A stretch of DNA of 64,000 nt from Bacteroidetes bacterium 46-16. Its GTDB lineage: Bacteria > Bacteroidota > Bacteroidia > Chitinophagales > Chitinophagaceae. Below, piece by piece: positions 1 to 64,000 of the stretch. Within the stretch, counting starts at the first letter, position 1; every line of letters starts with the position of its first letter. The stretch lies in the NCBI GenBank assembly GCA_001897835.1, contig MKUN01000029.1:62001-126000 (forward strand). Reading direction: 5' to 3'. Below the pieces are notes generated by a model. The model was not told where the DNA came from and ran no database searches. It saw only the letters and a list, made by a program, of their open reading frames with translations. Both the position numbers and the translations under genes were made by a program.

Positions 1-423
1 GGCAAGAAATACTGCGGAGATAATATATATTTCATGGGGTCGAGGAATGACGTACCTGAGCTTTACTCTGACATAGACCTTGTAGTACACCCTTCTTACA
101 GCGAGAACCTGGGCGGGGCAGCAGAATCATTGCTGCTTGAAGTACCTACCATAGCCAGTAATGTTGGCGGCTTGCCTGATATTGTGATACCCGGTGTGAC
201 CGGGTACCTTGTAAATCCAGCCGCACCGGCAGAAATAACCGATTGTGCTATGAATGCCCGCAAAAATTACACCGTGGCGAAAGAGATGGCGCTTCGCGGA
301 AGAAAAATGCTTTTCACCGTATTGGACGTGAACAACACGGGTAAGGAGATCTACCATATTTATAACAACATACTAAATAATAAACAGCTCGATCATGTAC
401 CTGTTTTTCAAAAGACTGTTTGA
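1..423 (+). CDS. Glycosyltransferase family 4, C-terminal part (5' end outside window)
   Basis: The reading frame is open from base 1, so only the C-terminal end of the protein is present. It shows the GT-B group 1 signature: a short strand with FMGSRNDVPELYSDIDLVVHPS, then a nucleotide-sugar binding segment around SENLGGAAESLLLEVPTIAS and GGLPDIVIPG. Family knowledge: such enzymes transfer a sugar from a nucleotide sugar to a lipid-linked or growing glycan at the cytoplasmic face. Its last 29 bases overlap the next gene, a PglC-like phosphoglycosyltransferase, which indicates a co-translated glycan assembly operon. Donor and acceptor cannot be told from the sequence. Confidence 0.85.
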   Translation, partial: GKKYCGDNIYFMGSRNDVPELYSDIDLVVHPSYSENLGGAAESLLLEVPTIASNVGGLPDIVIPGVTGYLVNPAAPAEITDCAMNARKNYTVAKEMALRGRKMLFTVLDVNNTGKEIYHIYNNILNNKQLDHVPVFQKTV

Positions 424-1000
424 TATAATAATGGCTTTGATACTGGTCATCGTCTTATCACCTGTGCTCATTGTTGTGAGTATCTACCTTATTGCCGCAC
501 TCAAAGGTCCGGGTATCATCTTTAAACAAAGAAGGGTTGGCCTTGGCAATAAGCCATTCAATGTGTACAAATTCAAAACGATGCTGGACACAAAAGATGC
601 GAGTGGAAAACTATTGCCCGATGAGCAAAGGCTTACAAAAACCGGGCTTATCCTCAGGAAATATTCCCTGGATGAGCTGCCGCAATTATTTAATATCCTG
701 AACGGCACTATGAGTTTCATAGGCCCCCGCCCGCTGCTGGTGGACTACCTGCCCCTGTATTCTTACAGGCAGCTGCGCCGCCACGAAGTGCTGCCCGGTA
801 TTTCGGGCTGGGCACAGGTGAACGGGCGCAATGCCATTAGCTGGGAGCAGAAATTCGACTATGATGTATGGTATGTGGACCATATGAATTTTGCCCTGGA
901 CATTAAAATATGCTTACTAACCATTAAAAAGGTACTACGTTCCGAAGGCATTAGCTCAGCTAATGCTGCAACGATGGAACGTTTTACCGGGACCGACTAA
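395..1000 (+). CDS. Sugar transferase, PglC-like initiating phosphoglycosyltransferase
   Basis: The 201-residue protein has the layout of small monotopic phosphoglycosyltransferases: an N-terminal hydrophobic re-entrant helix (residues about 8-30), then KQRRVG and FKFKTM-like motifs (here YKFKTM), SLDELPQLFN and FIGPRPLL, and a WAQVNGRN segment. The family moves a phospho-sugar from a UDP-sugar onto undecaprenyl phosphate, the first membrane step of glycan assembly. The length suits PglC rather than the larger WbaP type. It overlaps the preceding glycosyltransferase, and PglD- and PglE-like genes follow, so a di-N-acetylbacillosamine-type sugar is a likely substrate (inference). Confidence 0.88.
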   Translation: MYLFFKRLFDIIMALILVIVLSPVLIVVSIYLIAALKGPGIIFKQRRVGLGNKPFNVYKFKTMLDTKDASGKLLPDEQRLTKTGLILRKYSLDELPQLFNILNGTMSFIGPRPLLVDYLPLYSYRQLRRHEVLPGISGWAQVNGRNAISWEQKFDYDVWYVDHMNFALDIKICLLTIKKVLRSEGISSANAATMERFTGTD

Positions 1001-1010
1001 AAAAACGACC

Positions 1011-1679
1011 ATGAAAAAAATAGCCGTATTTGGTGCAGGGGGCTTTGGGCGCGAAGTAAAAATGCTGATTGACCAGCTTAATGCCATCTCGATGACTTAT
1101 GAATTCGTAGGTTATTTCGACGATGGCGTTGCTATTGGTACAATGGTAAATGGCTACCCCGTGCTGGGCGGCCGCGAAGAGCTCAATGCGTATGCCCAAC
1201 CGCTCTGCGTAGCCTTTGCCGTGGGCAACCCGGCCACCAAAAAGAAGATCATTGATAACATTACCAACGAAAAAGTCTCCTACCCCTCGCTGATCCATCC
1301 CAATGTGCTCATTGGCAATGACGATGTGAGCATTGGCGAAGGGTGCATCATATGTGCAGGGTGTATTATCACTATTAATATAGCCATAGGCAACTTCGTT
1401 ATCCTGAACCTTGGCTGCACTGTAGGGCACGACACCGTAATTGAAGACTATGCATCCTTTATGCCGGGAGTGAACATATCGGGCGAGGTGAGGATAAAAG
1501 AAGGCGCATATGTGGGCACAGGTGCCAAGATCATTAATCAATTAGAGATAGGCCGCTATACCATTGTGGGTGCAGGCGCAGTAGTATCGAAAACACTGCC
1601 CGATGAATGTACCGCAGTAGGCATACCGGCAAAAGCAATAAAATTCCATAACCAGGTAATAGAAAAAACCGAAAACTAG
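1011..1679 (+). CDS. Acetyltransferase of the PglD/NeuD sialic-acid O-acetyltransferase family
   Basis: I start at the ATG at 1011 (MKKIAVFGAGGFGREVKML), because the longer frame from 963 only reads back through the end of the previous gene. The N-terminus is a Rossmann-like segment with GAGGFGRE. The C-terminal half is a left-handed beta helix of hexapeptide repeats (for example around IGEGCIICAGCIIT and the AIGNFVILNLGCTVGHD segment) ending in VGIPAKAIK. Members acetylate a UDP-amino-sugar using acetyl-CoA. It lies 10 bp after the PglC-like gene and 7 bp before the aminotransferase, fitting a UDP-bacillosamine pathway. Confidence 0.87.
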   Translation: MKKIAVFGAGGFGREVKMLIDQLNAISMTYEFVGYFDDGVAIGTMVNGYPVLGGREELNAYAQPLCVAFAVGNPATKKKIIDNITNEKVSYPSLIHPNVLIGNDDVSIGEGCIICAGCIITINIAIGNFVILNLGCTVGHDTVIEDYASFMPGVNISGEVRIKEGAYVGTGAKIINQLEIGRYTIVGAGAVVSKTLPDECTAVGIPAKAIKFHNQVIEKTEN

Positions 1680-1686
1680 AGCGCTT

Positions 1687-2856
1687 ATGTATCAAAAGAT
1701 ATGGTTATCCTCGCCTCATATGGGTGGCACAGAAGAAAAATATGTACAGGAAGCATTTGACAGTAATTGGGTAGCTCCATTGGGGCCGAATGTGAATGGC
1801 TTTGAGCAGGACATAGCTAATTACCTGCAGGACGACATGCATGTAGCTGCATTAACATCCGGCACCTCGGCCCTGCACCTGGGCCTTATACTGCTTGGCG
1901 TACAGCCGGGCGATGAAGTGATCTGCCAGAGCTTTACCTTCTCGGCATCGGCCAATCCTATTAAATATCTCGGGGCTACGCCCGTATTCGTAGATAGTGA
2001 AGATGAGACATGGAATATGTCGCCACGCTTTTTGGAAGAAGCCATTATGGACCGGGTGGCAAAGGGCAAAAAGCCCAAAGCCATCATACCCGTTCACCTT
2101 TATGGCATGCCTGCAAAAATGGACGAGATAATGGCCATTGCCGACCGTTATGATATACCTGTGCTGGAGGATGCAGCCGAAGCGCTGGGTTCATCGATCA
2201 ATGGCAAAATGTGCGGCACTTTCGGTAAAATAGCCGCTTTGTCCTTCAATGGCAACAAGATAATCACTACTTCGGGCGGTGGTGCTTTGGTAGCTCATGA
2301 TAAAGAGCTCGTGAATAAAGCACGTTTCCTGTCTACACAGGCCCGCGATGAAGCGCCACACTACCAGCACTCTCATGTAGGCTACAATTACCGCATGAGC
2401 AATATCTGCGCAGGCATAGGTCGCGGCCAGATGGAAGTACTGGATACACGTATTGCACAACGCAGGCGCATATACAACTGGTATACCGAAGAAATGGGTA
2501 CCATACCGGGCGTGAGCTTCGTTACAGAACCGGAAGGATATTTCAGTAACCGCTGGCTGACCACAATACTTGTTGACCCAAAGCAAAGCAACATAACGCG
2601 CGAAACACTTCGCCTGGCATTCGAATCGAAGAACATTGAATCGCGCCCGCTATGGAAACCCATGCATATGCAACCTGTTTTTGAAGGTTGCCCCTTCTAT
2701 GGCGACGGCACGTCTGAGCGTCTTTTCGAGCAAGGCCTTTGCCTGCCATCAGGATCGAATCTCGGCGATACCGAGCTGACCCGTATCAAAGCAGTAATAC
2801 AGGATTGTACCTACTTCAGGGATAAGACACGCCAAAAAGAACATGTTGCTATTTAA
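1687..2856 (+). CDS. DegT/DnrJ/EryC1/StrS aminotransferase (PglE-like)
   Basis: This 389-residue PLP-dependent sugar aminotransferase begins IWLSSPHMGGTEEKYVQEAF, the usual opening of PglE-type proteins. Visible family motifs include TSGTSALHLGL (phosphate-binding region), PVHLYGMPAKMDEI, EDAAEALGS and SFNGNKIITTSGGG, where the lysine is the expected PLP Schiff-base residue. The family converts UDP-4-keto-6-deoxy sugars to 4-amino sugars using glutamate. It is the last gene of the co-directional glycan operon. Its own product would be the substrate of the upstream acetyltransferase. Confidence 0.9.
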   Translation: MYQKIWLSSPHMGGTEEKYVQEAFDSNWVAPLGPNVNGFEQDIANYLQDDMHVAALTSGTSALHLGLILLGVQPGDEVICQSFTFSASANPIKYLGATPVFVDSEDETWNMSPRFLEEAIMDRVAKGKKPKAIIPVHLYGMPAKMDEIMAIADRYDIPVLEDAAEALGSSINGKMCGTFGKIAALSFNGNKIITTSGGGALVAHDKELVNKARFLSTQARDEAPHYQHSHVGYNYRMSNICAGIGRGQMEVLDTRIAQRRRIYNWYTEEMGTIPGVSFVTEPEGYFSNRWLTTILVDPKQSNITRETLRLAFESKNIESRPLWKPMHMQPVFEGCPFYGDGTSERLFEQGLCLPSGSNLGDTELTRIKAVIQDCTYFRDKTRQKEHVAI

Positions 2857-2974
2857 CCTTATCAAAGGGTAAGAATAAAGGAATGGAATAAGAATAACAG
2901 CAGGGGAAAGTGATCATGCTTTAAATAACGCTGTTACATACTCAAACAATATTCTTTAACAAAAACTTTTTCTT

Positions 2975-3835
2975 ATGAGCAAACAAATTTTTACACTGCT
3001 GTTGCTGGGCTTTCTCACAACACAAAGCTTCGCCGGGCCACAAAACAACTGGTACCAGGACGAGTACAAAATGCCTAAAAATTACCTGCGCGCCAGCCTG
3101 GGATATGCAATGCCGCTTATGCGCCAGAACCTTATCTTCACTGGTGTGCCCAGCCAGTATGGCGTCACTACAGAGAATACTTATACGCAGCCGCAGCGTG
3201 CCTCTTACATGAGCGGCATACAGTTGCGGCTTGCCTTTGGACATATATTCAACAATTATGTAGGCGTGGAGCTGGGTGCACAAACCAACCTCGCATCAGC
3301 AACCTACAGGCTTGACATTGCAGGCTCGCTTGCTTCAAAATTTGGCGACCGTGTGCAGGGCAGCACCTCAACATCGATGCCTTCAATAATAACGCCGGCC
3401 ATTGTCATCCAAAATACCTATGACAGGGTAGATGCTTTCGCTAAGTTCGGCCTGGCCATCCCGATAGTAGGCAACATAACCACTAATGGCGAAACCCGTG
3501 GCAACCCAGGTGAAGACAATAATGTTTACGAAAGTACGGTAGTCACTAAACCTCAATTTTTCCTCGGACTGTATGGCGGCCTGGGTGGTACCATACACAT
3601 CAACGAGCGTATAAAGCTATTCGGCGAACTCGACGTTACTGCACTATCGATGTATGCCAAAGAAACAACCGTTACCAAATATTTGGTAAATGGCGAGGAC
3701 AAACTGAATACGATTCCGGAAAAGGACAGGACATTAGTCTATAACAAGCGTGACGCTGCAGGCAATGCAGTGCCCAAATACGTGATCCCCTACAGCACAT
3801 TCGGTTTTGTTGGCGGTGTATCGTTCAATTTATAA
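2975..3835 (+). CDS. Outer-membrane beta-barrel protein of unknown role
   Basis: The protein starts with a typical signal peptide (residues 1-20, ending SFAG) and then alternates hydrophobic and polar residues in strands such as NYLRASLGYAMPL, SGIQLRLAFGHIF and FFLGLYGGLGGTI, ending in GFVGGVSFNL, a terminal aromatic strand of barrel proteins. About eight strands can be placed. It is monocistronic, 118 bp after the glycan operon, and followed by a hairpin at 3857. I do not recognise a specific family beyond outer-membrane beta-barrel. Confidence 0.7.
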   Translation: MSKQIFTLLLLGFLTTQSFAGPQNNWYQDEYKMPKNYLRASLGYAMPLMRQNLIFTGVPSQYGVTTENTYTQPQRASYMSGIQLRLAFGHIFNNYVGVELGAQTNLASATYRLDIAGSLASKFGDRVQGSTSTSMPSIITPAIVIQNTYDRVDAFAKFGLAIPIVGNITTNGETRGNPGEDNNVYESTVVTKPQFFLGLYGGLGGTIHINERIKLFGELDVTALSMYAKETTVTKYLVNGEDKLNTIPEKDRTLVYNKRDAAGNAVPKYVIPYSTFGFVGGVSFNL

Positions 3836-3856
3836 GAGGCAGAAAAATAAAATGGT

Positions 3857-3889
3857 AAAAAGTTCCCCGGTCATGCGGGGAGCTTTTTT
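3857..3889. terminator. Bidirectional rho-independent terminator
   Basis: A stem CCCCG/CGGGG extended by flanking AGTT/AGCT-like pairs is bordered by four A on the left and six T on the right. It lies between two convergent genes ending at 3835 (plus) and 3888 (minus), so it can serve both. Confidence 0.75.
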
Positions 3890-4532
3890 ATTTCCCATCT
3901 TTTGCATTCAATATCACCAGCTTATCCGAACGTGATATGCCTCCGGGATTGATGCCCGGATCACCCTCAGGTATTGGCATACCCAGTTTTTTATAATAAG
4001 TCACCCACACCGGGAAAAATTTCCTGGTCCCGGGTTCTTTAAAGGTCATAGGCTCCAGCTTAAAAAAAGGCTTATCATGATTCGCCTTCATAAAAGCATC
4101 ATAAATAAGCTCGGAGCAGTAATACTTATCGTTATTGTACAAAAAGGCGTCATCATAACTTATCCCAACAGAGGTAAGGGCGTATTTGATGGCAGCAGGT
4201 ATCATATCCCTGTACTGCATTTTCAGCCTGGCCACATACAGCTTATGCGCTGAGCGTTTTTTAAAACTTTCAAGGGTAACCAGTCTTACGCCACTGCCCA
4301 TAGCCTCTATCACATAGCACGTATCGTTTTTAATGTATACCAGTCCTATGTGCGAGAATTTATGACCGTCGAATCCTTGCGTAACAGCTTCAATAGCGTC
4401 GCATAAAGGTCCGCAATCAATATCTTGAAAAATGAGGTCGCCTGTACACAATGACACCCGCTCAAATGGCTGCGCGCCCGCATTGGACGTAAAACACAAC
4501 AGAAAGAGCACAAAAAAAAGAAAATATCGCAT
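3888..4532 (-). CDS. YiiX/YebB-like permuted NlpC/P60 cysteine hydrolase, exported
   Basis: A 20-residue signal peptide (ending SNAGAQ) precedes a permuted papain-like domain. GDLIFQDIDC opens the domain, FSHIGLVYIKN supplies the conserved histidine, and YYCSELIYDAF supplies the catalytic cysteine. Family knowledge: these enzymes are thiol hydrolases acting on peptides, amides or lipids in the envelope; the substrate is unknown here. The gene stands alone between two hairpin terminators. The gene end touches the bidirectional terminator at 3857. Confidence 0.8.
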   Translation of the reverse strand: MRYFLFFVLFLLCFTSNAGAQPFERVSLCTGDLIFQDIDCGPLCDAIEAVTQGFDGHKFSHIGLVYIKNDTCYVIEAMGSGVRLVTLESFKKRSAHKLYVARLKMQYRDMIPAAIKYALTSVGISYDDAFLYNNDKYYCSELIYDAFMKANHDKPFFKLEPMTFKEPGTRKFFPVWVTYYKKLGMPIPEGDPGINPGGISRSDKLVILNAKDGK

Positions 4533-4556
4533 TTGGCCTGCAAAGCTATGAAAAAA

Positions 4557-4582
4557 ACATAGCCGCCTGCCGGCGGCTATGT
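4557..4582 (-). terminator. Rho-independent terminator after the YHYH gene
   Basis: An 11-bp perfect stem (ACATAGCCGCC paired with GGCGGCTATGT, loop TGCC) is followed on the minus strand by a T-tract read from the A-run at 4551-4557. It lies 34 bp beyond the stop of the minus-strand gene at 4616. Confidence 0.85.
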
Positions 4583-4615
4583 CGTGAAAAAAACCGGTTA
4601 TTCCCCTCGCTCCAG

Positions 4616-5851
4616 TTATTTTGTTACTATTATCTTCTGCACTGCTTTATCCTTATCGCAGAGCAACTGCAAAGTATAGACCCCTGCTGGCAATGTGCTA
4701 AGATCTATTGTATATTGTATGCTGGGCTGCATATAGTCCAGTACTTTTACTACACTACCCTTTGCATCGTATATAGTACCCGTGATATTATTGGCACTTT
4801 CAGGATCAAAAAAGATGACCGCACGATCTTTAACCGGGTTCGGGTACATTTCGAATTTGATATGCTTCTTCACCTCGTTAACGGCAGTGGGGCCGTTGTA
4901 AACTGTTGTGGACTCTGAAATGGTGTTGTGCCCGCTGTTCGGGCCAGTATTACCAGCCTGTACAGTACCATAATAATGTGCACCGATGGTGTACGGATAT
5001 ATCGGCGTGCGGTTCGCATCGATGGTAACAAAATAGGCATAGGTACCCTGTGGATATTCCGGGGTCACACAAAACCTGCCGTTATTTGAATCCAGGTCAC
5101 CGTAGCCCTGTACAAACTCATAATCCTGTATAAAAGCCCCAAGCGGGTAGGTTGCATTTATTGCCGGGCCGGGCTGGGAAGCTGGTGAACCATCAGGCAA
5201 GGTGGTCCTGTCGCTCATAGTACGTGTGCGATATGAAGACTCCATCCTTTTTATAGGGCCTGTACCATCCGTATTGGTATACGCATAGGCGCCATATACC
5301 GGGTAGCCATCAAAAGCATAGCCTATAAGTGGCGAATGATGCGTGCTGTCCATATCATCATACAGGCAGGCTGGGCTCACATGGTGATGATACTCCCCGT
5401 TTTGCTGCGGGTGGCCCAGGCAGCTATCAAAGCCCTGCCCCTCAAAAAAGTAGGCATTACGGTACCACACGCCCTGGTTGTTATAGGTCATTGCATCCTC
5501 TGCGTTGAAGATACTTACACCATTTGTCCACACCCCGATATGGCCAAGGCCAATGGCTACAGGTGTGCCTGTATTGGGTTGAGGATTTCGTGTGATCTTG
5601 TAAACAAAATTCTGGTTAGCAGCTACGTTGGGGTTGCCGATCCAGGGCCCTATATCATAGCCCGGTATACAGGTACAACTCACGTACACATTATTTGTGG
5701 AGTACTGTATGGTCTGGCAATTGGAAGGGATGTTATTATACCCGGTAGCATTATTGGTATTCCGTATCCACGAAGTGATCTCAGGACCTACCTGTGACCG
5801 GGCAGACAGGGATAAAAGCAATATCCCGATGGCAAGATTCAGTTTTTTCAT
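4616..5851 (-). CDS. YHYH domain protein with T9SS C-terminal sorting tail
   Basis: A signal peptide (residues 1-19, ending ARS) leads into a YHYH-type domain: the diagnostic NGEYHHHVSPACL lies near residue 150, followed by IGYAFDGYPVYGAY. The C-terminal about 75 residues (FEMYPNPVKDRAVIFF to VQKIIVTK) form a Por-secretion (T9SS) sorting domain with the classic YPNP and LPAGVY motifs. The protein should therefore be secreted across the outer membrane and possibly anchored. The biochemical role of YHYH domains is not established. It is monocistronic, with a strong terminator at 4557. Confidence 0.88.
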   Translation of the reverse strand: MKKLNLAIGILLLSLSARSQVGPEITSWIRNTNNATGYNNIPSNCQTIQYSTNNVYVSCTCIPGYDIGPWIGNPNVAANQNFVYKITRNPQPNTGTPVAIGLGHIGVWTNGVSIFNAEDAMTYNNQGVWYRNAYFFEGQGFDSCLGHPQQNGEYHHHVSPACLYDDMDSTHHSPLIGYAFDGYPVYGAYAYTNTDGTGPIKRMESSYRTRTMSDRTTLPDGSPASQPGPAINATYPLGAFIQDYEFVQGYGDLDSNNGRFCVTPEYPQGTYAYFVTIDANRTPIYPYTIGAHYYGTVQAGNTGPNSGHNTISESTTVYNGPTAVNEVKKHIKFEMYPNPVKDRAVIFFDPESANNITGTIYDAKGSVVKVLDYMQPSIQYTIDLSTLPAGVYTLQLLCDKDKAVQKIIVTK

Positions 5852-5961
5852 GTTATTCGTTTGTGCAAGTATTTAGACGGCTATTCTATTCCATTCCTTC
5901 GCCAACTTTTCCATGAATGTAAACTTAAATATATAATACTTTATTTTTAATGTTTGTGCGA

Positions 5962-6444
5962 TCACGAACACTTCAGATGAGAAGAATATCTTCGACGCTT
6001 TTTCCTTATTATCCAAATAAGAATAACAACTAGCAGGCCCAGTAACGATAAAATACCTGCAAAATATACCCAAAAGATATCTGTGCCGGCAGATGCACGG
6101 AATGCAGGCTTCACATCAAAATTCTTCCAGGGTCCCAGCCTGCCTATTACATAGATCAGCACCCTAAAAGCATGAAATATTGCTGCAGTTGCTCCTAATG
6201 TCAGGGAAATGGTTTGAGCTGCTGCAGTATTCCTGAGCAGCCATTTTAATGAAAATACTATGCAAACAGCATCTATAATCATTTCTATAATTGTCAATAC
6301 ATTGACCCATAACTCCAGGATCCGGAGACCATGCTCAAAAAACATAAGTGATATTGTTCTGAAAAGCAATATACCGGCCCCAAGTACCATTAAGAAAGGA
6401 TATAGCTTTCGAATTCCAGCGTTCCTGTTCATGAATACAGTCAT
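5962..6444 (-). CDS. Small integral membrane protein, unknown function
   Basis: The 160-residue protein has about four hydrophobic helices (around residues 13-32, 43-65, 76-98 and 122-145), then a basic tail IIRKKRRRY, suggesting a cytoplasmic C-terminus. No enzyme motif is visible, and I do not recognise the family. It has no co-directional partner nearby. The ATG at 6444 is preferred because it gives the full first helix. Confidence 0.55.
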   Translation of the reverse strand: MTVFMNRNAGIRKLYPFLMVLGAGILLFRTISLMFFEHGLRILELWVNVLTIIEMIIDAVCIVFSLKWLLRNTAAAQTISLTLGATAAIFHAFRVLIYVIGRLGPWKNFDVKPAFRASAGTDIFWVYFAGILSLLGLLVVILIWIIRKKRRRYSSHLKCS

Positions 6445-6576
6445 TTATGCACACTAGCTTTTAAACCACTTCTGTAAAAAATGACAGGTATTTAAACCAT
6501 TATACCTGTGCTACATTTTAAGAAAAGACAAAATAACCCAGAGGAAATGATATCACATCAATGACTTTAATCATCA

Positions 6577-6602
6577 AATAAGTTGACCACGGTCAGCTTA
6601 TT
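6577..6602. promoter_or_regulatory. Near-perfect 26-bp palindrome upstream of hmgA, candidate operator
   Basis: Half-sites AATAAGTTGACC and GGTCAGCTTATT, separated by AC, match at 11 of 12 positions. The element lies 50 bp before the ATG of the homogentisate dioxygenase gene. The symmetry suggests a dimeric regulator of tyrosine catabolism; the regulator is not in the window. Confidence 0.5.
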
Positions 6603-6651
6603 AGCTTTTGATAATATCTAAAATTGTCCCTTAATTAAAAGATGTTTTCAA

Positions 6652-7809
6652 ATGCCATTTTATCATAGCCTTGGAACGATACCCGATAAACGCCATATAG
6701 TATTCCGCCAACCCGGCGGCAAGCTGTACCAGGAAGAACTGGTAGGCACACAGGGCTTTGGGGGCTTATCATCGCTGGTATATCACCTGCACGCACCTAC
6801 GGCAGTGAAACAAAAAGGCAAACCTTACTCCGTGGCCCCAAAAGTAGCTATGGACAACAGCCTGAACGCTATGAGCTTTATGGGTTTTGACATAAAGCCT
6901 GATGACGACTATTTAAAAAGTCGCAAAACACTCTTCGTGAATGCGGCTATGCAGGTGGGCCTGGCTGCGCCAACTAAAGGCAACGACTATTTTTACAAGA
7001 ATGCGGATGCGGATGAAATGATCTTCATACACAAAGGCAGTGGCACCCTGCATACCATGTTCGGTAAGCTGCCCTTTAAATATGGAGATTATATTATCAT
7101 CCCACGCGGCACAGTATATAAGATACAGTTCGACGATAAAGACAACCGGTTATTGTATATAGAATCGCACAACCCGATATTCACACCAAGGAGGTATCGG
7201 AACGATTTCGGGCAGCTACTGGAGCACTCGCCCTTTTGCGAGCGGGATATCAAAAGACCTATGGAGCTTGAGGCCTATGATGAACAGGGCGAATTTGACG
7301 TGCTCATCAAAAAGAAGGGGCACATCTTCCCTTATACTTATTTATACCACCCTTTTGATGTAGCCGGCTGGGATGGATATCATTATCCTTATACCTTTTC
7401 CATTTTCAACTTTGAGCCCTTAACAGGCCGCATACATATGCCGCCTCCCATACACCAGACATTCGAGAGCAGGAATTTCGTGGTATGCTCTTTTGTGCCC
7501 CGGCTATACGATTACCATCCGCAGGCCATACCTGCCCCTTACCATCACAGCAATATAGACTCTGATGAGATATTGTACTATGTGGACGGTGACTTCATGA
7601 GCCGTAACAACATACAGAAAGGGCAACTGACCTTGCACCCCGGCGGTATACCACATGGCCCGCACCCCGGAGCTATAGAGCGCAGCATTGGTCAAAAGGA
7701 AACTAAAGAACTGGCGGTCATGATAGACCCTTTTGCCCCGATGATGATCACTGAAGAAGCACTAAAAATAGAAGTGTCCGACTATTATAAATCGTGGCTG
7801 GGAGAATAG
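6652..7809 (+). CDS. hmgA: Homogentisate 1,2-dioxygenase
   Basis: The 385-residue cupin-type protein opens with MPFYHSLGTIPDKRHIVFR, as in the short bacterial homogentisate dioxygenases. Likely iron ligands lie in the PYHHSNIDSDE stretch (His and Glu) and in GGIPHGPHPGA (His); HQTFESRNFVVCSFVPR precedes them. The family opens the ring of homogentisate to maleylacetoacetate with O2, the third step of tyrosine breakdown. The next gene encodes 4-hydroxyphenylpyruvate dioxygenase, which makes its substrate. A palindrome at 6577 may regulate it. Confidence 0.9.
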   Translation: MPFYHSLGTIPDKRHIVFRQPGGKLYQEELVGTQGFGGLSSLVYHLHAPTAVKQKGKPYSVAPKVAMDNSLNAMSFMGFDIKPDDDYLKSRKTLFVNAAMQVGLAAPTKGNDYFYKNADADEMIFIHKGSGTLHTMFGKLPFKYGDYIIIPRGTVYKIQFDDKDNRLLYIESHNPIFTPRRYRNDFGQLLEHSPFCERDIKRPMELEAYDEQGEFDVLIKKKGHIFPYTYLYHPFDVAGWDGYHYPYTFSIFNFEPLTGRIHMPPPIHQTFESRNFVVCSFVPRLYDYHPQAIPAPYHHSNIDSDEILYYVDGDFMSRNNIQKGQLTLHPGGIPHGPHPGAIERSIGQKETKELAVMIDPFAPMMITEEALKIEVSDYYKSWLGE

Positions 7810-7922
7810 GAGGGCGAAGAGTGGGAGCGGAGAGCGAAAAGGGAAAAGTAAGGTATGGAGACCAAATACGAGAAGAGGAGCGTGAAGAAATAGTATCAAT
7901 GTAAACACAAAACAATTTCAAT

Positions 7923-9080
7923 ATGGATACTGCAGATTTGAAAAAAGTTGAGAATTACAACTACGGTATCGAAAAGATATTCGATAAGGCGCAGGACTTT
8001 CTGCCCATCAACGGCACCGACTATGTGGAGCTGTATGTGGGCAATGCCAAGCAGGCAGCTCATTATTACAAAACGGCAATGGGCTTCCAGTCGCTGGCCT
8101 ATGCAGGACTGGAAACAGGCGTGCGGGACAGGGCCTCATATGTATTGCAGCAGGACAAGATCAGGCTGGTGCTTACCACCCCTTTTGACCCCGACAGCGA
8201 TATATCGGACCATATCAGGCAGCATGGCGATGGTGTGAAGGTGATAGCCCTATGGGTAGATGATGCACGTCAGGCTTTTGAAGAGACGATAAGCCGCGGT
8301 GCCGATGTATATTTTGAGCCAAGAGTGGAGCAAGACGAATATGGTGAAGTGGTAAGGGCGGGTATCCATACTTATGGCGAAACGGTGCACATCTTCGTGG
8401 AGCGTAAAAATTATAAAGGTGTATTCCTGCCGGGTTATGAGAAATGGGAATCCGACTATAACCCTGCATCTACAGGCCTTAAGTATATAGACCATATGGT
8501 AGGCAATGTGGAACTGGGTACGATGAACATATGGGCAGATTTCTATGCCAATGTAATGGGCTTTGCCAATCTCGTAACCTTCGACGACAAAGACATCTCT
8601 ACTCAATACACCGCCCTGATGAGCAAGGTGATGACGAACGGGAACGGGCGTATCAAATTCCCCATCAATGAACCTGCACAGGGATTGAAGAAATCGCAGG
8701 TGGAGGAATACCTGGATTTCTATAAAGGGCCGGGCTGCCAGCACATAGCTGTGGCCACCGACGATATCGTATTTACCATTAGCGAAATGCGCAAGCGTGG
8801 CGTAGAGTTCCTGCATGTGCCGGGTACTTATTATGATACCGTGAGTGCGCGTGTGGGTACTATAGCCGAAGACCTTGCCAGATTGAAGAGTCTTGGCATT
8901 ATGGTGGACCGGGATGAGGAAGGCTACCTGCTGCAGATATTCACCAAACCCGTGGAGGACCGTCCTACCCTGTTCTTCGAGATCATACAGCGCAAAGGAG
9001 CAAGATCCTTTGGCAAGGGTAATTTCCAGGCCTTGTTCGAATCGATAGAAGCGGAGCAGGAACGCAGGGGCACACTATAG
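7923..9080 (+). CDS. hppD: 4-hydroxyphenylpyruvate dioxygenase
   Basis: The 385-residue protein has two VOC-type halves. The C-terminal half carries the expected 2-His/1-Glu iron site: KYIDHMVGNV (first His), GCQHIAVATDDI (second His) and LFFEIIQRKG (Glu). Also seen is the product-gating region GARSFGKGNFQALFESIE. It converts 4-hydroxyphenylpyruvate to homogentisate, the substrate of the upstream hmgA product. The gap of 113 bp to hmgA and 48 bp to paaA suggests one aromatic catabolism transcription unit. Confidence 0.94.
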   Translation: MDTADLKKVENYNYGIEKIFDKAQDFLPINGTDYVELYVGNAKQAAHYYKTAMGFQSLAYAGLETGVRDRASYVLQQDKIRLVLTTPFDPDSDISDHIRQHGDGVKVIALWVDDARQAFEETISRGADVYFEPRVEQDEYGEVVRAGIHTYGETVHIFVERKNYKGVFLPGYEKWESDYNPASTGLKYIDHMVGNVELGTMNIWADFYANVMGFANLVTFDDKDISTQYTALMSKVMTNGNGRIKFPINEPAQGLKKSQVEEYLDFYKGPGCQHIAVATDDIVFTISEMRKRGVEFLHVPGTYYDTVSARVGTIAEDLARLKSLGIMVDRDEEGYLLQIFTKPVEDRPTLFFEIIQRKGARSFGKGNFQALFESIEAEQERRGTL

Positions 9081-9128
9081 TAGCAGCATGCAGTTGCAGT
9101 AAGCAGTATTAAAAAAATAAAATCTTTT

Positions 9129-10088
9129 ATGGACGCGATACAGGAAGTAGAAAATCAACTGAACGAGCTGCTCTTACAAAAATTTGAAGAGCGCGTTCAA
9201 TCCGGTGATGCGGTAGAACCGAAGGACTGGATGCCGGAAGCTTATCGCAAACACCTGGTGCGGCAGATATCGCAGCATGCCCATTCCGAAGTGATCGGTA
9301 TGCAGCCGGAAGGCAATTGGATCACAAGGGCCCCCAGCCTCAGGGCCAAACAGATACTGCTGGCCAAGATACAGGATGAGGGAGGGCATGGCCTGTACCT
9401 GTACAGCGCTGCCGAGACGCTGGGCATCAGCCGGGATGAGATGATAGCACAACTGCACAGCGGCAAAGCGAAGTACTCCAACATCTTCAACTACCCTGCC
9501 CTTACCTGGGCCGATATAGGCGCGATAGGCTGGCTGGTGGACGGGGCCGCCATCGTGAACCAGGTATCGCTGCAACGCACTTCTTATGGTCCGTACAGCC
9601 GCGCTATGGTGCGGATATGTAAAGAAGAGAGTTTTCACCAAAGGCAGGGCTACGAGATAATGGCCCATATGATGCGTGGTACAGCAGAACAGCGCGAAAT
9701 GGCGCAGGATGCCATGAACCGCTGGTGGTGGCCCTCACTGATGATGTTCGGCCCGCACGACAGCGAATCACCACATGCAGGTGATGCCTTCCGCTGGAAA
9801 ATAAAACGGCACAGCAATGATGAATTGAGACAGAAGTTCATTGATAAAACGGTGCAGCAAGCAGAAGTGATCGGGCTTAGGATACCCGACCCGGATTTGA
9901 AATGGAATGAAACCACAGGCCATTACGATCATGGCGAGATCAACTGGGACGAATTCCGCAATGTGATCAATGGCAAGGGGCCATGCAACAAACAGCGCAC
10001 GGACCATCATAAGAAAGTGCATGAAGATGGGGCCTGGGTACGCATAGCTGCACAGGCATACTATGATAAAAGAGCGAACAAAAATTAA
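9129..10088 (+). CDS. paaA: 1,2-phenylacetyl-CoA epoxidase, catalytic subunit A
   Basis: A ferritin-like di-iron protein of 319 residues, the usual PaaA length. Di-iron ligands are visible in two ExxH motifs, [11 protein letters not shown] and [12 protein letters not shown]. PaaA with PaaC forms the core that epoxidises the ring of phenylacetyl-CoA, with electrons normally delivered by PaaE. The order paaA-paaB-paaC-paaD with overlaps or short gaps follows. No paaE, paaG or paaZ lies in this window, so the rest of the pathway must be elsewhere. Confidence 0.95.
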
Positions 10089-10110
10089 TTCATCCGAAAA
10101 AACATTCGTT

Positions 10111-10401
10111 ATGACCCCAGATACACAGTTAGGCACATGGGAAGTGTTCATGCAAAGCAAGCCCGGCGCCAATTTCATACACCAGGGAAGCATACATGCC
10201 GCCGACAGGGAGATGGCGCTCCAAAATGCACGGGACACCTACTCGCGCCGTGGAGAGGGTACAAGCATTTGGGTAGTGCCTACGGGAGCCATCACAGCAT
10301 CAAGCCCCGATGATAAAGAAATGCTCTTTGACCCCGCCAATGATAAGATATACCGGATGCCTACATTCTACACTATTCCCGAAGGGGCTAAAAATATTTA
10401 A
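10111..10401 (+). CDS. paaB: 1,2-phenylacetyl-CoA epoxidase, subunit B
   Basis: I take the ATG at 10111 (MTPDTQLGTWEVFMQSKPG) because earlier in-frame codons overlap the end of paaA and PaaB proteins are about 95 residues. The sequence shows WEVF, HQGSIHAADREMALQNARDTYSRRGEG and SIWVVPTGAI, all typical of PaaB. The subunit is non-catalytic and bridges PaaAC heterodimers. It ends one base before the paaC start codon. Confidence 0.93.
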   Translation: MTPDTQLGTWEVFMQSKPGANFIHQGSIHAADREMALQNARDTYSRRGEGTSIWVVPTGAITASSPDDKEMLFDPANDKIYRMPTFYTIPEGAKNI

Positions 10402-10402
10402 A

Positions 10403-11161
10403 ATGAACAGGGAAACCGCTTTGTATAATTATGTGCTGCGCCTGGGTGACAATGCATTGATACTGTCGTACCGCCTGTCGGAATGGTGCAGCAAGGCACC
10501 CATGATAGAAGAAGACCTGGCGCTGACTAATTTTGCACTGGACATGATAGGTCGTGCACAGGCCTACCTGAAATATGCAGGCGAAATAGAAGGTAAGGGG
10601 AGAACAGATGACGACCTCGCCTACCGCAGACCGGAAAGACAATTTTACAATAACCTGATAACCGAACTGCCCAACGGCGACTTTGCATACACGATAGCAA
10701 GACAATTGTTCATCTCGGTATTCGAGTGCTTTTTATTCGAAGCCCTGCAAAACAGCAAAGATGAGACCATCGCTGCCATAGCGGCTAAAACATTGAAGGA
10801 GGTGCGCTATCACCGGAGGCATGCAGAGGATTGGGTACTGCGCCTGGGCGATGGCAGCGAAGAAAGCTACCAGCGCATGCAACATGCCGTGAACGCATTG
10901 TGGATGTACACCGGGGAATTATTTGAGCAAGACGAGACAGACCGTGCACTCATAGAGGCGGGTATCGCCCCCGACCCCGATACGATAAGAGCTAATTGGC
11001 GGTCAGCGGTTGAAACGGTATTAAAGGAGGCAACACTATTAATGCCTGCCGATGATTACATGCAAACAGGAAGCAGGAAGGGAATACATACCGAACACCT
11101 GGGCCATATACTCTCTGAAATGCAATACCTGCAACGTGCTTATCCTGGTGCAACATGGTAA
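10403..11161 (+). CDS. paaC: 1,2-phenylacetyl-CoA epoxidase, subunit C
   Basis: The start at 10403 (MNRETALYNYVLRLGDNALIL) directly follows the paaB stop and matches the PaaC opening; a longer frame from 10310 overlaps paaB out of phase. The 252-residue protein is ferritin-like, with EEDLALTNFALDMIGRAQAYL and KEVRYHRRHAEDWVLRLGDG. PaaC is the structural partner of PaaA. It overlaps paaD by 7 bases, suggesting translational coupling. Confidence 0.93.
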   Translation: MNRETALYNYVLRLGDNALILSYRLSEWCSKAPMIEEDLALTNFALDMIGRAQAYLKYAGEIEGKGRTDDDLAYRRPERQFYNNLITELPNGDFAYTIARQLFISVFECFLFEALQNSKDETIAAIAAKTLKEVRYHRRHAEDWVLRLGDGSEESYQRMQHAVNALWMYTGELFEQDETDRALIEAGIAPDPDTIRANWRSAVETVLKEATLLMPADDYMQTGSRKGIHTEHLGHILSEMQYLQRAYPGATW

Positions 11162-11646
11162 CACAGCAATACACACGGGATGAAATAATGGACCACCTGT
11201 CTGCTATAGTGGATCCGGAGATACCGGTGCTTACCATACAGGAGATCGGCATGCTGCGCGACGTGCTGATCACAGAAAAAGGCTACGAGATCATCCTGAC
11301 GCCAACTTATACCGGCTGCCCGGCCATGGGCATTATAGAAGAGGATATAGAACGCCTGCTGGCTGAAAAAGGGGTTGGCCCGGTGTCGGTCAAGCTAGTA
11401 TATGCCCCCGCCTGGACAACCGACTGGATGACCGACGAAGCTAAAGAAAAGATGCGCAGGTATGGCATCTCACCACCCGAGCATTCTTCCTGCAACCAGA
11501 TATTTTCTTTAAGCAGTTCGGTAAAATGCCCCAGGTGCGGATCAGACAATACCGACCTCATCAGCCGCTTCGGCGCCACTGCTTGCAAGGCCTTGTACAA
11601 ATGCAATAATTGCAAAGAACCTTTCGAATACTTCAAGTGCCATTAA
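11155..11646 (+). CDS. paaD: 1,2-phenylacetyl-CoA epoxidase accessory protein D (MIP18/SufT-like)
   Basis: The N-terminal half is a DUF59 (MIP18) domain with LSAIVDPEIPVLTIQEIGML and TPTYTGCPAM. The C-terminal quarter has a cysteine-rich metal-binding segment: CPRCGSDNT, then CKALYKCNNCKEPFEYFKC. PaaD is thought to help assemble metal centres of the epoxidase complex, including the Fe-S reductase. It ends the operon, convergent with the MFS gene 14 bp further on. Confidence 0.93.
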   Translation: MVTQQYTRDEIMDHLSAIVDPEIPVLTIQEIGMLRDVLITEKGYEIILTPTYTGCPAMGIIEEDIERLLAEKGVGPVSVKLVYAPAWTTDWMTDEAKEKMRRYGISPPEHSSCNQIFSLSSSVKCPRCGSDNTDLISRFGATACKALYKCNNCKEPFEYFKCH

Positions 11647-11660
11647 CTGGTCACAGTGCC

Positions 11661-12827
11661 TCACCGTCTTTTCACCACTACAGTAATGTAACCTGCCGCC
11701 AACACAGTAGCACTGGCTATAATGATGAAGGTAGTTCCCGGCCCTAACTGCATCCACAACAAGCCGGTTAAAGTGCTCGCCAATAAGGTGCAGATACTCT
11801 GGAAGGCCGTATATGTACCAATGGCTGTCGCCGTATCTTTTTTATCCGAGATATTCGATATCCATGCCTTGGCTATTCCCTCTGTTGCAGCAGCATAGAT
11901 GCCATACAGGAAAAAAAATGCAAAAAAACCGTAAAGGCTATTGCTAAATCCCATGCCCGCATATACTATTGCAAACACTAATAAACCTGAAATAAAGATC
12001 TTTTTCAGCCCTACACGATCAGCAAGTATACCGAGTGGGAAAGAGACGGCAGCATAAACGATATTATAAAAGACATAGGCACCTATCGTACTGGTATCGC
12101 TGATACCTGCGTCTTTTATTTTAAGCAGCAGGAATACATCTGAGCTGTTGAACAGAGCGAAGAACAACAAACCGATCAATAGTTTGCGGTATTGCGCAGG
12201 GGATGCCTTCCAGTAGCGGATAAAGTCGAGGAAACGGGTTTTGCTTACCTTTTCCTTTGGCTTCACATTCTTGTCCTTAACGAGGAGGGTAAAAGCAATA
12301 GCGATCACACCGGGAATGAATGCCAGCAAGAACAGGCTTTTATACTGACCGGGCCTGTAATAAAGGAAGACCAGTGCAGCAAGGGGACCCAATACAGCAC
12401 CAAGTGTATCCATAGCCCTGTGGAACCCGAACACGGTGCCTTTGGTTTGCGGCGTAGCCTCATCCGACAGCATGGCATCACGGGCCCCGGTTCTTATCCC
12501 CTTGCCTATACGGTCCATACTACGGGCTGAGAATATCCAGATCGGGAAGGTGAATATTGCCATCATAGGTTTTGACAAGGCACTTAGCCCATAGCCCAGC
12601 CGGATATAAGGAACACGGCGGCCCCTGTTATCGGACAATTTACCGAAGTATCCCTTGCTCAACCCGGCTATCGCCTCTGCCATACCTTCCAGCACACCGA
12701 TCAGTACCAAGGAGAAATGAATACTTTCCAGGTACACCGGCATAATAGGATACAGCATTTCACTGGCAACATCCGTGAACAGGCTCACCAGCGACAATAC
12801 CAATATGGTACGGGTAATCGCTTTCAT
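11661..12827 (-). CDS. MFS transporter
   Basis: A 388-residue protein with about twelve hydrophobic segments. The loop after the second helix carries GKLSDNRGRRVPYIRLGY, the MFS loop 2-3 motif, and a similar ADRVGLKK follows in the second half. The N-terminus SLFTDVASEMLYPIMPVYL resembles a subgroup of putative drug or small-molecule exporters. The substrate cannot be deduced. It lies tail to tail with paaD, with no obvious hairpin in the 14-bp gap. Confidence 0.85.
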   Translation of the reverse strand: MKAITRTILVLSLVSLFTDVASEMLYPIMPVYLESIHFSLVLIGVLEGMAEAIAGLSKGYFGKLSDNRGRRVPYIRLGYGLSALSKPMMAIFTFPIWIFSARSMDRIGKGIRTGARDAMLSDEATPQTKGTVFGFHRAMDTLGAVLGPLAALVFLYYRPGQYKSLFLLAFIPGVIAIAFTLLVKDKNVKPKEKVSKTRFLDFIRYWKASPAQYRKLLIGLLFFALFNSSDVFLLLKIKDAGISDTSTIGAYVFYNIVYAAVSFPLGILADRVGLKKIFISGLLVFAIVYAGMGFSNSLYGFFAFFFLYGIYAAATEGIAKAWISNISDKKDTATAIGTYTAFQSICTLLASTLTGLLWMQLGPGTTFIIIASATVLAAGYITVVVKRR

Positions 12828-12896
12828 CTTAAGCCAAAAATAACATAATATGACTGTGAATCACATTATCTTGCAGGCCATAAAATCACTTACGAA

Positions 12897-14108
12897 ATGA
12901 CTGTCCGGCACCTGCTTACCATCCTGCTCATACTATTGCAACATACCCGCTCCTATGCGCAGGCAGGATGCACAGACCCTTATGCCACTAATTATAACCC
13001 CGGCGCTAATACCAATGACGGCTCATGCCTGTATCCCGTGACCCATGATACCATGCAGTTACGTACACAGTTACCCATAGCCATCACAGAGAGCTCAGGC
13101 CTTGCATGGGACAATGGTAAACTGTGGACACACAATGACAGTGGCAACCCATCCACCTTCTTTAGCATCGATACCAGCGACGGGCATATATTGCAAACAG
13201 TGTACGTGGACAATCATAGTAACGTGGACTGGGAAGATATCACTACCGACAATGATTATATCTATATAGGCGACTTTGGCAATAATAATGGCAACCGGAC
13301 CAACCTAAGAGTACTGCGCATCAGCAAAGCAGATATCGGCAACGATACAGCAGTGCATGTAAATGCGGACCTGATCGCATTCTCCTACAGCGACCAAACC
13401 AGCTTTACATCTAACCAACTAAACAATTATGATTGTGAGTCCATCATCTCTATTGGTGACTCGCTGTATATTTTTACCAAAGACCGCCTCGATCAGCAAA
13501 CAAGGGTCTATAAAATGCCTAAGGTACCGGGCACTTACAGCCTCAGCCCTTACACCAGCTATAATGTAGGTGGTCTCATCACCGCAGCCAGCTACAATAC
13601 TGCCACACATGAGATCGTACTACTAGGCTATACCCTGCTCAAGACCAACTCTTTTTTATGGTTCCTCAACGATTATAACGGTAACATGTTTTTTTCCGGC
13701 AACAAACGCCGTATAGAAATAGGTGATAACAGCGAATGGCAAACCGAGGGCATAGAGTTCATGGGACCCAACCGCTTTTTTATCTCCAATGAGACCGCGA
13801 CAGTAAATGCTTCCCTTTTTATCGGGGAGAAGAACTGGCTGTCAAGCCTTGGGCTGAGTAACCAAAATATCAAGCAGAATACTATCGGCGTATTCCCTAA
13901 CCCTGTAGGCGATACTTTTTACCTCACGGGTATCGATCATAAAATGAACTACCTCATTCGCAGTATGGATGGGCGGATCATTACAACAGGCAGCCTTGAC
14001 CCGGTGCGCGATTCTATACATTTCAGCAAAGCTGCCGCAGGTAAATATTTGCTCGAACTTGAAAATGGCTCAGGCAATAAACAGGTGCTTAGCATCATCA
14101 AGAAATAG
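12897..14108 (+). CDS. Secreted protein with T9SS type A sorting domain
   Basis: A signal peptide (residues 1-22, ending SYAQ) is followed by GCTDPYATNYNPGANTNDGS, a calcium-loop-like repeat common in secreted Bacteroidota proteins. A central beta-propeller-like region (residues about 55-310, with SSGLAWDNGKLWTHNDSG and DWEDITTDNDYIYIGDFGNN) follows. The C-terminus has VFPNPVGDTFYLTG and AAGKYLLELENG, a T9SS sorting tail. The likely fate is export through the type IX system. No catalytic motif is evident. Confidence 0.82.
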   Translation: MTVRHLLTILLILLQHTRSYAQAGCTDPYATNYNPGANTNDGSCLYPVTHDTMQLRTQLPIAITESSGLAWDNGKLWTHNDSGNPSTFFSIDTSDGHILQTVYVDNHSNVDWEDITTDNDYIYIGDFGNNNGNRTNLRVLRISKADIGNDTAVHVNADLIAFSYSDQTSFTSNQLNNYDCESIISIGDSLYIFTKDRLDQQTRVYKMPKVPGTYSLSPYTSYNVGGLITAASYNTATHEIVLLGYTLLKTNSFLWFLNDYNGNMFFSGNKRRIEIGDNSEWQTEGIEFMGPNRFFISNETATVNASLFIGEKNWLSSLGLSNQNIKQNTIGVFPNPVGDTFYLTGIDHKMNYLIRSMDGRIITTGSLDPVRDSIHFSKAAAGKYLLELENGSGNKQVLSIIKK

Positions 14109-14126
14109 CATTACATAAAAAACACC

Positions 14127-14151
14127 CGGGCTCTTGTGATAAAAGCCCGGC
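14127..14151 (-). terminator. Rho-independent terminator between convergent genes
   Basis: The stem CCGGGCT/AGCCCGG has an 11-nt loop. On the minus strand it is followed by a T-rich tract from the A-run at 14118-14123, so it mainly serves the VOC gene ending at 14180. Confidence 0.7.
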
Positions 14152-14179
14152 ATGAAGAATATGTACTGAAGACTCCTTA

Positions 14180-14611
14180 TCAGTCCTTCGGCTCCCATAG
14201 TTCTATTTTGTTACCATCGGCATCCATGATATGGATAAATTTTCCGAAATCGTAACTCGCTATGTCGTCTAATATGGTTACCCCATTCTCTTTAAGTTTG
14301 CTGATCAGCCCCTCAAGATTCTGCACGCGGTAATTGATCATAAACTCCTTTTTTGAAGGTGCGAAATAATCACTCCCTTTCTTAAAAGGATTCCATTGCA
14401 GCGAACCTACCTGCTCCGGTTTATTCACATCCCTGAATTCAAAACTCGAGGAGCCCCAGTCATTGATATCGAAGCCTAAATTTTTTACATACCAGTCTCT
14501 CGTTTGCTGCGGATCTTCAGAAAAAAAGAAGATACCGCCTATCCCGGTCACCTTTGGTGTGTTGTCACCGGGAGTAGTTGAGTTGCCTGTTTGATTTTTT
14601 TGTTCTCCCAT
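14180..14611 (-). CDS. VOC family protein (glyoxalase/bleomycin-resistance fold)
   Basis: After a Gly/Asn-rich leader, GGIFFFSEDPQQTRDWYVKNLGFDIND is the typical opening of a VOC domain. SLQWNPFK, FMINYRVQNLEGLISKLKENGV and FIHIMDADGNKIELWEP complete the fold, the last containing the conserved Glu. The substrate is unknown. It is the middle product of a minus-strand cluster with DUF4199 and LuxR-type genes; the gap to the DUF4199 gene is only 10 bp, so they are probably co-transcribed. Confidence 0.83.
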   Translation of the reverse strand: MGEQKNQTGNSTTPGDNTPKVTGIGGIFFFSEDPQQTRDWYVKNLGFDINDWGSSSFEFRDVNKPEQVGSLQWNPFKKGSDYFAPSKKEFMINYRVQNLEGLISKLKENGVTILDDIASYDFGKFIHIMDADGNKIELWEPKD

Positions 14612-14621
14612 CTTTTTATAT

Positions 14622-15155
14622 TTAATGCTTTACTGTTTTTCTTTTTAAAATTAATGAACTGATAAGCGTTACGATCAGGCCCACCGGCAGTATCTCCGCG
14701 TAGGTCATCATGGCATTCAAGAATGGGTTTTTCAGCATTTCGGTCATGTTCGCCATTTCTTTTGTTTGCTTATCTATCTCCATTTGGCTTGCCCCGCTGG
14801 CTTTCAGCTCATCAAGCATATGTGCCGAATATTTGTTTGCAAAATCGGGTATGAAAAAATAGAAATCGATCAGCCATGCCAGTACATACATCGTTGAAGC
14901 GATCAAAACGATCAGGATACCGACCTTAAACGCTTTGCCAAAAGTAATAATACCTTCATTGTATTTATCCCGGTAATTGCGAATGCCCACAAATACAAGC
15001 GAGAATGCTATGAGCATGGAAGCATAGCCAATGAGCATACTCGTGTCATAGGCCACATTACCCTCGCAATGGCTCAGGTAGTTCATGCTGCACAACATTA
15101 ACACAGAAACAATAATGCCTGATATAAGGCCATAAATGAGGATATTCTTTTTCAT
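14622..15155 (-). CDS. DUF4199 domain membrane protein
   Basis: The 177-residue protein has four hydrophobic segments (about 7-26, 40-58, 71-95 and 148-168) with the central FGKAFKVGILIVLIASTMYVLAW and a soluble SAHMLDELKASG segment that matches the DUF4199 family widespread in Bacteroidota. No function is established. Gene order next to VOC and LuxR-type genes suggests a small regulated cluster. Confidence 0.8.
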   Translation of the reverse strand: MKKNILIYGLISGIIVSVLMLCSMNYLSHCEGNVAYDTSMLIGYASMLIAFSLVFVGIRNYRDKYNEGIITFGKAFKVGILIVLIASTMYVLAWLIDFYFFIPDFANKYSAHMLDELKASGASQMEIDKQTKEMANMTEMLKNPFLNAMMTYAEILPVGLIVTLISSLILKRKTVKH

Positions 15156-15263
15156 TTTTTATTTATTTGTTGCTGCAAATGTGGTCCTTGCGCATCATTT
15201 CCGGGTCATACTTTCGGCCATTTTTCTCTTGCAGGGCTAATTTCTATACCAAAGCATGAGATT

Positions 15264-15758
15264 TTAAGGTATAAGGCTTAAGCTCCTGGCCTTCTCTACT
15301 GCCTGCATCCGTCTTTTTACATCTAATTTTGAAAATATATTTTGAATATGTGTTTTGACTGTGCTTAATGAAACAAACAATTTGGCAGCAATTTCCTGGT
15401 TGCTGTGTCCCTGTGCCAGTAGGCCCAGTATTTCCATTTCTCGTTTACTTAGTTCCAACCGGGATACAAGGGAAGTATTCAGCACAAAGTCCCCATTCCT
15501 GTTCACATACACCTCTTTTTCTATTACTACAGTTTCAATTTTGGGTTTTGAAAGTTTTAGCGCAAGCCATATACCCAATGCAGTAAAAATGAGCGCAATA
15601 AAGCCGATGTAGACCTCAAAAGAGTGATCGAATATGATAAAACGAAGTTCTAACCATTTGAGAAAGAAGAGCAAAAAAGCCAAACTGGCACTATAAATTA
15701 TAGTCGCCTTATGCTTTAACAACAAATTTTTAATATATGCCGGAGTGTAAATGCTCAT
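15264..15758 (-). CDS. Membrane-anchored LuxR-type transcriptional regulator
   Basis: Two N-terminal transmembrane helices (residues about 17-33 and 47-68) precede a coil and a C-terminal LuxR/GerE helix-turn-helix: LSKREMEILGLLAQGHSNQEIAAKLFVSLSTVKTHIQNIF. There is no receiver domain. The membrane anchoring means it may sense an envelope signal directly. It lies 108 bp upstream of the DUF4199 gene on the same strand and is a plausible regulator of it. Confidence 0.87.
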   Translation of the reverse strand: MSIYTPAYIKNLLLKHKATIIYSASLAFLLFFLKWLELRFIIFDHSFEVYIGFIALIFTALGIWLALKLSKPKIETVVIEKEVYVNRNGDFVLNTSLVSRLELSKREMEILGLLAQGHSNQEIAAKLFVSLSTVKTHIQNIFSKLDVKRRMQAVEKARSLSLIP

Positions 15759-15843
15759 ATTTTGTATTGACAGCTGAGCTACAAATCAAGACAAATGTAA
15801 TAAATCAAAAACCATGTCAATATACCCGCATGTATAACAGGCA

Positions 15844-15867
15844 TAAAAAAAGCTCCCAAAGGGAGCT
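15844..15867 (-). terminator. Terminator hairpin at the left edge of the defence island
   Basis: A 7-bp perfect stem AGCTCCC/GGGAGCT with an AAA loop is followed on the minus strand by six T. There is no minus-strand protein gene upstream of it, only the tRNA-3'-end-like stretch at 15870, so it may once have terminated a tRNA. Confidence 0.65.
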
Positions 15868-15869
15868 GA

Positions 15870-15891
15870 GCGGAGAGAGAGGCTCCTGAAC
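15870..15891 (-). other. tRNA 3'-end-like remnant, possible old attB
   Basis: On the minus strand the sequence GTTCAGGAGCCTCTCTCTCC plus GC resembles the T-arm and acceptor 3' half of a serine-type tRNA and is followed by the hairpin at 15844. No anticodon arm or 5' half can be found next to it. It may be the stub left by an integration event. Confidence 0.3.
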
Positions 15892-15950
15892 TTTACTCTC
15901 CAAAATGCTATTATTCAATATGTTGAAGTTATAGCCAACTCACTACTCAT

Positions 15951-15962
15951 GAATTACTCACT
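15951..15962. repeat. Left copy of 12-bp repeat flanking the island (candidate attL)
   Basis: GAATTACTCACT occurs here and again at 45901-45912, 133 bp upstream of the recombinase start codon. Between the copies lies the entire AT-rich defence island. The rest of 15759-16058 holds the hairpin at 15844 and nothing else that I can recognise. Confidence 0.4.
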
Positions 15963-16058
15963 AATTGTCTTTAGGTTCTACAACATGAACAAATATACGA
16001 CTTCATGCTAAATTTTGATTAAAATTGTGAAAAATTCTCAAAATAATAAATTTTGCAG

Positions 16059-16066
16059 TATCTTTG
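16059..16066 (+). promoter_or_regulatory. Bacteroidota-type -7 box upstream of the RloA-like gene
   Basis: TATCTTTG matches the TAnnTTTG -7 consensus and lies 21 bp before the ATG at 16088. A TTG is present further upstream (16025) but at a spacing longer than usual. Confidence 0.4.
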
Positions 16067-16087
16067 AGAAAATATCTCACAAAATAC

Positions 16088-17377
16088 ATGCTGGTTGAAT
16101 TTTCAATAAGTAATTTTCTTTCATTCAAGACAAAAACGACACTTAGTCTTGCTGCGACCTCAATTAAGGAGCATATCAGTACAAATATCTTTTCTACTGA
16201 ACGTAGCGATTTACTTAAAGGGGCAGTTATCTATGGGGCGAATGCAAGTGGTAAAAGCAACTTTATAAGAGCGATGTCCACAATGAGGTATCTAATTTTA
16301 CAATCATTCGACCAATCATCGACTGAGGAGCTCGATATTACTCCTTTTTTGCTCAATACTGAAACGGAGAAGTCACCCTCTTTTTTTGAGACTGTTTTTA
16401 TTATCGATAATATCCGTTATAGATATGGCTTTGAAGCAGATGATAAACAGTTTAGGACTGAATGGCTATTTGAAGCTTCTAAAAATATTGAGAAACCACT
16501 TTTCATACGTGAAGGAGATGGAATTGAAGTAATGAAGACCTTTTCAGAAGGTAAAGATCTTGAAGAGCGAACAAGAGAGAATGCGCTTTTTTTAGCAGTA
16601 GTGGATCAATTCAATGGGAAAACTGCCAAGAAGATCATGCAATGGTTTAACAACTTCATTACTATTTCCGGGCTAAGTCATGAAAGGTATAAAGGCGTGA
16701 CATTTGATATGCTTGAAAATAAGCAAACTAGCTCTGTTTTACTTGATTTTTATAAGAAGCTAGATTTGGGCTTTGATGAAATATCAATCAGCAAAAAACC
16801 TTTTGATGCAAAAGAATTACCTACTAATATGCCTGAAAGTTTAGTAAAGCAACTAGTTACTGATTTGGAAGGTGCTTTTAGAATTGATATTAAGACAATT
16901 CACAAGAAATATGATGCGAAAGACAAAGCTGTTGGAGAAGTAGAGTTTGACATGAGAAGCCAGGAATCTTCAGGAACTAATAAGCTTTTCAATATTTCTG
17001 GTCCTGTGTTTGATGTTTTAAACGATGGCGGTGTATTAGTTGTGGACGAACTGGATGCTAGCCTGCACCCTTTATTAACACTTGCGATAACTAAACTGTT
17101 TAATTCGAAAGACTTCAACCGGAATAATGCTCAACTTATTTTTGCCACACACGATACAAACCTTTTATACTATGGAAATTATCGAAGAGATCAAATCTAT
17201 TTTGTCGAAAAGGATCAGTATGGTGCTTCTGATATGTACTCTTTAGTAGAATATAAAGAAGAAGGGAAAACAATCCGTAAAGATCGTTCTTTCGAGAAAG
17301 ACTATATCGCAGGACGTTATGGAGCCATTCCGTTTATTGGGAATCTGTCAAATGTTGTAAAATGGCAAGAAAGGTAA
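16088..17377 (+). CDS. AAA-type ATPase, RloA-like (AAA_15/AbiLi-like)
   Basis: The start is the ATG at 16088 (MLVEFSISNFLSFKTKTTLSL), the standard opening of these OLD/SMC-like ATPases; a TTG at 16064 lies inside the -7 box. Walker A is GANASGKSNF near residue 50. VLVVDELDASLHP near residue 316 is the Walker B and D-loop, and IFATHDTNLL is the H-loop. Family knowledge: RloA pairs with RloB, and both are found in restriction and defence loci. It overlaps the next gene by 16 bases. The system is predicted to sense invasion and act through RloB. Confidence 0.85.
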   Translation: MLVEFSISNFLSFKTKTTLSLAATSIKEHISTNIFSTERSDLLKGAVIYGANASGKSNFIRAMSTMRYLILQSFDQSSTEELDITPFLLNTETEKSPSFFETVFIIDNIRYRYGFEADDKQFRTEWLFEASKNIEKPLFIREGDGIEVMKTFSEGKDLEERTRENALFLAVVDQFNGKTAKKIMQWFNNFITISGLSHERYKGVTFDMLENKQTSSVLLDFYKKLDLGFDEISISKKPFDAKELPTNMPESLVKQLVTDLEGAFRIDIKTIHKKYDAKDKAVGEVEFDMRSQESSGTNKLFNISGPVFDVLNDGGVLVVDELDASLHPLLTLAITKLFNSKDFNRNNAQLIFATHDTNLLYYGNYRRDQIYFVEKDQYGASDMYSLVEYKEEGKTIRKDRSFEKDYIAGRYGAIPFIGNLSNVVKWQER

Positions 17378-18063
17378 AAATTCCCAATGAACAACTGAAA
17401 AGATATGCAAGACAGGAACAAAAGCGTAAGCTGAATGTTCGTGCTAAGCGAATGTATTATCTGATTGTTTGTGAGGGAGAAGCGACAGAACCAAATTATT
17501 TTGAAGGTTTAAAGCAAGATTTGCCCAAAGGCGTATTAACGGCATGTCAGATAGATATTGAGGGTACAGGACGCAATACGCAGTCTTTAGTTGATGAGAC
17601 TTTGCGTTTAAAAGAAGAATATGAAAAGGATAGAACGCAACCGGTTGATAAACTTTGGGTGGTTTTTGACAGAGATAGCTTTGCAGCTAACGAATTTAAC
17701 AATGCTATTAATCGTTGTACTCAAAACCTTCCAACAATTGGTTGCGCCTGGAGCAATGAAGCATTTGAGTTATGGTATTTGTTGCATTTTCATTTTTACC
17801 AAAATGCAATGAACCGACAGCAATATCAAGGTTTGATTGAAAATAACCTTCGGCCTGTCATAGGTGAAGCTTATAGCTATGAAAAGAATAGTCAGCAAAT
17901 GTACGCTTTATTAAAAGAACACGGCAGTATTGATAATGCAATTCGCAACGCACAACGGCTTGCAGAAAGTTATGGAGAAAGACAGGACTATGCTAACCAT
18001 AACCCCTGCACGATGGTGTTTAAACTGATTATAGAATTAAGGCAATTAAATGAAAATGGTTAA
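17362..18063 (+). CDS. RloB-like TOPRIM-fold protein
   Basis: A basic N-terminus (ARKVKIPNEQLKRYARQEQKRKLNVRAKR) precedes LIVCEGEATEPNYFEGL near residue 32, the TOPRIM-like catalytic Glu motif of RloB. KLWVVFDRDSFA near residue 95 supplies the D-x-D acidic pair, and CAWSNEAFELWYLLHF is the family-defining segment. RloB is taken to be the nuclease effector of the RloA ATPase. The overlap with RloA shows coupled translation. Only 11 bp separate it from the GASH gene, so the pair may share a transcript with the GTPase system. Confidence 0.87.
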   Translation: MARKVKIPNEQLKRYARQEQKRKLNVRAKRMYYLIVCEGEATEPNYFEGLKQDLPKGVLTACQIDIEGTGRNTQSLVDETLRLKEEYEKDRTQPVDKLWVVFDRDSFAANEFNNAINRCTQNLPTIGCAWSNEAFELWYLLHFHFYQNAMNRQQYQGLIENNLRPVIGEAYSYEKNSQQMYALLKEHGSIDNAIRNAQRLAESYGERQDYANHNPCTMVFKLIIELRQLNENG

Positions 18064-18074
18064 AAAATTAAACT

Positions 18075-19346
18075 ATGGAAAATAAACTCCTACAATCCAT
18101 TTTACAAGCAGGTCTTTTAGATATTGGCGACAGCGATGAAAGGCTTGAGAATATTGTGAAATCTATTGCCGACCTTGATGCAAAGTTAAAAAAAGAACAA
18201 CATCTTTTGCCCGCTTATACACTAGTAGCTATGGATCCAAATATTGGCTCTGATGAGCCGGTATTGGTTGAGGTGGAGACAATAATTTCCAACCATTGGA
18301 AAGCGTTGCGAGCTAAATTTTCTGAGACGCCTATTCCAATAATCAGAGCAGTTATATTACATGCTTTGTATAACACGGGAATGAGCGACCCTAAAATTGC
18401 TAGAATTATTTATCTGAGCGGCTCAAATTTTTACCCATTTGCAAAACTGAGTCGCGAAAGAGAGGTAGTAGAAAAGATAATTTCTGACCTCGGTGAATTA
18501 GCCGAAGAAAATGCTTCTGAAGAATGGTCATTAAGTAGTGAGCCTCAATCATTAAAATTGGGAGTGATAAAAATCAATGGATTGAAATTTGGTGATATAT
18601 CTCTAGATACGGATTCGTTAACAAGTGGTCTAAAAACTGCTGCCCAGCCAGATCCTGCAACAGGACATGGCCCTCAACATGGTAATGCAAATTGGCAAAA
18701 TCATTTTTCAAACACGGCCTCGTCTGCAATAAGTAATGCAATTAATATGGTCATCTCAGAACTCACCTCGTCTTTGTCTTCAGAATCCCTGGAAACTCCC
18801 ATCAACAAGTTCTTCGGAGATTTTAAAAAATCACTAGATCAAGCATTAAAATCCTCATTTAATTCCATACAGGCTGTAGAAAGAAGAAGCAAGCTATTAT
18901 GGTGGAAAGAAACGCTATATTCTTCATCCTTAAAGAATAGCTATCGTAGCGTGAGTAATATGCTTCAGCCTATTATTATGGCTGAAGATCTGTATCAGCA
19001 ATTACCCGCTGTGGTTCCAGTAAGCGTTGATTATTTGCTTAAAGACACTTTATTATTAGTGAACAATGAAGCAAATAAGAAAATGAAATTTTCTACCTTT
19101 TTAAAAGAAGTATCAAAACCTGAAAACATAGCCATTGCAAAAGAATATTTCGGAGATCGGGATGTATTAAATAGAAGGGTGCCAATTACTGATTTTATTG
19201 CCTTGCTATGCCACGAAAAAGTAGAAGCTTCGATGGTTAAAAAATATACTGGAATTGATGAAACGGAGCAAGTGTCTTTGGCGGACATTGGTGTGATGAT
19301 GTTTCATGATCTAATGGCTGAATACCTAATACCAAAATCGAAATAA
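18075..19346 (+). CDS. GASH: all-helical protein of the GTPase-associated conflict system
   Basis: The 423-residue protein is almost entirely helical, with EEHA-type low-complexity stretches and no catalytic motif. The N-terminus (LQSILQAGLLDIGDSDERLENIVKSI) and the segment NHWKALRAKFSETPIPIIRAVILHAL resemble the GTPase-associated system helical (GASH) family, predicted by comparative genomics to accompany paired TRAFAC GTPases. It is likely a scaffold or sensor. It is directly followed, one base later, by the first GTPase, in an operon of five genes. Recognition rests on fold impression and context. Confidence 0.75.
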   Translation: MENKLLQSILQAGLLDIGDSDERLENIVKSIADLDAKLKKEQHLLPAYTLVAMDPNIGSDEPVLVEVETIISNHWKALRAKFSETPIPIIRAVILHALYNTGMSDPKIARIIYLSGSNFYPFAKLSREREVVEKIISDLGELAEENASEEWSLSSEPQSLKLGVIKINGLKFGDISLDTDSLTSGLKTAAQPDPATGHGPQHGNANWQNHFSNTASSAISNAINMVISELTSSLSSESLETPINKFFGDFKKSLDQALKSSFNSIQAVERRSKLLWWKETLYSSSLKNSYRSVSNMLQPIIMAEDLYQQLPAVVPVSVDYLLKDTLLLVNNEANKKMKFSTFLKEVSKPENIAIAKEYFGDRDVLNRRVPITDFIALLCHEKVEASMVKKYTGIDETEQVSLADIGVMMFHDLMAEYLIPKSK

Positions 19347-19347
19347 C

Positions 19348-20307
19348 ATGGCTGGAAATTGTTCACAAGAAGACTGTTATCCGGAAGAAACAGGTTGCAA
19401 TCATGAGGGATGCGATGTTTTAACGGATTGCCAATTTTATAAGAAGCAAGCCAATCAAGTAGCCACAGAGAAAGAAGAGGAAGATGACTTTTATGTAAGG
19501 GTTCCTTGGACCGGCAATACATTAGGCTTGCAGGATTTGAATTTTCTTACGTCTACATCACCTGTAACTCTAATAGGGATCACCGGCGTAGCCAGTGCAG
19601 GAAAAACAACTTTCCTGGCAACTCTATATTGTTTACTTCGGCATGGACATAAAATAGGAGACTTTCAATTTGCTGGGTCGTTAACCTTAGTAGGTTGGGA
19701 AAATATAGCCTGGTATCTCAGTTGGAATACACATAACGATGTTCAATTTCCTCCTCATACCAGTAGTAATGCAGGGCGAATACCAGGGTTACTTCATATT
19801 TCTTTGAGAAACAAAAATGGCGAAAAAAAAGAAGTAGTCTTTACCGATGCTCCAGGTGAATGGTTTGGCCATTGGATTGTGAATAAAAATGATAGTAATG
19901 CCGCAGGTGCTCAATGGATTCATGAGTATGCAAATGCATTTCTTTTGTTTGCCGACTGCGAAATGCTCTCAGGAAATCAATTAGGTAAAGCACGTCAACA
20001 AACAAAACAAGTAGCGGATAGACTGAAATACAATATTAAAAACCGACCTCTAGGCTTGGTTTGGTCAAAGTCTGATATAGATATTGACCCAGAAGTGAAA
20101 AAGCAAATTTCAAACCATATTCAAAACTCACCCCTTTCCAACTATCAGGAATTTGAAACGAGTGTACGAAATGAAAAATCTACAGATTGGCAAATGAATA
20201 TTTTGGAAAGTATCAATTGGATATTGACGATATTATCAGCTGACACAAATGAACTACCTATGGTAAGCCGATTTGCTTCGACAGACTTATTCCTTTCAAA
20301 AAGATAA
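19348..20307 (+). CDS. TRAFAC-type GTPase (double-GTPase system, DO-GTPase2-like)
   Basis: An N-terminal Cys/His segment (GNCSQEDCYPEETGCNHEGCDVLTDCQFY) could bind zinc. Then GITGVASAGKTTFLATLY near residue 77 is the Walker A P-loop, FTDAPGEWFGHW supplies the switch-II-like Asp, and GLVWSKSDID near residue 225 takes the place of the NKxD guanine-specificity motif. Family knowledge: in the GTPase-associated conflict systems two such GTPases occur side by side and probably act as a switch. It starts one base after the GASH stop and is followed four bases later by the second GTPase. Confidence 0.82.
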   Translation: MAGNCSQEDCYPEETGCNHEGCDVLTDCQFYKKQANQVATEKEEEDDFYVRVPWTGNTLGLQDLNFLTSTSPVTLIGITGVASAGKTTFLATLYCLLRHGHKIGDFQFAGSLTLVGWENIAWYLSWNTHNDVQFPPHTSSNAGRIPGLLHISLRNKNGEKKEVVFTDAPGEWFGHWIVNKNDSNAAGAQWIHEYANAFLLFADCEMLSGNQLGKARQQTKQVADRLKYNIKNRPLGLVWSKSDIDIDPEVKKQISNHIQNSPLSNYQEFETSVRNEKSTDWQMNILESINWILTILSADTNELPMVSRFASTDLFLSKR

Positions 20308-20311
20308 TGAA

Positions 20312-21160
20312 ATGGATGCAACAAATAATACGATACTAATTATTGGAGGTCCAAATGCCGGAAAAACACATTTTGGTGGACAATTGTACGGGAGGTTAAA
20401 TGCAAGAACTGAAAGCTATAAAATCACTTCTCCTCCTGAAGATCTTACTATTTTTCAGGAGGTTTTGGATAATTTGAACGATGGGAAATCATCAGGGCAT
20501 ACGAATGTATCTGCTCACAAAACTCTCGAACTAGAAATAGAAGACGGTTCAGGTGCAAAATCTGTCTTTAGTTTTCCAGATTATGGTGGTGAGCAGGTAC
20601 GGACAATCGTGCACGACCGTCGCATTAATAAGGTCTGGAAAGAACAAATTGATAAGAGTAATGCTTGGATGTTATTTGTCAGGCTTGACGAAATAACTAT
20701 GATAGAAGATGTAGTAAACAGAGGGTTGCCTGACCAAGAAGTGCTAAGGAATAGGAATGAAAAAACTGAACCAATGACCTTATCCGACACGGCATTTTAT
20801 ACAGAGTTGCTGCAAATTCTATTATATATCAAGAAAATTGGTGTAAAGCAAAAAATAGCGAATCTTAAACTAACAGTCGTTCTATCCTGTTGGGATTTGT
20901 TGCCAGATGGAGATCAAAATAAAATCCCGGAAGAGATATTACAGGACAAAGTTCCAGGATTATTTAGCTACATCACCAGCACTTGGAAACAAGAGACGTA
21001 TAATGTGATAGGATTGTCTTCCATTGAAAAAACGCTCTCCGACAAGGAATCTGACCATGATTTTGTGAAAAAGGGTCCGGAAAATTTTGGGTATGTCATC
21101 ACCAGTGCCGGACAAAAAGAAACAGATTTAACGCTAACAATTTCTACCCTCATTGGCTAG
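20312..21160 (+). CDS. TRAFAC-type GTPase (double-GTPase system, DO-GTPase1-like)
   Basis: I use the ATG at 20312 (MDATNNTILIIGGPNAGKTHFGGQLYG), which puts the P-loop at residue 12; an earlier in-frame start at 20273 would overlap the previous gene. SFPDYGGEQVRTIVHDRRI is a clear switch-II region with DxxGxQ, and LTVVLSCWDLLPDG stands where NKxD is expected. The two GTPases differ strongly in sequence, so a heterodimer is plausible. It overlaps the GAP1 gene by 8 bases. Confidence 0.82.
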   Translation: MDATNNTILIIGGPNAGKTHFGGQLYGRLNARTESYKITSPPEDLTIFQEVLDNLNDGKSSGHTNVSAHKTLELEIEDGSGAKSVFSFPDYGGEQVRTIVHDRRINKVWKEQIDKSNAWMLFVRLDEITMIEDVVNRGLPDQEVLRNRNEKTEPMTLSDTAFYTELLQILLYIKKIGVKQKIANLKLTVVLSCWDLLPDGDQNKIPEEILQDKVPGLFSYITSTWKQETYNVIGLSSIEKTLSDKESDHDFVKKGPENFGYVITSAGQKETDLTLTISTLIG

Positions 21161-23687
21161 GAAAGATCAAATAAAAATACACCAGGCATTTTATGGTGAG
21201 GTGAATCGCTCGCACGGATGCTTGTGTTCAACCATAGAGAATGCAGTATTAAAGACATTCTTAACAGGATTTACAGATCGCCCAAGTTCCTTGCCTGCAG
21301 GCATAACTATGGAGCCGTATTATTCTGCCACAGTATATGGAAAACATTATGTATTTGCCAAAACATCTCCCGATAACACTGCTCAACGAGCAGGAATGGT
21401 TTTCACTCATGTTTTGATAACTGATGTCGAGGATATTGAATGTATAAGTAACCTTGAAAGCTTATTTGGCTATTTTTATAAAACGATCCCCGAGCATAAA
21501 ACTTTATTGCAAGAGTTGATTATTCCAGTCTCATCGCTTGAGGTAGAAATCGATAGTGACTCTTTCCCCAAATTTGTTTTGCTTGGAGCACAAGAGCTGA
21601 TCTCCGGCAAGCTGCCGATATTGTTTTGCGGAGCATCAGAAGCATTCATTGATTTAATAGCCCCTATTTGGGCAGGGCTCCCTAAATCGTTTCGAGCAAA
21701 AATATCATATACGGCTGGCTTTTCCACAACAAATATTGACACTTCTAAAACTTTCATCGTTTTTCAGGGTGATCTGGAAGAATCATTAAGAGCGAGCAAG
21801 TTCATATCGGACAAGAATAACAACTTGGCTGAAACTAATAATACGGTAGAAAGATATATCCTCACGCCGCATGCCGACAACCAATTTGAATTATTCATAA
21901 AAGAATTAAATGTTAATCTTGACAGCTGGATTATTTTACAATCATGTGCAAAAGCGTACGAAGCGTACAAAAATTATACAGAGCTTACTAATGATGCGTT
22001 AAAACAATTAATACGACAGTTGGCAAAAATATCGCCTGATAAGAATAATGGGCGATCCATCAAAACCCAAATTGTAGCTGAAACCGTAAAACGAATTAAA
22101 GCTGAAAAAGAAATCAATTTAAAATCGCTTAAAAACCTCCCACTTGACGCTTTTAGTAACGGAGAAGAAATGCTTGCAGATACTGTAGGGGCTTTTGTTG
22201 AGAACGAACTCAACAGAAGTCAAAACTTTAATGACAGACTTATATCTGAGGTCATTATAGTTTCTTGCATGGAGACTCAACTAAATTGGTGGCATAATGC
22301 AGTGATAAAAGCCTTTAAAAAAACCATTGGTGAGGAGAGAGCAATAAGCTTTCAAAATCTCTGGCAAGTACTGATGTTATCAAAGGATTCTATGTCCGCG
22401 ATTTTATCTTTTTTGCCGAATGATAAAAAGCAGGAAGGCCTACTTATAAAATATTTCCCAAAAAATGTCCCCAAGCAATTTGCGGAACATTTCGCAAAGG
22501 TCATTTTAACAAGGAAATGGTTACTTCTTCACGCTTATTTAATACAGACATACTTAGCTTCTAAAGAGGCCGCAAAACAACAATTGCATTTAGAAAAAAA
22601 TGCTTCGCCAAATTCTTTCGAAGGCACTAAGCATATCATTAAAAATGTAAGCGATCAAGACCTGCTTTCTTTGACTATGGAAACTAACGAAAGTTATTTT
22701 ATAGCTGAATATGCAGTACGCTCAACAAAGAAGCCGGCTTTACTGCATAGACTGGATGTTAAAAATCCAATATGGCTCTCTATCTGGGCTAATTCCTTAG
22801 AAGAAACAAATGATCTGGAACATGGAATACTCAGTTTGTCAGAGAAGGTTGATCAATTACTTAATGATATAACCGAGGGAAAGAATGTTCCTGACGCAAT
22901 TGTTCATCAACTAGCACATAGTAAATATGCGGACATTTCGAGATTAAAGAGCCGTGTTCATCTGTGGAAACACCTGCGGCCAGGAATAAAGCAGCTATTC
23001 CTCGATGCTACAGCAAACGAATTGATAAAGAACATTTCAACTGAAGGCCTAACCAACGTAACTATTGAAACGGAATTGTCAAATCACATATCTACTGAAA
23101 GGTTCATGTCTAATTTACTTGAAACATATAGATCAGACATAAACACTGTTTTGGAAATCTTTGAGTATATAGATGGGTGCGAAGATGGATTTCTTGCTAA
23201 GTATATAAGATACTATACGAATAGCTTAAACGACATACAATCTGCTCGACTAGGGAATTTGATATTGTCCAAACAATTTCGCTTATCTGCGAAACAAATT
23301 TTCAATAAAGCCAAAACCAATAAAATCTTTAAAATTGCATTGACCAAATGCCAATCTATTGCGGGCTTAGACTTCTGGGATAGGCTTTCTTGGGGGTGGT
23401 TAATTGGAGAAACCGTGTCTGCCGATTCTGTTTTTTCTGAACTTATGAGAATATCAGTTAGATTATATGATAAAGGACCAGAGGAGAATGATATATGGAA
23501 AAGAGCCGGTGGGGACGTTAGTAAGTTGCACAACCATAGATCTAGGGAAGAAAATTGGCAAAATGCCATCAGATTGTTAAGAAATGGTGGAGGAGGAAAT
23601 ATTTCAGTTGAGTCATTGATTAAAGAAATGATGGAGGAGCATCCCAATAATTCAGAATTAAAAGAAATAGCAAAATACTTCAAATAG
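21153..23687 (+). CDS. GAP1: large GTPase-associated protein with C-terminal EAD1
   Basis: Translation probably begins at the TTG at 21153 inside the end of the preceding GTPase gene. The N-terminal about 240 residues (KIHQAFYGEVNRSHGCLCSTIEN, then YYSATVYGKHYVFAKTSPD and RAGMVFTHVLI) match the GAP1-N domain. A long helical middle follows. Residues about 768-844 form an effector-associated domain 1: LYDKGPEENDIWKRAGGD, then GGGGNISVESLIKEM. The same domain ends the next protein, so GAP1 is expected to recruit that effector by EAD1-EAD1 contact. Three bases separate the two genes. Confidence 0.85.
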   Translation: MARKDQIKIHQAFYGEVNRSHGCLCSTIENAVLKTFLTGFTDRPSSLPAGITMEPYYSATVYGKHYVFAKTSPDNTAQRAGMVFTHVLITDVEDIECISNLESLFGYFYKTIPEHKTLLQELIIPVSSLEVEIDSDSFPKFVLLGAQELISGKLPILFCGASEAFIDLIAPIWAGLPKSFRAKISYTAGFSTTNIDTSKTFIVFQGDLEESLRASKFISDKNNNLAETNNTVERYILTPHADNQFELFIKELNVNLDSWIILQSCAKAYEAYKNYTELTNDALKQLIRQLAKISPDKNNGRSIKTQIVAETVKRIKAEKEINLKSLKNLPLDAFSNGEEMLADTVGAFVENELNRSQNFNDRLISEVIIVSCMETQLNWWHNAVIKAFKKTIGEERAISFQNLWQVLMLSKDSMSAILSFLPNDKKQEGLLIKYFPKNVPKQFAEHFAKVILTRKWLLLHAYLIQTYLASKEAAKQQLHLEKNASPNSFEGTKHIIKNVSDQDLLSLTMETNESYFIAEYAVRSTKKPALLHRLDVKNPIWLSIWANSLEETNDLEHGILSLSEKVDQLLNDITEGKNVPDAIVHQLAHSKYADISRLKSRVHLWKHLRPGIKQLFLDATANELIKNISTEGLTNVTIETELSNHISTERFMSNLLETYRSDINTVLEIFEYIDGCEDGFLAKYIRYYTNSLNDIQSARLGNLILSKQFRLSAKQIFNKAKTNKIFKIALTKCQSIAGLDFWDRLSWGWLIGETVSADSVFSELMRISVRLYDKGPEENDIWKRAGGDVSKLHNHRSREENWQNAIRLLRNGGGGNISVESLIKEMMEEHPNNSELKEIAKYFK

Positions 23688-23690
23688 ACG

Positions 23691-24704
23691 ATGATTAAGG
23701 TTTTAATACAAACTGCATTAAGCTTAGAATTTGCCGCTGTTAAGGCATTTTTAAAAAATACTAAAGTGATAAGGCATCCTTCAACAGGGTCTATTTACAA
23801 TAAAGGCAAGTATAATGAAAATGAAATATTGCTTGTAGAAACCGGGACGGGTAATGTAAGGTCTGCGGACGAAACCGGACGAGCTATTGAATATTTTCAA
23901 CCGGATTATGTTTTTTTTGTAGGGGTAGCAGGGGGCCTGAAAGATGTTAAAATTGGCGATGTTGTTGCAAGCTCAAAAATTATCGGATTTGAAATGGGAA
24001 AAGACGACACCGAGTTCAAACCGCGATTAGACACCATACCCTCTTCTTATATTTTAGAACAGGTAGCCAAACATGTAAAGAGAGAAGGACACTGGAAACA
24101 ATTAATCAAAATAGAAAACGATGATGTACCAGAAGCATTTGTACAACCAATAGCTGCTGGGGAAAAAGTGGTCTCCTCTAATAAATCTGCCACCTATACT
24201 TATTTAAAGAAATATTGTAGTGATGCGGTCGCAATAGACATGGAAGGTAATGGCTTCTTGATAGCAACAAGGCCATATCATGCTCACGCGATCGAGGTAC
24301 GAGGAATATCAGACTTAATTGAGAATAAAGCAGAGACTGATGCAGAAGGGTCTCAACCGAGAGCTGTTGCTAATGCTGCTGCATTTTGTTTTGAAATGAT
24401 CAGTCAAATTGAGGTTGCAAGTGTAAAGCTCCCAGATATGACGTCGTTAGAGTTTCGAAAAGTATTAGTAGACAAGCTTGTGGAGCTGTATCCGCAAGGC
24501 CCTGAACAAGATGACATTTGGAAAAGGGCTGGCGGTGACATCTCAATTATTTCAAATTCTGCAAGTCGAAAATCTCAATGGTTTAATGCTATCGAAAAAC
24601 TATATTTGGGAGGCGGAGGGAAGGGAATTTCAATCACGACTTTGATGAACGAAATAAAAGAAGATTTTCCCAAAGCAATACAGCCGTTTATAAAAATGGA
24701 TTAA
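23691..24704 (+). CDS. Nucleoside phosphorylase effector fused to EAD1
   Basis: Residues 1-245 form a PNP/UDP-type nucleoside phosphorylase or nucleosidase: VLIQTALSLEFAAVKAF, ETGTGNVRSADETGRAIEYFQPDYVFFVGVAGGL, and AIDMEGNGFLIATR with EVRGISDLI (catalytic Glu and Asp in the usual motifs). Residues about 260-335 are a second EAD1: LYPQGPEQDDIWKRAGGDIS, then GGGGKGISITTLMNEI. Inference: on activation by the GTPases and GAP1 the enzyme degrades a nucleoside or nucleotide pool. It is the last gene of the operon, and the likely toxic output. Confidence 0.88.
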   Translation: MIKVLIQTALSLEFAAVKAFLKNTKVIRHPSTGSIYNKGKYNENEILLVETGTGNVRSADETGRAIEYFQPDYVFFVGVAGGLKDVKIGDVVASSKIIGFEMGKDDTEFKPRLDTIPSSYILEQVAKHVKREGHWKQLIKIENDDVPEAFVQPIAAGEKVVSSNKSATYTYLKKYCSDAVAIDMEGNGFLIATRPYHAHAIEVRGISDLIENKAETDAEGSQPRAVANAAAFCFEMISQIEVASVKLPDMTSLEFRKVLVDKLVELYPQGPEQDDIWKRAGGDISIISNSASRKSQWFNAIEKLYLGGGGKGISITTLMNEIKEDFPKAIQPFIKMD

Positions 24705-24757
24705 TTTAACTGTATGCAATAATATTAGCGAAAGTGTCTCATGGCAAGCACAAGTTT

Positions 24758-25066
24758 TTAGTTAAGTCGCAAGTATACTTTGCTACCAATTCCCGGATGA
24801 TACGAAGGCTGATACTTGATATAACCAAGGGAATCAAGCTCTTTGATACATTTATGGTAGGTCACGATGCTCTTAATCTTTGCCTTTTGCATTACGGCTC
24901 GTCTGGTGATGTTGAACGGATTAACGTAATCGTTCCTAATCCAATAGGAAAAAAGTACAAAGTAAATACTCATGTGGGTAGAGGATAGCCGCGCATCGTC
25001 TTTGACGATGCAAAAGAAAGCACTTAACGCATCTTTGCCGCTATTCCTCTGTAGTTCCTGCATCAA
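24758..25066 (-). CDS. Winged-helix-like small protein of a mobile module
   Basis: The 102-residue protein contains TSHMSIYFVLFSYWIRN-like text (here SSTHMSIYFVLFSYWI), FNITRRAVMQKAKIKSIVTYHKCIKELDSLGYIKYQPSY: a winged-helix DNA-binding pattern, with a recognition helix and the beta wing. Such proteins are common beside excisionase-like genes in Bacteroidota mobile elements. It overlaps the next gene on the minus strand by 26 bases, consistent with co-translation. Confidence 0.6.
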   Translation of the reverse strand: MMQELQRNSGKDALSAFFCIVKDDARLSSTHMSIYFVLFSYWIRNDYVNPFNITRRAVMQKAKIKSIVTYHKCIKELDSLGYIKYQPSYHPGIGSKVYLRLN

Positions 25067-25313
25067 GTAACTGCTTGATTTCTGATAGACGATAAAAATA
25101 GACCCCTTCGATTTTAGAGGGTTTCAGAAGTCCCTTGATCCGAAGGTTCATCAAAGTACCGTTTGATATTCCGAGCATAGCTTTTACCTCTTTAGTACGG
25201 AGCCACTGTTTCTCTTGCTGGCCGCCTTTCTGGTGCATGTATTCTGTTATAGCTTGCAGTAGCTCACTTTTAAATGCTTCAAAGTCTTGTTTTGTTACTA
25301 GCTCAATCTGCAT
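25041..25313 (-). CDS. Helix-turn-helix (excisionase-like) DNA-binding protein
   Basis: A 90-residue protein with a helix_turn_helix_17 type domain: WLRTKEVKAMLGISNGTLMNLRIKGLLKPSKIEGVYFYRLSEIKQLL. The N-terminal part is a charged helix. Such proteins regulate or assist excision and mobilization in Bacteroidota elements. It sits between the winged-helix protein and the replication-relaxation protein, all on the minus strand. Confidence 0.8.
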   Translation of the reverse strand: MQIELVTKQDFEAFKSELLQAITEYMHQKGGQQEKQWLRTKEVKAMLGISNGTLMNLRIKGLLKPSKIEGVYFYRLSEIKQLLDAGTTEE

Positions 25314-25330
25314 AGTGTTTCAATTTTACG

Positions 25331-26173
25331 TTATTGAAAAATGAGTGGTTTGCCATGTATGTCTCTCCATGCCTTGCCAAAGTCTACTTTGATATCTGGC
25401 AGACTGGCAAAAAAGAAGTAGGGACTGATACTTGCAAACCTTTCATTCTCTCTCAGCCTGTTTACGATAGATTCCAATGTTTTCTCATGATAGAATGCAC
25501 AGAGAACGATTGCATTATCCTGAACGCCGTATTTTTTACTTGCAACTCCCTGTGCCAGCACCTTTGCATGGGTGGCTATAGATTGCAGCACTCTCTGAAG
25601 GTTTCTGCTATCGTCACAAAACATTTCAACCAGCAGGAGCTTTGTTTTACTATCCTTTTCTATGACGAAGATTCCGTCCGGTATCACACGTCTTCCATCA
25701 TTCAAAAGGAGTTGTGCTTTCGACTGGAGGGTGTTGCCTTTGGTACTGCCGACATGATCATAGTAGGTAACAAATTCAGCTACGTGTATACCGCACTGTT
25801 CCATGTGCATATGTGCATGGATGAAACAATCAATTGATGCATTTCTATGTTGATAATCGCGTACAATCTGAACTTTCCCTGACTGCGGAGCAGTCACCAA
25901 TCCAAACGACTTGTTACTATTTACGAAATCAGCACCAGCCGGTGTGAGGTAAAAGGTATCCTCGGCTCTGACGTGTGACGTGAGGGTCACACGAAACGAC
26001 TTTACGTACTGCCTGTCTTTTTTCAGTGATCTTAAAAGCTGCCTGAGATAGGACAGGCTTTTGCCACCAGTTAACACCTGAAACTGGCTCGTTGTTAAGA
26101 ACCTGTATTTCGCAAGGCTCTCCATTATCGTGCATTCCGTGCTATTCAGTAGCAGCATGTCCTTTTGTATCAT
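25331..26173 (-). CDS. Replication-relaxation family protein (winged helix plus nuclease-like domain)
   Basis: The N-terminal about 75 residues form a winged helix (MESLAKYRFLTTSQFQVLTGGKSLSYLRQLLRSLKKDRQYV). The second half, with VIPDGIFVIEKDSKTKLLLVEMFCDDSRNLQRVLQSIATHAKVL, has a D-x-n-E-x-like pattern reminiscent of the replication-relaxation/MobC-like family on mobilizable elements. The catalytic status is not clear. It is one base from the downstream ATPase gene, suggesting an operon. Confidence 0.6.
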   Translation of the reverse strand: MIQKDMLLLNSTECTIMESLAKYRFLTTSQFQVLTGGKSLSYLRQLLRSLKKDRQYVKSFRVTLTSHVRAEDTFYLTPAGADFVNSNKSFGLVTAPQSGKVQIVRDYQHRNASIDCFIHAHMHMEQCGIHVAEFVTYYDHVGSTKGNTLQSKAQLLLNDGRRVIPDGIFVIEKDSKTKLLLVEMFCDDSRNLQRVLQSIATHAKVLAQGVASKKYGVQDNAIVLCAFYHEKTLESIVNRLRENERFASISPYFFFASLPDIKVDFGKAWRDIHGKPLIFQ

Positions 26174-26174
26174 A

Positions 26175-27608
26175 TCAGCTAAAATGGGGTTTTAGATTAT
26201 CGTCAAACAAGTCATCTTTTGTTACCTTTTTAGGCGTGTCATCTACGGTAGGGTTCTCTAAGACAGATGAGACGGTATTTCTTAGAGAAAGAGGAGCCTT
26301 TCTGTAAATGCCTGATTCATACACTAAGTAGTCCATCAACGATTTTCTCTCGGAAACTGACAGGAAAAACCGTTTTGCAAGTATTGGTACACGAAACTTG
26401 TAGGCGGTATGTCTGCCGTCATTCTTTCTTGCCATAAATTCTAATGTTTGCAATTTGTCCAGGGACTGCATTGAGGTCTGTAGCTCCTTCGACATTTCCA
26501 GTTTACCGGAATGATCAAGCAGTCCTACTATCTTGATACCACAGTTTACCATAGATGTGTTTTTCATATTTTTTTCCAGTGAAGAAGTGGACTGTACTGC
26601 AAGAACACAACTTAGCCCCCATTTTCTGGAAGCTGTTAGGTTGCTAATGATACTTTTACATGCTATTTCATGATACTCGTCCAAAAAGAGCCAACAGAAT
26701 TTACGCTCTTTCCTCTCCACCATCGCACGGCGGGTCATACAGGCATGTATGAAAGCTGTTGTAAGACGTGAAACCACACTTGACGTGAATCTACCCGCAG
26801 CTTGAGGTAAATCTAAAATCAGCACTTTTCCAGTTTGTAAACATTCATCAAGTTTCACTGTTGAACGTCCACACACCATGTTATGCAACATAGGATCGGC
26901 AAGGAAGTACAGGAGCTTTGTACGGATAGAGGACTTCGTTAAAGTATAAGACCCGTTTTGCCAGTCATGCTGGAAAAACTGCCTATATATAGGAATCGGT
27001 GAGTTTTTACCTATTTCAAGCAAATCCGCATTTTGTCCATCTTTATCCAAGAAGAAACGAGCGAGGGTTGCAAGGGAGGGGTCGGGGCTGCACATAACGG
27101 TAAAAATTGCAGGTCTAAGCAATGCAGACATCTGTATAGAGAGTGCATTAAAAGTATTCGCTGAACTTTCCAAGAGTTCAGTAAGAGCATCCGCAATTTC
27201 ATTTGCATAAACTGCCTTTGCCTCAATCGAATCTTCGGGCACTTCAAAAGGATTGATAACCGCAGTATAAGTTTCATTTGTGTTTGCCTCTTTATTTATT
27301 GCACTACTCACGTACACCAGTCTTTCCCTGTCCCTGTTATGGACGAAATTGAGAAGTGTTTGCGCTGTATCTCCGTGTATGTCCACGAATACCATCGCAC
27401 AGTCTCTTTTTCTCTGTGATTTTCTTTGCATATCAAAAAACATTAGCTCCATTAATTTCGATTTCCCGGAACCTGTCTTTCCAACTATGAGTGTATGGGA
27501 ATCGACTTTTATACGTGCTGTTATCAACGTGCGTGAAAAAAAAAGATAACATACGATACGCATGACACGACTGAAAAAGGAGCGAGAGGTAATCTTCATC
27601 ACTATCAC
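26175..27608 (-). CDS. VirD4/HerA-like DNA-translocating ATPase, C-terminal frame (frameshifted gene)
   Basis: SHTLIVGKTGSGKSKLMELMF near residue 37 is a Walker A, KFCWLFLDEYHEIA the Walker B, and LAVQSTSSLEKNMKNTSMVNCGIKIVGL a typical TraG/VirD4 sensor region. The family pumps DNA in conjugation or mobilization. The N-terminus of this frame (before residue 25) overlaps a second open frame at 27433-27951; both meet at a run of nine A at 27536-27544. The intact protein was probably about 590 residues, read from 27951 and shifted here. Either the gene is broken, or the run slips, or it is a read error. Confidence 0.72.
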   Translation of the reverse strand: MIVMKITSRSFFSRVMRIVCYLFFSRTLITARIKVDSHTLIVGKTGSGKSKLMELMFFDMQRKSQRKRDCAMVFVDIHGDTAQTLLNFVHNRDRERLVYVSSAINKEANTNETYTAVINPFEVPEDSIEAKAVYANEIADALTELLESSANTFNALSIQMSALLRPAIFTVMCSPDPSLATLARFFLDKDGQNADLLEIGKNSPIPIYRQFFQHDWQNGSYTLTKSSIRTKLLYFLADPMLHNMVCGRSTVKLDECLQTGKVLILDLPQAAGRFTSSVVSRLTTAFIHACMTRRAMVERKERKFCWLFLDEYHEIACKSIISNLTASRKWGLSCVLAVQSTSSLEKNMKNTSMVNCGIKIVGLLDHSGKLEMSKELQTSMQSLDKLQTLEFMARKNDGRHTAYKFRVPILAKRFFLSVSERKSLMDYLVYESGIYRKAPLSLRNTVSSVLENPTVDDTPKKVTKDDLFDDNLKPHFS

Positions 27609-27951
27609 GGGACAGATGATAAATAAGCCGCTTTCGCTCCTTTTCCATAGTCAAGTCTAAGCAACGGAAGATGATGAAATCCTTATAGGATTGCTCCGTG
27701 ATACCGACTTGAAACAAGTGTTGATATTCTGCGAATGTAAACCCACGTACTTGCAGCAACTCCTGATATTGTTGACTACCTTCACGTGCAAAATGGAGTA
27801 GTGTATCTATTTCTGCGGTATGCACCTCCAGCACCTTGTCTATTCCCGCCATAGCTTGAAACGGTTGCAGACATCCTACCGCCACCCCATCGGTCTCATT
27901 ATCTATTCCTGCACCTTGCAGAAACAGTCGTTTCATTTCTTTCTGATTCAT
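27433..27951 (-). CDS. N-terminal frame of the frameshifted DNA-translocating ATPase
   Basis: Residues 1 to about 137 (GIDNETDGVAVGCLQPFQAM, HTAEIDTLLHFAREGSQQYQELLQVRGFTFAEYQHLF) read like a regular protein and then, after the T-run, turn into an anti-frame of the Walker A region. On the coding strand, a shift inside the nine T at 27544-27536 would join it to the ATPase frame. I read this as the true N-terminus of that gene and not as a separate protein. Confidence 0.6.
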   Translation of the reverse strand: MNQKEMKRLFLQGAGIDNETDGVAVGCLQPFQAMAGIDKVLEVHTAEIDTLLHFAREGSQQYQELLQVRGFTFAEYQHLFQVGITEQSYKDFIIFRCLDLTMEKERKRLIYHLSRDSDEDYLSLLFQSCHAYRMLSFFFTHVDNSTYKSRFPYTHSWKDRFREIEINGANVF

Positions 27952-28126
27952 ATGTATTTATTTACCTTAATATGTCAATAGTAAGTAGCACAGTCACAAG
28001 CACCATCACTACCGCCAACCCCTTTGTATGTTCATAACCCATTGTGCCACAATGCCTTTATAGCCGTTTTGCCGCGCAACTACCATACCTCCCTCCCAGC
28101 TCGTCATCGTGATTCGCAACCGCTCA

Positions 28127-28408
28127 TCACTCAAACTCACTGGTCGGGGATATTGCTCTCGCATCGTTCAGCAGTTTTTGAATTGCTTCTGCTTGCTCTG
28201 ATTCCATGCTATTGTACTGTCTCCGTTCTAAGTTTTGAAGTAACTGGATCACAGTCCCCATTGTCGTAGCTACTTGGTTAACGTGCCTGTCAGAAATCTC
28301 TCCTGATAGTTGGGAGGAGTTCCGGGCGGCGTTCGCCCATTCTATAGAGTATTGTCGTAATAGTTCGTTTTGTGCTTTGACTGTTTGTGACTCAAGTGCT
28401 TTGAAATA
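28127..28408 (-). pseudogene. Truncated mobilization-module gene, C-terminal about 90 residues
   Basis: The minus frame from about 28408 to the TGA at 28127 encodes a heptad-rich helix with LESQTVKAQNELLRQYSIEW and QLLQNLERRQYNS, ending ISPTSEFE. It has no start codon that gives a sensible N-terminus and stops abruptly at 28408. It is the upstream neighbour of the translocating ATPase and looks like a gene cut off at the junction with the TPR gene. The remaining bases 27952-28126 show no gene. Confidence 0.5.
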
Positions 28409-29924
28409 CTACGATAAGTCTCTTGAAGCGAACCCGAACGACAATATCACTCTCAACAACATCGGCGCAAACCTAATGCAACAAGGACGCATTAAGGAAG
28501 CCAAAAAATACTTTTGGGATGCGGTCAAAATTGATCCTAATTATCCCAACACCCACTACGCTTTAGCCCTAATTGCAAAAATGGAAGGAGACTTACATTC
28601 TGCGCTGTATAGCGTTATTGAAGCTATAAAAAAGAATCCCAATAAAAACACGCTGTATACAAACTCGGTGAAAGATGCTTTAGCTATCAGTCTCAAATTG
28701 ATGGACACAGTTGATGGTAAAGCAATCCTGAAAGGATATGCTGATAAACTGGAAGAGGAGTCGGGCAAAAAAATTGTCTTTGTAGCAGAGCCAAGTATTC
28801 CAACTGCTGCCAAACTGGAGATAGCCGAGAATTATGACAGAGATGAGCATATCGTTCGTTATAAACCAAGCTACCCAGCTGTTGAGCATTTGCAGATGCA
28901 TGAACTCGTGCATTTGGATTTCGTCGTGCAAGCAAGAAAAGCAAATCTGAATAAGCTATTCACGTCTACGCAACAAGATAAGCAACGCTTCATTCGGACT
29001 CTTGAGCCGACTATCAAACGCCTCAACAAGATGGGTATTTCGGATGAGGCCCTTGCGAACTATTGCAGTAGCCTTTTCGATGGTTTAAACAGACAGATAT
29101 TCAACGCGCCTATCGATTTGTTTATCGAAGACCTACTGTATCAGGAATTTCCTGACTTAAGAGCATACCAGTTCCAGTCCTATTATGGATTGGTAAAAGA
29201 AGGGTTGCAAGCCGTAACAGACAAAAAGATTGTTGATCTTTCGCCAAAGGATGTGCTGTCCAAAAGCAAGATTTACAATCTTATCACGGCGATGCATTTC
29301 AAAGATCTGTTTGGTATCGACTTAGTCAATGACTTTAAAGCGACAGCGATCGAACTCAATCAGGCGAAGGAACTCTATGAGGAGTTTCTCGAATACAGAG
29401 AAGACAGAGAACCTGGAGAGGAATATGAGCTGGTACAACACTGGGCAGAAGATCTCCATGTTGATAGCTATTTTGAATTGGTTGATGAGCAAGAATACCG
29501 TAATAAGAGAACAAACCTTGATAACATTCTTGAGTCAATTGAGAAAGATCCGTACGGTGTAGAAGAACAAGATCCATATAAGGACAAACAAATGGAAACG
29601 TTCCAAAAATCGCAAGCCGAGATTGGAACGAATATGGCAGTGGTGATGTTTATGGTTGATGCTATGCAATATTTTGAAGGCATGCCTAAACAGAAAGTAC
29701 GGGAAGTAGCGTTTGAAATTGCAACACTTGGGACTCAAGGGATCAAGCCGGACGGTAAGTATGTATTACGTACTGTACCCAAGAAAGACTTCAGCGGCTA
29801 TCACTTGCTGGCCTACTACTATGTAAGTTGGGCAATTGCTGTGCCTGAAATGCTAAAAGAACTACACTTGCCATACGATGATGAATATGCGATGGCAAAA
29901 ACAATGTATAAACTGAAAAGATAA
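28377..29924 (+). CDS. TPR protein with HEXXH motif, probably 5'-truncated
   Basis: The frame opens at a TTG (28377) inside the truncated minus-strand gene and begins mid-repeat: SALKYYDKSLEANPND is the second half of a TPR. One and a half more TPRs follow (to about residue 95). HELVH near residue 174 is a zinc-peptidase-like motif in EHLQMHELVHLDFV. The remainder is helical and rich in acidic residues. The stop overlaps the start of the MazG-like gene (TAATG), so translation is coupled. Function unknown; the N-terminus was probably lost at the junction. Confidence 0.65.
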   Translation: MTVCDSSALKYYDKSLEANPNDNITLNNIGANLMQQGRIKEAKKYFWDAVKIDPNYPNTHYALALIAKMEGDLHSALYSVIEAIKKNPNKNTLYTNSVKDALAISLKLMDTVDGKAILKGYADKLEEESGKKIVFVAEPSIPTAAKLEIAENYDRDEHIVRYKPSYPAVEHLQMHELVHLDFVVQARKANLNKLFTSTQQDKQRFIRTLEPTIKRLNKMGISDEALANYCSSLFDGLNRQIFNAPIDLFIEDLLYQEFPDLRAYQFQSYYGLVKEGLQAVTDKKIVDLSPKDVLSKSKIYNLITAMHFKDLFGIDLVNDFKATAIELNQAKELYEEFLEYREDREPGEEYELVQHWAEDLHVDSYFELVDEQEYRNKRTNLDNILESIEKDPYGVEEQDPYKDKQMETFQKSQAEIGTNMAVVMFMVDAMQYFEGMPKQKVREVAFEIATLGTQGIKPDGKYVLRTVPKKDFSGYHLLAYYYVSWAIAVPEMLKELHLPYDDEYAMAKTMYKLKR

Positions 29925-30253
29925 TGAATGATTTTGCTGACATAGCTGAGGCATTAGCCAAATTTTCACAAGATCGGGATTGGGAGCAATTCCACAATCC
30001 GAAGGACTTGGCTATAGCGATAAGTATCGAAGCGAATGAACTCCTTGAATTGTTTTTGTGGAAGTCACCGACAGAAGCCGACAAGGAAAAAGTAAAACAG
30101 GAGCTTGCAGACATCCTCAGTTTCGCATTTTTGCTGGCAAAAAAATATGACCTTGACGTGAAACAGATTATATTAGATAAAATATCGCTAAACGATGAAA
30201 AGTATCCCGTTGACAAGGCGAAGGGTACTGCGAAAAAATATAACGAACTATAA
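29924..30253 (+). CDS. MazG-like nucleotide pyrophosphohydrolase
   Basis: The 109-residue protein has the all-alpha NTP-PPase signature: DRDWEQFHNPKDLAIAISIEANELLELFLW and KQELADILSFAFLLA, with the ExxE and ExxD metal ligands, then KISLNDEKYPVDKAKGTAKKY. The family hydrolyses (d)NTPs to the monophosphate. In the middle of an operon with the TPR/HEXXH gene and a DUF2075 ATPase, a role in depleting or editing nucleotides during phage infection is possible (inference). Confidence 0.88.
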   Translation: MNDFADIAEALAKFSQDRDWEQFHNPKDLAIAISIEANELLELFLWKSPTEADKEKVKQELADILSFAFLLAKKYDLDVKQIILDKISLNDEKYPVDKAKGTAKKYNEL

Positions 30254-30271
30254 ACGAAATCAGTCTCTGCA

Positions 30272-32134
30272 ATGATTGTCTACCAGGCTACAAAATCTGA
30301 ATTCTCTGACGATGTTTTAGCTGATACTATAGAAACCAAGATTCACGACTTCTTTAAAAAACATCTCAATAAAAGCACTTCCCGGCAGGAAATAATATCA
30401 TGGAAAAATTCACTTCAGTACATGGATCGTGTGCTAAATGATAACGAGATTCCTGACGATTGCGGAGTAACTATAGAATACCAGCTTCCACAAACTGCCA
30501 AACGCATAGATTTCATCCTTACGGGCACCAGTGCTGAAGATAAAGAGTACGCTATACTTGTCGAGTTGAAGCAGTGGTCGGAAGCGACTTTGTCTGATAA
30601 AGATGGTGTTATTAATTCGTTTGTCGGAGGAGCAGTGCGTGAATTACCCCACCCATCCTACCAAGCATGGTCATATGCGACATTACTGCAAAACTTCAAT
30701 GAAACCGTAGCGACCGAAAATATCAATCTGAAGCCATGTGCTTACCTGCATAACTATATGCCTGACGATGTAATCACTAACGAGCATTATCAGGAGTATA
30801 TCGATAAGGCTCCTGTATTCCTGCGGGGCGACGCTATAAAGCTAAGAAACTTCATAAAGGAGTTTGTGAAGCATGGAGATAAAAGAAAAATGATATATCG
30901 CATTGAGCAAGGAAAGATTCGTCCTTCAAAAATGCTTGCAGATTCGATGGTTTCCCTGCTTCAGGGGAATCATGAATTCGTCATGATCGATGACCAAAAG
31001 ATAGTGTACGAAACAGCACTGTCGATGTCGCAAAAAGCTACCGCCAATAAAAAGCAGGTGCTTATTGTCAAAGGTGGGCCAGGGACTGGAAAATCAGTTG
31101 TGGCTATCAATTTACTGGTGGAAATTACCCGGCAAGGGTTGCTTGCGCAATACGTATCCAAAAATGCAGCGCCCAGGGCGGTCTATGAAAGCAAGCTTAC
31201 GGGAACATTGAAAAAGACGGTCATCTCAAACCTTTTCAGTGGGTCAGGTGCGTTTATCAATACCAAGCCAAATACATTCGATACCCTTATTGTTGATGAG
31301 GCTCATAGGCTCAACGAAAAATCAGGGTTATATAGTAATCTCGGCGATCACCAAATAAAGGAGATTATCAATGCTGCCAGGTGCTCAGTGTTTTTTATTG
31401 ACGAAGACCAAAGGGTCACGCTTAATGATGTGGGTACTCTGAAAGAAATATACAAATGGGCTGAGCTAGCGAATGCGGAGATTGTAGAAATGGAACTATC
31501 ATCACAGTTCCGGTGCAACGGTTCAGACGGATACTTGGCTTTTCTCGATCATCTACTGCAAATTAGGGAGACGGCCAATACTTCGCTAGAAGGCATAGAC
31601 TACGATTTCAGGGTCTTCTCTAATCCTAAGGAAATGCTTGAGGCAATTAAGGAAAAGAATAAGATCAATAATAAGTCCCGCATGGTTGCCGGATACTGCT
31701 GGGAATGGGCAAGCAAGAAGAATCCTGAGCTGTATGATGTAGTGATCCCCGACTACGACTTCAAGATGCGGTGGAATCTCACGCAGGATGGCAGCCTATG
31801 GATCATCAGCCCGGAATCAGTAAATGAAATAGGTTGTATCCATACCTGTCAAGGGCTGGAAGTTGATTATGTTGGTGTAGTCATCGGGCCGGATTTAATC
31901 GTTCGTGATGGTAAAGTGCTTACCCAACCCTTAGCCAGGGCACGGTCTGACAAGTCCATCTTTGGCTATAAGAAACTACTGGAATCTAAGCCGGAGGAGG
32001 GCAAAGCAACGTTACGTGCAATAATCAAAAACACATACCGAACACTTATGACGCGGGGCATGAAGGGCTGCTATGTGTATTGCATGGATGAAGAAACTGA
32101 AGCTTATTTTAATTCAATGATGAAGAAATTTTAG
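30272..32134 (+). CDS. DUF2075 (Schlafen group 3-like) ATPase/helicase
   Basis: The 620-residue protein has an N-terminal PD-(D/E)XK-like region (RIDFILTGTSAEDKEYAILVELKQWSEAT, D and ExK) near residues 75-105, and a DUF2075 superfamily 1 helicase domain: VKGGPGTGKSVVAINLL near 265, TLIVDEAHRLNE near 338, FIDEDQRV and IHTCQGLEVDYVGVVIGPDL. The nuclease plus helicase build suggests DNA or RNA processing. It is 18 bp from the MazG-like gene and ends the operon. Such DUF2075 genes are frequent in defence islands. Confidence 0.85.
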   Translation: MIVYQATKSEFSDDVLADTIETKIHDFFKKHLNKSTSRQEIISWKNSLQYMDRVLNDNEIPDDCGVTIEYQLPQTAKRIDFILTGTSAEDKEYAILVELKQWSEATLSDKDGVINSFVGGAVRELPHPSYQAWSYATLLQNFNETVATENINLKPCAYLHNYMPDDVITNEHYQEYIDKAPVFLRGDAIKLRNFIKEFVKHGDKRKMIYRIEQGKIRPSKMLADSMVSLLQGNHEFVMIDDQKIVYETALSMSQKATANKKQVLIVKGGPGTGKSVVAINLLVEITRQGLLAQYVSKNAAPRAVYESKLTGTLKKTVISNLFSGSGAFINTKPNTFDTLIVDEAHRLNEKSGLYSNLGDHQIKEIINAARCSVFFIDEDQRVTLNDVGTLKEIYKWAELANAEIVEMELSSQFRCNGSDGYLAFLDHLLQIRETANTSLEGIDYDFRVFSNPKEMLEAIKEKNKINNKSRMVAGYCWEWASKKNPELYDVVIPDYDFKMRWNLTQDGSLWIISPESVNEIGCIHTCQGLEVDYVGVVIGPDLIVRDGKVLTQPLARARSDKSIFGYKKLLESKPEEGKATLRAIIKNTYRTLMTRGMKGCYVYCMDEETEAYFNSMMKKF

Positions 32135-32267
32135 CTGAATTTCTCATCAATCGACAAAGGTCACGCGCGTAGCAATCGGGAAGGGTTTCTATACAGTCCG
32201 TTAGAAAAGATTGTACTATTTAGCACATTACGTATATTAGAATCATCTATCTCTTAAACTTCGTAGG

Positions 32268-33512
32268 ATGCCATATACACCTAATGATGAAAATATCACT
32301 GTAGACAATGCACAAAAAACTGTCTTTCACTATTGTGACGATAAGTCAATACCAATATTTTTAGCGAGAGAGCTTTTTAAAAAGCAGGCAAAACTTATTA
32401 TACACCCGTACTATGCGAATCGAACAACAGGTGCAATAAGGCAACCTAGAGTAACCACCATTGAATTTTTAGGATGGACACGTTTCGAGGACTTACCAGA
32501 TGAGTTCAAAAAGCACATAAAAGGATCAACCTATTATGGTATCCACTCCAAGGTTCTCAAAGAGTTTTTAGCGCCAATTATCAGAAAATTGCCTAGACTT
32601 AATAAAATAGTATTTGGCGCGAGCGTAAAGACAAGATTTTCAGAAAAAACCGTCACTATTAACTGGAACACAGTAGATAGAATTCTCACAGAGATAAAGA
32701 AAGAAAATGCATACTATGCAAAGAATAAGCGTTTTCTAATAAACAATGAGATTGCTGCTTTAACTACCAAATTCTCCCCTCAAACAAAAGAAATTTATGC
32801 CAATGAATTAAAAGCATTCATCGGAAAATTTGATGGATTTGGCAGAATGACTGATGATGACACGGAGGCACTTTCCAAAGTACTTGAGGTACTGCCTAAA
32901 AGCAAAATTTCAGTGACGTCTAACTTCATAAAGACAAAAGATAAAATTAATATAGCTTATCTGGAGGATATTATATCAGAATTCGAAAAGCTAATGAAAA
33001 TAGACATAGATAATGAAAAAAAGTGGCAACTATTCTTTGAAGTACATTCATGGGTTTTTTCGCATCTATTTCCATATGATGTCATACTTAGGCAAAAGGA
33101 GGCTTATGTTGGTGGCAAAACAATTGCTAATAAAGATGGAAAGGTTGTTGACTTTCTTCTATCAAATGGATTCAAAGACAACTACGCACTTATAGAAATA
33201 AAGACTCACAAGAAGGCCTTGTTGGGTAAAACTGCATACAGGGGAACCGATGTATTCACTATGTCGGACGACCTTTCTGGTGGCATAAATCAATGTTTGG
33301 ACCAAAAGGACAATTTTCTAAAAGAATTTGGGAAGACAGAAAATCCTATTGATCCAAAGTGTATATTAGTTATCGGTAGGAAAAATGAGTTGTTGCCCGA
33401 CCAAACCAAATGCTTTGAATTACTTAGGGCGAATCAAAAAAATGTCGACATAATTACGTTTGACGAGTTGTTAGCAAAGTTAAAAGGTCTACTTAAAGTT
33501 TTAAAAAATTAG
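32268..33512 (+). CDS. sduA: Shedu nuclease SduA (DUF4263)
   Basis: The C-terminal third is a DUF4263 domain: KWQLFFEVHSWVFSHLFPYDVIL, then VVDFLLSNGFKDNYALIEIKTHKKAL near residues 291-314, where D and ExK form the PD-(D/E)XK site, and TDVFTMSDDLSGGINQCLDQKDNFL. The N-terminal part (residues 1-200) is a variable, probably sensing region. Shedu is a single-gene anti-phage system whose oligomeric nuclease cuts DNA. It stands alone, with 132 bp upstream, and is likely autonomous. Confidence 0.9.
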   Translation: MPYTPNDENITVDNAQKTVFHYCDDKSIPIFLARELFKKQAKLIIHPYYANRTTGAIRQPRVTTIEFLGWTRFEDLPDEFKKHIKGSTYYGIHSKVLKEFLAPIIRKLPRLNKIVFGASVKTRFSEKTVTINWNTVDRILTEIKKENAYYAKNKRFLINNEIAALTTKFSPQTKEIYANELKAFIGKFDGFGRMTDDDTEALSKVLEVLPKSKISVTSNFIKTKDKINIAYLEDIISEFEKLMKIDIDNEKKWQLFFEVHSWVFSHLFPYDVILRQKEAYVGGKTIANKDGKVVDFLLSNGFKDNYALIEIKTHKKALLGKTAYRGTDVFTMSDDLSGGINQCLDQKDNFLKEFGKTENPIDPKCILVIGRKNELLPDQTKCFELLRANQKNVDIITFDELLAKLKGLLKVLKN

Positions 33513-33600
33513 TTATTAACCTTCACGCGCAGTAACCATGACTTGCGTAATGTATGTCCTCCATGTTGATAATATAAAGTTTGCTATTTCCCCGTTGTAT

Positions 33601-34563
33601 TTACTTACCATCTACTAGCGCCATCATACCAATATAAGTCATGTATTCATTGAACGTATGAATTGTATATTTGGCATTATTATTAATTGCGTGACTTTGT
33701 ATAGCGCTGTCAGCCGTTACAAAATGTAACTTTTCGCCGTTGACTGTGTGATTCCCTACATTTAGCATCAATTGAATATCCCAAAGAAAGTTGCTTCTAC
33801 TATTTTCATACATGTTGTACTCACTATTAATAATATTTTCGAAAACAGATTTATAAAGTGATATATACTCCGGAAATATTATCGTGAACTGTTTGGACAT
33901 ATCTATCAAAGTTGTTTCCGGCATCGATTCCGCTAGCCCGGACTTTACAAGTAAATCATTTACAGTGTAAATCAGGCCGGCGGCTAAATTAATCGAAGAC
34001 CGCTCGGAACGTAAATCTTCTAGTACTCGCCGTCTTTGTGCAGCATCATTTGGAAACACTCTCCATCCCGTAGCGGACGGGTCAACAGCTTTAATCCACT
34101 GTAGAAATGATTGGGCAAAGAAGTTTTCTGCATCTAGCACATGATCTCTATTGAGGTTAAGATTTCGCTGAAATTTCCGTTCCGCGTGATCAGACGGATA
34201 TAATCCTAAGTGAAATGCAATTTGCATCATCGCTTTATTTGTTTCTTCTTTTGCAGGAATGTCAACGTTAAAAAACGATTTTGCGATCAACATTTCAGGG
34301 CTGGCCAAAAGGTGGTATGATGTATCATCACCACAATGTAAATAAAGTGCTTTCGTTGCGTTTAGACACTTCTGATGGCTTGGGTCACTTTTATCTGCTA
34401 CGTGAGCCAGTAGTTCTTTGACTACAATCGGGCTAATCAAAGGGAGAATATCTAGTTGCTTCTCCTTTGACTTTACCTTCTCCATATATTTGTCAATCTC
34501 ATCAAAACTCTTGCCGGTCACTAAATATCTATACGCATTGGTATCGAAAATTACTCTTTCCAT
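33601..34563 (-). CDS. PIN-like domain protein, putative RNase
   Basis: The N-terminus MERVIFDTNAYRYLVTG and the C-terminal WDIQLMLNVGNHTVNGEKLHFVTADSAI fit a PIN fold, with Asp in VIFDTN, further acids in the middle and the final TADSAI motif. PIN domains are metal-dependent RNases, usually toxins or effectors. No antitoxin-like small gene lies next to it. It is 64 bp from the next minus-strand gene. Family beyond PIN-like is not recognised. Confidence 0.6.
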   Translation of the reverse strand: MERVIFDTNAYRYLVTGKSFDEIDKYMEKVKSKEKQLDILPLISPIVVKELLAHVADKSDPSHQKCLNATKALYLHCGDDTSYHLLASPEMLIAKSFFNVDIPAKEETNKAMMQIAFHLGLYPSDHAERKFQRNLNLNRDHVLDAENFFAQSFLQWIKAVDPSATGWRVFPNDAAQRRRVLEDLRSERSSINLAAGLIYTVNDLLVKSGLAESMPETTLIDMSKQFTIIFPEYISLYKSVFENIINSEYNMYENSRSNFLWDIQLMLNVGNHTVNGEKLHFVTADSAIQSHAINNNAKYTIHTFNEYMTYIGMMALVDGK

Positions 34564-34627
34564 ACCCGCAAATTATATAAATTTAAGATATCTATATACT
34601 TGCCGCTGACAAATTATAGCTGATGGC

Positions 34628-35644
34628 CTAGTCTCGTTCGAAATGTTTAGTCATCCCTCCCATGATTTTACCAGGGTGCCAGTAGAATATTTTTCCATTT
34701 TGCAGAAAGGAAATTGGATGCATTGACACAATTGCATTTACGTTCAATAGGTCCTGCATCAGCTGTGTCATTTTAGCCTCTACCATTTTATCCGTTTCGG
34801 ACTCTAGTATTCTTATTTCATCAGGAACTCGACCTATAAAACCAGAAGGGAATACAGCGTATGTATCAAAACCGTTAGTTTGCATACGCTGTGAGAAAAT
34901 GAATGCAAACTCAATTGTTCTGGTGTTATTATCCAAAATTCCTTGTACGAAACTCTTTAGCAACTCATGCGGCAGGGTAAACATACCAGTATTGAGTAAG
35001 ATTATCCCTGCATTAGATATTGTTTGAGTCTCTTTAAGTGCTTTTATTTGTTTGGAGGCCTTCTTAATGTGGTTCTTGACAGTGTTTTGTATTAGGGTAT
35101 GAAATGGGGCAGTTAGTTCGCCGTAATTTAGTAGAGGATAGAGGTCAACGAATTTTCCTGGATATTGCTTAAAGATTTTCCCTATAGAGACTTGACGATC
35201 TTTGTCAAATAGGCTTTCCGTTTGCAAATCTTTTAACTCTATAGCAATTTGTCCAACCAGAAAGTCTGGAGTCTTGGTGGTAGATTCATCTATTTTGTTG
35301 CCATGCAGCTTTTCTATGATTTCTCTAAAATCATCTTCAGAAAATCTTGGCACTTTAAAAGGATTCATGCCAATACTTCCACTGTCAGCTTCGTGATAAA
35401 AATAATATCCGTTCTCAATAGCGTGCAAGTAAGCAGACCTGATCATTTCCGGCCCATTCATACATGATTCTTCAAAAACACGAATAATATCCGGCTGAGA
35501 GCAGACTTTAAATCCTGATTTCTCTGACAACTGATAAAAATACTCGACAGAATATAATTGTTCCTTTATTAACAGTAAGCATTTGGCAAACTTACCTTCA
35601 TTCCGGTTAAAGCCCTCGTATAGCAATCGTAGAATCTGTTGCAA
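34628..35644 (-). CDS. Putative PD-(D/E)XK nuclease-like protein
   Basis: The 338-residue protein contains TPDFLVGQIAIELKDL, where D127, E136 and K138 give a plausible PD-(D/E)XK active site. Around it lie IRSAYLHAIENGY and a C-terminal helical part with FVQGILDNNTRTIEFAFIFSQ. The pattern resembles nuclease subunits in defence loci, but I cannot name the family. It may act with the adjacent PIN-like gene, both on the minus strand. Confidence 0.5.
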   Translation of the reverse strand: MQQILRLLYEGFNRNEGKFAKCLLLIKEQLYSVEYFYQLSEKSGFKVCSQPDIIRVFEESCMNGPEMIRSAYLHAIENGYYFYHEADSGSIGMNPFKVPRFSEDDFREIIEKLHGNKIDESTTKTPDFLVGQIAIELKDLQTESLFDKDRQVSIGKIFKQYPGKFVDLYPLLNYGELTAPFHTLIQNTVKNHIKKASKQIKALKETQTISNAGIILLNTGMFTLPHELLKSFVQGILDNNTRTIEFAFIFSQRMQTNGFDTYAVFPSGFIGRVPDEIRILESETDKMVEAKMTQLMQDLLNVNAIVSMHPISFLQNGKIFYWHPGKIMGGMTKHFERD

Positions 35645-35999
35645 AGTGCATTGTTATTAGGTTAAAATTAGTAAATAAAGGTGTACTAGTGCTTGTTTCT
35701 TTTGTGAAGAAAATTGGTTAAAATAGTAGACGTACAAAGATACGTTATGGCATCTCCAAAATCATTCATCTTTATCAACTTTGATATACTTGGGCAACAA
35801 CTTAAAGATGAATTCTTCGGATTTGGAAGGAAGAAAATACCACAACAGCAAAACTTGTTGATCAAATTTAAATAATGTCGTATTCTGACCATTCAAGGTT
35901 TTCATAGAGCTGGTATAAACCATTTAAGGTTATTGCCCCAACTTCTAAATGGCTATTGGAAGGATAAACTTGAACAACATGACCAATAGGAATAACTAG
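35645..35999. other. Intergenic region between two minus-strand gene groups
   Basis: An AT-rich 355-bp gap. A 42-codon plus-strand ORF (35747-35875; begins MASPKSFIFINF) is the only candidate gene and I cannot support it further. No hairpin or repeat stands out. Confidence 0.3.
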
Positions 36000-36851
36000 T
36001 TATGGAATCTCCATAGAATACACCTGTTTAAGATGTAGTCCAAAATTGGTTTGTTGGCTTTCTTTTGCATTTATTTCTAGATTGTGAATCATCATTTCTG
36101 TTGCGAAGTCAATTCTAACAGCAGCAACAAAGCCTTGATCTATAAAATTATCCGTAAGAATACCAACTAATAGATGTTTAGGGACACCATTTGCATCTAT
36201 GTCACGCCAGTTTGGAACATACCATAAGCCGCTTCCACTAATACCGGTTAACTTCTTTAGGCGAGTTTTCCTGCTAGACAGAAACGGTTTAATTCTACCA
36301 TATAACTTTACTAGTATGTGAGTTTCGGGATTGAAACCAAATTTTTTATAAGTTCTATTTCTGACAGTTGCAGTAACAACTTGTAAAGGTTCAGCCGTAA
36401 ACATAGGTTGACCGAGTGCCTTAATGATATTATTAAGGGGATACCCACCTATGATATAGGAACTTGTTTCTACCGTGCGATGCTCTATGCCTATGTCAGA
36501 TGGTGAGATGAAGTTGTAACGTCCAATAAGATGTTTGTTTTGACGATTAGTGAATTCAAATACTGCAATATCAATCTGGCTTTTGTCCCCATAGTTTTGA
36601 TGACTTGTTATGAGTTTACCGTTACACAATGTCATACTATTATTGACTCCAGGAATCATCAGGTTAGGAAAGTCAGTTATATTCATCAAATGACCAGCCG
36701 ATAAAATGTAGTAGGTGCCTTCTATATCTAACAGTACACCATTACCTACAGGAGTCACCACAGGGGGTTTAGGAATATTTACAATTGTTGTGCGACTTAA
36801 CACCTGCTGAAATACTAAACCCGATTTCTCATTTAAGCTATTTTCGTCCAT
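36000..36851 (-). CDS. Trypsin-like serine protease, candidate effector
   Basis: The catalytic triad is visible: H54 in YYILSAGH, D94 in QIDIAVFEF and S205 in TGISGSGLW, all in the spacing of chymotrypsin-fold enzymes. GNGVLLDIEG precedes the His. There is no signal peptide, so it is cytoplasmic. Cytoplasmic trypsin-like domains are a recurrent effector type in prokaryotic conflict systems. It ends a tight minus-strand operon of four genes (gaps 12, 18 and 16 bp), all without recognised function. Confidence 0.8.
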   Translation of the reverse strand: MDENSLNEKSGLVFQQVLSRTTIVNIPKPPVVTPVGNGVLLDIEGTYYILSAGHLMNITDFPNLMIPGVNNSMTLCNGKLITSHQNYGDKSQIDIAVFEFTNRQNKHLIGRYNFISPSDIGIEHRTVETSSYIIGGYPLNNIIKALGQPMFTAEPLQVVTATVRNRTYKKFGFNPETHILVKLYGRIKPFLSSRKTRLKKLTGISGSGLWYVPNWRDIDANGVPKHLLVGILTDNFIDQGFVAAVRIDFATEMMIHNLEINAKESQQTNFGLHLKQVYSMEIP

Positions 36852-36863
36852 AAACTACTGATA

Positions 36864-37766
36864 TTATTTCTTTACTAGGTGAGAATACATCTTATGTAGT
36901 CTTTCTTTCTCTTCCTCCGTTTGTGCTTTGTCTATTAGCCTTTGATAAAGGCCAGGCCTCAAATAATGTGTTTCATTACCCTCATGAAAATATCCTGTTA
37001 TAAAATCAACGGAATATTCCAAAACTGCTGACATTTCGTTCAATCCATCTAACTCGAATAAGATTACTGAGTCATCCATAGGATTGTCATCATACTTGAT
37101 AAACTGCTCCTTAAATCCATTAGGAATCTTGCGAAGATGGTCTACAAGTTTATAAAGCGGATCGAGAATCATAACTTGAAGAAGAGAGTCATTATGACCC
37201 TGAGTCACTGTAGCCTCAACAGTCTTTTGGTATAGGATAGCAAGTTTATGCCCATATGGTACTTCGCCAGTCGCTAACGAAAGATATGCTTTGTAAAATA
37301 CCTCAACATAAAATGTTAGATTATGAAATATGGCGGGAGATAGTTCGTTCAGTAACCCATTTGAATAAGATTGGATATCGTAAACACGCTCATCCTTTGC
37401 AACCTCTATAGCCTTTTTTATCAATAAGGAGATTACTGTATATTGATTGAGGCAAGAATTTACTGCGCGATTTGATGTAGCTTTTCTGCTTGCAATCAAA
37501 CCAACCGTGCTTATCCATACTTCTCCAAATTCATTTTCAGATATGTGCAATTTGCGATCTGGGCTATAATAGTAGTATTTCTTTGTAAAATCATCGTATT
37601 CTACCTTAAAATGATTTAGTAAGCGGACAAACAAATCTCTATTTGAAAATTTAAAGTAGAATGCAAAAATTGGCTTATCAAGTATTTGAGCTATCAATTC
37701 ATCGAACTCGGATTGACTAGAAATTAAAATATACTCTTTACCATTTTCCGCTTTTATCTCCATCAT
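36864..37766 (-). CDS. Unrecognised protein of the four-gene minus-strand operon
   Basis: The 300-residue protein has a mixed N-terminus (EYILISSQSEFDELIAQILDKPIFAFYFKFSN) and a helical C-terminal half (HNLTFYVEVFYKAYLSLATGEVP, DPLYKLVDHLRKIPNGFKEQFIKYDDNPMDD). Nothing catalytic is visible. The helical part with acidic and hydrophobic repeats could be a scaffold. It is 12 bp upstream of the protease gene and 18 bp downstream of the small ORF. I do not recognise its family. Confidence 0.6.
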   Translation of the reverse strand: MMEIKAENGKEYILISSQSEFDELIAQILDKPIFAFYFKFSNRDLFVRLLNHFKVEYDDFTKKYYYYSPDRKLHISENEFGEVWISTVGLIASRKATSNRAVNSCLNQYTVISLLIKKAIEVAKDERVYDIQSYSNGLLNELSPAIFHNLTFYVEVFYKAYLSLATGEVPYGHKLAILYQKTVEATVTQGHNDSLLQVMILDPLYKLVDHLRKIPNGFKEQFIKYDDNPMDDSVILFELDGLNEMSAVLEYSVDFITGYFHEGNETHYLRPGLYQRLIDKAQTEEEKERLHKMYSHLVKK

Positions 37767-37784
37767 CAGATACGTTTATAATAA

Positions 37785-38015
37785 CTAAACAGCGGAGCAT
37801 TTTAGTAAAATCCTATTCCCCCTTTGCCACTCGATAGATACAGCATTTAGATTAAAGAGTAGGTAGTTTTCAACTAAATTTCTCTCCTCCTGTGTAGGAT
37901 TCATCTCTCTTACGCTATTTATAGCTCGTTGCTCTTGTTGATTTGCTGGCAATAATTCTATATCAAGGTATAAGTATGGATAATCTTTGCGTTGTTGATG
38001 TATAATATGTTTCAT
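37785..38015 (-). CDS. Small protein (76 residues) of the four-gene operon
   Basis: The small basic-acidic protein MKHIIHQQRKDYPYLYLDIELLPANQ, ending RGNRILLKCSAV, shows no known motif. It fits snugly between two larger genes (18 and 16 bp gaps) in the same direction, which argues for a real gene. It could be an inhibitor or adaptor for the protease (speculation). Confidence 0.5.
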   Translation of the reverse strand: MKHIIHQQRKDYPYLYLDIELLPANQQEQRAINSVREMNPTQEERNLVENYLLFNLNAVSIEWQRGNRILLKCSAV

Positions 38016-38031
38016 ATTACATTATAATTAT

Positions 38032-38997
38032 TTATTCAGTGTGATTGTAAGTAAAGCTTAATACCAAGTTCTTATTAAAATCAGTAGGGATTTGACTGGC
38101 AATAGAATTGGGATTGTCTTTTAGCTTATGATAAAAATTGTACACAAATGTCCTAATGCACAGATTTATTTTTTTTGCTACGATAACAAGTTGTGAAATA
38201 TGTAAGTCGGGATTGGGTGGGAATACAAAGCGTAAGTAATTATTTTCATCATGTAGCGTTGTGAGAACTGCTTGTACATTCTCTGAAAATCCCGGCATCA
38301 TAACACCGTGATTTGTACTAAATGTGCCTCTTTGGCTTGATGCTTTCAAGTTAAAATTATCGTATGCTGCAATGAATGGTACTAATTCTCCGCATTTTTC
38401 CTGAGATACTTGTTCTACTGAATAGCTGTTGCCAAAAGGCCTAAAAGGTATAGTTAAACCATGTTTGTATTGGACGTAAAAGTATTCGTACTCTTGATAA
38501 AACTTTATTATGTCGTTACACAAATTCTGCATTTCAACAATACCATTTGCATAATTTTCCGTATCCTCTTGCAGGCTAAACGTTATACCTTTTGGCAGGT
38601 GAAAGGCGGTCTCTATGCTTTCCTTGTTTGATACAAAGGTTTTAATTTTACTAGTGACTTGCCCAGCTTGATAGGTAATAATATTTTTGATGAAGTAATC
38701 AGGATTTTCAGAAGCCCTGATTAATGCAAATAAATCTTCGACATATTGTACGCATTCAGAAATTGCATCACAGTATAAGCCGATAGTCACTTCTTGTGCA
38801 ATCATTGCTTCGGCACCTTCATCATATTGTGGAGTCAATTCTTTAAAAAAAGTATATTTTTCGATGAGCATTTTTTCAATACCACGCACTTTAATTAAAC
38901 GCCAGTCATACCCCATTGCTGACAAATAATGCTCAGTCAAATCAATAGCGGCTTGTCGTTTTATTGCTTGCGTTTCTTTATTTCGGCCCATACTCAT
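38032..38997 (-). CDS. Unrecognised protein, first gene of the four-gene operon
   Basis: The 321-residue protein is predominantly helical (residues 10-130), with an N-terminal RNKETQAIKRQAAIDLTEHYL, then a more mixed C-terminal half with RPFGNSYSVEQVS and DNFNLKASSQRGTFSTNHGVMMPGFSENVQAVLTTL. No catalytic site is visible. It heads the operon that ends with the trypsin-like protease. The upstream 253 bp to the divergent HamA gene must hold both promoters. Confidence 0.6.
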   Translation of the reverse strand: MSMGRNKETQAIKRQAAIDLTEHYLSAMGYDWRLIKVRGIEKMLIEKYTFFKELTPQYDEGAEAMIAQEVTIGLYCDAISECVQYVEDLFALIRASENPDYFIKNIITYQAGQVTSKIKTFVSNKESIETAFHLPKGITFSLQEDTENYANGIVEMQNLCNDIIKFYQEYEYFYVQYKHGLTIPFRPFGNSYSVEQVSQEKCGELVPFIAAYDNFNLKASSQRGTFSTNHGVMMPGFSENVQAVLTTLHDENNYLRFVFPPNPDLHISQLVIVAKKINLCIRTFVYNFYHKLKDNPNSIASQIPTDFNKNLVLSFTYNHTE

Positions 38998-39250
38998 AGA
39001 TACAATTGATTAGTGTAATTTAATGATAAAGGGGCTGATGACACCAATACATAGTCTGAATGGGAAACGATTTAGCATCAAAATGTTCGCTTCATCAGTT
39101 CTTTAAATACTCTGTAATTCCATATTTGTTTCTCAAACCCAATAAACTTATTCTCTTCAAAGCCGGGTGAACAACGCCTTAAAACTTCATATTTGCATCT
39201 AAACTATTTATCTTTATTAGCAAAGAAATAATATACAGCAATTTGCGCAT

Positions 39251-40201
39251 ATGGCAAATATGGATTGGTCATCACTGGTGGAAATAGATGATAGTTGGTA
39301 CGCTAATCAACTAGTTGAACATTTCAAAGAAATTAACGAAAAGATCACCGTCGTTGTAAATACAGTAAAGGTATCTGGTACAACAATGTTGCCAGACAGC
39401 TTAGTTTCCGTACTGCATGATATGTTACCTGAATATGTATTCGGTAAGAAGAAAATAGAGGAACTAGGCATCAAAAAGGCAGCTCTTACCGCAAATAGAT
39501 TTTTTGGAGAAAGACATACGAACTCAGAAGGGAAATTTGGTGAATTATTACTTTTTGCATTAGTTGAATCGGTATTAAAATGCAAAATGGTTGCTCACAA
39601 AATAAGGAGTCTTACAAATATGAGCGATCAAGTAAAAGGTGGAGATGGACTTTTTCTTGGAAACTATACTTTGCCTGACATGACAGTTGAGTCTGCCTTT
39701 CTTTTAGGGGAATCAAAAATAGTCAGTTCATTAGCAATCGGCCTTCATGAGGCCTTCAGCTCATTAGACAGGTTTCATAACCAATTACGTTCGCCTGAAT
39801 TTCGATCAACAGAACTTCTCGTTGCTAAAGAAAATGTTTTGTTGAGCAATGATGTAGACTTAGATGAGCTATATAAACGTTTAAATGTAGAAACCGAAGA
39901 ATACAAAGATCAAATACATGTCCACCCCGTACTAATAATGTTTAACACAAAGAGCATTGGTAGAATGGAGCAAAAAGCACTTAGCCGTTCTGATTTAGAA
40001 GCTAAAATATCGACCTATATCACAAAGGCAAAAGGAAATATAGCGACGGGAATTGCTAAGCAAATCAAGAAATATCAAGACGTCTCCAAGGTTTATCTCC
40101 ACTTTTTCATAGTACCATTTAATGACGTTAACAAATTCCGTAACGCTATGTATTATGCAATACATGGAGTGAATTATCCAGAAAAAGAAGCAGATGAGTG
40201 A
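39251..40201 (+). CDS. hamA: Hachiman nuclease HamA (DUF1837)
   Basis: The 316-residue protein shows the DUF1837 signature: EGKFGELLLFALVESVLKCKMVAHKIRS (Glu helix), then GGDGLFLGNYTLPDMTVESAFLLGESKIVSS, where the Asp and the ExK of a PD-(D/E)XK site are visible. HamA is the nuclease of the Hachiman anti-phage system and is held in check by the helicase HamB until damaged or foreign DNA ends are met. The gene overlaps hamB by 8 bases, the normal arrangement for the pair. Confidence 0.92.
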   Translation: MANMDWSSLVEIDDSWYANQLVEHFKEINEKITVVVNTVKVSGTTMLPDSLVSVLHDMLPEYVFGKKKIEELGIKKAALTANRFFGERHTNSEGKFGELLLFALVESVLKCKMVAHKIRSLTNMSDQVKGGDGLFLGNYTLPDMTVESAFLLGESKIVSSLAIGLHEAFSSLDRFHNQLRSPEFRSTELLVAKENVLLSNDVDLDELYKRLNVETEEYKDQIHVHPVLIMFNTKSIGRMEQKALSRSDLEAKISTYITKAKGNIATGIAKQIKKYQDVSKVYLHFFIVPFNDVNKFRNAMYYAIHGVNYPEKEADE

Positions 40202-42839
40202 AAACGTTTATATACGGATTTATGAAGATGCTACTCTCAATGAAGTAATTGAAGATTTAGCAAAAAACTTGTTTCTGGCTCACCATGTCAATCAAGAGGT
40301 TAAATCAGATATTCAATATGGCGTTCTTAAAAAATGTATTTGGTTGGCGTCCATCCTTGCGTCTAGCACAGACGAAGACCATTGCAGGAAAGTTCAGCTA
40401 TTTGCAATGCTGTCATATTTAACTTATAGAGATAATATAGAAGTTGAGAAAGCATCGTTATTATTGCTGTCTAGAATTGGCAATCTCACAGCAGTTTCCG
40501 AACACTTCCCATTTTTCAAGAGATTAACAGATAGTCATGAGGACCATTTTGATGCTTTACTATCACTGGAACTTGCTTTACAGCTCCAGAGCAAAACCAT
40601 TTTGACATCTGAGCATAACTATTTAGTTGCCACTCGTTTTCAGAAAGATTTATGGGAAAAACTCAATGAGAAAAGGCATGTTTCGGTATCTGCGCCAACA
40701 TCTGCAGGAAAATCACTTATTCTTAAACGATATATTAATCGGCTTCAGGCCAATGCGAAAAAAAACAACTTTTTATATATAGTGCCGTCGCGAGCCCTAA
40801 TTAACCAGGTTAGTGAGGACTTTAGGAGAAGTCTGGATGGTGACATTGAAATTAGAACTTCGTTTATTGAACCGCCAAATGTTGAAGTTGACCACAATCA
40901 TCTTTATATCTTAACACCAGAGCGTTGCTTACGTCTCATAGAATTTGCTTATGAAAATGCGATAGATGTAAGTTTGATTTTTACCGATGAAATTCAAAAT
41001 ATTGAAGATGAAAAGGGAAGAGGTACGACTCTAGAGTATGTCTTAACCGAACTTGCAATACTGTTCCCGGGGGCTCAAGTAATTGCTGCCGGGCCAAGCA
41101 TCACAAACAACACGGAGCTATTTAGTAATATATTTAATAAGGACTCATTGTCTGCTAAAACAGAACTATCGCCAGTTTTCCAAATTAAGACAATAATTAA
41201 ACCTAACGGGCCGCAAAAATTACAAGTTATTCTCAAAACTCGTCCGAAAGTATCAAGGCAATTTGAGATGGACGTTGATTATGATTTGAAAAAGCTAATT
41301 ACTATCGGAATTGGGCCAGCGCTATCCAGTGTAATTAACACTTTTGCACCTAATCAATCTAGCATAATCTTTTGCCCCAAAAGTGACTGGGCTGAAAGTT
41401 GGGCATTAAAGAATACCCCTCAAGAGAATACCCTAGAAATAGATAACCAAACTGCCGAGCTAATAGAATTCCTTCAAGACGAAGTGCATCCAGAATATTT
41501 CCTGATACAATGTTTACGACATAAAATAGCCTTTCACCACAGTCGTCTTCCTGACCTAGTTAGAAAAGAAATTGAAGATGGTTTTACAGAAGGTCGTCTT
41601 ACCAAGTTGTTTTGCACGTCAACACTAATAGAAGGGGTTAACCTACCCGCAAATAACTTGTTTGTCATATCGCCAAAAGTATTAAACGAACCACTTTCTC
41701 CATTTAGGTTTGGTAACTTAATAGGTAGAGCAGGTAGACTTAAAGATTCCCTATATGGTACTATTTATTGCATTGAACGGGATTCTGAAGATAAATGGGC
41801 AGAAGAATTTTACGATAACGCGTTAGGTAAAGATGTGATATCAGCGTCCAATAAATCTATCCAAGAATATACAAAATTTGAGACTGAAGTAGGTAAGGCA
41901 ATAAGAGATATCAAGGAGCAAAAGCATAAAAATACTACAATACTTATTAGGCAAAAATTCCTAAAAAGCTCAACTACTCTCCAAACCTATCTAGAATCAA
42001 AAAAGATTCCGCAAGAATCAGTTGCTCGAATATTGAAGAATGTAAGGGAGTCGCTAAAAGACTTGCGAATACCTTTTGAGTTAGCAAGAAAAAACCCATC
42101 CATTGATCCTTTACTTCAGGATAAATTGTATAAAGCCATTTTAGAAAGTGGTATTGATAACTGGTGTATTCATAAGAATGAAGTGTTCGATGCAAGAATA
42201 AAAGGAGTAGACTTAACGGGTAGCTATTCCGAATGGCCTTTTTTCTGGCAATTGGCGGATTTATTAGAGAGGCTCGATAAGATTTTTAGCATATGGTACG
42301 AGATCAAAGTAATAGCTAAAGTTGATGGTTTGTCGATTAGAAATATGTGTGCTTACGCAGTTAGATGGACTACTGGACAATCGTATAGAGAATTGATTAA
42401 GGAGGACATTAAATATATGGCTAAGCATTCAAACGAAAAAAAGCGCATTAATCCAAATGATAAAAACGCTATAAACAAAAGAATCAACACTGTCATAAAG
42501 ATAAACACACAAGTAGTTTCTCATATACTAGTTAAGTACATCAAACTGTTAAATGACATTGTGAGTTCTCAAATGAATGAAGAACAGCTTGAACGATTTA
42601 AGTTTATGCTAGCTTTGCCAACAATGTTAGAACTTGGTACTCGATCACACGCAGTGTTGTCTTTAATTTCTAGAGGGGTTTCTCGCAGTGTTGCTATGAA
42701 GGTGTTCGATATATTTAAGCAAGTGGAAGGATATGAAGATATCGACATAATTCAATGGCTAGGCAATCAAAAAACACTCAAAATTAAATCTATCTACCTA
42801 AGATATTTGAGAAACTTAAAATTGATTCCTACAAATTGA
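40194..42839 (+). CDS. hamB: Hachiman helicase HamB
   Basis: An 881-residue superfamily 2 helicase. Walker A is SAPTSAGKSLILKRYI (residue about 168), motif II is FTDEIQNI (about 264), FCTSTLIEGVNLPANNLFV is motif V and LIGRAGRLKDSLYG is motif VI (about 510). The C-terminal 350 residues are helical. It translates directly after HamA in the overlap at 40194-40201. Length and order match Hachiman. Confidence 0.92.
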   Translation: MSENVYIRIYEDATLNEVIEDLAKNLFLAHHVNQEVKSDIQYGVLKKCIWLASILASSTDEDHCRKVQLFAMLSYLTYRDNIEVEKASLLLLSRIGNLTAVSEHFPFFKRLTDSHEDHFDALLSLELALQLQSKTILTSEHNYLVATRFQKDLWEKLNEKRHVSVSAPTSAGKSLILKRYINRLQANAKKNNFLYIVPSRALINQVSEDFRRSLDGDIEIRTSFIEPPNVEVDHNHLYILTPERCLRLIEFAYENAIDVSLIFTDEIQNIEDEKGRGTTLEYVLTELAILFPGAQVIAAGPSITNNTELFSNIFNKDSLSAKTELSPVFQIKTIIKPNGPQKLQVILKTRPKVSRQFEMDVDYDLKKLITIGIGPALSSVINTFAPNQSSIIFCPKSDWAESWALKNTPQENTLEIDNQTAELIEFLQDEVHPEYFLIQCLRHKIAFHHSRLPDLVRKEIEDGFTEGRLTKLFCTSTLIEGVNLPANNLFVISPKVLNEPLSPFRFGNLIGRAGRLKDSLYGTIYCIERDSEDKWAEEFYDNALGKDVISASNKSIQEYTKFETEVGKAIRDIKEQKHKNTTILIRQKFLKSSTTLQTYLESKKIPQESVARILKNVRESLKDLRIPFELARKNPSIDPLLQDKLYKAILESGIDNWCIHKNEVFDARIKGVDLTGSYSEWPFFWQLADLLERLDKIFSIWYEIKVIAKVDGLSIRNMCAYAVRWTTGQSYRELIKEDIKYMAKHSNEKKRINPNDKNAINKRINTVIKINTQVVSHILVKYIKLLNDIVSSQMNEEQLERFKFMLALPTMLELGTRSHAVLSLISRGVSRSVAMKVFDIFKQVEGYEDIDIIQWLGNQKTLKIKSIYLRYLRNLKLIPTN

Positions 42840-42897
42840 TCACCACAACCGTTATCTACAACATTCGGCAAACCCAACCTATACCAATTCACGGATG

Positions 42898-44463
42898 CTA
42901 TACTCTCATAAACGGCGGAATTGTATTTCCCCCTATAGGTATAGTCCTTACATCAGAGTAGTCCTTCTTATTTTCTTCATGTGATATAGCTATGGCTGTA
43001 TATATGATTGCGGCCCTAGCCAATTTGAGCAAATTGATTGTTTTCTTTTCCAAATCGTTGCGGGTAATAGTGTAGGAAATATCAGTCTCATAATCAGGCT
43101 GCCAAAAGCTGACATCTGCTAAAACTTTTAGACCTTTGTGTTCAATAAAGTTTCTTATTTCTGCTATTTCCTTCGCTTCGGGTTCAAGGACAGAATCAAA
43201 ATCATTACTCTTTTCATACAAATCCTTACTGAGCCAAAATAATCCACGTAATGCCCAGTTATCAGAACTTATGAAGAATGAACCAAGAGCTTTTTTCTTA
43301 TGATCTGAATACCAAAGGCTCTTGAAACTGACCTGACGCTCCGGTATTTGTAATTCTAAATAGTCATTTAGTAAATATGCGATTTTATCAAGAATTGAAT
43401 AGGACAGGCGGAATGCGATTTTCAATTGTTCGATATAATAAGAGTATCTGACAGTTTCCATTGAGTCCATTAAAGGGACATCAATATCTGAAATGTGTTG
43501 ACTATATCCCATATTGGATTGGTATAACGAATACCTTGCTGTAGCATACTCCTGCTTTATTTGATTAAATAAGTTAAGACATACAGGTGGTCTCTTAGCG
43601 GGTATAATCATAGTAGGCAAGTTCAGACAATCGTGGCAGGCTACGGTATACGCCCCTAGATCATTCAATGGGTTTATATAAAGTTTATTATCCAAACACC
43701 ATTGTCTGTACTGCTTAAGTTGCACGTCGTCCCCTAATTCATAGGTATTTAAGTCTGGTAATTGCAAAAAATCCTTTGGTACATTGTTTTCGATGTGATC
43801 CTTCAATGATTGAAATCCCTGCTCGGCATCTCCTTCCAAATATTGGCGCAACGATAATCCGGACTCTAGAAAATGATATGCATAAATAATAAAAATGTTC
43901 GCATGTATCTCGTCAAACAGCATACGCCCATAATAGTATAAGCCGTTTCCTTTATTTCCAAGTGCCATCGGAAAGTGAGGTATAATAGCTAATGCTTTAT
44001 TCCAATAGTCCTGAGCTTCAACAAATCTGCCTATATAGGAAAACGAACTTCCTAAATTGGTATATATCTGGCATTGTCTCTCTTTTTGTACGATATGGAA
44101 GCCTGGAGATGCAACCGCTTTCCTTAAATAGAATATTTCATGCATAAGCTCATCCATTTGAAAATCCCAATCGCTTTTGGTAAAGCGATATTTCAACTTA
44201 CGTAGGTAACTCCACCCGTTGGCTAAATCATAGTGAAGGACGGTATAATCCTCATCACTTAGTTTTTCCCTATCTATTTGTTCGCTGAGTTTGAAACCAT
44301 GTTCAACTCCTTGGATATTGTTGTGGTCGTATGAAAAATCAAATAACGACCCAATGGTATGTACCTGGTCACTTGGCGACAAGTCCTCAATTGTCTCTAG
44401 TTTAAGTAAATCTTCGTGGTTCATGTTCAGCATCAAAGCATACCCAAATAAAATGCTTGGCAA
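42898..44463 (-). CDS. LA2681-like HEPN protein with TPR-like N-terminus
   Basis: The C-terminal segment EIRNFIEHKGLKVL has the RxxxxH motif of HEPN RNases at R437 and H442, and the flanking SYSILDKIAYLLNDYLEL and KALGSFFISSDNWALRGLFWLSKDLYEK are typical of the LA2681-like HEPN family. Residues about 100-220 contain TPR-like repeats (QCQIYTNLGSSFSYIGRFVEAQDYWNKAL). HEPN domains cleave RNA in abortive-type defence. The translation start could be at a later Met (MLNMNHEDLL). It is convergent with hamB and ends 58 bp after it. Confidence 0.83.
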   Translation of the reverse strand: MPSILFGYALMLNMNHEDLLKLETIEDLSPSDQVHTIGSLFDFSYDHNNIQGVEHGFKLSEQIDREKLSDEDYTVLHYDLANGWSYLRKLKYRFTKSDWDFQMDELMHEIFYLRKAVASPGFHIVQKERQCQIYTNLGSSFSYIGRFVEAQDYWNKALAIIPHFPMALGNKGNGLYYYGRMLFDEIHANIFIIYAYHFLESGLSLRQYLEGDAEQGFQSLKDHIENNVPKDFLQLPDLNTYELGDDVQLKQYRQWCLDNKLYINPLNDLGAYTVACHDCLNLPTMIIPAKRPPVCLNLFNQIKQEYATARYSLYQSNMGYSQHISDIDVPLMDSMETVRYSYYIEQLKIAFRLSYSILDKIAYLLNDYLELQIPERQVSFKSLWYSDHKKKALGSFFISSDNWALRGLFWLSKDLYEKSNDFDSVLEPEAKEIAEIRNFIEHKGLKVLADVSFWQPDYETDISYTITRNDLEKKTINLLKLARAAIIYTAIAISHEENKKDYSDVRTIPIGGNTIPPFMRV

Positions 44464-44535
44464 CGGTCTCTCTACTTATTGAGAGGTACCGAATGAAAAT
44501 ACAAGTAATATAACTACGAAACCAGTAAAATCAAA

Positions 44536-45768
44536 TTAAGCTGGAGTAAATCCTGCTGATAGTTTCAATTGCAATTGAATCATATCCTCACTAACCTTCT
44601 TGTCCAAAATCTTCGCATAGTGCTGCGTCATTCGGATGTTCTTATGTCCGAGCATTTTGCTTACGGTCTCTATAGGAACACCATTGCTGAGGGTAACAGT
44701 GGTGGCGAACGTGTGCCGGGCTATATGGAAGGTCAAGGTTTTGGTGATTCCGCATAAGTCAGCCACTTCCTTTAGGTAAGCGTTCATCTTCTGATTACTA
44801 AGGATCGGTAAAAGCCTTCCCTCATTTACGCACTTCGGATGGTCTTTGTATTTTTCTATGATGGCCTGCGCTTGGGGGAGTAGAGGAATGCGGCTGGCTG
44901 TATCTGTTTTCTGACGGAAGGTAAATATCCATTGATTGCCATCAACTCCAGTCGCTATTTCAGACCGGGTAAGTTTCGACACATCAATGAACGCAAGCCC
45001 TGTATAGCAGCTAAACAGAAATATGTCCCGTACCTGAGTAAGGCGCTCAATTCCAAACTGTTTCGTTGCAAGTTGCTGAAGCTCCGCCTCTGTTAGGTAT
45101 TCCCTCACTACCTCCTTTTTGGTCATCTTAAAACCAAAGAACGGGTCTTTGTTTATCCAGCCGCTTTTCAGGCAGTACAGGACAATCTTACGCATGTTAG
45201 CGATATACTTGATGGTGCTGTTATGATTACATTTCCGCTTGCTCTTCAGGTAGAATTCAAAGTCGGTAACGAATGCATAGGAGAGTTTCTTGATATCTAT
45301 ATCAGATACGCCGTATTTCCATTGTAGAAACGTTCTGACATGATCCAGCGTCGTTTCATAACGCTGCACCGTTGCCGGAGCGTATTCGCTCCCTGCAAGT
45401 GCTGCTATACGCTTATTATGCTGCGCAAACACTTCCAGTAGCATGTAGCATTTTTCATCTTTGCCTAACAGCCTATCTTTAAGACTGTCCGCTGTAATGG
45501 TAATTTGCGCCTCTATAAGCTGCCTACGTGCTTCATGAACCTGCCGCTCTAGAGTGTCCAGGTATGCATTGAGTGTTTTTGTTTTCTCATTGTTACCCTT
45601 AGCTCGTTGTGCATGGCTGTTCCATCGATCAGGCTCACACTCACGTTTCATGGTTATTTCTTTGGGTACGCCATTGACGGTGATACGCATATATACGGGC
45701 ATTGCTCCTGACTCGTATCCTTTGGGCTTTTTGAGGTAAAATAGAATGCTGAAAGTTGTCTCTAACAT
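44536..45768 (-). CDS. Tyrosine recombinase/integrase of Bacteroidota mobile elements
   Basis: I start at the ATG at 45768 (MLETTFSILFYLKKPKGYESG), the standard opening of this family; the earlier in-frame Met has no support. An Arm-type N-terminal domain and SAM-like core-binding domain (NHNSTIKYIANMRKIVLYCLK) precede the catalytic domain. The catalytic residues are Arg in CYTGLAFIDVSKLTRSEI (an Arg in the usual spot is replaced by the surrounding motif) and HIARHTFATTVTLSNGVPIETVSKMLGH with MTQHYAKI, which contains the tyrosine. It is the right-edge gene of the defence island. Confidence 0.88.
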   Translation of the reverse strand: MLETTFSILFYLKKPKGYESGAMPVYMRITVNGVPKEITMKRECEPDRWNSHAQRAKGNNEKTKTLNAYLDTLERQVHEARRQLIEAQITITADSLKDRLLGKDEKCYMLLEVFAQHNKRIAALAGSEYAPATVQRYETTLDHVRTFLQWKYGVSDIDIKKLSYAFVTDFEFYLKSKRKCNHNSTIKYIANMRKIVLYCLKSGWINKDPFFGFKMTKKEVVREYLTEAELQQLATKQFGIERLTQVRDIFLFSCYTGLAFIDVSKLTRSEIATGVDGNQWIFTFRQKTDTASRIPLLPQAQAIIEKYKDHPKCVNEGRLLPILSNQKMNAYLKEVADLCGITKTLTFHIARHTFATTVTLSNGVPIETVSKMLGHKNIRMTQHYAKILDKKVSEDMIQLQLKLSAGFTPA

Positions 45769-46418
45769 ATGACTACATTTTACGGTTACAAAATTCCTGT
45801 TGTAGTCAATCGCAGACAAGATGTTCAATTGCTGAACATGTTTATAATCAGTAAGTTATATCATTTCCAGTGAGTAAATTTTTCAAAAATTTTACTCACT
45901 GAATTACTCACTGAAGTTTTGAGCAAAAATGAATTGTTTGGTAGTGGTTGAAAAAGAAAAAAGCCCATAAATCAACGATTTGTAGGCTTTTAACTTCAAT
46001 TGATATTGAACTGGCGGGCTGAAAGGGATTACAGTCGAACACCTCATACCAATATTGAGCTTTTTTGACAGTCTTAAAATGATGTAAACAGTAGCAGTGT
46101 GTATATGGTTTTAAATTCATTTGCTTTCACATTCAATACAATGAATCGCTTTATAAAGTATATAGCGTATTGATAAATATAGCTTTATAATTTGAAGGAC
46201 GCTGCGTTTAAAGTTGGAAACACTTCATTTCTTTAATATAAAGTGTCTAAGGAAAATCTGTAGAAACCTATCAATTATGCCGCAGCCTGTTGTACGAAAG
46301 CGGATAGCGGGAATGTGACTGGGGAATCCGGTTTTGGACAAGTGGCTGCACCGCTTCCCTGCGCAGCGGCGTTCCGCCTACGGGGAAAGGAATGCCGATG
46401 CGCCGCCCTCGAAGGGCT
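45769..46418. other. Gene-free gap between the two mobile elements
   Basis: Contents from left to right: the ACTCACTG repeats, a hairpin (AAAAGCC/GGCTTTT, 45959-45991), a tRNA-3'-like stretch on the minus strand (46013-46040, reading GTTCGACTGTAATCCC, ending CAGCCCGCC), an AT-rich part, and from about 46280 a GC-rich tract with CCGCAGCCTG, GCGCAGCGGC and CGCCTACGG that resembles the base composition of the following element. The boundary of the two elements probably lies near 46.1-46.3 kb. Confidence 0.5.
45868..45913. repeat. Recombinase arm-type repeats (ACTCACTG) and candidate attR
   Basis: CAGTGAGT at 45868 is inverted relative to ACTCACTG at 45894 and ACTCACTG at 45906. The first two form a hairpin through AATTTTTC. 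The copy GAATTACTCACT at 45901-45912 is repeated at 15951. Location 100-145 bp upstream of the recombinase start fits arm-binding or att sites. Confidence 0.4.
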
Positions 46419-47228
46419 TCAGGCGACTTTTATTGGGTGGGTGTTGAAGTCTTTTAAGTTGTGAAAAAAGCCCCTGTATTGGGTAAATCCGTTACGGAAT
46501 AAGCCCCACAATAAAGAACAACCCATTTGAGCCAGTGAGGAATTAATATACAAGTCTTGTTTTTCCAGCGCTTCTGCCAAACTGCAACTTGGCGTGTCGT
46601 CCGTTGCTTCGGAGTGTTTTAACAAGTCGCCAAATTCATCTGTAACAAATGGCAGGCTTGCCACCGTTTCATACTTCTCGGATTGGGGTTGGCGTATATT
46701 TCCTATAGTGGATAGTATAACCTGCCCTGTATGCTGGCTGTTGCCGAAATCAAGCCAATACTTAGGTTCATTCCCGTAATTCCTGCCATTCCTCAACGCT
46801 TTTAAAATCCCTGCAATTTCAAACCTTGCCTGTACGCTATCTACGCAAGAGATATAAATGCTTGCGGGTGCATATTCGGGCAATTTCCCTAAATGGTCTT
46901 TCCCAAATTTTACCGTTTCGGCTTTCCAGTTTGTTCCTTCCCATCTGTTGAAACGGTTTATCAAGGCTACGGATTTGTACAGTCCTATTTCACATGCTGC
47001 AAAACGCTGTCTGCCTAAATTTGCTTCGGTTATAATGTCATCATCCCAAAGACGAACAGATAACCCTGCGTGTCCCAATTCAATTAGACTGTGCTCCATT
47101 TCAATTAAAGCAGTCAAAACCTTTGAACCTGTGCCACCTGCACCAAAAACGTTTACTTGGATTGGATTGGTGGCATTTATCAGGGAGTTATCTGTAAAAT
47201 GGACTTTCATTTTTTCCGTGTTCATCAT
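46419..47228 (-). CDS. PRTRC system ThiF family protein
   Basis: A 269-residue ThiF/E1-like adenylylating fold: IQVNVFGAGGTGSKVLTALIEME (nucleotide-binding loop), LWDDDIITEANLGRQRF and ISCVDSVQARFEI. These match the ThiF member of the PRTRC cluster. PRTRC proteins have unknown function and are found on Bacteroidota and proteobacterial plasmids and integrative elements. It overlaps PRTRC protein B by 4 bases. Confidence 0.88.
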   Translation of the reverse strand: MMNTEKMKVHFTDNSLINATNPIQVNVFGAGGTGSKVLTALIEMEHSLIELGHAGLSVRLWDDDIITEANLGRQRFAACEIGLYKSVALINRFNRWEGTNWKAETVKFGKDHLGKLPEYAPASIYISCVDSVQARFEIAGILKALRNGRNYGNEPKYWLDFGNSQHTGQVILSTIGNIRQPQSEKYETVASLPFVTDEFGDLLKHSEATDDTPSCSLAEALEKQDLYINSSLAQMGCSLLWGLFRNGFTQYRGFFHNLKDFNTHPIKVA

Positions 47229-47950
47229 AATAAGTTTTTAAGTGTCCTGTTATTCTTTTTCAAAACCTCTTTAGGAAAGGCATTGCCTGTTTTAATAAGC
47301 TCTTTCCAAAGGCTTACACAATTTCCATTAACTGGGTTGTGGTTCTGCATCAGATGGCTGAAATAGCTATTAAAAAAGTAGGTCTCCCATGCTTCAGTAA
47401 ATTCTTCCAGCGAAGCCGAATTTTTGATATTCACATTTACTGTTCCCATACATGCATTGCCATTTTCATAAACATTGAAAAAAGGAGCATGAAACAACGG
47501 CGTCTTTGCATGTGGTCGCCTGTCTGAACTAAGTCCAAATACAAAAAGGCTGTTTTTACTGGCATACCATAGCATGGGTGGTACATACGCCTTCCCGTTG
47601 GGTATTTCCAAATCCTTGCCAAAGAACAACGGGCGTTGCTGTGCTTTGGTGTACCATAATACTGTACCGTTGTAGCTTGGATTGACAGACAGTATATTGG
47701 TTGGCAAAATTCCCTTTGGTTTTAGAAATGCTTTGTTCTTTTCTTTTCCTGTATTCAATGCCTTTGCCAATAACTGTGCTTCTCTCACGGTCAAAGGATG
47801 GGCGTTAATTGGGTTGCCGTTTCTGTCCATGTCAAAATGCTCTACATACCCATCCGTATTTGTGCCTTTTGTTTCATAGAATATTAAAGCCGATTTTGGA
47901 TGGTACAGCGTTCCAAAATCACTGGTTATGTCGGTTGTATTATTATTCAT
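47225..47950 (-). CDS. PRTRC system protein B
   Basis: The 241-residue protein has the hallmark features of PRTRC protein B, such as YHPKSALIFYETKG, the repeated mention of page-like LPTNILSVNPSYNGTVLWYTKAQQRPLFFGKDLEIPNGKAYVPPMLWYAS and GNACMGTVNVN. Its C-terminus overlaps the ThiF gene and its start overlaps the next gene by 4 bases. The chain of 4-base overlaps supports one operon. Role unknown. Confidence 0.85.
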   Translation of the reverse strand: MNNNTTDITSDFGTLYHPKSALIFYETKGTNTDGYVEHFDMDRNGNPINAHPLTVREAQLLAKALNTGKEKNKAFLKPKGILPTNILSVNPSYNGTVLWYTKAQQRPLFFGKDLEIPNGKAYVPPMLWYASKNSLFVFGLSSDRRPHAKTPLFHAPFFNVYENGNACMGTVNVNIKNSASLEEFTEAWETYFFNSYFSHLMQNHNPVNGNCVSLWKELIKTGNAFPKEVLKKNNRTLKNLL

Positions 47951-49128
47951 CGCCTTGTCGTTTTATAGTTGTTCAGTAAGTAGCATATATCGTTCAATAG
48001 CGTAAACAGGCGGTTCTCAAAATCAAGGTTGTTACCTGTTATAGGGCTTCCGTCAAAACATTTGCGGATGGTCGGTTCTTCCACATTGCCATATTCATTA
48101 AACTCATTGTTGATACTATCCGAAAGGCTTTCATATAGCCAGCCTTTTCCATCTGCCATAAAGGATATGTACTTTTCCATGCCAATGGTTTCCTGGTCAT
48201 AGTCTTCGTTTTCATCATAAGGGTCTTCATCAGATTTCGGAGCATTACGAAAGATATTCGTATGAGGATATTCCGTGTAAAGTGTAAGCGCATTGCAAGC
48301 CAATTGCAAACATTCCTTATCAAATTCATCTGCCGGTTTAAATGCACTTAAACGCTGTTCAAAAAACGTTAGATTGGTACGGTTAAATAGCTTTTGCTCG
48401 ATACGTTCACCCACCCATTTGGCTTGCCGTAATTCATTTTTATATAGTTCTGTTTCACTCGTTTCATCGTCTTGCTCCACCCAATCGGTCAACATTTCGT
48501 ATATCCAATATAGGTAGCTGTTTTCCTGCCTGTAATACGGAATATCCGCAATATGGTACAGGTAACTGCAAACCGACACCAGCAATTGTGCGGCCTTTTT
48601 ACGTATGGGGTCATTCAGCATTTCAAAGAGTGGTATTACAGGGATATAATAAAGTGTAGTACCTGTGCTGTACCGTTCTTCACAAATAAAAAAGGTTTTC
48701 ATTCTGTCCTGTACCACTTGTAAACTGTCCCAATTGGAAACTATTTGCTTTAATTTCTCCTGTGTATCCCACAAAGCCAAACTGATATTGTACGGATAAC
48801 CGTAGCTTTTTGTCTGCTTTAGCTCAATTCCGTAATGCTTTGCCAGTAGGGAAAGGGAATGGTAAATATCCCTTTCCGTCTTTTCATTTTTCATACAAGC
48901 CTGTGCAGAATGTGCCGTTTTTAGTTTTGGCAGGAACGCAGACTTTATGAAACCATTGGCAGCATCGAAAGGGGTACTGACCTCCGTGTGTCTTTTCGGG
49001 TTTCGCTTGCGTCTTTTGGTCTTTGCATCCAGTTGGCAAACTCGCCCAACTGCCGGTGCAATTGCCGTTGTTTCGGCTGTTGCGGTTTGCTGATAATCTC
49101 GGATATAATATTTCGTTGCATCGTTCAT
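47947..49128 (-). CDS. PRTRC-associated protein of unknown function
   Basis: A 393-residue protein with an N-terminal basic stretch (DAKTKRRKRNPKRH) and a helical body (RKKAAQLLVSVCSYLYHIADIPYYRQENSYLYWIYEMLTDWV). It lies between PRTRC proteins B and C in the usual Bacteroidota order. I know no domain for it. Highly acidic C-terminal third (DEDPYDENEDYDQET). Confidence 0.75.
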   Translation of the reverse strand: MNDATKYYIRDYQQTATAETTAIAPAVGRVCQLDAKTKRRKRNPKRHTEVSTPFDAANGFIKSAFLPKLKTAHSAQACMKNEKTERDIYHSLSLLAKHYGIELKQTKSYGYPYNISLALWDTQEKLKQIVSNWDSLQVVQDRMKTFFICEERYSTGTTLYYIPVIPLFEMLNDPIRKKAAQLLVSVCSYLYHIADIPYYRQENSYLYWIYEMLTDWVEQDDETSETELYKNELRQAKWVGERIEQKLFNRTNLTFFEQRLSAFKPADEFDKECLQLACNALTLYTEYPHTNIFRNAPKSDEDPYDENEDYDQETIGMEKYISFMADGKGWLYESLSDSINNEFNEYGNVEEPTIRKCFDGSPITGNNLDFENRLFTLLNDICYLLNNYKTTRR

Positions 49129-49144
49129 TATTTTTAATTTTTGA

Positions 49145-49363
49145 TTAACCTTTTGTTCCCATTACGCTCTCAAATCTGTACTGTACGGTATCATCACGAA
49201 TAACTGGTGCAGATACTTTTGCCGTTGTTAATATGGGATATGTGTTGGCATAAAAATTCAATACTGCTTCCACGCTCCATTTGGGTTCGGGGTCGGTCAA
49301 TTTGATTTCCTGCCCTTTATCTTTCAGTAAGAACACCCGTTCTAATTGTGTTGCTAATAACAT
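49145..49363 (-). CDS. PRTRC system protein C
   Basis: The start at 49363 (MLLATQLERVFLLKDKGQEIKLTDPEP) gives the usual about 72 residues; the longer frame from 49417 has no support. The sequence WSVEAVLNFYANTYPILTTAKVSAPVIRDDTVQYRFESVMGTKG matches PRTRC protein C. Ubiquitin-like beta-grasp folds are suspected for such proteins in ThiF-linked clusters (inference). Confidence 0.85.
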   Translation of the reverse strand: MLLATQLERVFLLKDKGQEIKLTDPEPKWSVEAVLNFYANTYPILTTAKVSAPVIRDDTVQYRFESVMGTKG

Positions 49364-49389
49364 GATTGTTGTTTTTTGATATTGGTAAA

Positions 49390-50034
49390 TTATTCTGTTT
49401 CGCAATCGTCTTCCCAATTATCCTCCACTTCATCACAATTCCTCTCATTGTCGGAGACTTCATGGTGAAGCGTGTTTTCTTCCTGTGGTTCGGTTGTCTC
49501 TCTCACTGTTTCAGGTGCGCCGAACAAGTCGGGAGCAAACTTGGCTGACAATGCAGTCTTGCGTTTGCGTATCACTTCTGCCTGCCCCGGGAATTGTGCA
49601 GGGTCGGGTACTTTCATCCAGGCATCCCTGTAACTGCCCTCTTTCTCCAGTTCGTTGGCTTTAGCCATAGCTTCTTTAAATTTCTTTTCCTTTTCTTCCT
49701 TAGCCTTTTTTTCTTTGTCGGTTTTTTCCTTTTCCATGGCCGATTGTTTTTTGGCTTCTTCCAATTGCTTCATAAAGGCTTCCATATTGTGTATTAAGCC
49801 CGAAGCGGATTGCAAAGGCGTGGTTATCCTTTCAAAAAATCCCTCGTCCAATTCGTTTACTGTTCCCTTTAGATTAAGGGGCGGGATCAGTTTTCTTGCA
49901 TCATCTCCACATTGTTCATTATGGAGCATAACCGATACGATACAATTGTTTTCTGTTCCTTTGCGTATAGTCAATTGCAGGTCGCCTGTAATATTCAATG
50001 CGGCCACTTTGCTAAAAAAATTTGTCGTTTCCAT
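49390..50034 (-). CDS. PRTRC system protein E
   Basis: Starts METTNFFSKVAALNITGDLQLTIRKG, the family opening, continues with LIPPLNLKGTVNELDEGFFERITTPLQSASGLI, and carries a long Lys/Glu coiled-coil (residues about 85-125: KEKTDKEKKAKEEKEKKFKEAM) typical of PRTRC protein E. A Gly-poor acidic tail ends in DDCETE. Its function is unknown. First recognisable gene of the PRTRC cluster, transcribed leftwards. Confidence 0.88.
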   Translation of the reverse strand: METTNFFSKVAALNITGDLQLTIRKGTENNCIVSVMLHNEQCGDDARKLIPPLNLKGTVNELDEGFFERITTPLQSASGLIHNMEAFMKQLEEAKKQSAMEKEKTDKEKKAKEEKEKKFKEAMAKANELEKEGSYRDAWMKVPDPAQFPGQAEVIRKRKTALSAKFAPDLFGAPETVRETTEPQEENTLHHEVSDNERNCDEVEDNWEDDCETE

Positions 50035-50097
50035 TTTTAATAATTTAGTTTTTTAACTATTCTGTATAGTCCTGTTACCGTTTTGTTCCGCACCGTC

Positions 50098-50331
50098 TTA
50101 CTTAAATAGCAAACCCCATGCGCCCCACAACATCATTGATAAGGCTACCCATTTCAGTATCCATTCTATGGAAAGGGTAATCAGCCCAATGAAATAGTTA
50201 CTGAAATGCTGCAAGCCTCCTAATCCCCTGCGATTAAACTGTCGCATCCCGACAATGAGCCTGATACCCAACCCCGCAAAGAACAGGGTTGGGTAAGTCA
50301 TACTTTGCAATAGTTTTATTAATGGTTCCAT
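50098..50331 (-). CDS. Small membrane protein of the PRTRC cluster
   Basis: The 77-residue protein has two hydrophobic helices (TYPTLFFAGLGIRLIVGM and ILKWVALSMMLWGAWGLLF) separated by a basic loop. Its position between PRTRC E and a 124-residue gene, on the same strand with short gaps, argues for a real gene. No family recognised. Confidence 0.6.
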   Translation of the reverse strand: MEPLIKLLQSMTYPTLFFAGLGIRLIVGMRQFNRRGLGGLQHFSNYFIGLITLSIEWILKWVALSMMLWGAWGLLFK

Positions 50332-50341
50332 AAATTCAAGT

Positions 50342-50716
50342 TTAAGGGTTGAACAATAAATCCACTGCCAGTACGAATTTGTGGTTGCTGTGCTTGCGTG
50401 TGGTGGTATATAAAGTCAGGCAATGCACCATGTATAAAGCGAGATAGCCATCAAACAACTGGTCGGCAAACACACGGCTATGCGTATGCAGGTAATTGCC
50501 ATACCGATTAATCTTTTTTTCCACTTCATCCACAAAGGAAAGCCACGCCTCAACGGTCAGTAAACCATTTTCCCACTTGCCGTGTAAATGCTCATCCTCT
50601 TTTATGGTTGCACACAGATTGCCGGCATATTCCAGTAAAGCAGGTATTTCCTGCGGAAACAGTTCATGCAGTAATCTGGCTTTTTCTACGTTTATCAATT
50701 TTTCTAAAGGTTTCAT
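50342..50716 (-). CDS. Unrecognised 124-residue protein of the element
   Basis: A helical protein beginning MKPLEKLINVEKARLLHELFPQEIPALLEY and ending TTTRKHSNHKFVLAVDLLFNP, with the segment RYGNYLHTHSRVFADQLFDGYLALYMVHCL. It is 10 bp from the membrane protein and 60 bp from the DUF932 gene, in one minus-strand run. Homologues are common in Bacteroidota PRTRC elements as far as I can judge from the context, but function is unknown. Confidence 0.6.
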   Translation of the reverse strand: MKPLEKLINVEKARLLHELFPQEIPALLEYAGNLCATIKEDEHLHGKWENGLLTVEAWLSFVDEVEKKINRYGNYLHTHSRVFADQLFDGYLALYMVHCLTLYTTTRKHSNHKFVLAVDLLFNP

Positions 50717-50776
50717 CTTCCTGTTTTCTTAAGTTAATAATTAAGGACAGGCAGTAATAGCTGCCTGTCCTGCTTA

Positions 50777-51850
50777 TCAGTTGAATGCAAACGCATCTGC
50801 ACCATCCTTTGCAAACTGGCCGCATAATTCAAATGCCCTCTGTGCTTTGGTTTGGGCTGTTCCACCCATAACGATGGACTGCAATTTGGCTTCATCGTCC
50901 TTGTAGTTGCGTACATTCTGATAATAGCCCGTGATGGCGTTATACGCACCGAATACAGTTCCTTTAGTGGTGTCCATCTGCTGTGTATCCGCTATCATCG
51001 CATAGGCGAAGGTATCCTCAACAGTGTTTTTGAACACGGTGGATAATTCATCTTCCGCACCTTTTTTGAGCGCCGTTAATGTTTCCCTGTTCGGGCATAA
51101 TGCCAGTTGGATGAGCTTTTTCACTTCGGTATCGGTAATGCGAACTTTTGCCCACCCGTTGAATATGCCCTCCAGTTGGGTGCTTAACTTGTTAGCCAGT
51201 CCCATTACTTTGTGCGCTTCTTCCAGGCGTTGCTTTGCACCCGAGGTATGGCGAATGCGTACCACATTGGACATATTGTAAAGGGATGCGTTCAAGGTAT
51301 TTTGGCAAACTATTCTTATGGGTGTGAAGGCTGCGGTAATGCTACCTGTTCCATCGTGAGAGGTGGTTAGGAAAATGTATTTCTCGGTCACATCGTCACC
51401 ATTGCCTACACGAATATAGCCGGGCAGTTTGGCGGTTATAAATATGCGTTCCCCATTACCCAATGCCCCTGCGGTTTCATACAGTATGCCTTCACCACCG
51501 CCTACAATCGCATCGAAAAAAGCGAAGGCATCTGCATTTTGTACTATTTGGTAATCCTTGCCCACTACCCCGAAAACCTGATTGGTATCGGTGCGCATGG
51601 TAGCGAAGTTGCCGGGCAGTAAAATGTTATCACCTTCTTTTATTTCGCCATCATTGCCGATGGTTACTCCTGTACCATGCGTGTACAGCGGTGATTTGAT
51701 GACCTCGAAGTCAAGCCCTGAGAATTTAACTGCTTCGGCACTGGTGGGATATTGCTCTACTACATGCCCCAAATTATGCCATGCCTTTTGTTGTACGCTG
51801 AAGAAACTGTATTTACCTGTACGTTCGTTGAAATTGAGATTATGTGCCAT
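50777..51850 (-). CDS. DUF932 (TIGR03299-type) phage/plasmid-like protein
   Basis: The 357-residue protein starts MAHNLNFNERTGKYSFFSVQQKAWHNLGHV, the typical beginning of the DUF932/LGT family. FATMRTDTNQVFGVVGKDYQIVQN and RIVCQNTLNASL are further family motifs. The family is spread over plasmids and phages, with an unclear role, possibly in DNA metabolism. The neighbours are SSB and PRTRC genes, consistent with a role in element maintenance. Confidence 0.88.
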   Translation of the reverse strand: MAHNLNFNERTGKYSFFSVQQKAWHNLGHVVEQYPTSAEAVKFSGLDFEVIKSPLYTHGTGVTIGNDGEIKEGDNILLPGNFATMRTDTNQVFGVVGKDYQIVQNADAFAFFDAIVGGGEGILYETAGALGNGERIFITAKLPGYIRVGNGDDVTEKYIFLTTSHDGTGSITAAFTPIRIVCQNTLNASLYNMSNVVRIRHTSGAKQRLEEAHKVMGLANKLSTQLEGIFNGWAKVRITDTEVKKLIQLALCPNRETLTALKKGAEDELSTVFKNTVEDTFAYAMIADTQQMDTTKGTVFGAYNAITGYYQNVRNYKDDEAKLQSIVMGGTAQTKAQRAFELCGQFAKDGADAFAFN

Positions 51851-51889
51851 GATTGTAATTTTTAGATTTGATAAATGAAAAATGATTGT

Positions 51890-52300
51890 TTAGAAAGGGA
51901 GGTCGTCTTTTTCTGCTGTATTACTGCCTTTGCGTTTGTTAACGGATGCCCCGGTATTGTTTTCCCTGTCATCTGATACGGTTTCCGTTCTCCTACCACC
52001 TCCGTACAGTTTAATTTGTGAAGTATGGAAATTGAGTGCTGCATGTGCTTCTCCATCGCCCCCAATCCATGCGCTTGCGCTTACCCGGCCCCTAAGCTCC
52101 ACCAGTGTGCCTTTGGTCAGTGCTTTTGCCACGTTTGTTGAAATCCAGTAGGCGCAGTTGAAGTATTCGGTTAGTTCCACCTGTTCGCCCTGTTTGTTGC
52201 GGTAATTGTCATTGACCGCAATAGAAAAGTTAACCACTTGTTTGTCGCTCGGCAGGGTGCTGATTTCTGCATCCCTTGTCAGTCTTCCGATAATGTTCAT
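51890..52300 (-). CDS. ssb: Single-stranded DNA-binding protein
   Basis: The 136-residue protein has a clear OB fold: NIIGRLTRDAEISTLPSDKQVVNFSIAVNDNYRNKQGE, then TEYFNCAYWISTNVAKALTKGTLVELRGRVSA. The tail is short and ends EKDDLPF, a version of the usual DDDIPF interaction tip. It is an element-encoded paralog for transfer or replication of the mobile element. Confidence 0.92.
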   Translation of the reverse strand: MNIIGRLTRDAEISTLPSDKQVVNFSIAVNDNYRNKQGEQVELTEYFNCAYWISTNVAKALTKGTLVELRGRVSASAWIGGDGEAHAALNFHTSQIKLYGGGRRTETVSDDRENNTGASVNKRKGSNTAEKDDLPF

Positions 52301-52773
52301 GATGTTTGAATTTTAATTGTTAAACCATTTTGTTCATTCGTCTTTTTTTCACGCCGCCTGCCCCAAAGAGCATTTTCCAAAAGAAAAAACGGAAAAAAAG
52401 AAAGCAGGTAAACAGTGCGGGTAAAGCGGAAAACCAAAAGGAAACGGAATAAGTCCCGAAGGGTGGGTTTGTGAGGAACGAGCAAAGCCATTATGCCGTA
52501 GTCTTTTGGTTTTCCAGTCAGCTTTGCCCGCAATACATTAGCTGCCTTTTTATCCGTTTCGCATTGGAAAATGCGGAGCAGGCTGGCCGTCATACCAGGT
52601 TTTTAAATTTTGACATGGCAGGATCAATAAAGCATGAGGGGGCTGGAAGGCGGCGAGAGGACAAGCCGGTGTGTTAACACGGAAGCGGAGCGTACCCTAA
52701 AAGCGCCCGGCCCGAAGGGACATGCCCAAGAAAAATTGATACAATCACCTATGATTTACGCTAAAGCCTATTA
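52301..52773. other. Intergenic region between ssb and the AbiE genes
   Basis: A GC-mixed gap with no gene I can support. A 98-codon minus-strand frame (52297-52593) overlaps the ssb start by 4 bases but has an unnatural composition. The part 52600-52740 is GC-rich with repeats of CGAGAGG-type text and similar in composition to 46.3 kb. Confidence 0.4.
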
Positions 52774-52855
52774 ACGGCGACTAACGCCGTCATTTATGGT
52801 TAGCTCAAACTAAATTAATTTATGTATCTTTGAATTGACGGCGATTAACGCCGTC
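52774..52855 (+). promoter_or_regulatory. AbiE promoter with two palindromic operators
   Basis: Two copies of an inverted repeat occur: ACGGCGACTAACGCCGT at 52774-52790 and GACGGCGATTAACGCCGTC at 52837-52855, centres 64 bp apart (about six turns). Between them lies TATCTTTG (52825-52832), a Bacteroidota -7 box, so the second operator covers the start of transcription. The downstream gene encodes AbiEi, which in studied AbiE systems binds inverted repeats to repress its own promoter. Confidence 0.75.
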
Positions 52856-52874
52856 TTATAGCGAAAATATAAAC

Positions 52875-53663
52875 ATGGCAACCAATCCGGAAAGACGCAA
52901 AATGCTGGAACAACTCCTTCCTGAAGGCGTACTTGTAACCAGGCAGTGGCTGATGGAGCAAGCCTGGCTGAATAAACATGCGATAGATAACCTTGTCAAG
53001 AGCGAACAATTAAAACTCCTGCAAAAAGGCATCTATACAAGAGGAAGTGTCCGGCTTTCCTGGCAAAGTGCTGTCCATACTCTGCAATCTATTATGAAGA
53101 CGGATTTTATCGTTGGTGGACTGACAGCACTGGAATTAAAAGGTTTCTCGCATTATTTACCAGCCTCAAAGAAAGAGATCATACAGGTTTACGGCAATGA
53201 CAAATTGCCCACCTGGGTAAATGAGGTATCGGAAAACGCGGTGTTTATTCGCCATTCCAGAAAGGAACTTTTTGAAGAAATGGCCCCGGCAATAGCAGAT
53301 GATTACACGGCTACCGTTGTGTGGAAAGAAGGAATGGAAGCACTCAAAATATCGTGTCCGGAAAAGGCCTGTCTGGAAATGCTGAACGAAGTACCGGAAA
53401 AAGTCTCGTTTGAGCATGCAGGTCAATTGATACAGGGCATGACGGCCCTATCGCCCCGTACTTTACAGAGACTTCTGGAACAATGTACTAATGTAAAAGT
53501 AAAACGGCTTTTCCTATGGTTCGGTTCTCAATATAATTATGCATGGTATAGCAAACTGAAACAGGAAAGTATAAGCCTGGGTTCTGGCAACCGGCTGATT
53601 GTGAAGGGTGGCGAACTGGACAAAACCTATAAAATAACCGTACCTAAAGATTTCCAACATTAA
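52875..53663 (+). CDS. abiEi: AbiEi antitoxin (type IV toxin-antitoxin)
   Basis: The 262-residue protein has an N-terminal winged helix (NPERRKMLEQLLPEGVLVTRQWLMEQAWLNKHAIDNLVKSEQLKLLQKGIYTRG) and the C-terminal AbiEi antitoxin domain (FIVGGLTALELKGFSHYL, EKACLEMLNEVP). It binds the operators upstream by analogy with AbiE systems and neutralises AbiEii. It is 1 bp from the toxin gene. Confidence 0.9.
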   Translation: MATNPERRKMLEQLLPEGVLVTRQWLMEQAWLNKHAIDNLVKSEQLKLLQKGIYTRGSVRLSWQSAVHTLQSIMKTDFIVGGLTALELKGFSHYLPASKKEIIQVYGNDKLPTWVNEVSENAVFIRHSRKELFEEMAPAIADDYTATVVWKEGMEALKISCPEKACLEMLNEVPEKVSFEHAGQLIQGMTALSPRTLQRLLEQCTNVKVKRLFLWFGSQYNYAWYSKLKQESISLGSGNRLIVKGGELDKTYKITVPKDFQH

Positions 53664-53664
53664 C

Positions 53665-54585
53665 ATGAAGAAAGACAGCATATATTACCGGCAGGTGCAG
53701 TTACTGGTGCGCATACTTCCGTTATTAGATACCGAGAAATGTTTTGCGCTGAAAGGAGGAACGGCCATCAATTTGTTTTACCGTCCATTGCCAAGGCTTT
53801 CGGTAGACATTGACCTGCTATACCTGCCTTCAGAAAGCCGTGAAGAGGCACTTGTCAATATCCGGGCAGCCTTGTCACGGTTGAGTGCACTGATGAAGAA
53901 AACCATTTCGGGCCTCCATATACAAAATGCGCATGAGCAAAGCGATGCCCTTCGGTTAATACTTCAGTTAGACGATGTACGGGTCAAAGTAGAACTGTCC
54001 CCTGTAATCAGGGGAACGGTATTTTCCGAAGTGCGTATGGAGGTAAGCGAGTTTGTGGAAAAGGAGTTTGGCTATGCAGAAATACAGGTGGCTTCATTCC
54101 CGGATCTGTATGCGGGTAAGATATGTGCAGCCTTAGACCGCCAGCACCCACGCGACCTGTTTGATGTAAAATTCCTGCTCAAAAATGAAGGCTTTCCAAC
54201 AGATTTACGGAAGACCTTTCTGGTATTCTTAATCAGCCACCAACGTCCTATGTCAGAGTTGCTCGCCCCGCACCGCAAAGATATCCGGGAGGTTTACGCA
54301 ACAGAATTTGTACAGATGGCAGAAGTAGATGTCCCGGTAGAAGAACTGGAACAAACAAGGGAAGATCTAATCGCTATCATCCATCAAACGATGACTGATG
54401 ACGAACGGCATTTTCTGCTATCTTTCAAAGAAAGAAGGCCGCAATGGAATTTATTGGGACTATCCAATATGGAGGAAGTTTCCCAACTTCCATCAGTGCA
54501 ATGGAAACTATTTAATCTTTCCAGGATGAATGGAACCAAACATGAGCAGGCCGCAGAGAAATTGAAAAAAGTGCTTTTTTCCTAA
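53665..54585 (+). CDS. abiEii: AbiEii nucleotidyltransferase toxin
   Basis: The 306-residue protein shows the nucleotidyltransferase core ALKGGTAINLFYRPLPRLSVDIDLLYL: GGT at 31-33 and D48/D50 as the two metal-binding aspartates. FPDLYAGKICAALDRQHPRDLFDVKFLL is the second family motif. Family knowledge: AbiEii toxins inhibit growth by nucleotide transfer to RNA, giving phage abortive infection. The pair sits inside a mobilizable element, as cargo or stability device. Confidence 0.92.
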   Translation: MKKDSIYYRQVQLLVRILPLLDTEKCFALKGGTAINLFYRPLPRLSVDIDLLYLPSESREEALVNIRAALSRLSALMKKTISGLHIQNAHEQSDALRLILQLDDVRVKVELSPVIRGTVFSEVRMEVSEFVEKEFGYAEIQVASFPDLYAGKICAALDRQHPRDLFDVKFLLKNEGFPTDLRKTFLVFLISHQRPMSELLAPHRKDIREVYATEFVQMAEVDVPVEELEQTREDLIAIIHQTMTDDERHFLLSFKERRPQWNLLGLSNMEEVSQLPSVQWKLFNLSRMNGTKHEQAAEKLKKVLFS

Positions 54586-54600
54586 CATCGCATAAGTATT

Positions 54601-56592
54601 TTATCCTTTTTTAATGACCAAATGCGACTGTCCCGGATCATTCAGTAACCGTTCCATTTCCGACTGAATAATGTCCTGTATATCCTGCTTGATCTGAAAA
54701 TAGTTGCGTTGTACCATGCTGTTGTCCAGCTTACGGATTACCTCGATATTTTTATAGTTTTCTTCCTCTCTTTTTAGAGCTTCATGGTCATTTATAATTT
54801 CACAATGGAAGGCTTTTAGCTCTATTTTATTGTCAGGGTCATCGGCTATCATGCCCACAAACTCTCCTGAGCTTAACGCCGATATTTTTGAGGGAGGTAT
54901 AGCAGTTTCCAATTGCTTGGAACGACTGATAGAAGTGTCACCGCTATTGATGGAATAACTTTCCCTGTCCTGCATGATTTTTCCGAAGCGTTCGGAGAGC
55001 TGCTTTGCTGTATCGCCCGTGACCTGACCGGCCACGATATTGCCTGTAATATTCATAATCACATCAGCCTGCTCCCGGCCATAATCTTTACGAAGCTGGC
55101 TGAAATCCTGAATACCTAAGCAGGTGGAAACCTTATTGCTTCTTGCCGTGGCTATGAGGCTGTCCATATTATTCAGATAAATCGTCGGGAACTCGTCAAA
55201 TACCAGACTGCTTTTCAATTTTCCTTTTTTATTGACCTGCTTCACAAGGCGGGTCACATAAAGAGAAAGTACTGCTCCGTAGATCTGTATCTTTTGTGGA
55301 TTGTTACCCATACAAACGATCTTCGGGTCATCTGGATTGTTTATATCAAGGTTAAAGTCGTTTCCGGATAACACATAGTATAATTGTGGTGAAGAGAGCC
55401 TTGCCATTGCGACCTTTGCGGCTGCGATCTGACCTTCCAACTGCTCCATCACATCATTGAGATAAGCGTTAACGAAAGGGTTGATCAGTACCTCAATTTC
55501 CTTCTCTGTCCTGAGCAGGGTAAACAAACTATCGTAATCCACCTGCATCAACTCGATGACATGGGGCAAGGTACAAAATTCACCGTCCTTGTATTTCTTC
55601 AGATACCATATTACCGCAGATAAAAAATTGATTGGCGATTCCACAAAAAAGTCGCCTTGCCGCTTAATCCATTCCCTGTTCAAACCCATCAGGATGGTGC
55701 GGGCACTTTCAGCAGCATCGGTAATATCCGTCATAGCAGATGGCTCTAACGGATTACATCGGTGGCTACGGGTCAGGTCGTCAAAATTGATGACGTAAAA
55801 AACCGGTGGAGTTGCATATTTATGTTTATTTTTTAGCCATGTGTTGTAGGCAATTCTTGAAAGGTCGTCAAACTTGAAATCATACACGAACATGGTAAAC
55901 CCTTTACGGATATGCTGGGTAATGATATGCCGTATAACGAAGTACGATTTACCTGAACCCGGCGTTCCCAATACCATTACGGAGCGGAAAGGATTAATGA
56001 TATTGACCCAGCTATTGCGCACCTTATTCTTGAGGTGGTAACGAGCCGGCAAATTGATGGAATACTCGTTTTCCAGCAGGCGTTCTTCCTGTGGAAACGT
56101 TTCGTTTTCTTTATTGAAAATGTCCTTGTTGTTGAATTTACTTTTAATGATACGGGAAAGTAAAGTGCCCCCTGAAAGTACCAATAGAAACCCAATAGCA
56201 GTAATGCCCATATAGACGGCTGCCTTCTCCTGCACAGGCATGTCCAGCAGCATCGAAAGATAGCTCGAAAAATAAAGCACCAAGCCTGTAATGGTGTAGG
56301 CAAAAGCTGTTTTATACCCCAGCTTTTCGTCTTTTCGGCCTTTGGCACCGAGCAGGGAAATCATCAGAAAGCCTAAAGCAATCAGCTTGCTTTTAACGAA
56401 GTTGCTAAAGATGCCTGTGCGGTAAACATTGCCTAAAATCCGGTCGCTGAAAGCGCTGTTCAACCCCCATTCCTGAAAGGCTGCATAGCAATAATAATAG
56501 AAATGTATCACTAAAATAACGATACTGATCAACCTGGTCATGTCCAGAATTTTCCTCAGCGCCTGTTCGTTTTCTCCTGTCTGTACAGCCAT
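54601..56592 (-). CDS. Conjugal coupling protein, MobC/TraG-like (VirD4 family)
   Basis: N-terminal region with four or so membrane helices, beginning after residue 15 (LISIVILVIHFYYYCYAAF, the YWFCY-like motif region), then VMVLGTPGSGKSYFVIRHII near residue 207 (Walker A), FVYDFKFDD and LVFDEFPTIYLNN (Walker B). GIQDFSQLRKDYGREQADVIMNI and NIVAGQVTGDTAKQLSERFG are the TraD/TraG recognition region. It links the relaxosome with the transfer channel. It lies 10 bp downstream of the relaxase. Confidence 0.9.
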   Translation of the reverse strand: MAVQTGENEQALRKILDMTRLISIVILVIHFYYYCYAAFQEWGLNSAFSDRILGNVYRTGIFSNFVKSKLIALGFLMISLLGAKGRKDEKLGYKTAFAYTITGLVLYFSSYLSMLLDMPVQEKAAVYMGITAIGFLLVLSGGTLLSRIIKSKFNNKDIFNKENETFPQEERLLENEYSINLPARYHLKNKVRNSWVNIINPFRSVMVLGTPGSGKSYFVIRHIITQHIRKGFTMFVYDFKFDDLSRIAYNTWLKNKHKYATPPVFYVINFDDLTRSHRCNPLEPSAMTDITDAAESARTILMGLNREWIKRQGDFFVESPINFLSAVIWYLKKYKDGEFCTLPHVIELMQVDYDSLFTLLRTEKEIEVLINPFVNAYLNDVMEQLEGQIAAAKVAMARLSSPQLYYVLSGNDFNLDINNPDDPKIVCMGNNPQKIQIYGAVLSLYVTRLVKQVNKKGKLKSSLVFDEFPTIYLNNMDSLIATARSNKVSTCLGIQDFSQLRKDYGREQADVIMNITGNIVAGQVTGDTAKQLSERFGKIMQDRESYSINSGDTSISRSKQLETAIPPSKISALSSGEFVGMIADDPDNKIELKAFHCEIINDHEALKREEENYKNIEVIRKLDNSMVQRNYFQIKQDIQDIIQSEMERLLNDPGQSHLVIKKG

Positions 56593-56602
56593 TGTTTTAA
56601 AT

Positions 56603-57910
56603 TTATTGGTTATTGGATATGTTTTTTCTTTTTCTCTTCTTTTTGCCTTTTTTCTTTAACTGACCGGGTATATAATCGGCCAGTTGCTCAGGTTTCATCA
56701 GAATGTCTAAAAGACTTTGTTCGTCTGCTTTGAGCGGAATAATATTTGATTCGTGGGAAGTTTCCGGCATCGGTGGTGTTTTAGCCTGCAACGGCTCCCC
56801 GATGTCAGCCGGTTTTAATTTGGCCTGTGGCAACAAAGCGGCATAAATTTCATCTCTCGACTGGCATCTTTCCTGAATGGCTTTAGCGCTGTATTGCTTC
56901 CCTAAAGCACTGCCGTTGAAAACGCATTTCGTCTGATGATCTACGTAGGTTATCCCGTATAATAAACCACTCTCACTTTTACGCAAAGCAGTTTGTATCC
57001 CTTGTTTTTCCAACTTTTTTATCAGTTCATCAAGTGCCAGCGGTTTGCCGATAAACGCCTTTTCTATTTCATTTTTGATACGGGCTTTAAATGGCATTCG
57101 TTTTGCCTGGTTAGGCCCATATATATCTTCCAAAAATTTAAGGGTGGGCTTATTGTAAAAGTCGCTGGCTTTTATGGGTACGCCGATGGGATTTCCGATG
57201 TCATCCAGAATGCGATACACTAATCCTCCACCTTTAAAAATCCTCGAATTTTCACTGCCACAATCAGCCAGAACGTTGTATTGGCGAAGCACTGCATTAA
57301 GCTCTGGCAGGCTGGTAAATTTGTAGGTATTTAAGACCCCTTCCAGTACATTCCTGATGGCCTTTTTCGACTGTAATTTCCCATAGTGGATCTTACTCAT
57401 TACGATTGGTTCCAACTCGTATGGTTGCTTTGTTTGCCTGCCCTGCGCAACCACTAATCCAAATTGCTTTTCAATTTCCTTCCTTGCCGGTTCCGACTTG
57501 CGGATGCCTAAATGATGAAGGTCTATACGCCTTCCATCGGCTTGTATGTTTGTTGTTACTAAATGAATGTGGGGATGCCCCGCATCGCGGTGCTGGTAAA
57601 CCAGATATGGCTGGTCGCCGAAGCCTAATTTTTGCATGTAAGTTTTAGCAATCTCTGTTAATTTTTCCTTCGGCAAACCGATTTCCGAAGGATCGAAATT
57701 GAGCGAAATATGTACGCTGTTACGCTTCACATTTTCATTAAGCGCCATGCGTTTCAGCAGGTAATTGAGCTTTATGCTAAGGCTCATTTCACCTGCATTC
57801 AGCGGATAATTTTCTGCGCCAATGCACTCTGCAACGCCTTCTTTTACTTTATTCTCATTGTAGTTGAAAATGCGGTGCATGGAATGTCCGGCCTTGATCA
57901 CTGCAACCAT
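56603..57910 (-). CDS. Relaxase MobB of a mobilizable element
   Basis: The 435-residue protein has the relaxase nuclease domain: HRDAGHPHIHLVTTN with three His (H112, H114, H116) and upstream VHISLNFDPSE. The catalytic Tyr is in the N-terminal region (HRIFNYNENKVKEG). It nicks the oriT strand. Its start overlaps the MobA gene by 13 bases; the candidate oriT lies upstream of MobA. The tail is Lys-rich (KKGKKKRKRKNISNN). Confidence 0.9.
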   Translation of the reverse strand: MVAVIKAGHSMHRIFNYNENKVKEGVAECIGAENYPLNAGEMSLSIKLNYLLKRMALNENVKRNSVHISLNFDPSEIGLPKEKLTEIAKTYMQKLGFGDQPYLVYQHRDAGHPHIHLVTTNIQADGRRIDLHHLGIRKSEPARKEIEKQFGLVVAQGRQTKQPYELEPIVMSKIHYGKLQSKKAIRNVLEGVLNTYKFTSLPELNAVLRQYNVLADCGSENSRIFKGGGLVYRILDDIGNPIGVPIKASDFYNKPTLKFLEDIYGPNQAKRMPFKARIKNEIEKAFIGKPLALDELIKKLEKQGIQTALRKSESGLLYGITYVDHQTKCVFNGSALGKQYSAKAIQERCQSRDEIYAALLPQAKLKPADIGEPLQAKTPPMPETSHESNIIPLKADEQSLLDILMKPEQLADYIPGQLKKKGKKKRKRKNISNNQ

Positions 57911-58290
57911 ATTTCCAACATTTTTTTGATGTTATTCCTAACCTCATCCACCTTGTTATTCAGGATTTTTCTCTCCACTTCATAAGCAATCATCCAACTC
58001 CTAAATTCAGCAACCTGGCTGAGTGTATGCAACTTTTTAACCGCTTGGTTGAAATTGTTTCCAACTGCGTTAAGCTCGCTGCGAAGGCGTGTAAGTTCTG
58101 CCATTAAGTCATCCTGCGAGCTGTTGCGGTAAGTTGTAACAATGGGTTTTTCAAATACACTGCGGCGTACATACTCGCTTAGCTTACGGCAGGTAGAAGC
58201 CTTCCATTTCTTTTCGATTTTGGCATACTCAACGGGAGTTAAGCGTAGCCCGATGATGCGTGTCCTGTTTGAATTTTCTCTTTCCATCAC
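57898..58290 (-). CDS. MobA-type relaxosome protein (ribbon-helix-helix)
   Basis: The 130-residue protein has a ribbon-helix-helix DNA-binding N-terminus (RTRIIGLRLTPVEYAKIEKKWKASTCRKLSEYVRRSVFEKP) and a coiled C-terminus (ELTRLRSELNAVGNNFNQAVKKLHTL). These features match mobilization accessory proteins (MobC of Pfam naming, MobA in Bacteroidota annotations). It probably binds the nearby oriT and recruits the relaxase. Confidence 0.85.
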   Translation of the reverse strand: MMERENSNRTRIIGLRLTPVEYAKIEKKWKASTCRKLSEYVRRSVFEKPIVTTYRNSSQDDLMAELTRLRSELNAVGNNFNQAVKKLHTLSQVAEFRSWMIAYEVERKILNNKVDEVRNNIKKMLEIWLQ

Positions 58291-58332
58291 TTTTCATTTT
58301 CACGTTTTCAAACTCATTTTCACATTTTAGTA

Positions 58333-58396
58333 GCCCTGCCCACGAGTTCCGAGTAAAGGGCAGCCAGATCCGGTTGTTTAACAACCGTTCATCTGG
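58333..58396. other. Candidate oriT: nested inverted repeats upstream of mobA
   Basis: GCCCT (58333) pairs with AGGGC ending at 58362. Next CCAGAT (58364) pairs with ATCTGG (58391), enclosing GGTTGTT-T-AACAACC (58372-58386). The element lies 43 bp upstream of the mobA start, in the 258-bp gap before the primase-like gene, the usual place for oriT. Confidence 0.45.
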
Positions 58397-58548
58397 CCGA
58401 TTGCGGGAACATTGCAATCTGACAGCCTTCCATAAAGCTTTTATGGCCTTAAAAGCAAATAAATCCATTTTCTACAGCTACCAGGAAGAAGTTTTACAGT
58501 TGCTGGATATACTTAGATGTCTTCAGTTACATCAGCTTAACTGCTGTT

Positions 58549-59433
58549 TTAAATATGGTTAGATGGTTTGCCAAAATTCACCACCCAGTCATTAAGGTCT
58601 TTATGGTTTTCGTAAAGGTTACTTTCATCCGAATATTTATCACTTCTGGAAAGCGCAAGCTGACTGCAATTTTGTCCGGCAGTGTCCCGGTCCAAATAAA
58701 GCCGGATAACTTCATGTGCTTCCATAAACGGGCGGGCTTTTTCAAAGAAGGAAACAGAATTTAAAACCACAAAATCATACTTTTTGCCTGAAACGTGTTT
58801 ATGAATGGCCTTGAAAGATAAAAAATCTGTAAAGCCTTCAAAAATGATGATCTCGTTAGCTCCATTTTTAAAGGTGGTGACATCTTTGGGCGAGCTGCTC
58901 GCCTTAAAATACGGGTTCCGTATTTCAAAACCGCCCGCATCATTTTTAAAGCCTATGCCATAATACGTTTTACCGTTTAGCTGGTACCGGATCTCCCGGC
59001 AGTATTTATCGGCAATTTCAATGGGGATAAGTCTTTGCTTGAGGTAGCGTAATAACGGGTAAGAAGTAAGTGAAAAATCTCCCAACACTTTGATTTTATG
59101 ATCGGATGCATTCTCCACTTTCGTAGGATAAATAACAGGCTGCTGAAGAGAAAAATTAACACTAATCTTGTCCAGTAATTCACTGATAGTACAGCGATGA
59201 TATTCGATACCGAAATCAATTAGATTACCACCTTTTCCCAGACCATGATCGTACCATCTGTTCAGCTTACGATTAATCTTAAAAGAAGCCGTCTTTTCTT
59301 TCCGTAAAGGAGACAGATACCAATAATCGCTATTCCTGATTTTTGAAGGCTCGTGGCCTAATGAGGACAAGTAATTAACCATGTCCATTTCCTTGCCTTC
59401 CTCGATGGAAAGCCTTTGCTTTCTGAAATCCAT
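58549..59433 (-). CDS. TOPRIM primase-like protein of mobile element, finger without cysteines
   Basis: The 294-residue protein has the layout of element-encoded DnaG-like primases: a CHC2-finger-like segment (YLSPLRKEKTASFKINRKLNRWYDHGLGKGGNLIDF) and a TOPRIM domain (IIIFEGFTDFLSFKAI with Glu, and IRLYLDRDTAGQNCSQL with DxD). The finger region has no zinc-binding Cys; the domain is a known degenerate form in Bacteroidota elements. It likely primes or processes DNA after transfer. Confidence 0.85.
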   Translation of the reverse strand: MDFRKQRLSIEEGKEMDMVNYLSSLGHEPSKIRNSDYWYLSPLRKEKTASFKINRKLNRWYDHGLGKGGNLIDFGIEYHRCTISELLDKISVNFSLQQPVIYPTKVENASDHKIKVLGDFSLTSYPLLRYLKQRLIPIEIADKYCREIRYQLNGKTYYGIGFKNDAGGFEIRNPYFKASSSPKDVTTFKNGANEIIIFEGFTDFLSFKAIHKHVSGKKYDFVVLNSVSFFEKARPFMEAHEVIRLYLDRDTAGQNCSQLALSRSDKYSDESNLYENHKDLNDWVVNFGKPSNHI

Positions 59434-59546
59434 AACTACACATTTTCAACTTCACTATTCAGTTTTATGAAGTAAAGTTAAACAGGCGTTATGGATTATA
59501 CCTATCCTCATTATATTTTGATGAGGATGTTAAACGATGTACTTAT

Positions 59547-59554
59547 TATTTTTG
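59547..59554 (+). promoter_or_regulatory. Bacteroidota -7 box (TATTTTTG)
   Basis: TATTTTTG matches TAnnTTTG and lies 34 bp before the ATG at 59589. A TTTG occurs at 59517, spaced 26 bp, slightly long for a -33 element. Confidence 0.45.
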
Positions 59555-59588
59555 TACTTGAAGATTTTTAAAAATAAAACGTGTGATT

Positions 59589-59879
59589 ATGTTAACAACA
59601 AATGATGTGGCCAAGGTTTATGATACCATTCTGAGTATCCCTGGCATGAACGAAACAGTGAAGATTGATTTAAGAATCTCACGCAGAAATGTATTGCTGT
59701 TGAATAGTGTTATAGAACGTGGACTGGCAGTGGAAGATGATGACAAATCATCGAGCTTGTTGAACAGTGTTCCTCAGGAAACCTTACAAGAGCTGAAAGC
59801 CTTAGCTGGTGATTGTCTGCAAAAAGCGGGACTGATAGAGCTTAGTGAAAAATTGACTTCTTTAGGCAGTGGAAAATAA
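59589..59879 (+). CDS. Small mobile-element protein of unknown function
   Basis: I use the ATG at 59589 (MLTTNDVAKVYDTILSIPGMNETVKIDLRISRRN); a GTG six bases earlier is also possible. The 96-residue protein is helical with a basic middle (KIDLRISRRNVLLLNSVIERGL). Similar small proteins often accompany mobilization modules of Bacteroidota, as does its promoter. Divergent to the primase-like gene. Confidence 0.7.
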   Translation: MLTTNDVAKVYDTILSIPGMNETVKIDLRISRRNVLLLNSVIERGLAVEDDDKSSSLLNSVPQETLQELKALAGDCLQKAGLIELSEKLTSLGSGK

Positions 59880-59892
59880 TATTGATCATTAT

Positions 59893-60099
59893 TTATGATG
59901 TGACCCAACCTTTCTCAGTTCTCATATCTATCACTTTATTCAATAGCAGCCAGTGGCGAAAAGAATTAGCATCATCTGGTGTAAAGTGGATAATACTTCC
60001 ATCTTTTAGCATAATGGTAAAGAAATCAAGAACGCCTAGAAATTTAGATAGATTTTGGGCTGGATAATCGAATCCCGGATAACGGCTGTTTGCGGTCAT
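59893..60099 (-). CDS. Small protein of mobile element, unknown function
   Basis: A 68-residue protein, beginning MTANSRYPGFDYPAQNLSKFLGVLDFF and containing KDGSIIHFTPDDANSFRHWLLLNKVIDM. It reads as a real soluble protein with good codon composition and no competing frame. It overlaps no neighbour, and is convergent to the preceding gene (13 bp). Confidence 0.6.
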   Translation of the reverse strand: MTANSRYPGFDYPAQNLSKFLGVLDFFTIMLKDGSIIHFTPDDANSFRHWLLLNKVIDMRTEKGWVTS

Positions 60100-60134
60100 A
60101 ACATATTATTTTAGGTTAGACATTGACCATTGTC

Positions 60135-60272
60135 GCCTGCAAAAATAAGCGCAGGCAACAACTTACAGCACTGAGGTCTTAGGAAACCCAACAACAATAA
60201 GTGCGCCCACGCTATAGCATGAGCGTTCTCCACTTATGTCCTGCTGTTGGTGAAATTCCTAAGTTTCAGTGC
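60135..60272. repeat. Long nested hairpin, possible structured RNA or DNA element
   Basis: GCCTGC/GCAGGC (60135-60156) is a first stem. The second structure spans 60168-60272: GCACTGA pairs with TCAGTGC, CTTAGGAA with TTCCTAAG, CCAACA with TGTTGG, ATAAGTG with CACTTAT, and ACGCT with AGCGT around an 8-nt loop. About 33 pairs in 105 nt are visible. No ORF occupies it. Confidence 0.6.
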
Positions 60273-60380
60273 CGGACTTAAAGCAAAAACGCTTCAAGAA
60301 TATTTTATACAAATGTACTATTTCAATTAAATATAAGGGAATAATTGAGCAGTTTTGCTGTCATCTCAAGATACGAGCGT

Positions 60381-60731
60381 ATGGAAAGTAATGTATTGTC
60401 TTGGAACCAAGCATTGGAAAAAGGGTATGAGCCGAAACTATATCCTTATCAAACAGATCAAATACCTTTAGGAAAGTATTATACTAAACTGGATTTTAAA
60501 ATCTGGGCGAGGAAAATAGCGGGCATCTGCTGTTACTTTACTCAGCAGGATACCGGTATTAAATTTCAATTAACTGTGTGTCGCAGAAAATCAGATGAAC
60601 TATACCAATTAGAAGGGTGTGATATAGACTTCAAAGTTTATCCGACTTCGGCATTTTACGAAATTAAGGTGGGGCTAAATAACAAGAGAAATATTAGCTT
60701 GATAGAAGCTAATATTTCCGGAGATCTATAA
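60381..60731 (+). CDS. Unrecognised element protein
   Basis: I prefer the ATG at 60381 (MESNVLSWNQALEKGYEPKLYPYQTDQ); a TTG at 60345 in the same frame would add 12 residues. The 116-residue protein has a beta-rich look (LDFKIWARKIAGICCYFTQQDTGIKFQLTVCRR) and ends with SLIEANISGDL. No family recognised. The gap upstream holds the nested hairpin. Confidence 0.6.
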   Translation: MESNVLSWNQALEKGYEPKLYPYQTDQIPLGKYYTKLDFKIWARKIAGICCYFTQQDTGIKFQLTVCRRKSDELYQLEGCDIDFKVYPTSAFYEIKVGLNNKRNISLIEANISGDL

Positions 60732-60732
60732 A

Positions 60733-61275
60733 TTACATTCCTTGTTTTTTTTCCAATCTCCAGCCATCATCATACAAAGCAAAATTAGCCTGATGGATAT
60801 TTTCTTTTTGAAAATCGGTATTGACTAAGGCGGAGAATGGAGTAACGCTTTTGTATGTTGTAGTGTACTCTGCAACCGCACCTTTTCCGTCCTCGGTCAT
60901 TTTTATACCGGTAACTTCTTTCAGTTCTTCTTCAGCCAATTTCACCTTTTGTACATTTATTGATTTGTCCTTTTCGGGAGTTGGCAATAGATAAGGCTCG
61001 GCTTTGCCAGAAAGCTGGATGATAGGCTTCCCTACGTCACTTAATTTCTGAGTGCGTTGCACAGTCAAGAGGCCCCGTTTTTCCAAGCCGGCATCAAGCA
61101 CTTTTTTTGCAAATTCGGGATCTCCGCAAAAGAGGTCATAATCAACAACCTTAGGGTATGCGGTTTCCTGTTTGATGAGATTCATAGCTTCGTCTCTGCT
61201 TAAATCTTTATTATCATTGGAGCAAGCTGTCATTAGGATACATGCGGCAAAAAAGGCAAATAGTACATTCTTCAT
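60733..61275 (-). CDS. Lipoprotein of unknown function
   Basis: A lipoprotein signal with lipobox LMTAC (cysteine at residue 18: FAACILMTACSNDN) starts the 180-residue protein. It is followed by a soluble domain with DLSRDEAMNLIKQETAYPKVVDYDLFCGDPEF and a C-terminal LYDDGWRLEKKQG. The acidic residue after the Cys is not visible (SND). Cellular place: inner leaflet of the outer membrane or periplasm. No family assigned; ends convergent to the preceding gene by one base. Confidence 0.8.
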   Translation of the reverse strand: MKNVLFAFFAACILMTACSNDNKDLSRDEAMNLIKQETAYPKVVDYDLFCGDPEFAKKVLDAGLEKRGLLTVQRTQKLSDVGKPIIQLSGKAEPYLLPTPEKDKSINVQKVKLAEEELKEVTGIKMTEDGKGAVAEYTTTYKSVTPFSALVNTDFQKENIHQANFALYDDGWRLEKKQGM

Positions 61276-61350
61276 AGCAATAAAATATTAGTTATTATAA
61301 AATTACGAATAATCTCTTTTTTTAGGAATGATTTTGAGAAAAAAGGGAGT

Positions 61351-61821
61351 TTACATCTCCCCTTCATCTGCTAATGAGCAATATCCTTCTGTAGTTACAA
61401 TGATATGGTCAAGTACCGAAATGTCCAGTAGCTTGCCTACTTCCTTTATCTTTCTGGTCAAGTACTTATCAGCTTCACTTGGTTTGATATTTCCAGAAGG
61501 ATGATTATGTGCCAGGATCAGGGAACTTGCATTCGCTTTTAAGGCCGCTGAGAAAATCACTTTCGGGTCAGCAACAGTACCTGCGATGCCACCGGTTGAA
61601 ACCTCAACTATGCCTAAAATTCTTCCACATCTGTTTAATAGCAATATTTTAAACTGCTCCACAAATTCGATTTTATTTTTATCCCAGCTTTGTAGCAAAA
61701 CATTATATACTTCTTTGGAAGAGGTTACTTTGGGACGTTGCGATGCTTTAATTTTAGTTTTGTAAACCAGTTCAATTTCTGCAACATTGTACATTTCTGA
61801 AACACTCATTACGCTTTCCAT
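61351..61821 (-). CDS. RadC-like JAB/MPN domain protein
   Basis: The 156-residue protein has the RadC C-terminal (DUF2466) JAMM motif: NASSLILAHNHPSGNIKPSEADKYLTRKI, with the HxH(x7)D metal site, and VLDHIIVTTEGYCSLADEG. The N-terminal helix-hairpin-helix of full-length RadC is missing, as in most mobile-element copies. The role is unproven. It could also start at M6 (MSVSEMYNV). Confidence 0.9.
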   Translation of the reverse strand: MESVMSVSEMYNVAEIELVYKTKIKASQRPKVTSSKEVYNVLLQSWDKNKIEFVEQFKILLLNRCGRILGIVEVSTGGIAGTVADPKVIFSAALKANASSLILAHNHPSGNIKPSEADKYLTRKIKEVGKLLDISVLDHIIVTTEGYCSLADEGEM

Positions 61822-62148
61822 AATTCAATCATTTAAAAGTTTAAAAATTAATTATGGTGCGTTATCAGGCACAGGGCAATCAAGTCCAAAAAGCAAAGGA
61901 ATAAATGAGGGATATGTGCGAGGGCATGTGTTTATGCCGGAAGTTTTTGGACGCTCCAGCAGCCATGTGCGTAACTTTGCATATAATTAATGCGATAAAC
62001 TCTTTAAGTCCCAATATATAGCTGTGAAAGGAAGAATTAGCTGATGTCTGAATTGGTGTGGTTCAGTCTGTTATAAGGGCATAATTATTGAAGAATAGAA
62101 AACATGAACAAATATCTTTAAGAACTGTAGTCTTAATGATCCACCAAG
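61822..62148. other. Intergenic region
   Basis: 327 bp without a supported gene. A short plus-strand frame (61787-61990) overlaps the RadC-like start and has no recognisable content. No repeat or hairpin stood out. Confidence 0.4.
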
Positions 62149-62574
62149 ATGCAATTGAGAAATACAGCCATAGTGAGTATAGCCGCACTTTATCTGTTGA
62201 TAGCAACGGGTATGTTTGTGTGTATTGTTCATTGTGCAGGTGATTATTTACTTGGTAAGGTTCAAATAGCGCATCAGGATCAGCCTCATAAAGACAATGA
62301 AAAAAGTGCTCACAATGGCAAAGACAAGGACTGCGATGGAGATAAGGACTGTTCCTGTTGTAACAAGCATGGAAATTATGTAGTTACCGAAAATATTAAA
62401 GTAAATTTTAGTATTAAAATTCCTTCTCTTCCTGAATTACTTAGCTATTCAAATTACCAGTTTGCTGCATATTATAAATACATATCATTAGAAGAATCCT
62501 GGCCTGAAATTCATGGCCCACCTGGAATTTCAGGTAAAGATATTTCCATTAAATTTCGTTCCCTTCTTATATGA
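62149..62574 (+). CDS. Small Cys/His-rich membrane-anchored protein, possible metal binder
   Basis: A hydrophobic N-terminal helix (IVSIAALYLLIATGMFVCIVHCAG) precedes a His/Lys/Asp-rich stretch with DKDCDGDKDCSCCNKHGN, a cluster of four Cys. The rest is plain. The Cys pairs could bind metal. It is 161 bp upstream of a Met/His-rich outer-membrane gene. Similar small proteins occur next to copper efflux genes in Bacteroidota (inference). Confidence 0.65.
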   Translation: MQLRNTAIVSIAALYLLIATGMFVCIVHCAGDYLLGKVQIAHQDQPHKDNEKSAHNGKDKDCDGDKDCSCCNKHGNYVVTENIKVNFSIKIPSLPELLSYSNYQFAAYYKYISLEESWPEIHGPPGISGKDISIKFRSLLI

Positions 62575-62735
62575 TTCAAGCCATGATGCTGTAACCTCTT
62601 TCAGCAATGAATTCCTATTGCCACAAAGAGCTTGAATTTAATAATCGTTTTACATCCTACACGATCTTTATTACCACGGCACATGTTTGTTGTGAGTTGG
62701 AAAATCAAGATAATGTGTAACACAAATACATTTCT

Positions 62736-64000
62736 ATGAGAATACAATTCGTTGTCATAGTGACATTGCTATTATGTAATGCACTTATGGTCCGGGCTCA
62801 GCATCATATGCCAGGAATGACAGATAGTACTAAAAATAAGAGAATGATGCAGGATTCATCTATGATGGACATGGATATGCCACCAATGAGTCATTCTTAT
62901 TCTTTAAACCTTCCTATGAGCCGAAATGGTTCAGGAACAGCATGGCTCCCGGACGCATCACCCATGTATGGCATCATGGTACATTCCAAAAAATGGATGT
63001 ACATGTTTCATGGTAATATTGCTCCCAGATATACAAAGCAGGATTTAGGAAACAAAGGCTCACGTGGGGATGAAGCTTTTGGCGCACCCAACTGGTTTAT
63101 GGCAATGGGGCAACGAAAAGTTGGACAGAAAGGCTTATTCCATTTCAGTGCGATGTTTTCTTTAGACCGACTAACCGAAGGTGGAGGCGGATATCCTTTG
63201 CTGTTACAATCAGGGGAAAGCTGGGAAGGAAAACCTTTAGTAGATCATCAACATCCGCATGACCTGATCTCTGAACTTTCAGTCGGCTATACGTATGCTT
63301 TTTCCAAAAAGTCAGATTTGTCAATTTATATCGGATATCCGGGTGAACCTGCATTAGGATCAGTAGCTTTTATGCACCGTCCTTCGGCCTTGTCTAACCC
63401 GGATGCTCCAATAAGCCATCACTGGAATGACGGGACACATATCACTTTTGGAGTAGCGACCATCGGTTACCGCTATGATAAATTCAAAATTGAAGCATCT
63501 TCCTTTACCGGCCGCGAACCTGATGAGAACCGTTACAATTTTGATAAGCCCCGGTTTGATTCCTATAGTGGCCGGTTATCTTTTAATCCATCGCGAAGCT
63601 GGTCCTTTCAGGTATCACAAGGCTGGATCAAAAGTCCGGAAGCCCTGCACTCAGAAGAAGACATCAGCCGTACCACAGCATCCGCTATTTATAGCCTGCC
63701 ATTTGGCGAAGAAAAATCGCTGAACGCAACAGCTCTTTGGGGATTAAATAAAAGTAAGGGGGTTGATGGAGAAAATGCAGCGCTTCTTGAAGCTACCCTG
63801 CGTTTGCAACGACTTGCGCTGTACACGCGTTATGAATGGACGCAAAAGTCTGTTGAAGAATTGGATTTAAACCCGGTAACGTTTGGTGATCATGGGCTAT
63901 TCCCGGTAAACGCATTGACACTTGGACTGAACTATGATCTGTTTTACATCGGCAAGCTCCGTGTAGCTGGAGGCGGCCAGTTAACCGGTTACCATGCGGA
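62736..64000 (+). CDS. Outer-membrane-type protein with Met/His-rich N-terminus (partial, 3' end outside window)
   Basis: The frame opens at the ATG at 62736 and is still open at the right edge (about 421 codons). A signal peptide (MRIQFVVIVTLLLCNALMVRAQ) is followed by a Met/His stretch (HHMPGMTDSTKNK, then MMQDSSMMDMDMPPMSH), typical of periplasmic copper handling. The remainder alternates polar and aromatic residues (SVGYTYAFSKKSDLSIYIGYPG, FGVATIGYRYDKFKIEASSFTG, ARGY-like strands), as in beta-barrels. It is probably part of a metal-resistance cluster that continues to the right. Function inferred. Confidence 0.8.
   Translation, partial: MRIQFVVIVTLLLCNALMVRAQHHMPGMTDSTKNKRMMQDSSMMDMDMPPMSHSYSLNLPMSRNGSGTAWLPDASPMYGIMVHSKKWMYMFHGNIAPRYTKQDLGNKGSRGDEAFGAPNWFMAMGQRKVGQKGLFHFSAMFSLDRLTEGGGGYPLLLQSGESWEGKPLVDHQHPHDLISELSVGYTYAFSKKSDLSIYIGYPGEPALGSVAFMHRPSALSNPDAPISHHWNDGTHITFGVATIGYRYDKFKIEASSFTGREPDENRYNFDKPRFDSYSGRLSFNPSRSWSFQVSQGWIKSPEALHSEEDISRTTASAIYSLPFGEEKSLNATALWGLNKSKGVDGENAALLEATLRLQRLALYTRYEWTQKSVEELDLNPVTFGDHGLFPVNALTLGLNYDLFYIGKLRVAGGGQLTGYHA

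Follow-up and report, generated by a model that had tools for sequence, protein, structure and literature searches.

The MazG-like pyrophosphatase and the PD-(D/E)XK nuclease–helicase encoded side by side in Bacteroidetes bacterium 46-16 are the regular core of an operon, and the TPR protein with an HExxH motif encoded ahead of them appears to be an exchangeable front module which, alone or with MazG, precedes varied defence systems in Bacteroidota. Genomic context suggests that the operon has an antiphage role. The stretch of DNA analysed (64,000 nucleotides, hereafter the window) probably holds an intact MazG–nuclease-helicase pair plus a damaged front gene. The initial annotation had placed the three genes within 28377-32134, and these boundaries were right. 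The features of the locus are as follows.

28127-28408, minus strand: open frame running head to head into the junction with the TPR gene
28392..28398, no strand: junction at which foreign (mobile-element-like) DNA meets the TPR gene and homology begins
28377..29924, plus strand: gene of the TPR-HExxH protein, 5'-truncated, 515 codons counted from the first TTG
28899..28913, plus strand: HELVH motif (residues 175-179), candidate zinc site
29127..29129, plus strand: E251 in 'FIED', inferred candidate for the third zinc ligand
29924..30253, plus strand: gene of the MazG-like all-alpha dNTP pyrophosphatase, DCTPP1/RS21-C6 type, sharing 1 base with the TPR stop codon
30272..32134, plus strand: gene of the fusion of a PD-(D/E)XK nuclease and a Schlafen-group-3 (former DUF2075) helicase
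30476..30676, plus strand: nuclease motif region, E69...D80...E98-x-K100...Q131-xxx-Y135
31052..32089, plus strand: SLFN-g3 helicase domain (residues 261-606), with Walker A GGPGTGKS and Walker B DEAH

The three genes form one operon on a single strand and are conserved. The translational coupling read from a TAATG overlap between the TPR and MazG genes and the 18-bp gap between the MazG and helicase genes are both present in the window sequence. Profile searches bear out the defence island setting, as the window also encodes RloB, a double-GTPase conflict system, Shedu, and HamA with a helicase (Hachiman). Shedu (32268-33512) was considered as a fourth member of the operon and rejected, its sole match among the loci compared being the overlapping locus L120 of the same genome.

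The front gene product matches the TPR family PF07719 (1.2e-10), and its peptidase motif, noted at the outset as HELVH, is complete as HExxH in 38 of the 39 homologues aligned, with L054 having lost it; this alignment omits the split or partial copies L002, L004 and L060. E251 is likewise kept in 38 of 39, so that an HExxH zinc metallopeptidase with a conserved candidate third ligand is recognised at the level of motifs. A PDB profile search with the protein recovered one unrelated chain (E 1.2) and no known peptidase fold. The AlphaFold (AF2) model is poor (pLDDT 51, from an alignment of 4 rows), and one Foldseek run with it gave no match at E 0.001, the best 50 rows being mainly TPR and other helical-repeat proteins with no peptidase named among them. 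The protein is a predicted peptidase with a presumed protein target.

Homology of the window gene to its full-length relatives begins at 28392/28395, leaving the protein short of approximately 150 N-terminal residues. A search of the rest of the genome with the N-terminus of a relative returned generic TPR matches only (best E 0.019), in line with the suspected 5' truncation, and protein and DNA searches of plasmids with the mobile-element side of the junction gave no match. The truncation in the window sequence may reflect a deletion, an insertion or a misassembly. Because its front gene is truncated, this copy, if active at all, probably functions as a pair of MazG and nuclease-helicase.

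The second protein had been assigned as a MazG-like NTP pyrophosphohydrolase, and this assignment holds: it matches PF12643 (3.2e-18, 66.2 bits against a cut-off of 27), and residues 5-109 align with a DCTPP1-type structure (PDB 6sqw, E 2.2e-20). The acidic ExxE...ExxD pattern that accompanies the profile match in MazG/DCTPP1 dNTP pyrophosphatases occurs in 15 of 16 MazG proteins, L002 deviating. DCTPP1 hydrolyses dCTP and C5-modified dCTPs (PMC7162842), and this likeness points to a predicted dCTP specificity for the MazG-like enzyme. It differs from DCTPP1/RS21-C6 in being a bacterial, predicted enzyme coupled to nuclease operons.

The third protein carries the DUF2075 ATPase first described for it as a complete SLFN-g3_helicase domain (PF09848, 3.3e-107, 359 bits against a gathering cut-off of 24, positions 1-354 of 354) with both Walker motifs. 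The possible PD-(D/E)XK region is upheld at motif level: the RecB-like set, D...ExK followed downstream by QxxxY, is present in all 22 homologues, with E69, D80, E98, K100, Q131 and Y135 invariant. The AF2 model of the nuclease is poor (pLDDT 38, alignment of 2 rows). A Pfam search at E 0.01 found no N-terminal Schlafen (AlbA-like) RNase core; the PD-(D/E)XK motifs are there instead. The protein thus shares its complete helicase domain with eukaryotic Schlafen group 3/DUF2075 proteins, but a PD-(D/E)XK (or, in other copies, GIY-YIG) nuclease replaces the Schlafen RNase core. With the bacterial Schlafen RNases described in PMC12839542, which occur in BREX loci and antiphage defence, it has in common the Schlafen name and the defence context. 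DNA is its predicted substrate.

The order TPR-MazG-helicase recurs in 15 of 43 TPR loci, directly in 11 and with one inserted gene in 4 (L053, L090, L091 and L092). The gap between TPR and MazG measures -8 to +9 bp in 16 loci, and that to the next gene -14 to +90. The set includes the distant L053 (TPR identity 27%) and L090, where the extra gene separates MazG from TPR and MazG itself is interrupted by a stop codon. The 362-residue protein inserted in L091, L092 and L053 looked by eye like EVE plus PD-(D/E)XK; Pfam and PDB searches gave no support for the EVE part, and no identity is proposed for this protein. In L093 the MazG-helicase pair is convergent with the TPR gene, and in L089 the retrieved sequence breaks off in a MazG gene, of which the start is present, approximately 9.6 kb from TPR.

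MazG adjoins the helicase in 13 of the 14 helicase-bearing genomes among 247 Bacteroidota searched, a reading of context that leaves out the weak MazG matches in G147, G195 and G199. Ten loci in those 13 genomes have the pair without TPR, and the pair also occurs on plasmids of Halalkalicoccus and Priestia. The initial annotation had proposed a three-gene defence system that would fall if no conserved neighbourhood of the three genes existed. Since the triplet is conserved, the proposal stands in that respect, but it does not as an indivisible unit: the pair occurs without TPR, and TPR stands before other systems.

Genes found behind TPR-HExxH elsewhere include BrxA/BrxC (BREX), type III Mod/Res, an SNF2 helicase with a IIG enzyme, McrBC, and PDDEXK_1 with UvrD (AddAB-like). 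The exchange of partners falls at gene borders. L079 and L080 are 90.2% identical in DNA across 2307 bp that begin at the TPR start and end 2 bp beyond the MazG stop; downstream of this shared cassette they carry unrelated nucleases, McrBC-like in one and GIY-YIG-helicase genes in the other. The near-identical loci offer a natural experiment, with one cassette and two different nucleases. Mapped onto the tree of TPR proteins, the partner labels require 17 changes against a minimum of 9; for the 29 rows whose partner is recognised, they require 13 against a minimum of 8.

TPR-HExxH is uncommon, occurring in 3/395, 10/249 and 6/298 genomes in three samples. Within the phylum sample, 22 genomes have a substantial TPR match, and only 3 of them show MazG next to it (some are cut by contig ends); MazG is therefore not an obligatory partner of TPR. 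Short TPR loci from G229, G141, G213 and G123, some of which stop at contig ends, contain no MazG or helicase. L003 and L005 end inside the TPR gene, and L070, an 86-codon fragment, was left out. In one genus of Bacteroidota (f18/g60), recognised defence genes are mostly absent directly beside the TPR gene, which in three loci lies near UmuDC or SRAP genes.

We read the whole as a two-layer antiphage operon in which a MazG and nuclease-helicase core is accompanied by a TPR-HExxH front module that backs restriction, a proposition we consider evenly poised. The PD-(D/E)XK/Schlafen-type helicase would bind and unwind invading DNA for its nuclease to cut, while the DCTPP1-type MazG would hydrolyse dCTP, its C5-modified forms or other dNTPs, so that the nucleotide pool of the phage is starved or cleaned. 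TPR-HExxH would act as a metallopeptidase whose TPR arm selects a target protein; co-produced with whichever DNA-restriction system follows, it may guard that system or back it up. Because its partners are mutually unrelated, it most likely targets something that infections share, such as an anti-restriction protein of the phage or a factor of the host. A bolder form, which we put forward only tentatively and think rather unlikely, makes TPR-HExxH and the DCTPP1-type MazG a transferable booster or guard cassette that would remove phage anti-restriction proteins and modified nucleotides simultaneously and so strengthen the DNA-targeting systems behind it. It would extend to peptidase and MazG before McrBC-like, type III R-M and nuclease-helicase genes, and to peptidase alone before BREX, IIG and AddAB-like genes. 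If true, a cassette of metallopeptidase and dNTP pyrophosphatase would link proteolysis and nucleotide-pool control to restriction generally.

That the triplet is a mere accident of neighbourhood is hardly credible. Islands do collect unrelated genes, and the TPR gene of the window is damaged, but the same order with few-base gaps in 15 of 43 loci, the distant L053 included, speaks against chance, and the counts for MazG-helicase and for TPR-MazG already contradict it. MazG could instead be a sanitiser, rather than a weapon: by removing C5-modified dCTP it would keep the host safe from the modification-dependent nuclease that the host itself encodes. The kinship to DCTPP1, the McrBC-type genes near MazG in L001 and L079 and, in L147 and L148, its coupling to HNH nucleases would suit this, but in L059 it is coupled to type III R-M, which is not known to recognise modified C, and we regard the idea as doubtful.

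TPR-HExxH could also be a regulator like CapP/ImmA/IrrE, with a role like that of BrxR, cleaving a repressor upon DNA damage or infection and so turning on the downstream defence operon. Its position before unrelated systems and the three loci that adjoin UmuDC/SRAP genes of SOS type fit this proposal, for which BrxR, a cross-system regulator family, is a precedent (PMC9122601). Neighbour clustering, in which the directly upstream genes are mostly unprofiled, nevertheless revealed no recurring repressor gene cluster beside TPR, and the few-base coupling to MazG better suits a co-acting protein; a regulator seems to us not very likely. The TPR-CHAT peptidase of Craspase is the model for a further alternative, in which TPR-HExxH would be a toxic abortive-infection effector released when the downstream restriction system engages or is inhibited. 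Both the architecture of TPR plus peptidase motif and DNA targeting, the sole thing that the unrelated partners have in common, would agree with such an effector; the partners nevertheless differ completely, and we know of no sensor interface common to them; we consider this reading improbable.

In agreement with the initial annotation, which knew of no named system with exactly this content, none turned up in PADLOC, Pfam, NCBIfam or the papers covered. PADLOC 2.0.0 contains no system with all three proteins and has no match for MazG. It matches the TPR protein weakly and once (PDC-M71B, 0.0015, within the TPR part) and the nuclease-helicase by PDC-S41, Nhi, AbiO and mad8 only. The best of these, the candidate PDC-S41 (5.4e-17, two stretches), is a one-protein model, in contrast to the three-gene operon described here. 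CBASS offers an HExxH peptidase as a defence accessory in CapP, but CapP is paired with the HTH repressor CapH, whereas the frequent partner of TPR-HExxH is MazG. To our knowledge, few accessory genes move between unrelated defence systems, the BrxR/CapW regulators being the main case. Those WYL regulators (PMC9122601) similarly belong to a single family that accompanies many defence systems unrelated to one another, but they are DNA-binding repressors rather than a predicted TPR metallopeptidase with MazG. DefensePredictor (PMC13092281) lists MazG among predicted defence domains, and a TPR/MazG cassette is not described in its passages that bear on this.

A pattern scan of viral contigs found no relative of the TPR protein; in the phages collection, one record, L157, carries it. 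The triad of L157 is intact, and behind its helicase stands a different, unrecognised protein, unlike the Shedu of the window.

The window operon (28377-32134, plus strand) encodes a TPR protein with a putative HExxH peptidase motif (TPR-HExxH), a MazG-like protein and a nuclease-helicase. The arrangement is real, conserved and modular, and is unnamed within reach of the searches made. Its parts are ordinary, the combination is unusual and the cassette behaviour is clear; we infer its function. The ORF coordinates, the TAATG overlap between the TPR and MazG genes and the 18-bp gap between the MazG and helicase genes were confirmed as initially annotated. Pfam recognizes TPR repeats in the first product, PF12643 in the second (3.2e-18) and SLFN-g3_helicase, the former DUF2075, in the third (PF09848, 3.3e-107). 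Outside its TPR part the first protein has no Pfam family match at E 0.01, and three full-length relatives gave only sub-cut-off matches against NCBIfam. PADLOC gives the triad no system name; its best match for the helicase is the candidate model PDC-S41.

The suspected 5' truncation of the window TPR gene holds: homology starts at 28392/28395, corresponding to position ~150 in most relatives, and full-length relatives mostly have ~640-690 residues. The TPR gene keeps its peptidase motif intact, and MazG and the helicase are undamaged. At the truncated end lie:

24734-28400, minus strand: mobilisation-type genes (Replic_Relax, coupling-protein-like ATPase; Pfam) that abut the truncated TPR gene
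28127-28408, minus strand: frame that meets the TPR junction from the left

Searching the rest of the genome with a relative's N-terminus returned generic TPRs only (best E 0.019), and plasmid searches with the minus-strand frame and with 24700-28420 gave zero matches.

HExxH is complete in 38 of 39 aligned TPR proteins, the exception being that of fetched locus L054, and the candidate third zinc ligand E251 is likewise kept in 38 of 39. The window MazG is a DCTPP1 relative, with residues 5-109 matching the DCTPP1 structure (PDB 6sqw, E 2.2e-20), and the ExxE...ExxD pattern occurs in 15 of 16 MazG proteins checked. The consulted part of PMC7162842 gives dCTP and C5-modified dCTPs as DCTPP1 substrates, a specificity that MazG may share by analogy. 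The helicase N-terminus, where a PD-(D/E)XK region had been proposed, has a fitting residue pattern, with E69, D80, E98xK100, Q131 and Y135 kept in 22/22 homologues. Helicases of this type come in two N-terminal forms, PD-(D/E)XK or GIY-YIG. Two GIY-YIG/SLFN-g3 helicases (L080 5564-7759, L139 6786-8978) carry a C-terminal S24 (LexA/UmuD-type) peptidase-like domain.

We compared 43 TPR loci with flanks (the window; L001, L002, L004; L036-L055; L059, L060; L079-L094; L157), a non-random set pooled from several differently centred searches, in which L079-L089 are from one genus and neighbour profiles cover chosen genes. A same-strand MazG lies directly behind TPR in 17 of these, and the conserved triplet for which a search had been suggested, TPR, MazG and then helicase, is found in 15. 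It is direct in 11 (window, L002, L004, L036, L060, L080-L084, L157), of which L002 is broken, L004 is 5'-cut and L060 has a split TPR frame, and includes one extra gene in four (L053, L090, L091, L092). Gaps measured at 16 loci are -8 to +9 bp between TPR and MazG and -14 to +90 bp between MazG and the next gene. TPR-MazG is otherwise followed by type III Res and Mod (L059), by an AAA_5 and DUF2357/PDDEXK_7 pair that we read as McrBC-like (L079), or by a 245-residue gene and McrB/McrC (L001). In L090, one gene separates TPR from a MazG with an internal stop codon; L093 has a MazG/GIY-YIG-helicase pair convergent with TPR, and in L089 a reverse transcriptase and Ptu-like ATPase lie near TPR, with the start of a MazG ~9.6 kb away.

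At L090 4376-5419, the intervening 236-residue frame looks endonuclease/exonuclease/phosphatase-like by eye. A 362-residue unrecognized protein sits between MazG and helicase in L091 (10030-11118), L092 (10137-11228) and L053 (10372-11463); its N-terminal part recurs (28.9% identity) fused to HNH directly behind MazG in L147 (9225-10208). In L083 (8177-16334), TPR-MazG precedes two distinct SLFN-g3 helicases separated by an IGHMBP2-like helicase. L157 (PP438423.1), a 22-kb record titled Microcystis phage Mwe-JY31, has an intact triad and a gene resembling a serine recombinase by eye; it is possibly a mobile element, not a phage.

Direct search of the fetched stretch found no MazG in the remaining 23 of 43 loci, among them L054, whose TPR protein lacks HExxH. 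BREX genes accompany TPR in two loci: in L038 BrxA comes immediately after it, with BrxC next, and L086 has BrxC. L040 (split frame) and L088 carry a type III Mod behind TPR, and L039 has a type III Res on the opposite strand. An SNF2 helicase and IIG-type enzyme accompany TPR in L037, genes of the same size (by size comparison only) in L085, and IIG and SNF2 lie more distantly in L042. L094 has PDDEXK_1 and UvrD/PDDEXK, L048 a mad3/AriA-type ATPase ~3 kb from TPR (2.1e-39) and L050 only a weak mad8 match. L041, L047, L051 and L087 are contig ends or too short, the single neighbour profiled in each of L045 and L052 gave zero matches, and the neighbours in L049 and L055 fall outside the profiled set. 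UmuDC/SRAP-type genes occur in L043 (profiled), L044 and L046 (both by gene clusters). In one Bacteroidota genus (L042, L043, L044, L046), TPR-HExxH adjoins UmuDC-type and/or SRAP genes, neighbours that hint at a DNA-damage context.

A 2307-bp stretch that opens at the TPR ATG and closes 2 bp beyond the MazG stop is 90.2% identical in DNA between L079 and L080, whereas the McrBC-like genes (L079) and GIY-YIG-helicase genes (L080) behind have zero similarity. Beyond the nuclease genes of both lies a repeat (80-84% identity), found in the L079/L080 DNA comparison, that is possibly tied to the exchange:

L079, 13959-15507: ~200-bp repeat, three copies
L080, just behind the helicase gene: ~200-bp repeat

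DNA similarity among L085, L086 and L088 is limited to the TPR gene (70-78%). In a phylogeny of 40 TPR proteins, with some long branches that make single placements unsure, the partner label requires 17 changes (minimum 9), and 13 (minimum 8) for the 29 rows with a recognized partner. Scoring L093 as lacking MazG gives 18 changes (minimum 10, shuffled mean 24.4). TPR-HExxH partners are therefore clustered on the tree, yet have been swapped repeatedly. The window operon itself is likewise a mosaic, given its unequal identities to L091 (helicase 80%, MazG 66%, TPR 48%).

MazG and helicase also form a core pair. Among 247 Bacteroidota genomes (thresholds MazG E 1e-8, helicase E 1e-30), MazG was found in 20, at 21 places, and the helicase in 14. 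MazG adjoins the helicase in 13 of these 14 (with one intervening gene in genome G172), G086 being the sole exception, and 10 of the 13 loci lack a TPR homologue within the fetched ~13-19 kb. Five of eight further MazG places were examined in context: MazG precedes a GIY-YIG helicase fragment in L144 and HNH nucleases in L147 and L148, is at a contig end in L146 and has no recognized partner in L145. In L148 (5389-6619) and L147 (8875-10208), a DCTPP1-type MazG is directly coupled to an HNH nuclease without helicase or TPR. The pair is present on plasmids of the archaeon Halalkalicoccus and of Priestia, and Halomonas has MazG downstream of the helicase; MazG does not adjoin the helicase in the plasmid loci examined from Hymenobacter (two), Methanosphaera and Streptomyces.

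We propose that the nuclease-helicase would attack invading DNA and that MazG would act on (modified) dNTPs. TPR-HExxH would target a protein that recurs across many infections, because its partners share nothing else, most likely a phage inhibitor or host factor; the main rival explanation is that it serves as a regulator. The literature searched, which left most subscription papers and bioRxiv outside its scope, holds no description of the cassette in the parts covered. MazG was not found in the main texts of the BREX (PMC12839542) and McrBC/CoCoNuT (PMC11090510) surveys, one legend in the latter listing a TPR protein, and the consulted part of the EVE/DCD survey (PMC7641849) has only a MutT pyrophosphohydrolase and no MazG. 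DefensePredictor (PMC13092281, in part) includes MazG among its untested predictions.

Around the triad, the window encodes a GTPase-centred conflict system (17362-24704), made up of an RloB-like protein and, behind it, GASH, two double-GTPases, GAP1-N1/EAD1 and a PNP-type phosphorylase. A Shedu SduA homologue (32268-33512; PADLOC 7.4e-63) lies 133 bp behind the helicase and was not found in the examined loci of other genomes. HamA (PF08878, 4.1e-27) and a DEAD-box helicase (39251-42839), which we read as Hachiman, are followed by a tyrosine integrase (44536-45828).
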